Below, one piece after another: positions 1 to 22,382 of a DNA stretch of 22,382 nt (positions are counted from its first letter, which is position 1; the number at the start of each line of letters is the position of its first letter). The translations under genes were made by a program, and so were the position numbers. The stretch comes from a virus. The notes beneath the pieces are model-generated. The model was not told where the DNA came from. It did not search any database and worked only from the letters and a program-made list of their open reading frames with translations. The DNA is taken from the IMG/VR virus record IMGVR_UViG_3300021376_002702, positions 1-22,382 of that record. The stretch is one strand, 5' to 3'.

Positions 1-290
1 CAGTCGCTGCTGCTATCGTAACATTTGCTGAAAAGGCAGAGGCTAATACAGATGCTCCTATGCCATACACAATTGCAGATGCTATTACTGAGGCTGCTGC
101 AGAATTATTTTTATCAGATCCCCTTGCGGTTTTGACGGCGGTAGATTTAGAAGCACTATCTGACCCGTCACAATGGGGTAAAGATATGACAGACGATCAG
201 AGAGAAAAGGCTCAAGAGGTTATAGTTCCTGTAATCTTGGTTTCTAATATACTCGCCTCTGTATCGTCTGCTTTAACAAGGAGGGTATAA
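1..290 (+). CDS. C-terminal part of an unrecognised protein (5'-truncated by window edge)
   Basis: The reading frame is open from base 3 back to the window edge, so the ATG at 60 is probably internal and the real start lies to the left. The visible ~95 residues are acidic and alanine-rich in their first part. They contain a DMTDDQREKAQEV stretch and end in a hydrophobic helix (about VIVPVILVSNILASVSSAL) and two arginines. I do not recognise the family. The position just upstream of small membrane proteins and an endolysin suggests a late virion-associated or lysis-region protein, which is inference. The stop is directly followed by the ribosome-binding site and start of the next gene. Confidence 0.6.
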   Translation, partial: VAAAIVTFAEKAEANTDAPMPYTIADAITEAAAELFLSDPLAVLTAVDLEALSDPSQWGKDMTDDQREKAQEVIVPVILVSNILASVSSALTRRV

Positions 291-291
291 T

Positions 292-663
292 ATGGCCATG
301 GACAAATTTAAAACTATTTTATCTAAAATAAAAATACCAAAGGTTAAGGTACCTAAAATAAATGTACCTAAAATATCTCTACCTAAACCCAAGGTAAATG
401 TTGAGAAGATTAAGCCCTATTTGTCAAAGGTTGTGCCAGTCACAGGAAAGGTCCTAAAAGCCTCTATAAAGGGCTTAAAAGGCTTTATAGGCTGGTTTGG
501 CAAGGCAGTTAAGGAAAGTATAGCCCAAGTCTGGACCCTGCTAGGATTCTTCATTGCATGGCTTACCCTAACGGGAACCGCCCAACAGATTGTGGGCATA
601 GCAACAATAATAGCATTAGTTGTGTGGCTCATAACCATACCCCTTCGTGAAGAAAAAGAATAG
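292..663 (+). CDS. Small membrane protein with Lys/Pro pentapeptide repeats
   Basis: This 123 aa protein has a consensus AAGGAGG at 278-284, 7 bases before the ATG. Residues 15-35 are a fourfold pentapeptide repeat of the form [I/V/L]-P-K-x-x (IPKVK, VPKIN, VPKIS, LPKPK), strongly basic. The middle stays lysine-rich. The last third (about residues 78-118) is hydrophobic with room for two membrane segments around a TGTAQQ turn, ending in a charged REEKE tail. A basic repeat followed by a membrane hairpin could bind DNA, RNA or acidic surfaces at the membrane. The position before the lysis genes also allows a holin-like role. No named family is recognised. Confidence 0.75.
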   Translation: MAMDKFKTILSKIKIPKVKVPKINVPKISLPKPKVNVEKIKPYLSKVVPVTGKVLKASIKGLKGFIGWFGKAVKESIAQVWTLLGFFIAWLTLTGTAQQIVGIATIIALVVWLITIPLREEKE

Positions 664-678
664 TATAATAATAGGACT

Positions 679-864
679 ATGTTGCGTAATATTTTATTAT
701 CCTGTATACTTGTATTAGGCCTTAGTGGCTGTGGATATGACGGTCACTATCGCTATCCTTGCCAAGACCCAAAAAATTGGGAAAGGGCAGAATGTAAGCC
801 ACCTTTGTGTGAGGCTATAGGCCAATGCACAACAGACTTGATCGGAAAGAAGAATGATGAGTAA
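679..864 (+). CDS. Small cysteine-rich lipoprotein
   Basis: This 61 aa protein has a signal peptide: basic start (MLRN), hydrophobic core ILLSCILVLG, and lipobox L-S-G-C with the lipidated cysteine at residue 18. The mature part is only 44 aa and carries four more cysteines (28, 39, 44, 50) with tyrosine-rich and proline-rich stretches, which suggests two disulfides outside the membrane. A TATAAT at 664-669 precedes it. The 3' end overlaps the next gene by 11 bases, and holin-like and endolysin genes follow, so a role in lysis or envelope interaction is plausible but unproven. The product is predicted to be anchored on the outer face of the cytoplasmic membrane. Confidence 0.7.
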   Translation: MLRNILLSCILVLGLSGCGYDGHYRYPCQDPKNWERAECKPPLCEAIGQCTTDLIGKKNDE

Positions 865-1270
865 GAAACAAAAATTAACACCACAAGATTTAGATGCACG
901 ACTAAAATTTATTTTAGGTGTTACACTTGGTTCAATTTTATTCCTAACATCAATAGGAATTCTTTATGGACTTTTATTTGTTACACAACCAGTCGGAGCA
1001 CAGTCAGAAAATGATAAAATGTTTTTTAATGTATTGGGATCAGTAGCAACATTTATTACAGGAACATTAGCAGGACTTCTTATTGGTAACTCTGGTGCTA
1101 AAGATATAATGCAAGCACAGGTAGATAATAAAAAAGTAGATTCAGAAATTAGAATGGCAGAAAACAAGTTAGATGCAGAACTTGATGAAGTTAGAGCAAG
1201 ACTTGCTAAAAAGCCAGACGGCGCAATGCCAGAAGAACAGCCAGTAGATACAAACTGGGATAAGGAGTAG
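854..1270 (+). CDS. Holin-like two-helix membrane protein with coiled-coil tail
   Basis: This 138 aa protein may start at 854 or at the adjacent ATG at 857. A charged N-terminus is followed by a hydrophobic segment at about residues 19-43, a polar loop and a second at about residues 58-78. The C-terminal half is a charged, probably coiled-coil stretch rich in D/E/K (about residues 88-122). The layout of two membrane helices plus a charged C-terminus directly upstream of the endolysin (2-base gap) fits a holin. I assign this from topology and position only. The 3' end carries the AAGGAG that serves as ribosome-binding site for the endolysin gene. Confidence 0.65.
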   Translation: MMSKKQKLTPQDLDARLKFILGVTLGSILFLTSIGILYGLLFVTQPVGAQSENDKMFFNVLGSVATFITGTLAGLLIGNSGAKDIMQAQVDNKKVDSEIRMAENKLDAELDEVRARLAKKPDGAMPEEQPVDTNWDKE

Positions 1271-1272
1271 TT

Positions 1273-1890
1273 GTGGCAGAGCAAGGTACGGCAGAAAAAT
1301 TAATTGAAGTAGCCAAAGGTGAAGTTGGAACTATTGAAGGTCCTAAAGATAATGAAACCAAGTATGGTAAATTTATGAAGGCCAATTTTCAGCCATGGTG
1401 CGGTTCTTTCGTAAACTGGTGCGCTAACGAGGCTGGAGTAAAGATCCCTAATACAGTTTACACTCCAAGTGGAGCAGCAGCATTTAAGAAGGCAGGCGCA
1501 TGGATTGATGGAGACATGGCAGATCCAGATGCAGGAGATATTGCCTATTTTGATTTTCCATCTGACGGGGTAGATAGAATATCTCATGTTGGTATTGTTA
1601 TTGAAGATAACGGTGATGGAACGGTATGGTGTATTGAAGGAAATACTTCCTCAAATAAAAAGGGAAGCCAAAGAAATGGCGGAGAGGTTTGTAAACAACT
1701 TCGTGCCTATAAGAAAAATAAGAAAAATATTTTTATTTCAATTGTAGGGTTTGGTAGACCTAAGTTTGGTAATGCGCCAGTCTCTAATTCAAAATCAGAA
1801 AAAACAAGTTCAAAACCTGTTAAGGTAGGTCCAAAAGTACAAGAGGCTATAGATTTTTTAATATCAAAAGGTTATACTGTTACAAAGTAG
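1273..1890 (+). CDS. CHAP-domain endolysin (peptidoglycan amidase/endopeptidase)
   Basis: This 205 aa protein starts with GTG at 1273, 5 bases after AAGGAG at 1262-1267. Residues about 5-160 form a CHAP (NlpC/P60-like cysteine peptidase) domain. The nucleophile is Cys43 in QPWCGSFVNWC, the histidine is His105 in RISHVGIV, and a polar pair Glu122/Asn124 lies in CIEGN. CHAP enzymes cut peptide or amide bonds in peptidoglycan, so this is the likely lysin. A Ser/Lys-rich linker (about 170-185) leads to a short C-terminal helix VGPKVQEAIDFLISKGYTV that could be a remnant or minimal wall-binding motif. There is no signal peptide, so export probably depends on the upstream holin candidate. Confidence 0.9.
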   Translation: MAEQGTAEKLIEVAKGEVGTIEGPKDNETKYGKFMKANFQPWCGSFVNWCANEAGVKIPNTVYTPSGAAAFKKAGAWIDGDMADPDAGDIAYFDFPSDGVDRISHVGIVIEDNGDGTVWCIEGNTSSNKKGSQRNGGEVCKQLRAYKKNKKNIFISIVGFGRPKFGNAPVSNSKSEKTSSKPVKVGPKVQEAIDFLISKGYTVTK

Positions 1891-1893
1891 TTC

Positions 1894-1922
1894 TTGACTA
1901 AAAATACTAGGTTTGCTATACT
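1894..1922 (+). promoter_or_regulatory. Sigma70-type promoter for the Ntn-hydrolase gene
   Basis: TTGACT at 1894-1899 and TATACT at 1917-1922 are separated by 17 bases, and TGC directly before the -10 box makes it an extended -10. Transcription should begin near 1929, leaving a short leader with AGGAA at 1940-1944 before the ATG at 1950. It starts a new transcription unit after the endolysin. Confidence 0.8.
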
Positions 1923-1949
1923 ATTTGAAAGAGAGAAATAGGAACTGAC

Positions 1950-2474
1950 ATGACTTGCATCGCTGTATTAAGACATGAGGGCAAAGTTTACATGGCTGGA
2001 GATCGTGGAGCATCAGATGATGGAACAATCCTGTCTCTTGAGGCTCCAAAGGTTTGGAAGATAGGTCCTTATCTTATCGGATATGCTGGAGCATTAGACG
2101 GAGAAAGAATTCGTTATAATTTTAAGCCAACAGCACCTACAATTAAAGATACAGATAAATTTATGCAGACTAAATTTATTAAAGAACTAAGAGAATTCTA
2201 TAATGAATTCTGGGTTGATACTACAAAAGACGGAGATCTTGGCTTGATCATCGCTATTCGTGGAGAGATATATGAACATAGTGCCGTAGATATGTCTTTA
2301 TCTAAGTACACACTTCCATATATGGCAATGGGGTCTGGATCAGAGTATGCGTATGGGGTTTTGTATGCAACAGATAAACAAAAAAATGCAAGAAATAGAG
2401 TTCTTCAAGCAGTAAATGCAGCAATAAAATTTAGTCCTTCTTGCGTTGGTCCAGTTGACATTGTCACTGGCTAA
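1950..2474 (+). CDS. Proteasome/HslV-like Ntn-hydrolase
   Basis: This 174 aa protein starts MTCIAV. If the methionine is removed, Thr1 becomes the N-terminal nucleophile. Counting from it, Asp17 (in AGDR) and Lys33 (in APKVWKIG) fall at exactly the Thr1/Asp17/Lys33 positions of proteasome beta subunits and HslV. A glycine-rich MAMGSGSEYAYG segment near residue 128 also fits the fold. The length matches HslV (~175 aa). The expected activity is threonine-dependent peptide hydrolysis inside the cell. No partner ATPase is visible in the window. It has its own strong promoter at 1894-1922, and its last codons contain the next promoter's -35 box. Confidence 0.8.
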   Translation: MTCIAVLRHEGKVYMAGDRGASDDGTILSLEAPKVWKIGPYLIGYAGALDGERIRYNFKPTAPTIKDTDKFMQTKFIKELREFYNEFWVDTTKDGDLGLIIAIRGEIYEHSAVDMSLSKYTLPYMAMGSGSEYAYGVLYATDKQKNARNRVLQAVNAAIKFSPSCVGPVDIVTG

Positions 2475-2483
2475 GAGTATAAT
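2455..2483 (+). promoter_or_regulatory. Perfect-consensus sigma70 promoter with leaderless start
   Basis: TTGACA at 2455-2460 and TATAAT at 2478-2483 are separated by 17 bases, an exact consensus match. The -35 box lies inside the end of the Ntn-hydrolase gene. Transcription would start at about 2490, the A of the next gene's ATG, so that mRNA should have no 5' leader. Confidence 0.85.
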
Positions 2484-2489
2484 TGATAT

Positions 2490-2672
2490 ATGATCGAAGA
2501 AAAAGACTTGGATGAGTTCGGTATCTGGCTTTCAAACGGTATTGAGCGAGGCTGGATAACAGAACCATTCTGTAATACTCATGATGGCGATCCATACATG
2601 ACAGAAGAAGAGCAACAGGAATGGGAAGAAGGCGGAGACCCATGCCAATTAGTTGTAAAAATAAAAGAATAA
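2490..2672 (+). CDS. Small acidic protein of unknown function, leaderless start
   Basis: This 60 aa protein is strongly acidic (EEKDLDE at the start, EEEQQEWEEGGD near the end). It has two cysteines (one in PFCNTHDGD, one in GDPCQLVV) and a conserved-looking IWLSNGIERGWITEPF core. From memory, similar short proteins occur in actinobacterial phages and integrated elements, but no function is known to me. The ATG sits exactly 7 bases after the last T of a perfect TATAAT with a perfect TTGACA upstream, and there is no ribosome-binding site, so translation is predicted to be leaderless. The strong promoter suggests high expression, also into the downstream protease gene. Confidence 0.75.
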   Translation: MIEEKDLDEFGIWLSNGIERGWITEPFCNTHDGDPYMTEEEQQEWEEGGDPCQLVVKIKE

Positions 2673-2697
2673 AACAAACTACAAGCAAAGGATAAAA

Positions 2698-3570
2698 ATG
2701 AAAAAGACACTACTAGCACTACTATCAGCACTACTTGTAATCACAACAGTTCAGCCTGTTCAGGCAAACGATGAAAGAGTCTTAGCAATTATTGACTCTG
2801 CTATTAATTCTAATAACTTTCCTCAAATTATTCATGAGGTTTGCTTTACTACTGTAAGGTCAAAGATTGCTTCCCAAAATATGTCTTGCCCTAACGGAGA
2901 GTTGTTTATGGAGGGCAAGGGTGCAGCATCTGCTCCATGGCCAAGATCAATCAACAACGTTACCTACCATGGCGATGCAATGGTAAAGTCTGCCCTCACT
3001 GTTAATCCAAGTCTAAAGATTGTTTTTATTAGATTTAATGATGTTACATCCCTTGGAAATTCAAGAGGAGATGCAAAGGCATTAGCATTAGCATTTGACT
3101 GGGTATCAAAGAATGCGTCTAAATACAGTATTGATGCTCTTTCAGTCAGCCAGTCTTCAGTAAGTGCAGGAAACCTTTCACTCTGCACAAACGATACAGT
3201 TACTATTAATGCAGTGGCATCTTTGAATGCAAACAATGTTCCAGTGTTTGTTGCAACAGGAAATGATCGACGCAGAGATGTTGTTGGCTTCCCATCATGC
3301 GTTAGTGGAGTCATCGGTGTTGGAGCACTTGGCAATGCAACACAACTTGAAACAGCAACAAACTCAGGTCCTGGACTTGATATGGTTTCTTCTGGAGCAG
3401 TAAACATTACTAAATATAACGGATCACCTTTCACGACTGGTGGAAGTTCTGCAGCAACAGCAGTTTCTGCAGCATCATATGTAAATCGTAACACATTTAA
3501 GACATTTGGCGAGTATTTAAATTCTTTGCCAAAGATTGTAATTGGGTCTGCCTCTTACATTCGCAACTAA
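2698..3570 (+). CDS. Secreted subtilisin-like serine protease (S8)
   Basis: This 290 aa protein has an N-terminal signal peptide (KK, hydrophobic residues 4-17, probable cleavage after VQA at about residue 23). The mature enzyme begins almost at the catalytic aspartate: Asp33 in VLAIIDSAI, His91 in TYHGDAMV, oxyanion Asn189 in VATGND, and Ser251 in a TTGGSSAAT motif that replaces the usual GTSxAxP. All triad elements are present and in order. There is no recognisable propeptide, and the protein is compact. It should act outside the membrane, perhaps on cell-wall or surface proteins during entry, release or exclusion. AAAGGA lies 7-8 bases before the ATG. A protease of this kind is unusual cargo for a phage. 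Confidence 0.85.
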   Translation: MKKTLLALLSALLVITTVQPVQANDERVLAIIDSAINSNNFPQIIHEVCFTTVRSKIASQNMSCPNGELFMEGKGAASAPWPRSINNVTYHGDAMVKSALTVNPSLKIVFIRFNDVTSLGNSRGDAKALALAFDWVSKNASKYSIDALSVSQSSVSAGNLSLCTNDTVTINAVASLNANNVPVFVATGNDRRRDVVGFPSCVSGVIGVGALGNATQLETATNSGPGLDMVSSGAVNITKYNGSPFTTGGSSAATAVSAASYVNRNTFKTFGEYLNSLPKIVIGSASYIRN

Positions 3571-3608
3571 ATATCAGTCCTGGGTATGACTAAAAACTGC
3601 CCACATCG

Positions 3609-3617
3609 TGATATAAT
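3609..3617 (+). promoter_or_regulatory. Extended -10 promoter
   Basis: TGATATAAT at 3609-3617 is an extended -10 element with no clear -35 box. It lies 29 bases before the GTG at 3646 and would give a ~20-base leader containing AAAGGA at 3634-3639. Confidence 0.5.
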
Positions 3618-3645
3618 TAGGTGTAATGCAGAAAGGAAAAATATT

Positions 3646-3879
3646 GTGGAATCAAAAAAAAGAAGTTCTGTAAAATCGTTTAGTTTTGTAATATTTCATG
3701 TCACTGTTGCAACATTAATATTTTCTGCAGCAGTATATGCAATTACTGGTGAATGGGAATATGAATATTTTAAACCCCTTAGTCTGGCATTTTTAACATA
3801 CTTGGGCTGGGAAATTATTTCATATTACTGGCATGAAAGACTTTGGAACATTATCCCTAAATTGAGGAGGTTTAAATAA
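3646..3879 (+). CDS. DUF2061-like small membrane protein
   Basis: I choose the GTG at 3646, preceded by AAAGGA, over an upstream ATG at 3586 that would put the promoter inside the gene. The product is 77 aa. It has a basic N-terminus (ESKKRSSVKS), a hydrophobic segment FVIFHVTVATLIFSAAVYA, a polar loop, and a second segment ending in the signature-like SYYWHERLWN. That ending closely matches YYFHERVWN in the DUF2061 protein at 7162-7377, so the two are probably divergent paralogues. DUF2061 is a two-helix membrane family of unknown function. The gene's stop overlaps the next start (TAATG). Confidence 0.65.
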   Translation: MESKKRSSVKSFSFVIFHVTVATLIFSAAVYAITGEWEYEYFKPLSLAFLTYLGWEIISYYWHERLWNIIPKLRRFK

Positions 3880-3989
3880 TGCGTATTAAAATTATTAAAT
3901 TTGTAGTTAAACTACTTGGTTATGAGTGGTCTGGAGATGAATTAAAACTTCCTGTGTGGCAGGTAAAGGCTAAAACAAAGAAGAAGTAA
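3879..3989 (+). CDS. 36-aa basic peptide, unknown
   Basis: ATG at 3879 overlaps the previous stop (TAATG), with GAGGAGG at 3864-3870 as ribosome-binding site. Its own TAA overlaps the ATG of the FmdB-like gene at 3989 in the same way. The product has an amphipathic start (RIKIIKFVVKLLGY), a WSGDELKLPVWQ middle and a KAKTKKK tail. The tight overlaps on both sides and the good ribosome-binding site are the main evidence for it being real. No family is recognised. Confidence 0.6.
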   Translation: MRIKIIKFVVKLLGYEWSGDELKLPVWQVKAKTKKK

Positions 3990-4174
3990 TGCCAGCATAC
4001 GAATATGATTGTATGGCATGTGCTGTACGATATACAAAAGTTAGAGCAATGTCTGATGAAGATCCAGGGTATACCTGCGAAATTTGCAATAAACCTTTAG
4101 TTCGTGTATACTCAGATATAGGAGTCACATTCAGTGGCTCTGGTTTTTATAAAAATGATAATCGAAAGGTATAA
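3989..4174 (+). CDS. FmdB-family zinc-ribbon protein
   Basis: This 61 aa protein opens with MPAYEYDCMAC, the typical FmdB start (MPxYxYxCxxC). A second CEIC pair follows at about residues 30-33, then LVRVYSDIGVTFSGSGFYKNDNR, which matches the family's hydrophobic end and GSGFYxxD motif. The four cysteines should bind one zinc ion. Members are small predicted regulators of unknown target, common in Actinobacteria and their phages. The start overlaps the preceding stop (TAATG). Confidence 0.8.
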   Translation: MPAYEYDCMACAVRYTKVRAMSDEDPGYTCEICNKPLVRVYSDIGVTFSGSGFYKNDNRKV

Positions 4175-4175
4175 T

Positions 4176-4412
4176 ATGTTTAGTATGCTAAAGAATAAAG
4201 AAGAGGTTAGTCAAAATTGGAAGTTGTCTGCTTTAGATAGGTGCGATAGATGCGGGGCTGAGGCTCTTGTCAAAGTTAATGGGCTAAACGGAGATTTATT
4301 CTTTTGTGGACATCACTATAATAAAATTATGGATAATGCTGTAGGCTATGATAAAATGATGAAGTTTGTTATTTCGATTATTGATGAACGAGAAAAACTT
4401 GTTCAGCAATGA
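4176..4412 (+). CDS. DUF7455-like zinc-binding protein
   Basis: I place the start at the ATG at 4176 (MFSMLKNKEE), 6 bases after AAAGG, rather than at 4134 inside the preceding gene. The 78 aa product contains LSALDRCDRCGAEALVKV and then LFFCGHH. This C-x2-C...C-x-H-H arrangement is the actinobacterial DUF7455 signature and probably one zinc site. A helical tail follows. The family is essentially actinobacterial, so this gene is host evidence. Function is unknown; a transcription-linked role is often suspected. Its stop overlaps the next start (ATGA). Confidence 0.75.
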   Translation: MFSMLKNKEEVSQNWKLSALDRCDRCGAEALVKVNGLNGDLFFCGHHYNKIMDNAVGYDKMMKFVISIIDEREKLVQQ

Positions 4413-5239
4413 ACATTCATTACATGCTAACGGAATCCAGACTTCCCCTTGATGCGCTTTCTCATTACCTAGAAGATTGCAGATATAAATCAGTTTTGTT
4501 AACCTTTCATTCACAACAACCAGACTATTTTGTAAAGTCTGCTGCTTCTCTTGTCCCTGGCCATAAACTAAAATATATGATTGCACTAAGACCATATCAT
4601 GTAAGCCCTCAGTATCTTTCAATGATGACTAAAGCATATAATGAGATAGACAGAAATAGACTTGTAATTAATTGGATTGCTGGTGATTTTCACAATAGAC
4701 CAGATGAGCCCAATATAGAATTAGATGTTTTTTTAGAATCAGAATTAATAGACACTATACAAAAAAGAACTACATTTTTAAGAAATTTTGTAAAAATGTA
4801 CAAATTTTATTGTCCAGTTTCTGAAATACCACCTATGGTTTTTAGCGGATACTCTGATTACACCTTAGAAACTACAAAAATGTATGAGGGAACATCGCTA
4901 TGTATGTTGGACACATACAGAGAGAATATAAAAAAGTTTGACGGAATTGAAAAGAAAATGGTGAGCGCAAATGTTACAATCTTAGAATCAAACAAAGAGA
5001 TTGAAGAATATAAAGAAAAGGTTGTTCCTGTTAATCCTAGACGCACAAACTTTTCAATTATTGGAGATTATCAAACAGTTAAACAAAAAATAATTAATTT
5101 AAAGGATGAAGAAATAACTGATTTACTATTGTTTACTAATACAGACATTTTAGATTCAGACTGGAACGAAGGAAATGATCTGAGAGTAAATAAACTTATT
5201 AAAGAAATAAATATTGAGGCTGCACAAAATGATAGTTAG
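4409..5239 (+). CDS. Luciferase-like / SsuD-like (LLM family) protein 1
   Basis: This 276 aa protein starts in an ATGA overlap. Residues about 55-91 (KYMIALRPYHVSPQYLSMM, then IDRNRLVINWIAG) match the strand-helix-strand found in alkanesulfonate monooxygenase SsuD and related LLM flavin enzymes, where AxRPGxxSP and GRLxxNxxxG bind flavin and substrate. The family forms a TIM barrel using reduced FMN. The protein is shorter than SsuD (~380 aa) and the usual RGD-like start of the SsuD family is not obvious, so activity is uncertain. It opens the sulfur/halogen operon. If active, it could release sulfite from organosulfonates or oxygenate a substrate. A paralogue lies at 11861-12742. Confidence 0.65.
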   Translation: MNIHYMLTESRLPLDALSHYLEDCRYKSVLLTFHSQQPDYFVKSAASLVPGHKLKYMIALRPYHVSPQYLSMMTKAYNEIDRNRLVINWIAGDFHNRPDEPNIELDVFLESELIDTIQKRTTFLRNFVKMYKFYCPVSEIPPMVFSGYSDYTLETTKMYEGTSLCMLDTYRENIKKFDGIEKKMVSANVTILESNKEIEEYKEKVVPVNPRRTNFSIIGDYQTVKQKIINLKDEEITDLLLFTNTDILDSDWNEGNDLRVNKLIKEINIEAAQNDS

Positions 5240-5813
5240 AGATAAAGAGTATAGTTCAGTATTATTTGTTCACATACCAAAAACTGCTGGATCTTCTATA
5301 TCAAAAATACTTTATGATAATAATTTAGATAACTGGAATAGAGTATGGCCAAGACACCACGATCCCTATTCATATTTAAAAGAGGCAAACGTAATAGATA
5401 GTTCTGTATTTTCTTTTGCTGTTGTGAGAAACCCATACACAAGAACATATAGTTGCTATGGACAATATAATAAGACAAACAAAACCAACATATCTTTTAT
5501 TGAATATCTTGAAAACATAAAACAAAATAAAATATCTCTTGCAAGCCCATTACTACATTTGCCACAATCTTTTTATATAATTGACGGTCAGCAGGCCCAG
5601 GTTGATAAAATATATAAATTTGAAAACTTAAAAGAACTTGAGAATGATTTTGGGTGGACTCTCGGCTTTTACAATGTAGGTAGTTATGTGATACAATCAT
5701 ATATAAAAGACTACACAGAAGAGGCAATAGGTATGACGCAGCATCTTTATAATTCTGACTTTGCAAATTTTGGCTACTCAAAAGATTTTAGCACAACTTT
5801 GGAGTCAAAATGA
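5229..5813 (+). CDS. Sulfotransferase 1
   Basis: The start is taken at ATG 5229, overlapping the previous gene by 11 bases; the product is 194 aa. Residues 15-23, HIPKTAGSS, form the 5'-phosphosulfate-binding loop. Residues 65-75, VVRNPYTRTYS, form the 3'-phosphate-binding segment. Both are diagnostic of cytosolic/Golgi-type PAPS sulfotransferases (Sulfotransfer_2-like). The enzyme should move sulfate from PAPS to a hydroxyl or amine of a glycan, peptide or small molecule. The next but one gene encodes an APS-kinase-like protein that could supply PAPS. No signal peptide or membrane segment is seen, so it should be cytoplasmic. Its stop overlaps the next start (ATGA). Confidence 0.85.
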   Translation: MIVRDKEYSSVLFVHIPKTAGSSISKILYDNNLDNWNRVWPRHHDPYSYLKEANVIDSSVFSFAVVRNPYTRTYSCYGQYNKTNKTNISFIEYLENIKQNKISLASPLLHLPQSFYIIDGQQAQVDKIYKFENLKELENDFGWTLGFYNVGSYVIQSYIKDYTEEAIGMTQHLYNSDFANFGYSKDFSTTLESK

Positions 5814-6373
5814 GAAAAACATTAGAAGAATTTAATTTTAAAAAATATCAGAATTATAGTGTTGATGAAATAAAAGAATATATAGATGGCTTTTCTGATG
5901 AGTGGTTTATAAATACATCAAGACAAGACAACTATTATGTACACAAAGACACAACCTCATACTTTGTATATACCGCCGACCTTCAATGGAAAGAGGGAAC
6001 AAGTTTTGTTGTCAATAAAACATCAAACAACGCTGGACTATTAAAACTTCTTGAGCCAATAATTTTAGATTTGGAAAAACTTCATAATGGAACTAGGGGT
6101 ATGGTTCTTTTAATTAAACTAAAGGCAGGACACAATATTGCTGCTCACCATGACTCAGGAGACTATTTGATGATATCAAGAAGACACCACATACCAATAG
6201 TTACAACCGAAAATGTGTTTTTTGGTGTTGGCTCTGATACCGTTAGTATGCAGACTGGAGAATGCTGGGAGATAAATAATTCAAGAACTCACTTTGTAAA
6301 TAACACTAGCAAGATAGACAGAGTTCATTTACTCATTGATATAATGCCAAACGAAGAGATTAGAACAAAATGA
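5810..6373 (+). CDS. Aspartyl/asparaginyl beta-hydroxylase-like 2OG-Fe(II) enzyme
   Basis: This 187 aa protein starts in an ATGA overlap. The C-terminal two thirds match the Asp/Arg hydroxylase cupin fold. Likely iron ligands are His113 and Asp115 (AHHDSG) and His161 (RTHFVNN). RRHHIPI at 124-130 and Arg171 (DRVHLLID) fit the substrate/2-oxoglutarate-binding strands. Such enzymes hydroxylate Asp, Asn or other residues using oxygen and 2-oxoglutarate. In this operon it may hydroxylate the same target that is sulfated; hydroxylation could create the acceptor group. It ends in an ATGA overlap with the APS-kinase gene. Confidence 0.75.
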   Translation: MRKTLEEFNFKKYQNYSVDEIKEYIDGFSDEWFINTSRQDNYYVHKDTTSYFVYTADLQWKEGTSFVVNKTSNNAGLLKLLEPIILDLEKLHNGTRGMVLLIKLKAGHNIAAHHDSGDYLMISRRHHIPIVTTENVFFGVGSDTVSMQTGECWEINNSRTHFVNNTSKIDRVHLLIDIMPNEEIRTK

Positions 6374-7128
6374 TTATACAGATTATAGGCTTACCTGGAT
6401 CTGGTAAGACTGCATTAGCAACGGCACTTAGGGAAAGAATTAATGCCATACATCTTAATGCCGATGAAGTAAGGTCTACGGTTAATTCTGATCTTGGCTT
6501 TACCGCCGAAGATAGGATTGAGCAGGCTCGTCGCATGGGAGAGATGGCAAGGTTAATTGCAAATCAAGGGGTCGCTCCTGTTATTGTTGACTTTGTTTGT
6601 CCTACCAAAGAAACCAGAGAAGCCTTTGGTCCAGCAGATGTTATTGTTTGGGTAGACAGAATTAAGCAGGGTAGGTTTGAAGATACAAATAAAATGTGGC
6701 AAGATCCAGAAAAATTTGATATTAGAATTCTAGATGGATACACATTAAAACAAGAGGCAGATACTGTTATACAGGTGGGTGCATTGTTTGATTGGTCTGC
6801 TCCAACCACATTACAGTTAGGTAGGTATCAGCCTTGGCATGAAGGACATCAGGCCCTCAAAGAAGAGGCTCATAAAAGAACTAATCAAGTTCTAGTTGGC
6901 GTTCGCAACACATACAATACATCAGAAAAAGATCCATTAAAATATCATGAGGTTGCAACATATATTCAGCAAGATAATACATTTAAGAACACATTAATAT
7001 TAAGACTGCCCAACATTACTAACATTGTTTATGGTCGTGATGTAGGGTATAAGATTGAGCAGGTAGATTTGGGGGCAGACATTCATGCTATATCGGCTAC
7101 GCAAAAACGTAAAGAAATGGGTATCTAA
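6370..7128 (+). CDS. APS-kinase domain fused to HxGH nucleotidyltransferase
   Basis: This is a 252 aa two-domain protein. Residues 1-~135 are an APS-kinase/AAA-like P-loop kinase: Walker A GLPGSGKT (7-14), LNADEVR (29-35) and DLGFTAEDRIEQARR (41-55), close to the APS-kinase motif with LGFS-x-x-DR. Residues ~148-252 are a nucleotidyltransferase with GRYQPWHEGH (151-160) carrying the HxGH signature, VYGRDVG (220-226) and ISATQKR (241-247), equivalent to the ISxTxxR motif. ATP sulfurylase also uses HxGH and a GRDxxG motif, so a mini PAPS synthase making APS then PAPS is possible. The GRYQPWHxGH wording also resembles NMN adenylyltransferase (NadM/NadR). It sits in the same operon as a sulfotransferase. 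Confidence 0.75.
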   Translation: MIIQIIGLPGSGKTALATALRERINAIHLNADEVRSTVNSDLGFTAEDRIEQARRMGEMARLIANQGVAPVIVDFVCPTKETREAFGPADVIVWVDRIKQGRFEDTNKMWQDPEKFDIRILDGYTLKQEADTVIQVGALFDWSAPTTLQLGRYQPWHEGHQALKEEAHKRTNQVLVGVRNTYNTSEKDPLKYHEVATYIQQDNTFKNTLILRLPNITNIVYGRDVGYKIEQVDLGADIHAISATQKRKEMGI

Positions 7129-7137
7129 GTTGTTAGA

Positions 7138-7143
7138 TATAAT
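7138..7143 (+). promoter_or_regulatory. Possible -10 box before the DUF2061/halogenase pair
   Basis: TATAAT at 7138-7143 lies in the 33-base gap after the APS-kinase fusion, with no convincing -35. It could add expression of the DUF2061 and halogenase genes. An ATG 6 bases later opens only a three-codon reading frame (M-I-N-stop). Confidence 0.35.
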
Positions 7144-7161
7144 AGGTAATGATAAACTAGA

Positions 7162-7377
7162 GTGGCCTTCATGAAGGTAACTAAGACAAGATCTTTTGTT
7201 AAAGCACTAAGTTATCGCATATGGGCAACTTTTTTTACACTTATTATTGCATACCTTGTGACCAAAAATGCTACAATATCTATAACAATTGCGCTTGGGG
7301 AAATGATAAGTAAAATATTTATATATTATTTTCATGAGCGTGTTTGGAATTACATACAGTGGGGAAGGAAGTCATGA
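7162..7377 (+). CDS. DUF2061 membrane protein
   Basis: This protein is 71 aa from GTG 7162, or 68 aa from ATG 7171; neither has a strong ribosome-binding site. The family hallmark is clear: RSFVKALSYRIWATFFT, a hydrophobic strand into LIIAYLVT, then a second membrane helix ending in YYFHERVWNYIQWG. DUF2061 proteins are predicted two-helix inner-membrane proteins of unknown function. Here the gene lies between an APS-kinase-like gene and a halogenase, and the stop overlaps the halogenase start (ATGA). A possible role in transport or membrane anchoring of the sulfur pathway is inference. Confidence 0.75.
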   Translation: MAFMKVTKTRSFVKALSYRIWATFFTLIIAYLVTKNATISITIALGEMISKIFIYYFHERVWNYIQWGRKS

Positions 7378-8918
7378 TTAAAAGTGTTGTCGTTGTTGGT
7401 GGCGGTACTGCAGGATGGCTAACTGCTCTTAAGGCTAAAAAATCATATCCAGAATTAGACATAACTGTTATAGAATCAACTGACATAGGAATTTTGGGAG
7501 CAGGCGAAGGATCTACCCCCTACCTGACAGACTTTTTTGATCATTTGGACATACCATTATCAGATTTAATAAAAAATTGTGACGCAACAATTAAAAATGG
7601 AATCAAGTTTACAAACTGGAATAATGATGGAGAATTTTATTATCATGGGTTTTCCCAGACAGATAAATCACTTGGTTTTGATGTTTTGTTTGGTAAGTAT
7701 ATTTCCAATAGTCCATTAATTTTAGCAAGTATTGCATTAAACAATAGTGTAAAACAGATTGATTTTACCGAAAAAATTTCAGAAGCAAAAAAAGTTCCAT
7801 TTGTGTTAGACAGTAGCAAAACAAGTTTTGGTTTTGTTGCTGACAAAGACCCTATTTTTAATTATAAGAAAGTAGGAAATATCTCTATACATTTTAATGC
7901 TACAAAATTGGCAAATAGATTAAAAGAAATAGGTCTTAAGAGAGGCATTAATTTAATAGACGAAACAATAAAAAATGTTTTACTAGACGAAAAAAAATAT
8001 GTAAATGGATTAGTGTTGGGCAATAACAATACAGTACGGTGTGATTTTGTTTTTGATTGTAGTGGTTTTCATAGATTAATAATCGGAAAAGTATATGATG
8101 CAAAGTGGAAAAGTTATAAGGACTTTTTACCAGTCGACTCTGCTGTTCCATTTTTTATTGAAATGGCTGACAAGATTCCATCTTACACTGAGGCAATTGC
8201 TATGAAATATGGGTGGATGTGGAAAATACCATTACAAACACGCTTTGGGTGCGGATATGTTTATGACTCGTCTTTGATAACCGAACAACAGGCAGTAGAA
8301 GAGATAGAGGAATTTTTGGGATATGAGCCAACTTATCCTAGGAAAGACAAAGGTGGTTTTAAGTTTAGTGCTGGATGCTACGAAACCCCTTGGATCAATA
8401 ATTGTGTAGCAGTTGGTTTGGCAGCAAACTTTGTTGAGCCACTAGAAGCAACTTCAATTTGGGTAAGTATTGTAGAGTTGACTAAAATATTTGATAATCC
8501 ATTGTGGATCTTTGCTAATTCTGAAGCGGTAAGAGAAGAATTTAATAACAATATAGTTGACATGAACAATAATATTTCTGAGTTTATATATTTTCATTAT
8601 ATGACCTTGAGAGATGATACTGAGTTTTGGAAAAAGTTTTCATACAACAATGCTCCCCAAACTTTAAAACAAAAAATTGACATGTGGAAGCATAGGCTTC
8701 CCAGTAGGTCTGACTCAGGAGAGCACTGGTCCTCTAATAGTTGGGCATTTGTTGGGTCTGCACAAGAGACAATTAACAAGAGTATGGCCAAGGTTTATGT
8801 GGAAAATTCTATAGATTATAAAAAAGGTATAGAGATGTACGACTACTATAAAAGATATCAAGACTACAAATTGTTCGAGTGTGTTGATCATAGAGAATTT
8901 TTGAATGGGTTAAAATGA
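7374..8918 (+). CDS. FAD-dependent tryptophan-halogenase-family enzyme
   Basis: The start at ATG 7374, after AAGGAAG, gives 514 aa. Rossmann FAD-binding motif GGGTAGW is at residues 9-15 and GEGSTPYL at 44-51. The conserved lysine that holds the chloramine or hypohalous species is Lys74 in ATIKNGIKFTNW. The signature WxWxIP is present as WMWKIP (281-286). FVEPLEATS (353-361) carries the conserved glutamate, Glu355. All key halogenase residues are therefore present, and the length fits (~510-540 aa). It needs FADH2 from a separate reductase, not seen here. Substrate may be Trp, indole or phenol groups, free or in a larger molecule. A cyanophage halogenase (VirX1) is the known viral precedent. 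Confidence 0.88.
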   Translation: MIKSVVVVGGGTAGWLTALKAKKSYPELDITVIESTDIGILGAGEGSTPYLTDFFDHLDIPLSDLIKNCDATIKNGIKFTNWNNDGEFYYHGFSQTDKSLGFDVLFGKYISNSPLILASIALNNSVKQIDFTEKISEAKKVPFVLDSSKTSFGFVADKDPIFNYKKVGNISIHFNATKLANRLKEIGLKRGINLIDETIKNVLLDEKKYVNGLVLGNNNTVRCDFVFDCSGFHRLIIGKVYDAKWKSYKDFLPVDSAVPFFIEMADKIPSYTEAIAMKYGWMWKIPLQTRFGCGYVYDSSLITEQQAVEEIEEFLGYEPTYPRKDKGGFKFSAGCYETPWINNCVAVGLAANFVEPLEATSIWVSIVELTKIFDNPLWIFANSEAVREEFNNNIVDMNNNISEFIYFHYMTLRDDTEFWKKFSYNNAPQTLKQKIDMWKHRLPSRSDSGEHWSSNSWAFVGSAQETINKSMAKVYVENSIDYKKGIEMYDYYKRYQDYKLFECVDHREFLNGLK

Positions 8919-9199
8919 AATTTAAAACAGAATGGATAAGAGCCCTAAAAACTATGGGGCACAAGAAGTATTGGAATAAGCCTAATACTGTTGAATTTTT
9001 TGCTTTTATGACAAAAATATTAATTATATTTCCAGGACTGTTGCTTGGAAAACAATGGTGGTGGCTTTACATTTTTGCGCTGATGTCAAGTTTAGCATTA
9101 ATCTGGTCTTCAACAATTAAAACATTGCCAACCATTATATGGTTTAATATCCTGTGGACAATTCTTGCTACAAGTGCTATAATAAAGTATTGGGTATAG
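8915..9199 (+). CDS. Small three-helix membrane protein, unknown
   Basis: This 94 aa protein starts in an ATGA overlap with the halogenase gene. A basic N-terminus (KFKTEWIRALKTMGHKKYW) is followed by three hydrophobic segments at roughly residues 28-45, 47-63 and 70-90, rich in tryptophan. I do not recognise the family. The tight coupling suggests it works with the halogenase, for example as a membrane partner or transporter for substrate or product, which is inference. Confidence 0.65.
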   Translation: MKFKTEWIRALKTMGHKKYWNKPNTVEFFAFMTKILIIFPGLLLGKQWWWLYIFALMSSLALIWSSTIKTLPTIIWFNILWTILATSAIIKYWV

Positions 9200-9211
9200 A
9201 GGGAGAAAATT

Positions 9212-9619
9212 ATGTACGAATACTATGTAAAAAAAGTAGAGAATGTAGTAGATGGAGATACCATTGACGTTCTTATTGATTTAGGGTTTGATATTTTGTT
9301 TTCATCTCGTGTCAGACTTGCTGGTATTGATACCCCTGAATCTCGCACAAAAGACCTTAAAGAAAAGGCTTTGGGTCTTGAATCTAAAGAGTATTTAAAA
9401 AAGTTTTTGAAGGATCCTAAGTCGGTTGTGATTAAAACTGAAAAGATGAATTCTTCTGAAAAGTATGGTCGTATTTTAGGTTGGTTATATGTTAATGGCG
9501 ACACAGTTTCAGTCAATGATCATATGATTAATGATGGATATGCATGGGGATATCTTGGAGATACCAAGGTAAAAGACTTTGATGCCTTAGCAAAGGCTAG
9601 AAAGAAATCTGGCAAATGA
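9212..9619 (+). CDS. Thermonuclease (SNase-like nuclease)
   Basis: This 135 aa protein follows GGGAG. It keeps every catalytic element of staphylococcal nuclease: VVDGDTI (12-18), VRLAGIDTPE with Arg35, Asp40 and Glu43, and EKYGR with Arg87. By chance of length the numbering equals that of the S. aureus mature enzyme. It should cleave DNA and RNA with calcium, giving 3'-phosphates. There is no signal peptide, so unlike secreted relatives it probably acts in the cytoplasm, for example on host nucleic acid. The stop overlaps the following start (ATGA). Confidence 0.88.
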   Translation: MYEYYVKKVENVVDGDTIDVLIDLGFDILFSSRVRLAGIDTPESRTKDLKEKALGLESKEYLKKFLKDPKSVVIKTEKMNSSEKYGRILGWLYVNGDTVSVNDHMINDGYAWGYLGDTKVKDFDALAKARKKSGK

Positions 9620-9942
9620 GCGCAAGTGAAATATTTGATAAATTAGTTTTGACTGGTGGGTTAAGGTTTGCAGGTAAAGATCCTGAAACAGGTCAAAACA
9701 TGTATATCAAAACAGAAATGTTAAAAGACATAGATCCCAAACTTGATTTTGCACTTGGAAAATATTTTTCAGAAATGATTATGAGTCTGTGGGAAAAGGG
9801 TTTTATAGATATGGATGTAACAGAGGCCAACCCTATCGTAAACCTTAGCGAAAAATGTTTTGATGTTGACCAGACTAAGTCTTTGGATGCAAACGAAAGG
9901 TCTGCTCTTAAACAATTAATAAAAAGTCTTTTTTATAAATAA
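9616..9942 (+). CDS. Conserved-looking hypothetical protein
   Basis: This 108 aa soluble protein starts in an ATGA overlap with the nuclease gene. It has a helical N-terminus (SASEIFDKLVLTGGLRFAGKD), an acidic middle and a lysine-rich end (ALKQLIKSLFYK). No domain is recognised. Coupling to the thermonuclease gene may mean it controls or assists the nuclease, but nothing in the sequence proves this. Confidence 0.6.
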   Translation: MSASEIFDKLVLTGGLRFAGKDPETGQNMYIKTEMLKDIDPKLDFALGKYFSEMIMSLWEKGFIDMDVTEANPIVNLSEKCFDVDQTKSLDANERSALKQLIKSLFYK

Positions 9943-9969
9943 TGATAGAATAGGTTTAGGGGGCCACCA

Positions 9970-10386
9970 ATGAACGATGCTTTTGGAGCAGTCTTATTGA
10001 CAGGGGTTATGTTGCTGTCTATATTTTTTTATTTTTTTCGGGTGCGAACAAGAAGAGTCCATAGACAAATTGTCAGTCAGTCTATGCTACACCACAGATA
10101 TTCTAGTGGTAAAAAATATAAAAGAAGGCTTAAGCCAAGGACTCAGTCTGTAAAGCATCAAGAGGGTTCTGAGACAAAGGTTATCGTTGTAGACAATGAG
10201 GCATACTGGATTAAAAATAACACATTTTATAAAGCCCCCCTTTTTGATCACAAAATTGACAAAGACTCTGCAGAAAAAGTTGACACAACTAACATGGATA
10301 AGGTACAATTAGATAAGATGTTGTTTATAGTAGACAAACTAACAGAAGGGACAAGTGATGATAGTAGGGGTTCAGGGAACGCCTAA
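9970..10386 (+). CDS. Single-pass membrane protein with basic cytoplasmic part
   Basis: This 138 aa protein has an N-terminal membrane segment at about residues 5-24 (VLLTGVMLLSIFFYFF) followed by a very basic stretch (RVRTRRVHRQ, KKYKRRLKPR) that should stay inside by the positive-inside rule. A short beta-like segment KVIVVDNEAYWIKNNTFYKAP follows, and a helical acidic end. The GGGGG-rich spacer before the ATG at 9970 may serve as a weak ribosome-binding site. No family is recognised. It overlaps the next gene at its 3' end. Confidence 0.6.
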   Translation: MNDAFGAVLLTGVMLLSIFFYFFRVRTRRVHRQIVSQSMLHHRYSSGKKYKRRLKPRTQSVKHQEGSETKVIVVDNEAYWIKNNTFYKAPLFDHKIDKDSAEKVDTTNMDKVQLDKMLFIVDKLTEGTSDDSRGSGNA

Positions 10387-10708
10387 CTTCAATAACTACA
10401 ATATCTTTCTTAGAGCAATGGGCGTAGCCTTGTCAGAATTAAAACCAGAGGAAAAAGAGTTCAAACTTTATTCCGCTGGACCAAATAAAGTAAATGACAT
10501 GGCCATGGAATTTGTAAATCTTTCTGAAAGAGGTATGAGGTCTAGAGGAAAGTCCATAAAACTATTTAGGGTAACTCCTCAATGGCTTGAAGAAAATATT
10601 GATAATTGTGATCACTTTGTCTTTGTTTCTAATCCAAAAGAAAGAATGTCAAACTTAGTTAGTCTGTCAAAATCAAAAAATATTAATACAAACATATACA
10701 ACTTCTAA
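10358..10708 (+). CDS. SLOG/Rossmann-like nucleotide-binding candidate
   Basis: The start is chosen at ATG 10358, 7 bases after AAGGG, giving 116 aa; a GTG at 10355 is possible. The protein begins MIVGVQGTPNFNNYNIFLRAMGVAL, then FKLYSAGPNKVNDMAMEFV and a C-terminal DHFVFVSNPKERMSNLV. The layout of a glycine-containing first strand, a second strand with a Ser-Ala-Gly-Pro turn and a late FVFV strand recalls SLOG/DUF2493-type Rossmannoid folds, which bind nucleotides or derivatives. That call is from fold pattern only. It overlaps the previous gene by 29 bases. Confidence 0.5.
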   Translation: MIVGVQGTPNFNNYNIFLRAMGVALSELKPEEKEFKLYSAGPNKVNDMAMEFVNLSERGMRSRGKSIKLFRVTPQWLEENIDNCDHFVFVSNPKERMSNLVSLSKSKNINTNIYNF

Positions 10709-10718
10709 GGAGTATAAA

Positions 10719-10931
10719 ATGAAAACAGTAAATTCTCTTGAACAAATGGAGATAATCGTTTCCAAGAACAATAACTTGTCTTGGGATGGATGGAATGTTG
10801 TTGAAATGGTAAAGTCAGATAAGGCTTTAACATCAAGGTATGGCACAAGAATAGATGGTGCTTGGTACTTGAAAAAAATTTATGTCGTTTCTAGAAATGG
10901 ATGGGAAGTACCTGACAAGTATGTAGTATAA
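10719..10931 (+). CDS. Small conserved phage-type protein, unknown
   Basis: This 70 aa protein has AAGGAG at 10708-10713 close before the ATG. The core WDGWNVVEMVKS...GAWYLKKIYVVSRNGWEVPDKYV, with four tryptophans and a GW-x-(V/I)-P ending, resembles short proteins I associate with actinobacterial phages. It looks like a compact beta protein. Function is unknown. It lies 2 bases before the WhiB gene and may be co-regulated with it. Confidence 0.65.
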   Translation: MKTVNSLEQMEIIVSKNNNLSWDGWNVVEMVKSDKALTSRYGTRIDGAWYLKKIYVVSRNGWEVPDKYVV

Positions 10932-10933
10932 AA

Positions 10934-11215
10934 ATGAATAAGCATGAATGGAAAGACGATGCTGCATGCCTTGATTACGATACTAATGTATTTTTTGATA
11001 AATATGAAGAAGACGAGTTACTTAGGCCTGCCGTAGATCTCTTATGCTCTAAATGTTCAGTAAGGAAAGAATGTTTTGCTGTTGGAGTTTCTGGTAAAGA
11101 ATGGGGAGTTTGGGGTGGTGTATACTTAGAAGGTGGAGAAATATCAAAAGAATTTTCTAGTCATAAAACAAAGGATGACTGGGGAACAACTTGGCAGTCT
11201 CTTACAATGGAGTAA
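10934..11215 (+). CDS. WhiB-family iron-sulfur transcription regulator
   Basis: This 93 aa protein has the four cysteines of the WhiB [4Fe-4S] cluster: Cys12 in DDAACLD, Cys38 and Cys41 in CSKC, and Cys47 in RKECFA. The G[V/I]WGG turn follows at 58-62. WhiB proteins are found only in Actinobacteria and their phages; they bind the housekeeping sigma factor and sense redox or NO. Phage versions can block or redirect host WhiB genes. The tail after the turn is acidic to neutral (SHKTKDDWGTTW) and lacks the usual basic AT-hook-like motif, so it may act through sigma binding or as a competitor rather than by DNA contact. Confidence 0.9.
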   Translation: MNKHEWKDDAACLDYDTNVFFDKYEEDELLRPAVDLLCSKCSVRKECFAVGVSGKEWGVWGGVYLEGGEISKEFSSHKTKDDWGTTWQSLTME

Positions 11216-11216
11216 T

Positions 11217-11456
11217 ATGTATACAGACGCAATGAAAAAAGCATTTAGATCAATTTCTGGTCCTAAAAATTTTTCTTTACAAATTATAGACAATGATCAT
11301 TTTTTAACAGTCAAGGCCAGAGAAAAAGATTTTATGTCTTTAGAAACTGTAGAGATGAAAAGAGAGGCTATAGAGTATATGGTTCGTGTTAAAAAGGCTT
11401 TGGAAGATAATGGTGCTACAGTACTTTTAGTTAGAGAGGGTGGAAAAGGGTTATGA
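11217..11456 (+). CDS. Small hypothetical protein
   Basis: The start is taken at ATG 11217 after GGAG at 11209-11212, not the in-frame ATG at 11133 inside the WhiB gene. The 79 aa product is MYTDAMKKAFRSIS, a central beta-like FSLQIIDNDHFLTVKA, then a long charged helix ending in GATVLLVREGGKGL. It could be a small alpha/beta protein. No family is recognised. It overlaps the next gene by four bases (ATGA). Confidence 0.6.
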   Translation: MYTDAMKKAFRSISGPKNFSLQIIDNDHFLTVKAREKDFMSLETVEMKREAIEYMVRVKKALEDNGATVLLVREGGKGL

Positions 11457-11854
11457 TAGAGTTAATTTTAATATTTTTCTTATCTTTGTTTGTCTCGTTT
11501 TTTTTGTTTCTTTACTTAAAAGAAAAGAAAAATGGCAAGATAATCATAGCAAACACTTTAAAACTTTTATTGCATCAAGAAGAACAGTTTAAGGCAAAGA
11601 AAACAGATAAAGAAAGAGCAAATGAAGATTTTTTAAAATTTGTTTCAGACTCTCGTGATTTGGCATATGAATATATCGAGTCTGTTCAAACTGGACTACA
11701 AAAATTTATTGATGAGGTTGAGCCCCAGATTGAATATTATGACAAATATGGTGTAGCAGTAGAGGGAATGCTTGTCCCGCATGATTTTGCTTTAAAGAAA
11801 ATATCTTCAGAGTTTAAAGAATTGAAAAAATTGCTTCCAAAAGATCCTGAGTAG
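11453..11854 (+). CDS. Membrane-anchored coiled-coil protein
   Basis: This 133 aa protein has an N-terminal membrane segment (about residues 2-23, ELILIFFLSLFVSFFLFLYL), a basic stop (KEKKNGK), then a long charged helical region (about 30-95) likely to form a coiled coil. A tyrosine-containing stretch EPQIEYYDKYG and a final helix follow. It should be anchored in the cytoplasmic membrane with its body inside. Function is unknown; such proteins serve in superinfection exclusion or envelope remodelling in some phages. Confidence 0.65.
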   Translation: MIELILIFFLSLFVSFFLFLYLKEKKNGKIIIANTLKLLLHQEEQFKAKKTDKERANEDFLKFVSDSRDLAYEYIESVQTGLQKFIDEVEPQIEYYDKYGVAVEGMLVPHDFALKKISSEFKELKKLLPKDPE

Positions 11855-11860
11855 AACTGT

Positions 11861-12742
11861 ATGATGAAGTTTTATTATTTTGGTGGAGTTATGGGGGATG
11901 CAGAAAATTTGAAATCTCCGTCAACTTTAAACAAGCATAATTTTTCTGGAGTAATGTTTACGCACGATATTCCAGAAGGAGACATGTTTATAAAGGCAGC
12001 AATAGATATAAAGCAGGGCGAGAATATTAAATACTTAGTGGCGATTCGTCCATATACAATATCCCCACAATATCTTTCTATGATAAATAGATCAATGGAT
12101 AAGATAGATCGTGGAAGGCTTCAGGTTAATTTGATTTGTGGATATATTAAAGACCATGAAAATGGTGTTGGTGGTGTTGTTGGAAACGTAAACGATACAT
12201 CAAGCAATGTTGACAGATCAAACTATATGATAGAATTTCTTAAAACGCTAAATGAAATGAATCAAGACAAGGAATCTCCAGGATATTGGCGTGATCCAAA
12301 CCACATAAACAAGTTAGATGTTTTTGTTTCAACAACAAATCATTATGTTTTTGAAACAGCAAAAAAATATGGACACAAAATTATCTTACCATATCACATA
12401 TATGCTCGTGGAGGCTGGTCTGATTTTTTAAAAGGTCCTTCTGTATCAGTTCCACTCGACTTAGATGGTATGGAAATAATGTTAGCAATTACTCCAATTA
12501 TCAGAAAAACAGAAGAAGAACTTAATTTATTAACTAATCATGTGGTTAGACCAGTATGGAAAAAGGGAGAACTCCCACAGCCCGTTCTTGATGCTGCATA
12601 CTTTACTCACGAGCAATTTGATGATCTTGTAAGGACCCTTGAAAGCAGAGGAATAAACCATATGCTTATCAATGCTGTTCCATCAGAAGAAGTAGAAGTA
12701 ATAGTTCCTTTTATAAAACAGTATACAGAGTCTAGAAAATGA
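11861..12742 (+). CDS. Luciferase-like / SsuD-like (LLM family) protein 2
   Basis: This 293 aa protein starts at ATG 11861 or 11864. Residues 57-94 (KYLVAIRPYTISPQYLSMI, then IDRGRLQVNLICG) align closely with the protein at 4409-5239 and with the SsuD-type AxRPG-x-x-SP and GRLxxN motifs. IDRGRL keeps the canonical glycine that paralogue 1 has lost (IDRNRL). The C-terminal part contains an aromatic YWRDPN and an LDVFVSTTNHYVFETAKKYG segment with a beta-barrel feel. A flavin monooxygenase role is plausible but unproven. The two copies flank the metabolic operon and its downstream unknowns. Confidence 0.65.
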   Translation: MMKFYYFGGVMGDAENLKSPSTLNKHNFSGVMFTHDIPEGDMFIKAAIDIKQGENIKYLVAIRPYTISPQYLSMINRSMDKIDRGRLQVNLICGYIKDHENGVGGVVGNVNDTSSNVDRSNYMIEFLKTLNEMNQDKESPGYWRDPNHINKLDVFVSTTNHYVFETAKKYGHKIILPYHIYARGGWSDFLKGPSVSVPLDLDGMEIMLAITPIIRKTEEELNLLTNHVVRPVWKKGELPQPVLDAAYFTHEQFDDLVRTLESRGINHMLINAVPSEEVEVIVPFIKQYTESRK

Positions 12743-12748
12743 GGGTGG

Positions 12749-12754
12749 TATAAT
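12749..12754 (+). promoter_or_regulatory. -10 box with leaderless GTG micro-ORF
   Basis: TATAAT at 12749-12754 ends 7 bases before a GTG at 12761, the same spacing as at the other leaderless starts. There is no clear -35 box. Confidence 0.5.
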
Positions 12755-12760
12755 TGGATT

Positions 12761-12823
12761 GTGGCTTGCTCAACCAATTTGGGTGGCCATTGTGAAGTTC
12801 ATATCCTAGGAGGAATAAAATGA
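12761..12823 (+). CDS. Possible 20-aa leader peptide
   Basis: A GTG placed at the predicted transcription start opens a 20-codon frame whose TGA overlaps the next ATG (ATGA at 12820). The peptide has two cysteines and two histidines (VACSTNLGGHCEVHILGGIK). Both edges fit a translated leader that couples to the holin-like gene, whose own AGGAGG at 12808-12813 lies inside this frame. It may also simply be the untranslated leader. Confidence is low because short frames arise by chance. Confidence 0.35.
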   Translation: MACSTNLGGHCEVHILGGIK

Positions 12824-13125
12824 ATGAAAAACAAATCAAGGCAGCACTAGCGTCATACGGAAGATCAATTCTTGGAGCAGCAACAGCGTTGTATGCTTCT
12901 GGAGTAACTGATCCACAGACGCTTGCATACTCACTGCTTGGTGCACTTGTACCAGTTGTATTGAGAGCAGCAAATCCAAACGACACAGCGTTTGGTCGCC
13001 TACCATCTGTAAAAGATGTAGACGCTGCAGTTAAGTCTGCAAAGATTGTGAATAGGCCTGCAAAGAAGGCTCCAGCAAAGAAGAAGAAGTCTGGCGGTGG
13101 CGGAAGTCCACAGCAAGTACTTTAA
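12820..13125 (+). CDS. Holin-like membrane protein with basic tail
   Basis: This 101 aa protein has AGGAGG 6 bases before its ATG. Residues ~8-30 (ASYGRSILGAATALYASG) and ~36-52 (LAYSLLGALVPVVLRA) are two moderately hydrophobic helices. ANPNDTAFGR follows, and then a Lys/Ala/Pro tail of histone-like character (residues ~79-93). The SYGRS-x-LGAATALYA and NPNDxAFG wording is familiar from phage proteins often labelled holin. The basic tail may bind DNA, RNA or lipid headgroups. With the 854-1270 protein there are two holin candidates, and this one lies far from the endolysin. Confidence 0.6.
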   Translation: MNEKQIKAALASYGRSILGAATALYASGVTDPQTLAYSLLGALVPVVLRAANPNDTAFGRLPSVKDVDAAVKSAKIVNRPAKKAPAKKKKSGGGGSPQQVL

Positions 13126-13135
13126 AAATTAAAAT

Positions 13136-13174
13136 CATAATGGGGTATCGGGAATAATTCCGTGCCCCATTATG
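13136..13174 (+). terminator. Strong inverted repeat between holin-like gene and Hsp20
   Basis: CATAATGGGG (13136-13145) is perfectly repeated in reverse as CCCCATTATG (13165-13174). The interior (bases 13146-13164) can add further pairs, giving a stem of about 15 pairs. The downstream bases are only partly T-rich (TTTAATATACTG), so this may be a terminator or an RNA element in front of the hsp20 gene. Confidence 0.55.
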
Positions 13175-13179
13175 TTTAA

Positions 13180-13185
13180 TATACT
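13180..13185 (+). promoter_or_regulatory. Possible -10 box for hsp20
   Basis: TATACT at 13180-13185 directly follows the hairpin. No good -35 is seen; the hairpin arm occupies that place. AAGGAGG near 13227-13233 is the ribosome-binding site for the ATG at 13238. Confidence 0.4.
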
Positions 13186-13237
13186 GTACCTGCTCAATGG
13201 GGGGTACAAATTGAACTCGCTTAACAAGGAGGAAATA

Positions 13238-13657
13238 ATGGTAAGTTCATGGTCATTGGATCTTTTTAAGGATCCATTTTTTATTGGTTTCAACAGAGAG
13301 TTGGACCGCTTCTATAATATCCATCGTGAGGCAACTCGTCAATCTTATCCACCATATGATGTGGTAAAAATCGATGAGGATACTTACAAACTATCTTTGG
13401 CTATTGCTGGATTCAGCAAAGATGAGGTAGGGGTTTCTGTGGATAATGGAAGTCTTATTGTAAAGGGTGAGAAAACCGAAGAGGACGCAAACAATGTCCT
13501 ACATAAGGGTATCGCAACTCGCAAATTCACACGCACCTTTGCTCTTGGAGAGTATATGGAGGTTGATCGTGCTGAAATGGCAGACGGTATTCTTAGCGTC
13601 TTTGTGGAAAGAAACGTTCCCGAAGCAAAGAAGCCTAAAACAATCAAAATAAAGTAG
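13238..13657 (+). CDS. Hsp20 small heat-shock protein (IbpA type)
   Basis: The start at ATG 13238 follows AAGGAGG; an upstream in-frame ATG at 13172 overlaps the hairpin and is rejected. The product is 139 aa. The N-terminal DPFFIGFNRELDRF resembles IbpA (DPLxxxxxGFDRxF). The alpha-crystallin domain spans about residues 38-128, from YPPYDVVKIDEDTYKLSLAIAGF through LIVKGEK to DGILSVFVERN. The C-terminal I-x-I motif (IKI, 136-138) lets dimers assemble into oligomers. It holds unfolding proteins without ATP. Phage Hsp20 genes are common in cyanophages and may protect capsid or scaffold assembly. Confidence 0.92.
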   Translation: MVSSWSLDLFKDPFFIGFNRELDRFYNIHREATRQSYPPYDVVKIDEDTYKLSLAIAGFSKDEVGVSVDNGSLIVKGEKTEEDANNVLHKGIATRKFTRTFALGEYMEVDRAEMADGILSVFVERNVPEAKKPKTIKIK

Positions 13658-13753
13658 TATAATATAAGACATTCCGTCATGATACATGCAGTTGCTATTG
13701 GCAACCTTATTGCTGAGTACGGATAAACCCAGGATCGTAACTTGGGGCGACCT

Positions 13754-13774
13754 GAGCAAGTCTATAAACTGCTC
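13754..13774 (+). terminator. Small hairpin before the RH-VDKKG gene
   Basis: GAGC-A-AGT pairs with ACT-GCTC around the loop CTATAA (7 pairs, one bulged A), followed by TATTTCTAT. It may end hsp20 transcription before the next promoter. The rest of 13658-13797 shows a TATAAT at 13658-13663 and a 15-codon frame at 13679, but no confident gene. Confidence 0.4.
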
Positions 13775-13782
13775 TATTTCTA

Positions 13783-13791
13783 TGCTATAAT
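13783..13791 (+). promoter_or_regulatory. Extended -10 promoter, leaderless start
   Basis: TGCTATAAT at 13783-13791 is a perfect extended -10. Its last T lies 7 bases before the ATG at 13798, and no ribosome-binding site exists, so the mRNA should begin at the start codon. Confidence 0.7.
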
Positions 13792-13797
13792 AGTTGT

Positions 13798-14589
13798 ATG
13801 ACAAATTCAGATTGCTGTCCAGAAGAACTAGAGAAAAAGGCCCCTTGCTGGGAGGGCTATGTAATGCGTGGCATGAAACCTGGAAGTGGTGGACGCATGG
13901 TTCCTAATTGCGTACCTGCTAAAAAAGCAGACGACCTTTGGGAAGATGACGATACAGTTGAGTATGATACAGACTCTGTATCTAAGGCAGAAGGATACTC
14001 ACCACCAGCAGGTGCAAGATCTGCTGCTCGTAAAGCAATTAAGTTTAAAGAAGATGGTAAAGCAAAAGGTGCAGGAACTTCAGTTGGCTGGACTCGTGCA
14101 GGACAATTGGCAAGAGGAGAAACTCTATCTCTTAGTACTGTAAAGAGAATGTATTCATATTTCTCACGCCATGAGGTAGACAAAAAAGGTAAAGACTGGG
14201 GCAACTCAGCAAATCCATCAAATGGTTATATCATGTGGTTGGCATGGGGTGGAGATGCAGGATTCTCTTGGTCAAGAGGAATTGTTAATCGTGAAAAAGA
14301 TAAAGCACTATTTGCTGACTTTGGAAAAACAAATAACAAAGTAACACAACTTACTGAAATATTTAAAGGTATTGGCGTTGGATCTATGGTGTCTTGGAAT
14401 TCTTCTGGCGGTAGAGCAGAAGGCAAGATAACAAGAATTATTACTAATGGTAAGTATAAAGTTCCAGGAGCAGATGTAACCGTTAGTGGTACTAAAGAAG
14501 ATCCCGCAGCAGTCATTAGATTGTATCGTGATGGAAAGCCTACAGACACAATTGTTGCACATAAATTAAAAACATTAAAGGCTAAGTAA
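13798..14589 (+). CDS. Phage protein with RH-VDKKG domain and Hva1/Tudor-like C-terminus
   Basis: This 263 aa protein has three parts. Residues 1-40 contain four cysteines (CC, PCWEGY, PNCVP) and an MKPGSGGRMVPNCVP turn. Residues ~69-160 form a conserved domain (PPAGARSAARKAIKFKE, STVKRMYSYFSRHEVDKKG, PSNGYIMWLAWGGDAGFSW) that I know from phage head and protease proteins, with uncertain function. Residues ~193-260 (GIGVGSMVSWNSSGGRAEGKI ... HKLKTL) look like the Hva1/DUF2945 Tudor-type barrel. It is leaderless, from an extended -10 promoter. No capsid genes are near, so it may be an accessory or DNA-associated protein rather than structural. Confidence 0.7.
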   Translation: MTNSDCCPEELEKKAPCWEGYVMRGMKPGSGGRMVPNCVPAKKADDLWEDDDTVEYDTDSVSKAEGYSPPAGARSAARKAIKFKEDGKAKGAGTSVGWTRAGQLARGETLSLSTVKRMYSYFSRHEVDKKGKDWGNSANPSNGYIMWLAWGGDAGFSWSRGIVNREKDKALFADFGKTNNKVTQLTEIFKGIGVGSMVSWNSSGGRAEGKITRIITNGKYKVPGADVTVSGTKEDPAAVIRLYRDGKPTDTIVAHKLKTLKAK

Positions 14590-14732
14590 TGTCTTCTGGG
14601 CAGTATAGTCCTCATCGTAAATTTAACCCAATACAGATCAAGGGTGGCAATGTTGTTCGCCTTCGCAAAGATGGCACAATAAAAGCAGTCCTTGGCAAGT
14701 ATGGAGAATACAACAAAACAAAGAAGTCTTGA
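14589..14732 (+). CDS. 47-aa basic protein, unknown
   Basis: ATG at 14589 overlaps the preceding stop (TAATG), and its TGA overlaps the next ATG (TGATG). The product is basic, MSSGQYSPHRKFNPIQIKGGNVVRLRKD..., ending in NKTKKS, with a probable beta-hairpin around GGNVVRLRKDGTIKAVLG. The overlaps on both sides support translation. No family is recognised. Confidence 0.65.
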   Translation: MSSGQYSPHRKFNPIQIKGGNVVRLRKDGTIKAVLGKYGEYNKTKKS

Positions 14733-15472
14733 TGTTAAAATATAACAAAGTTTATTTTTTACACATACCAAAAACTGGCGGTAGATTTTTAACAAAGTAC
14801 ATACTTAGGCCAATGGAGGAAACTCTATCTAAGCATGGTATTGAATACCTTAGAATGCCAGAAGACATGCGGCAACATGCTGGTTGGCCATTTTTTATAG
14901 ATGATGAGACATATGTTATATCAGTATTTAGAGAGCCTTGTCAGTTTTTTGTTAGTGCTGTATGTCATGCAGCAGCAGGTAGAGCAGAACTAATAGACAA
15001 AGAAGATTGGCATGTTATAAGGGGAGAAAATCTTGTTGTTGAAAAAGAAGAACTTTTTGAAAAGTTAAATACTTGGTACTACATCAAAGATTTTCAATCT
15101 CATAATTTTTCTTTAAGTCCAGATCCAGCAGCAATGTCTGTTATTAAAGAAGCACAATTTTTTTATGATGAAAAAAAAGAATATGACAAGGGTTTAATAT
15201 ATGATAGAATAAAGAGAACTAATCTTTTTATTAGAACCAATGAATTAAAGTCAATGGACTATGGTTTGTTGATTAAAAAAATATCAGATGATTTGGGAAT
15301 TGAAATAACTGCAGATTTATCAGAGATTAATAGAACACATTTTAAAAATGATGCTTCAGAAAAACTATTTAATTCTTTAAGTCAGAGCGAAAAAAATATG
15401 ATAATTGAAAACTTTCCATTAGATAAAGAAATATACGATAATGATTCTTTATTTTGGAATCCTACTCGTTAG
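14732..15472 (+). CDS. Sulfotransferase 2
   Basis: The start is ATG 14732 in a TGATG overlap, giving 246 aa. HIPKTGGRFLTKY near residue 11 is the 5'-phosphosulfate loop and VISVFREPCQFFVS near residue 62 the 3'-phosphate segment of PAPS sulfotransferases. The rest is helical and charged. It differs strongly from the one at 5229-5813, so a different acceptor is likely. It is the last plus-strand gene before the strand switch, and its 3' end overlaps the minus-strand gene 15462-15620 by 11 bases. It shares the PAPS need with sulfotransferase 1 and thus may depend on the APS-kinase fusion. Confidence 0.82.
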   Translation: MLKYNKVYFLHIPKTGGRFLTKYILRPMEETLSKHGIEYLRMPEDMRQHAGWPFFIDDETYVISVFREPCQFFVSAVCHAAAGRAELIDKEDWHVIRGENLVVEKEELFEKLNTWYYIKDFQSHNFSLSPDPAAMSVIKEAQFFYDEKKEYDKGLIYDRIKRTNLFIRTNELKSMDYGLLIKKISDDLGIEITADLSEINRTHFKNDASEKLFNSLSQSEKNMIIENFPLDKEIYDNDSLFWNPTR

Positions 15473-15620
15473 ATAAATATTTTGTCATAAGTTCCATAAT
15501 CGCAACTGTATATTTGTCATAATCTATTTCAACAATAAGATTGCCATCAATAAGTTTATGAATCTTGATATCTTTACCAATTTCAAATAGTATATCCTTT
15601 ATTTCATTTTCTAAATTCAT
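15462..15620 (-). CDS. 52-aa acidic helical protein
   Basis: ATG at 15620 lies 2 bases after the stop of the glycosyltransferase gene; TAG is at 15462. The product reads MNLENEIKDILFEIGKDIKI...VEIDYDKYTVAIMELMTKYLSNE, acidic, with a central beta-like IDGNLIVEIDYD. It is the last gene of the minus operon and converges with sulfotransferase 2, overlapping its end. No family is recognised, but placement and composition support it. Confidence 0.6.
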   Translation of the reverse strand: MNLENEIKDILFEIGKDIKIHKLIDGNLIVEIDYDKYTVAIMELMTKYLSNE

Positions 15621-15622
15621 TT

Positions 15623-16681
15623 TTAGTTGCCCATTGGATAGCCAATTTTATTTTTTACTTTACTTAGAGAGTCTTTGTCTGTTGTTCCCCAGTATCCAAA
15701 ATACTTTCCAGATATTATTTGTTGAAAATTTATTTCAGAGTTAGTTATTTTTGTGTGTAGGTAGTCTGACCCAACCTTATTTGCTTTATGTGTCTTCCAG
15801 TTGTGGCTTTCTCCTAATAAAACAGATACATGTTCTTTAAAATCTTTATCTATATAGATTTGATTTAAAACAGCAATGGTCGGATACTTAGGACTAAAAA
15901 TTTTATAGCCCCTGCTTAAGAGCCTAATAGAATAGTTTGTTTGATCTCCATGGTAATGATCCTCTGGATCATGAAGAACCTCTCTATTTAGTTTTGCTTT
16001 AGAAAACATAAAAGTTCCATGGACTCCGTTTGATTCTTCGTATTCTTTTTTATCTATATAGCAGTCGCCATAAACTATTGGAAAACCTAACTGATCTTCA
16101 ACAAAATTTTCACCTTGTTTTCCATCATAAACAAATTTAAGTTTTGTCATGCCTCTGTTTACTAATTCTTTAGCATTTTTTTCTAAATTTAAGGGATCTA
16201 TTTCAAGTGCTGTTTTGTTATCTTTGTCAATGATATAAAATTTTTCAGGATTTTCATCGTAGTAAGTCCAGATAAATCCACTTGACGCAGAAAGAATTAA
16301 CTTATTTTCATTAATATTTTCTTGTTCTTTAATTTTATTAAAAATATTTATTAGTTGAGTATCCCATTTTTTGCTAAAAAATGTATGAGCATCTATCTGA
16401 AACATGTAGTCAAATTCTTTAAATTGCAACAAGGAGGCGTTCATTCTTCCAAAACCAGTACCCATTGGTGCTGGAGTTATTAGTTCAACATAAAAAATTT
16501 GATTATTATTTAATAAAAAATCATTATCTAGTAAAGAGTGTTCTTTTTTTAGTATGTTATTAAATATACCAAAATAAATTTTGTTTGGATTTTCGGCGTT
16601 AAACAAGGCACTTTTTACAGTCTGCTCTATAAACCTTTCTTCACATGCTGCTATAGGTATAAAAATTGAATCTTTAATCAC
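15623..16681 (-). CDS. GlcNAc-transferase-like glycosyltransferase (polypeptide GlcNAcT / Skp1-type)
   Basis: This 352 aa protein starts with GTG at 16681. AGGAGG for this start is the acceptor strand of the adjacent tRNA-Thr fragment, 5 bases upstream. The N-terminus IFIPIAACEERFIEQTVKSALFNAENPNKIYFGIF and MFQIDAHTFFSKKWD (Asp97/His99) match the GlcNAc family that includes Skp1 GlcNAc-transferase; the D-x-H/D pair binds the metal and nucleotide sugar. A late HGDQTNYSIRLLSRGY segment is typical of the acceptor lobe. It probably adds a sugar to a protein hydroxyl, perhaps hydroxyproline as in Skp1, which is notable given the prolyl-hydroxylase-like genes nearby. Confidence 0.75.
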   Translation of the reverse strand: MIKDSIFIPIAACEERFIEQTVKSALFNAENPNKIYFGIFNNILKKEHSLLDNDFLLNNNQIFYVELITPAPMGTGFGRMNASLLQFKEFDYMFQIDAHTFFSKKWDTQLINIFNKIKEQENINENKLILSASSGFIWTYYDENPEKFYIIDKDNKTALEIDPLNLEKNAKELVNRGMTKLKFVYDGKQGENFVEDQLGFPIVYGDCYIDKKEYEESNGVHGTFMFSKAKLNREVLHDPEDHYHGDQTNYSIRLLSRGYKIFSPKYPTIAVLNQIYIDKDFKEHVSVLLGESHNWKTHKANKVGSDYLHTKITNSEINFQQIISGKYFGYWGTTDKDSLSKVKNKIGYPMGN

Positions 16682-16684
16682 TTG

Positions 16685-16731
16685 AGCCTCCTGTAGGATT
16701 TGAACCTACGACAACCCGCTTACAAGGCGGG
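16685..16731 (-). other. 3' half of a tRNA-Thr(TGT): attachment-site core or tRNA relic
   Basis: On the minus strand the order is anticodon stem-loop (CCCGC-CTTGTAA-GCGGG, 16715-16731, anticodon TGT), a 5-base variable loop, T arm (GTAGG-TTCAAAT-CCTAC, 16693-16709), acceptor strand AGGAGGC (16686-16692) and discriminator T at 16685. The 5' acceptor and D arm are missing; the bases there are the end of the TauD-like gene. Such a 3'-half match starting at the anticodon stem is the usual form of a phage attP that integrates into tRNA-Thr. No integrase lies in the window, so a decayed phage tRNA is also possible. Confidence 0.8.
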
Positions 16732-17526
16732 TTTTTTGTATCCCCATATTCCAACAAATTTTCTATCTATTGGATTAAAGCCACCTGTCACTGCATGTGC
16801 AAGCCTAAATAGATCAACCAAAACAAGATCTCCCTTTTGCCATCTATGAACCATTCTTAAGTCTTCATTTGTAATTACTTCATTATTAAACCAACTACAT
16901 ATATCTGTAAAAGTTTTTTGTTCTTTTTCTGTTGGTGTTTCTCCATTTATAGAAACAAGCGTGTTTGTAGCACCGTCTAACTTGTCTAGCCTCAGCCTTA
17001 TAACTGGCTTATCAGTTATCCAGTGGCGTCCTATTGGCTTGTAGTCTTCAAATTTAATATCAACATCAAACTTACCCATGCCAACAATGCAAGAATCTAG
17101 GAATGATTTCCACTCATCACTAAGTTTTTCGTATAATCTTGATGAGTCAACAAAGTAAGTTTTTCCATTTTCATTATCTGTATTAAAGGTTAGCATGTTC
17201 CATGTTGCAGCAATAATTGGATTGTTATAATAGACATGTTCTATATGCCAAAAAACTATAATTTCATCACTAGTTGTAGTTAAAATATCTTTAACTCTGG
17301 CGTGATCTTCTACATAATTGTCTACTTCGCCAGACTCTTTTTCAAAAAAATTTGACCACCCAAGATTTGATCCAAAAATTTTATTGATTTCGACATGATC
17401 TTGATGCGTTAAATTAGCATTTCTAAACACAACAACTGAATCATTAATAAACTTATTTTTATAAAAATTAAAATTTTCTTTAATTTCTTGTATGCTTGTA
17501 AACTCTATAGGAACTATATTTATCAT
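16720..17526 (-). CDS. TauD/TfdA-family 2OG-Fe(II) oxygenase
   Basis: This 268 aa protein has the TauD layout: FRNANLTHQDHVEINKIFG near residue 35, proximal ligand motif WHIEH at 93-97 giving His94-x-Glu96, and distal His244 in LFRLAHAVTGGF followed by Arg255. In TauD the motif is HxD; here it is HxE, as in clavaminate synthase. The KTYFVDSSRLYEKLSDEW stretch is also typical. It may oxidise taurine-like or other small acids, or a natural-product intermediate. The stop codon TAA lies inside the anticodon loop of the tRNA-Thr fragment. A short leader peptide precedes it. Confidence 0.78.
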   Translation of the reverse strand: MINIVPIEFTSIQEIKENFNFYKNKFINDSVVVFRNANLTHQDHVEINKIFGSNLGWSNFFEKESGEVDNYVEDHARVKDILTTTSDEIIVFWHIEHVYYNNPIIAATWNMLTFNTDNENGKTYFVDSSRLYEKLSDEWKSFLDSCIVGMGKFDVDIKFEDYKPIGRHWITDKPVIRLRLDKLDGATNTLVSINGETPTEKEQKTFTDICSWFNNEVITNEDLRMVHRWQKGDLVLVDLFRLAHAVTGGFNPIDRKFVGIWGYKKPAL

Positions 17527-17530
17527 TAGT

Positions 17531-17575
17531 CTATTCCGCCTCGCCTAAATCTGGATCAAATTCTTTTTTAGCCAT
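17531..17575 (-). CDS. Possible 14-aa leader peptide of the TauD-like gene
   Basis: ATG at 17575 is 7 bases after the last T of TATAAT (17587-17582), so it is placed as a leaderless start. The frame encodes MAKKEFDPDLGEAE and stops 4 bases before the TauD-like ATG at 17526. That fits translation of a micro-ORF with re-initiation on the oxygenase gene. Alternatively it is only an RNA leader. Confidence 0.45.
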   Translation of the reverse strand: MAKKEFDPDLGEAE

Positions 17576-17581
17576 ATATTA

Positions 17582-17587
17582 ATTATA
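17582..17587 (-). promoter_or_regulatory. -10 box, leaderless spacing
   Basis: TATAAT on the minus strand, 7 bases before the ATG at 17575. It drives the leader peptide and the TauD-like gene; no clear -35 box. Confidence 0.55.
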
Positions 17588-17591
17588 CCTG

Positions 17592-17732
17592 CTATTCCTT
17601 ATAGATCTTAACAGTATTCCAGATTAGATATATGATTATACCTGTAAATATGACACCCATACCATGAAACCATATCCACATTATCTTACTAAATAGATCA
17701 TAGGTATCTGACCAATTAACGCTTATTCCCAA
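17592..17732 (-). CDS. Small single-pass membrane protein
   Basis: The coding signal is the run IMWIWFHGMGVIFTGIIIYLIWNTVKIYKE, one clear membrane helix with aromatic borders and a basic end. The TAG is at 17592. A start at TTG 17732, preceded by AAAGGCGGG, gives 46 aa; the ATG at 17681 gives 29 aa. The TTG version overlaps the end of the next upstream gene by 17 bases, as other pairs here do. No family is recognised. Confidence 0.5.
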   Translation of the reverse strand: MGISVNWSDTYDLFSKIMWIWFHGMGVIFTGIIIYLIWNTVKIYKE

Positions 17733-17874
17733 GATTCCCGCCTTTATTTCGTATTCTTTTGACTACCTTATATGTTACTACTATACCTATAATGATTGAT
17801 AGGATTAATATAGATCTAGTTAGATGATTATATGGTTCCCAGCATACATTTCCTGTGTAACAGTCTTCAGTCAT
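17716..17874 (-). CDS. 52-aa single-pass membrane protein
   Basis: ATG at 17874 has AGGGGAA just upstream. The N-terminal part (MTEDCYTGNVCWEPYNHLTR) has two cysteines and is outside-like. A hydrophobic helix SILILSIIIGIVVTY and a basic tail KVVKRIRNKGGNLGNKR follow, so the N-terminus should face out and the tail stay inside. No family is recognised. It belongs to a run of tiny membrane-protein genes between tRNA-Glu and the TauD-like gene. Confidence 0.6.
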   Translation of the reverse strand: MTEDCYTGNVCWEPYNHLTRSILILSIIIGIVVTYKVVKRIRNKGGNLGNKR

Positions 17875-17911
17875 TGTTCCCCTGCCCATCCTTAAAATTT
17901 ACTTTTCTCAT
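17867..17911 (-). CDS. Possible 14-aa micro-ORF
   Basis: ATG at 17911 follows AAAGAG, and its TGA overlaps the start of the next gene (ATGACTGA). It would encode MRKVNFKDGQGNND. The overlap is suggestive of coupling, but a chance frame is possible. Confidence 0.3.
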   Translation of the reverse strand: MRKVNFKDGQGNND

Positions 17912-17939
17912 TAGATCTCTTTCTGTGTTATTTTTGGGA

Positions 17940-18002
17940 GGGTGTAGTGTTGCAACATAGACTATATGTGTTTCCCGACAAATATAGGCCAACTACACCC
18001 TT
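17940..18002 (-). ncRNA. Structured 5' RNA element downstream of tRNA-Glu
   Basis: A -10 box at 18014-18009 predicts an RNA starting near 18002. Its first bases form a long stem: GGGTGTAGT (minus, 18000-17992) pairs with ACTACACCC (17948-17940), 9 perfect pairs. An inner hairpin pairs CTATAT with ATATAG and TGT with ACA around the loop CGGGAA. No U-tract follows, so this is not a simple terminator. It sits about 30 bases before the first small gene of the next minus transcript, so a riboswitch-like leader or a small RNA is possible. I do not recognise the family. Confidence 0.45.
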
Positions 18003-18008
18003 AACACT

Positions 18009-18017
18009 ATTATAGCA
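18009..18017 (-). promoter_or_regulatory. Extended -10 promoter after tRNA-Glu
   Basis: TGCTATAAT on the minus strand (18017-18009), 10 bases beyond the tRNA 3' end. It should start the structured leader at about 18002. Confidence 0.55.
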
Positions 18018-18026
18018 TTTTTGGAG

Positions 18027-18099
18027 TATCTCCAACGGGATTCGAACCCGTGTTGCCACCGTGAAAGGGTGGAGTCCTAGGCCTCTAGACCATGGAGAC
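18027..18099 (-). tRNA. tRNA-Glu(TTC)
   Basis: This is a full 73-base cloverleaf. Acceptor GTCTCCA pairs with TGGAGAT (one G-U pair, discriminator A). The anticodon arm CCACC-CTTTCAC-GGTGG gives anticodon TTC (plus-strand GAA at 18063-18065). The T arm is ACGGG-TTCGAAT-CCCGT. CCA is not encoded. A phage-borne tRNA-Glu for GAA codons fits the AT-rich, GAA-heavy coding sequence. Confidence 0.93.
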
Positions 18100-18113
18100 A
18101 TAAAGCGACCCAG

Positions 18114-18299
18114 TTAAACACCTTGAGCCTTTTTAACTGCCTCAATGACAAGTATTTTCATTCCAAGACCATTTAATTTTCCATCAGAAATATCAATTGC
18201 TTCAATATCTTCAATTATCTTATCTTTGACAGCCTTAACAATTTTGTGAGTGCCAACACATTGAGGATACATTGTTGAAAACCCGCATGTACAAAACAT
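18114..18299 (-). CDS. CDGSH-type iron-sulfur miniprotein (variant)
   Basis: This 61 aa protein has AAGGAGAT before the ATG. Residues 3-18 read C-T-C-G-F-S-T-M-Y-P-Q-C-V-G-T-H. This matches the CDGSH (mitoNEET-type) signature C-x-C-x2-(S/T)-x3-P-x-C-D-G-(S/A/T)-H at every position except Asp to Val at residue 15. The ligands would be Cys3, Cys5, Cys14 and His18, holding a labile [2Fe-2S] cluster. The remaining 40 residues are helical and carry no second CDGSH motif, unlike some prokaryotic members. A role in redox sensing or cluster transfer is inferred, perhaps serving the iron enzymes nearby. Confidence 0.72.
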   Translation of the reverse strand: MFCTCGFSTMYPQCVGTHKIVKAVKDKIIEDIEAIDISDGKLNGLGMKILVIEAVKKAQGV

Positions 18300-18320
18300 A
18301 TTTATCTCCTTTATATACTA

Positions 18321-18488
18321 TCAGGCATTGCTTCTAAAGACATTTAAGGATGCTCCTAGTATTTCTGCTCGTTTTGCTAATTGTTGTCTTTCAAATTTAG
18401 AAAGATACGGCTTATCTTTCATTCTTTTTTTATTTTTTGCATAACGCTTTGCTTTGTGTTGGGATATTTTATTGTTATTCTTTTTCAT
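18321..18488 (-). CDS. 55-aa very basic protein, leaderless
   Basis: ATG at 18488 lies 7 bases after TATGAT (18500-18495); TGA is at 18321. The product opens with KKNNNKISQHKAKRYAKNKKRMKDK and then a helix LSKFERQQLAKRAEILGA. It resembles a small nucleic-acid-binding or ribosome-associated protein, by composition only. The start spacing matches the other leaderless starts here. Confidence 0.6.
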   Translation of the reverse strand: MKKNNNKISQHKAKRYAKNKKRMKDKPYLSKFERQQLAKRAEILGASLNVFRSNA

Positions 18489-18494
18489 ATACTA

Positions 18495-18500
18495 ATCATA
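18495..18500 (-). promoter_or_regulatory. -10 box (TATGAT), leaderless spacing
   Basis: TATGAT on the minus strand, 7 bases before the ATG at 18488. Confidence 0.5.
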
Positions 18501-18519
18501 TCATAGTAAACCAGGCGAG

Positions 18520-18969
18520 TCAACTACGATCTCCGTCCCATGTTCCTATTTTAGTTGTTGGTATGCCGTTTTCTTCCCAAAGTTTTATCACATAAGGATT
18601 GTCATCAACCGCATGTTCCACATCCCAAAGTCTGTTAATACTATTTAATATATCTTTCTTTACTTCATAGTCAGGTCTATTGTCTTCATCTGCCCTCATG
18701 AAAAGTGCATGACTGATTATGTTATTTTTTTGCAGCCATAAAGAAGTGATGCCACGATACTTTTCTTTTCTTGATGTAACAATAATTATTGAATATTTAT
18801 CCTTATAAGAATTATTTAACATTTCAATGACATCAAAATTTGGCAGGGCATCAATAGAGGAATAATGAAACGCATCGTAATCTTTATTACCACCACGAAC
18901 ATAGTGTAGGAATTGATCTACATTTGCAAGTGTGCCATCTACATCGTAAATATGAGCCTTTGGCTTCAC
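18520..18969 (-). CDS. HAD-superfamily phosphatase, polynucleotide-kinase 3'-phosphatase-like
   Basis: This 149 aa protein starts with GTG 18969, overlapping the previous stop (GTGA). HAD motif I is IYDVDGTLAN (Asp9 and Asp11), motif II IIIVTSRKEKYR, and motif IV VDDNPYVIKLWEENGI. The stretch LFMRADEDNRPDYEVKKDIL is typical of the phosphatase half of T4 polynucleotide kinase, which removes 3'-phosphates from nucleic acid ends. A kinase half is absent. The SNase-like nuclease at 9212 makes 3'-phosphate ends, so the two could act in sequence, though they are far apart. Confidence 0.75.
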   Translation of the reverse strand: MKPKAHIYDVDGTLANVDQFLHYVRGGNKDYDAFHYSSIDALPNFDVIEMLNNSYKDKYSIIIVTSRKEKYRGITSLWLQKNNIISHALFMRADEDNRPDYEVKKDILNSINRLWDVEHAVDDNPYVIKLWEENGIPTTKIGTWDGDRS

Positions 18970-19070
18970 TTATGCTCTTTCATATGTCTAGATAGAGATT
19001 CATTTGCCATAATTCCCCATCTTAGTTCCCACTTTTTTTTGCATATCGGACACTCTAGAATCCTGCTCAC
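18966..19070 (-). CDS. 34-aa C2H2-like zinc-finger miniprotein
   Basis: GTG at 19070 is the only start in frame and lies 2 bases after the previous stop. The stop overlaps the HAD gene start (GTGA). Residues show Cys7-x2-Cys10 (LECPICKKKW) and His29-x3-His33 (SRHMKEH), a zinc-finger arrangement with an 18-residue middle, longer than the classic 12. It may bind DNA, RNA or a protein partner. The two coupled junctions are the main evidence for translation. Confidence 0.6.
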   Translation of the reverse strand: MSRILECPICKKKWELRWGIMANESLSRHMKEHK

Positions 19071-19072
19071 AG

Positions 19073-19162
19073 TTAGTTTTGATCAACTCCCCAAGTCATA
19101 ACTAGATAACAAACCACATACCCAGCAATAAAAGCAGGAACAAGAAAGAAAACGCTAATCAT
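19073..19162 (-). CDS. 29-aa membrane peptide
   Basis: ATG at 19162 is preceded by an AGGGGGG purine run; TAA is at 19073. The product MISVFFLVPAFIAGYVVCYLVMTWGVDQN is almost entirely one membrane helix with a polar end. It lies 10 bases after the previous gene and 2 bases before the zinc-finger gene. It may be a regulatory micro-membrane protein. No family is recognised. Confidence 0.55.
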   Translation of the reverse strand: MISVFFLVPAFIAGYVVCYLVMTWGVDQN

Positions 19163-19172
19163 GGTAACCCCC

Positions 19173-19421
19173 CTAAATCTTTAACTCGTTAACTGGTTCT
19201 TTAGACCAGTGGACATAGGATCTAATATATACCGCTGCATATGCGAGGGCAGATAGAATAAATCCATATTGCTTAGTAACTACAGAATAACCTATCCATA
19301 GTGCCTCATTAAACAACAGGACAAACCATCCCCATTTATCTTTACGACCAATAAAGTATATTCCTGCTACACCTATAGCAGCCAATACCCATGAGCCATA
19401 TGCGTATATTAAATCTTCCAT
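19173..19421 (-). CDS. Three-helix membrane protein, PnuC-like character
   Basis: This 82 aa leaderless protein starts at ATG 19421. Three hydrophobic segments are seen at about residues 8-24, 31-47 and 53-66, with W-rich borders (KDKWGWFVLLFNEALWIGYSVVTKQYGF) and an arginine after the last. The pattern recalls half of a PnuC-type vitamin transporter and similar small proteins I associate with actinobacterial phages. No transport residues can be confirmed. It heads an operon of tiny genes leading to the HAD gene. Confidence 0.65.
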   Translation of the reverse strand: MEDLIYAYGSWVLAAIGVAGIYFIGRKDKWGWFVLLFNEALWIGYSVVTKQYGFILSALAYAAVYIRSYVHWSKEPVNELKI

Positions 19422-19427
19422 ATATCC

Positions 19428-19433
19428 AGTATA
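19428..19433 (-). promoter_or_regulatory. -10 box (TATACT), leaderless spacing
   Basis: TATACT on the minus strand, 7 bases before the ATG at 19421. Confidence 0.55.
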
Positions 19434-19452
19434 CCTTATCTAACTGCTAATG

Positions 19453-19683
19453 TCAAACATCCCTACCCTTGGTTTTAAGCCATGAGCCGATCAAACCATT
19501 TAAAACTTTATTTCGTAATATTTCAGCAAATGTGCCATGTGCAATCTCCGAGCCTAAGTATTCCTGTCCTGTTTCAAGATCGATTAATTTCCATTTTGCT
19601 GGAGCCTTTGTATGAATAATTAAATCAATAGGCTTATCGTATGAATTTACTTGAGACCCATCTCTAAGTGTTCTTTTATTCAT
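19453..19683 (-). CDS. 76-aa conserved-looking protein, unknown
   Basis: ATG at 19683 directly follows the stop of the oxygenase gene (TAAATG). The product contains KWKLIDLETGQEYLGSEIAHGTFAEIL and IGSWLKTKG, a pattern I associate with short phage proteins of unknown role. It looks like a small beta-sheet with a helix. Translation is probably coupled to the oxygenase gene, so a helper role is possible but unproven. Confidence 0.65.
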   Translation of the reverse strand: MNKRTLRDGSQVNSYDKPIDLIIHTKAPAKWKLIDLETGQEYLGSEIAHGTFAEILRNKVLNGLIGSWLKTKGRDV

Positions 19684-20454
19684 TTAGCAATCTTCATCTG
19701 TTGACTTGTAAATTCCTTCTATACTATCCCAACATCTTCCATATATGGTATGTCGATTTCCATTAGTAACCTTTGTAACTCTATGCTCAAACTCTTTGTA
19801 TAGCGGAACATTTACAAGCATTCCTACTTCTGGCTTAATTGAATATTCTTTATTTTTAAACTCAAGAATTCCACCATCAAAGTTATCGTTTATATAAACA
19901 CTTAGTGATGCAGTTATCTTGCCTTGACTTAATATCTTTTTGTTTTGAGTCTTTGAATTTTCTACAATAGTTTTTTGCTGTTCATCGGCATCGCTATCAT
20001 CTCTTTCGTAATGCCAACCCATTGCATAGTCTACATCATGCCCAAGTTCCTTTATGATTTGCTCGTCTGGTACTTCAAAGAATGATTGAAGAGCCCCTGC
20101 ACCAGCAAAATATTTAGGCATTACAGCCTCTAATCTTGGTTCAAAGTATCCGACGGGATCTCTGTATCCCCATTTAGAGTTGTCTTTAGGAACAAGCATA
20201 ACGCCACTAACGGGGTCGTAATCTGGTATATAGCCTAAGAATTTGTTTTTAGTATTACCACCATAGGGTGATCTCATGGTGTCGTACCAGCCAACAGGGT
20301 CGTTAGCCTCTTTGTTTAGCCACTCTAGTTCTTCATCTGAAAGAAAGTTTCTTATTACCCATAGGTCTTTTTCAATATATTCTTTTCTTGGTTCCCAGAT
20401 TTCTTTTAGTTTGGATATATCTTTTTCTTTATAGTCTAAGGCGTCATACTTCAT
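19684..20454 (-). CDS. Prolyl-4-hydroxylase-like 2OG-Fe(II) oxygenase 1
   Basis: This 256 aa leaderless protein starts at ATG 20454. The double-stranded beta-helix region carries MGWHYERDD with His148-x-Glu150, distal His224 in FEHRVTKV and the 2-oxoglutarate-binding Arg234 in NRHTIYGR. SVYINDNFDGGILEF and PEVGMLVNVP are the usual family turns. The proximal motif is HxE, not the common HxD. The N-terminal third (DLWVIRNFLSDEELEWL ... VGWYDTMRSP) matches the protein at 21683-22360, so the two are paralogues. Both end in a similar STxxDC tail. Likely a protein or small-molecule hydroxylase. Confidence 0.82.
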   Translation of the reverse strand: MKYDALDYKEKDISKLKEIWEPRKEYIEKDLWVIRNFLSDEELEWLNKEANDPVGWYDTMRSPYGGNTKNKFLGYIPDYDPVSGVMLVPKDNSKWGYRDPVGYFEPRLEAVMPKYFAGAGALQSFFEVPDEQIIKELGHDVDYAMGWHYERDDSDADEQQKTIVENSKTQNKKILSQGKITASLSVYINDNFDGGILEFKNKEYSIKPEVGMLVNVPLYKEFEHRVTKVTNGNRHTIYGRCWDSIEGIYKSTDEDC

Positions 20455-20460
20455 TTTTTT

Positions 20461-20466
20461 ATTATA
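20461..20466 (-). promoter_or_regulatory. -10 box (TATAAT), leaderless spacing
   Basis: TATAAT on the minus strand, 7 bases before the ATG at 20454. Confidence 0.6.
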
Positions 20467-20477
20467 CCATCCACTTT

Positions 20478-20603
20478 CTAGGATACATATTCGACGGAAA
20501 AGTGGTTAGAACAAACATCGCTCACTATGTATTTATTACCACTAAGAACAACATCAAAAAATATTGCTTCTTTATCGCAAAAATAACACTTGGTTTTTTC
20601 CAT
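20478..20603 (-). CDS. 41-aa zinc-ribbon-like protein, leaderless
   Basis: ATG at 20603 lies 7 bases after TATAAT (20615-20610); TAG is at 20478. The product begins MEKTKCYFCDKEAIFFDVV and ends SDVCSNHFSVEYVS, a C-x2-C ... C-x2-H pattern that could bind one zinc ion. Its shape recalls a shortened DUF7455/FmdB-like ribbon. The promoter spacing and zinc pattern make it a likely gene despite its size. Confidence 0.62.
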   Translation of the reverse strand: MEKTKCYFCDKEAIFFDVVLSGNKYIVSDVCSNHFSVEYVS

Positions 20604-20609
20604 AATTAG

Positions 20610-20615
20610 ATTATA
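20610..20615 (-). promoter_or_regulatory. -10 box (TATAAT), leaderless spacing
   Basis: TATAAT on the minus strand, 7 bases before the ATG at 20603. Confidence 0.6.
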
Positions 20616-20653
20616 CCACGCCTTCAAGTTCGGCGAAAAATAGAATAGTAAAC

Positions 20654-21172
20654 TTAACTTTGCCCTACAAGGGCACTATCAGTTACTTTTTCATGTGTTG
20701 GCCAATAATATAGACAAGGCGATTTTTTGTCGGGACAGCAAGGAGCATTATTAATACTGGTAACAGCATATTGAAATTGTGCGTAATACAAAGGATCTTT
20801 TCTAAACAGGTTTGCACGATGAGTAGTTACAACCTTGATAAGCCTGTTCTCGTCACTCCAAAATGATGGTGGCTGATTGCCCCAGTCATCCCAACATTGA
20901 TCTTTAAGTCTGTTAAGGTTTGCCTCATTGTTCTCAGTCTTGATACCACGAGACTTGGCTTCTAAAATCATAGCCTGAACATAATCCCATAGTCCACGCT
21001 CAAAGTTTTTCCACATCAATACTGCTGGATGATTACGCCAACCACCAGTAGGTGACTTGCCAGATAGGACATTGAGAATTTGATAACATTCTAAAATCTG
21101 TTTGTTGAGGCGTTTGCTATCAAGTATACGAGCAGAAACGCTAAAGTCTATCTGAGGCAAAAATGTTTGCAT
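20654..21172 (-). CDS. Pyrimidine-dimer DNA glycosylase-like protein (MSMEG_6728 type)
   Basis: This 172 aa leaderless protein starts at ATG 21172. The start MQTFLPQIDFSVSARILDSKRLNKQILECYQILN, then GWRNHPAVLMWKNFE and the late THRANLFRKDPLYYAQF match the family named after MSMEG_6728, annotated as pyrimidine-dimer DNA glycosylase/endonuclease V-like. Such enzymes cut the glycosidic bond at UV photoproducts and nick the site. A UV-repair role would suit a phage of sunlit surface water. The two cysteines (NAPCCPDKK) near the end are unusual and might bind a metal. Confidence 0.75.
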   Translation of the reverse strand: MQTFLPQIDFSVSARILDSKRLNKQILECYQILNVLSGKSPTGGWRNHPAVLMWKNFERGLWDYVQAMILEAKSRGIKTENNEANLNRLKDQCWDDWGNQPPSFWSDENRLIKVVTTHRANLFRKDPLYYAQFQYAVTSINNAPCCPDKKSPCLYYWPTHEKVTDSALVGQS

Positions 21173-21178
21173 ACTACT

Positions 21179-21184
21179 AGTATG
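21179..21184 (-). promoter_or_regulatory. -10 box (CATACT), leaderless spacing
   Basis: CATACT on the minus strand, 7 bases before the ATG at 21172; one mismatch to TATACT. Confidence 0.45.
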
Positions 21185-21203
21185 ACAGGTTTGTGGCTAT
21201 ATG

Positions 21204-21299
21204 TCAAGCAAATATGACACCAATAATTGCAGCAGCAATAAAAATGCCCAATAGTATTGTCAAACCTCTAATGCTTGTATTTACTTTGTCTTTATTCAT
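21204..21299 (-). CDS. 31-aa membrane peptide, leaderless
   Basis: ATG at 21299 is 7 bases after TATAAT (21311-21306); TGA is at 21204. The product starts MNKDKVNTSIRG and continues as one hydrophobic helix (LTILLGIFIAAAIIGVIFA). The N-terminal basic part should stay inside. It is transcribed divergently from the GIY-YIG-like gene. No family is recognised. Confidence 0.55.
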   Translation of the reverse strand: MNKDKVNTSIRGLTILLGIFIAAAIIGVIFA

Positions 21300-21305
21300 A
21301 TATCA

Positions 21306-21333
21306 ATTATACACCATTTCGGCGGGGTATAAT
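21306..21333. promoter_or_regulatory. Divergent pair of -10 boxes
   Basis: A minus-strand TATAAT (21311-21306) serves the 31-aa membrane gene, and a plus-strand TATAAT (21328-21333) serves the GIY-YIG-like gene. Each has the 7-base leaderless spacing. Only 16 bases separate the two boxes, so the polymerase sites must overlap and the two genes may exclude each other. No -35 boxes are seen. Confidence 0.6.
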
Positions 21334-21339
21334 AAGGTC

Positions 21340-21648
21340 ATGACCATACTATATATCCTCTATAGCCCTATACACAAGGCTGTAAAGGTGGGTATATCAG
21401 ATGTGTCAGGTAAAAGGTTTGCAAGCCATAGGACCAAGGGTTGGATATTAATCAAGTATTGGACCTTTTCTCGGCGGGATCAAGCAAGAGCAGTAGAAAC
21501 CATAGTACTACAAACCCTAAGAGATAAGTATGGACATTTCCTGGATAAGGATGATATGCCCCAAGGTGGTTATACAGAGACATTTGATGCTAGTAAGATA
21601 ACTAGACGAGGTTTGATCCGTATGGTCAATAAGGCTATAAAGGATTGA
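21340..21648 (+). CDS. GIY-YIG-like nuclease-family protein, leaderless
   Basis: The start at ATG 21340 is 7 bases after TATAAT; an in-frame ATG further left (21193) would read through the divergent promoter and is rejected. The 102 aa product begins MTILYILYSPIHKAVKVGISD, the shape of a GIY-YIG/T5orf172 strand pair (xYILxxP...KVGIS). Arg26 and Glu53 (in AVETIVLQTLR) match the family's arginine and metal-binding glutamate. A DNA-cutting or DNA-damage-linked role is possible. It is the only plus-strand gene in the right third. Confidence 0.65.
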   Translation: MTILYILYSPIHKAVKVGISDVSGKRFASHRTKGWILIKYWTFSRRDQARAVETIVLQTLRDKYGHFLDKDDMPQGGYTETFDASKITRRGLIRMVNKAIKD

Positions 21649-21660
21649 TCGTAATCTTTT
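21639..21660 (+). terminator. Hairpin with T-run between converging genes
   Basis: AAAGGATT (21639-21646) pairs with AATCTTTT (21653-21660) around GATCGT, 8 pairs with one G-U, followed by one more T. It ends the GIY-YIG-like gene, and may also stop transcription from the oxygenase gene on the other strand. Confidence 0.5.
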
Positions 21661-21682
21661 TATGCCCTGGTTTTATCCACAG

Positions 21683-22360
21683 TTAACAGTCATCGCCAGT
21701 AGAGATGGTTCTTTCAGAATTAATATCCTCAAAACAAACACCATAAAGTGTGTGCCTTATTCCAGAAGTTACAGGATTTACTTTGTGTGTAAAATCTTTT
21801 GTTATTGGAATGTTTACAAGCATGCCTGGTTCTGGTTTGATAATAATATCTGGCTTGTACTTAAACAGCAACTCCCCACCCTCAAAATCATTGTTTAGAT
21901 ATAGCGACCAAGCACCAGTCATGCCATCATCTTTTTGTCCTGGGTTTCCCTTTTCATGGTGCCAGTCAAATGCTCCATGATTGTCAATACCCTCTTGAAA
22001 TGGCCAAAATGATTGAAGCGTTGTGAAGCGAATTAGATATTTAGGAAGTACCGATGCTAATCTATCTAACAGTCCGTCAACGCCCCAAAACAGAGGATCT
22101 GCATATCTTTCATCTTCGTCTGTTGGAAATACTGCACTCAAACTTAGATCAATTCCTCTGGTTGGGCAGATAGTTCCTTTTGGATGAATACCATGCATTA
22201 CCCCAATAAACTTATTTCTTATTGATGGAGATCTAGAGGTTATATACCATCCAATGGGTTCATCACAATATTGTTTTAAAGTAGTAGATTCTGATTCCGT
22301 CAAAAAATTAGGTATGTACCACAAGTCCTCATCAATGACTACTTTTTGATTTGTATTCAT
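21683..22360 (-). CDS. Prolyl-4-hydroxylase-like 2OG-Fe(II) oxygenase 2
   Basis: The start is ATG 22360 (a TTG lies 9 bases further up); the product is 225 aa. Iron ligands are His134-x-Glu136 in DWHHEKG and His192 in FTHKVNP; Arg202 in IRHTLYG binds 2-oxoglutarate. WSLYLNNDFEGGELLF and PEPGMLVNIP are family turns. The N-terminal DEDLWYIPNFLTESESTTL and the IGWY-x-T-x-RSP segment align with the protein at 19684-20454, as does the STxDDC tail. The two are therefore paralogues kept 1.2 kb apart, probably with different substrates. Confidence 0.82.
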   Translation of the reverse strand: MNTNQKVVIDEDLWYIPNFLTESESTTLKQYCDEPIGWYITSRSPSIRNKFIGVMHGIHPKGTICPTRGIDLSLSAVFPTDEDERYADPLFWGVDGLLDRLASVLPKYLIRFTTLQSFWPFQEGIDNHGAFDWHHEKGNPGQKDDGMTGAWSLYLNNDFEGGELLFKYKPDIIIKPEPGMLVNIPITKDFTHKVNPVTSGIRHTLYGVCFEDINSERTISTGDDC

Positions 22361-22368
22361 ATAATTCA

Positions 22369-22377
22369 ATTATAGCA
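22369..22377 (-). promoter_or_regulatory. Extended -10 promoter
   Basis: TGCTATAAT on the minus strand (22377-22369), an exact extended -10. Its last T is 9 bases before the ATG at 22360, so the transcript would have at most a 2-3-base leader. Confidence 0.6.
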
Positions 22378-22382
22378 TGCCC

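Follow-up and report, generated by a model that had tools for sequence, protein, structure and literature searches.

Can a phage bring its own supply of activated sulfate into the cell, and if so, from what would it be made and on what would it be spent? These questions are raised by an IMG/VR viral record of 22,382 bases from a lake virus of bacteria, analysed here at full length (the window). A first-pass annotation had placed a fusion of an APS-kinase-like domain and a nucleotidyltransferase (NT) domain in one operon with a sulfotransferase (ST1), had recorded a second sulfotransferase (ST2) further along, and had suggested a self-contained sulfation pathway. All of the features described at that time are present as open frames in the window, and the fusion and its operon partner ST1 are confirmed by family matches, ST2 being supported by a PHROG match and conserved motifs. 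A search of phage isolates for DNA close to the window found none. The features considered are the following:

4409..5239, + strand, LLM1, a luciferase-like monooxygenase relative that overlaps ST1 (partial SsuD-profile match, 1.3e-6)
5229..5813, + strand, ST1, a predicted PAPS-dependent sulfotransferase (Sulfotransfer_2; Pfam 5.3e-7, motifs)
5810..6373, + strand, an aspartyl/asparaginyl-hydroxylase-like 2OG oxygenase (Pfam Asp_Arg_Hydrox, 2.8e-13)
6370..7128, + strand, the fusion (252 residues), with APS-kinase-like and NT domains (Pfam, PHROG 10255)
6370..6798, + strand, the APS-kinase-like domain of the fusion, residues 1-143 (Pfam 1.2e-16, fold)
6799..7128, + strand, the NT domain of the fusion, residues 144-252, an HxGH-type nucleotidyltransferase and putative compact ATP sulfurylase (motifs, contexts)
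7162..7377, + strand, a DUF2061 small membrane protein (Pfam 4.4e-17)
7374..8918, + strand, a tryptophan-halogenase-family flavoprotein in the same putative operon as the fusion (Pfam 2.3e-100)
8915..9199, + strand, a small membrane protein of no assigned family that overlaps the halogenase (open frame)
11861..12742, + strand, LLM2, a second LLM-like protein, outside the proposed pathway (partial SsuD match, 4.9e-9)
14732..15472, + strand, ST2, a divergent predicted sulfotransferase (PHROG 3347 1.6e-4, motifs)

Since the genes from 4409 to 9199 overlap or abut one another, as at the LLM1/ST1 (5239/5229), ST1/hydroxylase (5813/5810), hydroxylase/fusion (6373/6370) and DUF2061/halogenase (7377/7374) junctions, they look like a single operon.

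The proposal that the first half of the fusion is APS-kinase-like was borne out by structure prediction. Residues 2-85 match the Pfam APS_kinase family (PF01583) at 1.2e-16 and 61.5 bits, above the gathering score of 21.1, and the full-length fusion matches PHROG 10255, annotated as 'kinase', at 3.7e-63. Each of the best 30 structural matches of the AF2 model of this domain (pLDDT 91) is an APS kinase or a PAPS synthetase (Z 16.6-18.7, 26-32% identity); the closest is the APS kinase 7yq0 (VIA Z 18.7), and the next family is gluconate kinase (Z 15.8). The model thus supports an APS-kinase-like fold. Residues D32, R35, F44 and R49 are invariant among the relatives, with N39 kept in at least 90% of them, and these five positions align with the conserved DxxR..N..F..R substrate-site residues of solved APS kinases. 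The match to the equivalog profile TIGR00455 covers only residues 2-85 and stops at 62.2 bits, short of the cut-off of 138.7. Additionally, the classical APS-kinase lid, KGLYxxARxGxIxxFTGI, is absent, with GRFEDTNKxxxxP in its place; the classical motif is retained in the bacterial relative L095.

ST1 scores 5.3e-7 against Pfam Sulfotransfer_2, over the gathering score, and combines this family match with the 5'-PSB and 3'-PB motifs; HIPKTAG, HxP and VRNPYxR..S are kept in 21 distinct relatives. ST2 is the more divergent protein. It has no Pfam match, matches PHROG 3347 (Galactose-3-O-sulfotransferase) at 1.6e-4, and shares the invariant motifs HIPKTGG, HxGW and SxFRxP..FVS with its relatives (12 distinct sequences). 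The divergence of ST2 is a weak point of the proposal. The 2OG hydroxylase tracks ST1, being present in 36 of 36 cases with a sulfotransferase versus 3 of 21 otherwise. This pattern of joint gain and loss makes a hydroxylated product the probable target of ST1.

The NT half had been left unexplained. Its residues 151-187 of the fusion match Pfam CTP_transf_like at 2.4e-4, and the motifs GRYQPWHEGH, YGRDVGYKIE and ISAT are strongly conserved among relatives, while the Sat family (PF01747) gave no match to the fusion at E values up to 1. In sequence, NT resembles NMN adenylyltransferase rather than Sat or CysD, its profile matching the NMN adenylyltransferases 2qjt (8.9e-12) and 1f9a (2.2e-9). 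This homology is confined to the N-terminal part of NT, up to about position 77 of the 115 in the profile, and NT scores 17-36 bits against NMN adenylyltransferase cut-offs of 127-449. The matches listed for the fold of NT alone include phosphopantetheine adenylyltransferase (PPAT, Z 11.1) and NMN adenylyltransferase (Z 9.8) and do not include Sat, an absence that carries no weight either way; the fold names no substrate. Based on the model, NT has an HxGH nucleotidyltransferase fold that should be able to bind ATP.

The bacterial relatives of the kinase-NT pair place it in sulfur metabolism. In OCS116 (L095), NT shares one protein with a canonical APS kinase, which scores 243 bits against TIGR00455 (cut-off 138.7), and no CysD, Sat or CysN in that genome scores over its cut-off. 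In streamlined alphaproteobacteria the full gene order is CysI-CysH-DUF2061-kinase-NT: the last four genes are adjacent in five of the six genomes of one family, CysI and also CobA/CysG appear when the operons are read further out, and CysH and CysI exceed their profile cut-offs. Sat is absent from 4 of 5 operon-bearing genomes (in the fifth, G148, a Sat-like gene lies on a contig other than that of the operon), CysD over cut-off is found in 0 of the 3 tested and CysN over cut-off in none, absences that are soft because the assemblies are incomplete. Within these incomplete genomes, NT appears to occupy the operon position of the sole sulfate-activating step of sulfate assimilation. In SAR11, kinase and NT lie inside an aprBA cluster, with AprA and AprB confirmed in L188. 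Sulfotransferases adjoin or neighbour the relatives in SAR116, Asaia-binned, SAR11 LPS and unrelated phage loci, and kinase-NT relatives also stand beside sulfotransferases in exopolysaccharide/LPS clusters. DUF2061 is a constant neighbour, encoded downstream of the fusion in 74 of 80 relatives and between CysH and the kinase in the bacterial operons. As a guide to function across bacteria it was rejected: at 30 loci its neighbours were mostly unrelated, with one near cysC, so that DUF2061 is informative only where it pairs with the kinase.

Together, the CysIH operons, the aprBA clusters, the sulfotransferase neighbours and the fusion to a canonical APS kinase make it probable that NT, for all its sequence kinship with NMN adenylyltransferase, is a small ATP sulfurylase that has gone unrecognised, and that the fusion is a 252-residue PAPS synthetase. 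We lean, with some reserve, towards the broader proposal that NT is a third type of ATP sulfurylase, hitherto unrecognised, descended from the NMN adenylyltransferase line and widespread in SAR11 and other streamlined bacteria, and that many aquatic phages carry it within a PAPS synthetase of this length, which feeds their sulfotransferases from inorganic sulfate.

Comparison among phages supports well the proposed supply of PAPS for sulfotransferases. The fusion is nearby in 29 of 31 loci of ST1 relatives and in all 12 loci of ST2 relatives long enough to show it; a sulfotransferase occurs in 33 of 47 halogenase loci that bear the fusion versus 1 of 13 that lack it, and within 6 kb of the fusion in 51 of 80 loci of the Bacteroidetes-phage type, although the loci counted are mutually related, so that these statistics overstate independence. 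Relatives in cyanophages and Casjensviridae carry the fusion with no detected sulfotransferase. Our own profiles found a sulfotransferase near the fusion in 0 of 36 loci of the cyanophage type, and Pfam likewise in none; among whole records with no adjacent sulfotransferase, 15 of 23 had no match to two Pfam families. The idea of a self-contained pathway is supported as regards PAPS supply and co-occurrence, and is qualified by the many fusion-bearing phages in which no sulfotransferase was detected.

We consider it likely that the fusion acts as a compact PAPS synthetase with two functions and feeds ST1 and ST2. The fold and motifs of the kinase and sulfotransferases, the gene linkage and the contexts of the relatives were observed directly; both catalytic steps, sulfate as the NT substrate, and the target are inferred. 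The C-terminal NT domain would adenylate sulfate (ATP + sulfate -> APS + PPi), the N-terminal APS-kinase-like domain would phosphorylate APS to PAPS, and ST1 and ST2 would use PAPS as donor to place a sulfuryl group on an acceptor. For ST1 this acceptor would probably be a hydroxyl that the 2OG hydroxylase introduces into a product encoded by phage or host; the halogenase and the LLM proteins may modify that product as well.

Other functions of the pair have to be weighed against this one. The ATP sulfurylase reaction is reversible, and a true APS kinase could be joined to an NT that makes another nucleotide or runs only from APS and PPi to ATP, as in sulfite oxidation, with phages drawing on host APS. 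The position of the SAR11 pair next to AprBA, whose presumed substrates are sulfite and APS (PMC12636525), would suit such a direction. CysH/CysI operons, however, need APS or PAPS derived from sulfate, and most genomes with such operons show no other ATP sulfurylase, which makes this reading unlikely. A NadR-like NAD salvage enzyme, with the kinase acting on nicotinamide riboside, NT on NMN and the sulfotransferases independent, would account for the NMN adenylyltransferase matches of NT and for the 444-bp gene that precedes the fusion in two Casjensviridae phages and whose annotation in one of them names a NADAR domain. Nevertheless, that homology spans only the N-terminal part of NT, the kinase is APS-kinase-like by fold, and the partners are CysH, CysI, AprBA, a canonical APS kinase and sulfotransferases; we rejected this improbable function on gene context. 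The divergent kinase lid and second half of NT could instead point to activation of another oxyanion or a phosphate ester, such as an amidate or phosphonate; Campylobacter Cj1415, annotated as CysC, reportedly acts on CDP-amidate. The enzymes to which the pair is linked, in several contexts unrelated to one another, are those of sulfate and PAPS, which argues against this, and we regard it as very unlikely.

The first-pass annotation had also suggested that the pathway could be supplied with sulfite freed from organosulfonates by the LLM proteins, a part of the proposal that did not survive and that we find scarcely credible. Their partial SsuD matches cover only about 70-80 residues and reach 27.7 bits (LLM1) and 35.7 bits (LLM2) against the TIGR03565 cut-off of 518.2, too low for a sulfite source. 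Moreover, PAPS synthesis needs sulfate and takes no sulfite unless an APS reductase is reversed, and the window genes that were scanned showed no AprBA. With NT as an ATP sulfurylase, the pathway would start from inorganic sulfate.

The proposed enzyme resembles PAPS synthetases (human PAPSS1/2, bacterial Sat-CysC fusions) in pairing an HxxH-type, putatively sulfate-adenylating domain with an APS kinase for the route from sulfate to PAPS, and the APSK domains of those enzymes are structural matches of the phage kinase domain. It differs in its NT of ~110 residues without the PF01747 signature, its kinase-then-NT order, its lid, and its length of 252 residues versus about 600. The archaeal/NadM-type NMN adenylyltransferases are the nearest sequence relatives of NT over the HxGH half, whereas its second half is YGRxVGYKIE..ISAT and its contexts are those of sulfur metabolism, not NAD. 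With CysDN and Sat it would share the reaction, and kinase-NT holds the operon position for sulfate activation before CysH, but the fusion belongs to neither by sequence. CysN is a GTPase, and CysD is a relative of PAPS reductase. Sulfotransferases and cysC-like genes have already been reported as viral auxiliary genes (PMC8290583); unlike PHROG 3347 sulfotransferases or viral cysC, activation and transfer appear here in one operon, together with an adenylating domain. The literature searched contained no description of such a viral operon and nothing on the kinase-NT pair.

To our knowledge, two ATP sulfurylase types are known, and the present proposal, if true, would add a small one to them. 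Both sulfate-reduction pathways of SAR11 were still incomplete in a 2025 study (PMC12636525), and the proposal, again if true, would put a name to the enzyme of sulfate activation that SAR11 sulfur maps lack. Streamlined freshwater bacteria have been reported without sulfate reduction genes (PMC11561045), so a phage sulfation route could be needed there. On this proposal phages would equip the infected cell with a complete sulfation route, and sulfated products would be predicted in infected cells or virions.

Every gene named by the first-pass annotation was found in this viral IMG/VR record of 22,382 bases. Between 4409 and 9199, the gene order is LLM1 (a luciferase-like monooxygenase relative), the predicted sulfotransferase ST1, an Asp/Asn-hydroxylase-like oxygenase, the kinase-NT fusion, DUF2061, a halogenase and a small membrane protein; neighboring genes abut or overlap, thus they are probably expressed as a single transcript. 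The window also encodes:
1950-2474, proteasome-subunit-like protein
10934-11215, WhiB-family protein
15623-16681, GlcNAc-type glycosyltransferase
16720-17526, TauD-like 2OG oxygenase
19684-20454, further 2OG oxygenase
21683-22369, further 2OG oxygenase
Since whiB serves as an actinophage marker (PMC10202952; PMC6802176), we infer an actinobacterial host. A second DUF2061-type small membrane protein is located at 3616-3879, besides that at 7162-7377, and one of the two nearly always pairs with the fusion. Among more than 580 viral relatives of the fusion, DUF2061 accompanies 74 of the best 80; it may be a partner that takes up sulfate or serves as an anchor.

Pfam APS_kinase matched residues 2-85 of the fusion (1.2e-16), while the NCBIfam equivalog cut-off for APS kinase was not reached (62 vs 138.7). 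In an AlphaFold2 model built from 33 aligned relatives (mean pLDDT 91), the top 30 structural alignments of residues 1-143 were all APS kinases or PAPS synthetases (Z 16.6-18.7, many at 1.8-2.0 Å), followed by gluconate kinase (Z 15.8). The DxxR..N..F..R residues, which we take to line the APS kinase substrate site, are retained, but GRFEDTNKxxxxP stands in place of the classical lid motif. Because fold and substrate-site residues fit but the lid is replaced and the cut-off missed, this half is predicted to be APS-kinase-like, outside the classical equivalog.

The NT domain resembles NMN adenylyltransferases in sequence profiles across its HxGH part only; the remainder, including YGRxVGYKIE and ISAT, is specific to the NT family. 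Modeled alone (pLDDT 89), it adopts the phosphopantetheine/NMN adenylyltransferase fold (Z about 10-11). Its substrate is indicated by gene context, not by sequence or fold, and on this basis we lean towards a new type of ATP sulfurylase.

In an OCS116 genome, NT and a canonical APS kinase form one protein (243 bits to TIGR00455; cut-off 138.7), and no CysD, Sat or CysN above cut-off was found there. Five of six genomes from a single family of streamlined Alphaproteobacteria encode kinase and NT as separate genes, in each case preceded by CysH and then DUF2061, which separates CysH from the kinase. In the operons read over a longer stretch, the order is SirB/CbiX-like, CobA/CysG-like, CysI, CysH, DUF2061, kinase and NT, with CysH and CysI passing their cut-offs. 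Sat was present in only one of five of these kinase-NT genomes, on another contig; no CysD scored above cut-off in the three genomes tested for it, and no CysN did in any genome. CysH depends on activated sulfate, and the pair is the operon's sole candidate for that step. A pyruvate-kinase-like gene adjoins a Sat-like gene in one genome of this family (G148; L180:1480-2544) and the kinase-NT fusion elsewhere (L110:533-1498; L111:507-1487), as if the two were interchangeable.

Many SAR11 genomes carry the kinase-NT pair within the aprM-aprB-aprA cluster, and AprA and AprB identity was confirmed in locus L188; AprBA is an enzyme that produces or consumes APS. A 2025 study described incomplete assimilatory and dissimilatory pathways as core to SAR11 (PMC12636525). 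NT could be the ATP sulfurylase that SAR11 seems to lack. These clusters, with split kinase and NT genes, also include MetC-like, MFS and PqqC/TenA-like genes (L188:7312-12131; L097, L164, L186, L195, L197, L199). In some SAR11 genomes, a methanethiol-oxidase-like gene (158 bits, under the cut-off of 650) near kinase-NT provides another sulfur setting (L175:4415-5788, L193, L194).

Elsewhere, the fusion lies next to or near a sulfotransferase in:
SAR116 (L092)
an exopolysaccharide-type cluster of a MAG labelled Asaia (L089)
SAR11 LPS clusters (L166, L167, L168)
phage-like contigs (L093, L094, L100)
Pfam values for these sulfotransferases were at most 6.2e-6, save for L089 (1.3e-4, slightly under its cut-off). 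APS or PAPS is used in all these bacterial and phage-like settings, namely OCS116, CysH operons, aprBA and sulfotransferase loci.

Within the window, ST1 (5229-5813) passed its Pfam cut-off, and its motifs HIPKTAG, His before Asp-Pro-Tyr and VRNPYxR..S are kept in 21 distinct relatives. ST2 (14732-15472), a less certain candidate sulfotransferase, has motifs HIPKTGG, HxGW and SxFRxP..FVS, kept in 12 distinct relatives. These motifs match the 5′-phosphosulfate and 3′-phosphate loops. The fusion lies within 6 kb of 29 of 31 ST1 relatives (of the remaining two, one is truncated) and is present in every one of the 12 ST2 loci that extend far enough upstream. Conversely, a sulfotransferase flanks 15 of 80 close relatives of the fusion, 51 of 80 Bacteroidetes-phage-type loci and none of 36 cyanophage-type loci. 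As a control, loci were collected via the halogenase; among those with ≥3.5 kb of upstream sequence, a sulfotransferase occurred in 33 of 47 with the fusion vs 1 of 13 lacking it (Fisher p 6.6e-5, which overstates independence, as these loci are kin). The 2OG hydroxylase was present in 36/36 halogenase/fusion loci with a sulfotransferase vs 3/21 without; as a working idea, this suggests hydroxylation, then sulfation, of one and the same product. The sulfotransferase of Bacteroidetes-phage-type contigs frequently forms the N-terminal domain of a larger protein, ~590 residues long (L230:3852-5624; similar in L228-L264).

Some phages fit poorly. Full-length fusion relatives occur in the cultured Casjensviridae isolates L082 and L084, where the fusion follows a 444-bp gene (in one isolate, its annotation includes a NADAR domain) and no sulfotransferase is annotated in the vicinity; genes for a MazG-like protein and cysteine dioxygenase also lie close by. 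Among 23 whole phage records picked for having the fusion without an adjacent sulfotransferase, eight, including Stenotrophomonas phage DLP_6, had a Sulfotransfer_2 or _3 match somewhere (E up to 1e-3), and 15 had none at this threshold. Such poorly fitting phages may use host sulfotransferases, encode one of a family outside those searched, or put APS/PAPS to a different use.

Taking these data jointly, we consider it reasonably likely that the fusion is a PAPS synthetase supplying sulfotransferases, functions predicted from fold, motifs and gene context. The proposal of sulfite release by the LLM proteins found no support. That of a phage PAPS supply for sulfotransferases was largely right and indeed understated, as APS is itself probably a product of the adenylating half; the phage route would then go from sulfate to sulfated product.

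Follow-up and report, generated by a model that had tools for sequence, protein, structure and literature searches.

The halogenase gene and its surroundings

The window analysed here, by which we mean the whole stretch of 22.4 kb from an IMG/VR virus record, carries at 7374-8918 (+) an open reading frame of 514 amino acids, whose ATG start is preceded by a good ribosome-binding site, GGAAGGAAG. The gene encodes a flavin-dependent halogenase (FDH) and lies near the end of a cassette of same-strand genes, which ends with a small membrane protein, TM94. Upstream counts out of 60 refer to loci with about 3.5-3.6 kb of upstream DNA, and counts out of 81 to the halogenase family set, made up of the window and 80 viral contigs.

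4409-5239, plus strand: luciferase-like/SsuD-like monooxygenase, variable cassette member (TIGR03565, E 1e-6, below its cut-off; 23/60 loci)
5214-5813, plus strand: sulfotransferase-like protein (Pfam PF03567), variable cassette member, start codon uncertain (32/60 loci)
5810-6373, plus strand: Asp/Asn beta-hydroxylase-like protein (Pfam PF05118), variable cassette member (34/60 loci)
6370-7128, plus strand: APS-kinase-like/nucleotidyltransferase-like fusion (phrog_10255 'kinase'), found upstream within 3.6 kb in 46/60 loci
7162-7377, plus strand: DUF2061 small membrane protein (Pfam PF09834), its stop overlapping the FDH start (ATGA); its cluster lies directly upstream in 51/72 loci
7374-8918, plus strand: FDH, 514 amino acids (reading frame, Pfam, PHROG, PDB sequence and fold matches)
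7398-7418, plus strand: GGGTAGW, residues 9-15 (GxGxxG, FAD binding); GxGxxG in 78/81 members, the other three not covering the site
7593-7595, plus strand: Lys74, aligned with PyrH K75 (81/81 members)
8214-8231, plus strand: WMWKIP, residues 281-286 (WxWxIP; 81/81 members)
8430-8456, plus strand: FVEPLEATS, residues 353-361, with Glu358 opposite PyrH E354 and EATS replacing ESTG (alignment, motif counts)
8915-9199, plus strand: TM94, a tryptophan-rich membrane protein of 94 amino acids, its start overlapping the FDH stop (ATGA, 8915-8918) (reading frame, locus comparison, alignment)

The FDH matched Pfam Trp_halogenase (PF04820) at 337 bits (E 2.3e-100), passing the curated cut-off of 21 bits, and phrog_2928 over residues 3-481 (334 bits, E 2.7e-99). 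In a PDB sequence search, Trp 5/6-halogenases came out on top (8fov, 235 bits), with the cyanophage enzyme VirX1 (6qgm) at 156 bits. The AlphaFold model (pLDDT 74, pTM 0.81) superposed on PyrH and PrnA structures with TM scores of 0.82-0.85. No placement among non-halogenating monooxygenases was seen, the listed PDB matches all being halogenases or annotated as such. Ratios of dN/dS were 0.07-0.13 in eight pairs; the gene is therefore under purifying selection and encodes a maintained protein. The FDH is real and intact, and the first-pass annotation was right to call it complete.

GGGTAGW, Lys74 and WMWKIP lie where that annotation had placed them, but its catalytic residue, Glu355, must be moved. 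Glu355 and Glu358 are both invariant (81/81 members) and align with PyrH E351 and E354, respectively; because PyrH E354, like PrnA E346, is the residue that we take to be the catalytic glutamate, the role falls to Glu358. PDB entry 2jkc is titled 'E346D'. A pseudo-halogenase that has lost its catalytic residues was ruled out by the invariance of Lys74, Glu358 and WxWxIP in the family. The enzyme is thus expected, from its sequence, to be catalytically active.

The halide/tunnel stretch reads EATS rather than ESTG in 81/81 members, as it also does in phages HTVC008M and S-H38 and in a protein from a metagenome-assembled genome (MAG). In terms of the motifs given in the accessible part of PMC8407142, the Fx.Px.Sx.G tunnel motif, expected as F.EPLESTG, is replaced by FVEPLEATS, and the overlapping FX[DE]PX[EFL] is present in 81/81. 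The exchange of ESTG for EATS might mean that the protein acts in vivo as an oxidase rather than a halogenase, releasing H2O2 or loose hypohalite. AhpC-/AhpD-like (CMD) peroxidase genes, which would suit an H2O2-leaking flavoenzyme, lie 0.7-3.7 kb upstream of the FDH on the same strand in 11/80 loci (L040, L048, L052-L056, L063, L070, L074 and L075). However, invariant Lys74, Glu358 and WxWxIP would be superfluous in an oxidase, and the intact FX[DE]PX[EFL] motif also speaks against one, so that we consider this reading highly improbable.

The window encodes a WhiB protein (PF02467, E 5e-11). Since the window itself carries no terminase, the large terminase was compared in L052, a relative whose halogenase belongs to the same family; it shares 62% identity with the terminases of Streptomyces phages that measure about 128 kb. 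By these matches the virus is an actinobacteriophage, in agreement with the host group first proposed, and its resemblance to DSL-LC01, a phage from a lake, suggests a freshwater type. A DNA search of window positions 1-8000 against named phages gave no match, and an Rfam scan of the window returned one tRNA and nothing more. Pfam scans of the window reading frames named no flavin reductase.

Many other modifying enzymes are encoded in the same phage. Three 2-oxoglutarate oxygenase-like genes, one of TauD type, occupy the right end of the window (16720-17526, 19684-20454, 21683-22369 (-)), together with a GlcNAc-transferase-like gene (15623-16681). Genes 4409-5239 and 11861-12742 are luciferase-like/alkanesulfonate-monooxygenase-like paralogues with weak family matches. 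The product of 6370-7128 has relatives, 37-40% identical, in five phages of Stenotrophomonas, Xanthomonas and Clavibacter.

The halogenase had at first been linked in an operon to sulfation and hydroxylation, an arrangement that is present locally but not general in related loci. The whole cassette 4409-9199 (monooxygenase, sulfotransferase, hydroxylase, APS-kinase-like protein, DUF2061, FDH and TM94) could form one glycan- or protein-decorating pathway with halogenation as one of its steps. Its genes mostly overlap or lie almost end to end, and it is absent as a unit from G083 (L366, 115.7 kb) and G084 (L367), in which the flanking genes adjoin; these two related contigs show the site of a gene island in its natural, empty state. 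The counts of the sulfotransferase, hydroxylase and monooxygenase (32, 34 and 23 of 60 loci) stand against a single pathway, as does the occurrence of FDH and TM94 beside other genes, without these, in L048-L057 and L021-L028. Such a pathway, demoted from main link to rival after the locus counts, is very unlikely in our judgement.

Distribution and substrate class of the halogenase

A scan of IMG/VR yielded 166 close relatives of the FDH, 80 of which were kept (58-100% identical), and 66 phage records matched it. Among freshwater-type actinobacteriophages, halogenases like this one are common. One cellular relative was found, 41% identical and encoded in a gammaproteobacterial MAG (L082). Trp-halogenase-like genes are reported in 20/153 cyanophage genomes in the accessible part of PMC10452541, and an FDH of a lake actinophage, DSL-LC01, appears in that of PMC10611076. 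These figures do not support the earlier view of VirX1 as the main viral case. The halogenases of phages S-SRM01 and Syn10 (L363 and L085) and, judged by eye, that of L140 sit among tail-fibre/adhesin genes, a setting that hints at virion or receptor modification. In L217, two unlike halogenases, one window-like and one VirX1-like, are arranged head to tail (3992-7089).

Activity on free tryptophan is tied to a C-terminal motif, Trp4, in the portion of PMC8269204 available to us. According to the same portion, FDHs without this motif (BrvH and the metagenomic MHal2-4) accept indole but not tryptophan, and MibH, which also lacks it, acts on tryptophan in a peptide. Trp4 was absent from all 79 family members that reach the C-terminus, and strict patterns found it in 0/81. 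A relaxed Trp4-B pattern applied to the whole protein matched 73/81 members, at YYHGF near residue 90, and 0/79 when confined to the C-terminus. Trp1 (AT[IVF][PS]), tested as GEAT[IVF][PS], was likewise found in 0/81 members, with a GEGSTPYL-like stretch in its place. As for Trp2 (HxFG or HPFE), His91 and Phe93 are present in 81/81, the HxFG string occurs anywhere in 11/81 and HPFE in 0/81. Because Trp4 is absent in 79/79, the FDH is unlikely, on these motifs, to be a free-tryptophan enzyme.

An alternative substrate would be a small molecule such as indole, a phenol or an aromatic metabolite of the host, halogenated to make or disable a diffusible bioactive compound, with TM94 as the export or immunity protein. 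Export or protection is often the task of small membrane proteins that are coupled to biosynthetic enzymes. In vitro, indole and phenols are substrates of FDHs that lack Trp4 (PMC8269204), and VirX1 takes many small aromatics (PMC8407142), as far as the accessible parts of these papers go. Pfam scans of the 22-kb window, however, named no biosynthetic cluster, exporter or substrate-making enzyme, and we regard a diffusible product as rather unlikely. VirX1 was characterised on synthetic substrates, as described in the available text of PMC8407142. To our knowledge, a natural substrate is known for no viral halogenase.

Association of the halogenase with TM94

The membrane protein encoded at 8915-9199 had already been noted as coupled to the halogenase, and the ATGA overlap bears this out. 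TM94 has a basic N-terminal part and, in a weak model (pLDDT 63), three predicted membrane helices. It had no match in Pfam, PHROG or NCBIfam; a profile search of the PDB returned chance matches (best E 0.28) and a Foldseek search with the weak model returned nothing (best E 2.5). A relationship to known transporters was dropped after these searches, as was the idea that its third helix, as we presumed, resembles small sugar-transporter-like proteins. Tryptophan makes up 8.6% of TM94, as against 1.7% over all reading frames of the loci. In a diverse set of 15 sequences, 23 columns were invariant, among them W20, W49, W50, W64, W81, K34, K69 and N78, and the five tryptophans are kept even in the L216 protein, which is 36% identical. 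Ratios of dN/dS were 0.06-0.17 in 7/8 pairs, those with unsaturated dS.

TM94 lies directly after the FDH in 77 of the 78 related viral loci with room for it (the exception is L035, and 2/80 loci lacked room), and the two genes, the window included, overlap by 4 nt in 73/78 and by 11 nt in 5/78. The pair is constant and its neighbours vary. Arrangements include DUF2061-FDH-TM94-SNase, SDR or glycosyltransferase-FDH-TM94-SNase-Hsp20 (L048-L057) and c7-FDH-TM94-c68 (L021-L028, L076 and L079).

The association was also seen from the side of TM94. Two scans queried with TM94 alone (80 loci kept of 567 and of 390 relatives) yielded 69 different TM94 genes. An FDH lay directly upstream of 45, directly downstream of one and within 5 kb of one, and none was present in the stretch for 22. 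A wider count of 104 TM94 genes, which includes loci fetched through the FDH, gave 77 with an FDH upstream, three downstream, two within 6 kb and 22 with none. Of the 22 genes without a near FDH, 21 come after a primase-like gene. A distant FDH was found in large contigs lacking a near one (L288, 107.7 kb; L278, 79.9 kb; L285/L147, 50.8 kb; L247, 34.4 kb), and none in the 39.5-kb contig L262, which carries TM94. In L217, TM94 lies about 45 kb from the halogenase pair. TM94 contigs of at least 40 kb contained an FDH in 17/17 cases (three from a set of 16 records and 14/14 from a second set), non-adjacent in three; the 13 shorter records (<40 kb) of the 16-record set contained one in two cases and none in 11.

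The halogenases that accompany TM94 are far from uniform. Across all fetched loci they are 28% to 100% identical to the window FDH. In L277, L282, L276 and L134, the FDH is about 30% identical to that of the window and TM94 75-79%; the best PDB match of the L277 FDH is VirX1 (310 bits). In a tree of 73 FDHs, TM94 carriers were scattered, requiring 12 changes if L217b is counted as a carrier and 13 if not, and a single clade was rejected (AU p 2e-46); this was a quick tree in which the long branches of DSL-LC01, S-SRM01, S-PM2 and L281 make fine placement unsure. The association of FDH with TM94 thus holds for distantly related FDHs and in differing gene contexts. Since the C-terminal tails of window-type and VirX1-like FDHs bear no resemblance by eye, no shared TM94-binding tail is evident.

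Among 45 contigs with the marker gene 10355-10708, 25 carried both FDH and TM94, one TM94 only, none FDH only and 19 neither; adjacency partly explains these counts, and the TM94-only contig is a 4.6-kb fragment that ends about 40 nt away from TM94. Hitch-hiking as part of the cassette could partly account for the association. That TM94 simply hitch-hikes with one gene block is unlikely, given contexts that share only the FDH, FDHs that are about 30% identical and genomes in which the two lie apart. The converse dependence fails: TM94 was found in 11/49 FDH records and was lacking in 38, many of them short. Since many FDH phages are without TM94, FDH activity in itself does not depend on it. 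WhiB was found in 18/23 TM94 contigs of at least 50 kb; for FDH records without TM94 the figures were 0/3 long viral contigs (49.9, 53.3 and 170.5 kb) and 1/4 named phages. Proteins of about 240 amino acids recur near phage halogenases or TM94 (L138, L140, L147, L261, L278 and L288), those of L138, L140 and L147 matching DUF6065 below cut-off and the rest being alike by eye.

A fixed partner of exchangeable halogenases could itself be the substrate, the FDH modifying tryptophans of the co-translated membrane peptide as MibH does on its lanthipeptide precursor. The high tryptophan share, the five tryptophans invariant even in L216 and the constancy of TM94 while FDHs are swapped all favour this reading, as does the action of MibH, another enzyme without Trp4, on peptide tryptophan in the available part of PMC8269204. 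Most of the invariant tryptophans, though, lie in or beside predicted transmembrane segments, where a soluble FDH would reach them poorly, and genes for a leader peptide, a protease or an exporter were not found alongside. Interfacial tryptophan is also common in membrane proteins. TM94 as the substrate therefore seems to us decidedly doubtful.

TM94 might instead be a halide channel or importer supplying the FDH in low-halide fresh water. This would suit a small multi-helix protein with an invariant lysine in its first and an invariant asparagine in its third predicted helix, one that pairs with unlike and even genome-distant FDHs and is absent from the three cyano- and pelagiphage FDH records checked. 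Yet TM94 has no similarity to any known transporter, and other FDH phages, including the lake phage DSL-LC01, manage without it. A role in halide supply is, in our view, quite improbable.

A proposed membrane module and its relation to known halogenases

The reading that we prefer over TM94 as target, as halide supplier or as protector/exporter is recruitment of the FDH to a membrane target. The two proteins would form a two-part phage module that halogenates a membrane-associated aromatic target other than free tryptophan, a proposal that we put forward tentatively, at slightly under an even chance. The FDH would use FADH2 from a host flavin reductase, O2 and halide to form hypohalous acid, and Lys74 and Glu358 would serve to halogenate an electron-rich aromatic group other than free tryptophan. 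TM94, made by coupled translation, would be a fixed three-helix component bringing the reaction to the membrane. The target may be an aromatic group carried by TM94 itself or, in the envelope of the actinobacterial host, by a protein or lipid, and the most likely outcome would be a changed envelope of the infected cell. Halogenation of a surface aromatic residue, one of the roles first suggested, may still apply. Catalytic activity, membrane recruitment and target class are all inferred, and what the phage gains, for example an altered envelope that shuts out further infection, is guesswork.

In this module the halogenase would be the swappable catalyst and TM94 the component that cannot be swapped. 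The distribution suggests that, to the phages, halogenases are interchangeable catalysts grouped around one membrane component that is conserved. A stronger form of the proposal, which we consider unlikely, is a dedicated, horizontally assembled FDH-TM94 phage system that acts on an integral-membrane target, perhaps the TM94 tryptophans, remodels the infected actinobacterial envelope and has had its catalyst replaced several times. If true, this viral halogenase would be the first to have a partner assigned to it and a membrane protein as its substrate.

In its motifs, the window FDH resembles BrvH, MibH, KrmI and the MHal enzymes (group C in the accessible part of PMC8269204), which lack Trp4 and keep the catalytic motifs. 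The known members of that group are bacterial, and the likeness is one of motif. We know of no coupled membrane protein for indole- or peptide-type FDHs without Trp4. Closest by sequence outside the viral family are the FDHs of the pelagiphage HTVC008M (42%) and of L082 (41%), which have EATS in common with it; they differ in that no TM94 was found in the HTVC008M record, where the FDH lies between terminase genes, or beside the L082 gene.

DSL-LC01, an Actinomycetia phage from Dishui Lake, likewise combines an FDH and WhiB in a lake actinophage genome. Its FDH (L083, 11986-13557), however, is 29% identical to that of the window and is followed by a glycosyltransferase rather than by TM94. The protein reads RIEPLDFSS and has lost the second Trp of WxWxIP, and may therefore be no ordinary halogenase.

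The Trp 5/6/7-halogenases PyrH, Tar14, Thal, PrnA and RebH are the best PDB sequence matches and share the fold (TM 0.82-0.85) and the positions of the catalytic Lys and Glu. The window FDH differs from them in lacking Trp1 (GEAT[IVF][PS]) and Trp4 and in its phage context. The first-pass annotation had proposed a phylogeny with VirX1 and bacterial Trp halogenases, and in the quick tree the window FDH stood on a separate branch from both: three PDB Trp-halogenase rows joined the VirX1 branch (value 97), and the window FDH fell outside the VirX1-like clade (value 99). VirX1, from cyanophage Syn10, is also a phage FDH with GxGxxG, Lys, WxWxIP and FxEPLE and without Trp4, but it is 27% identical to the window FDH, has ESTG where the window has EATS, and comes from a phage in whose whole record TM94 was not found. 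By the tree, the window FDH is not a VirX1 orthologue. A licence-limited literature search turned up no publication in which a phage halogenase has a membrane partner; whereas phage FDHs were already known, the TM94 partner is previously undescribed. With halogenases widespread in aquatic phages, TM94 offers a concrete handle on what a viral halogenase does.
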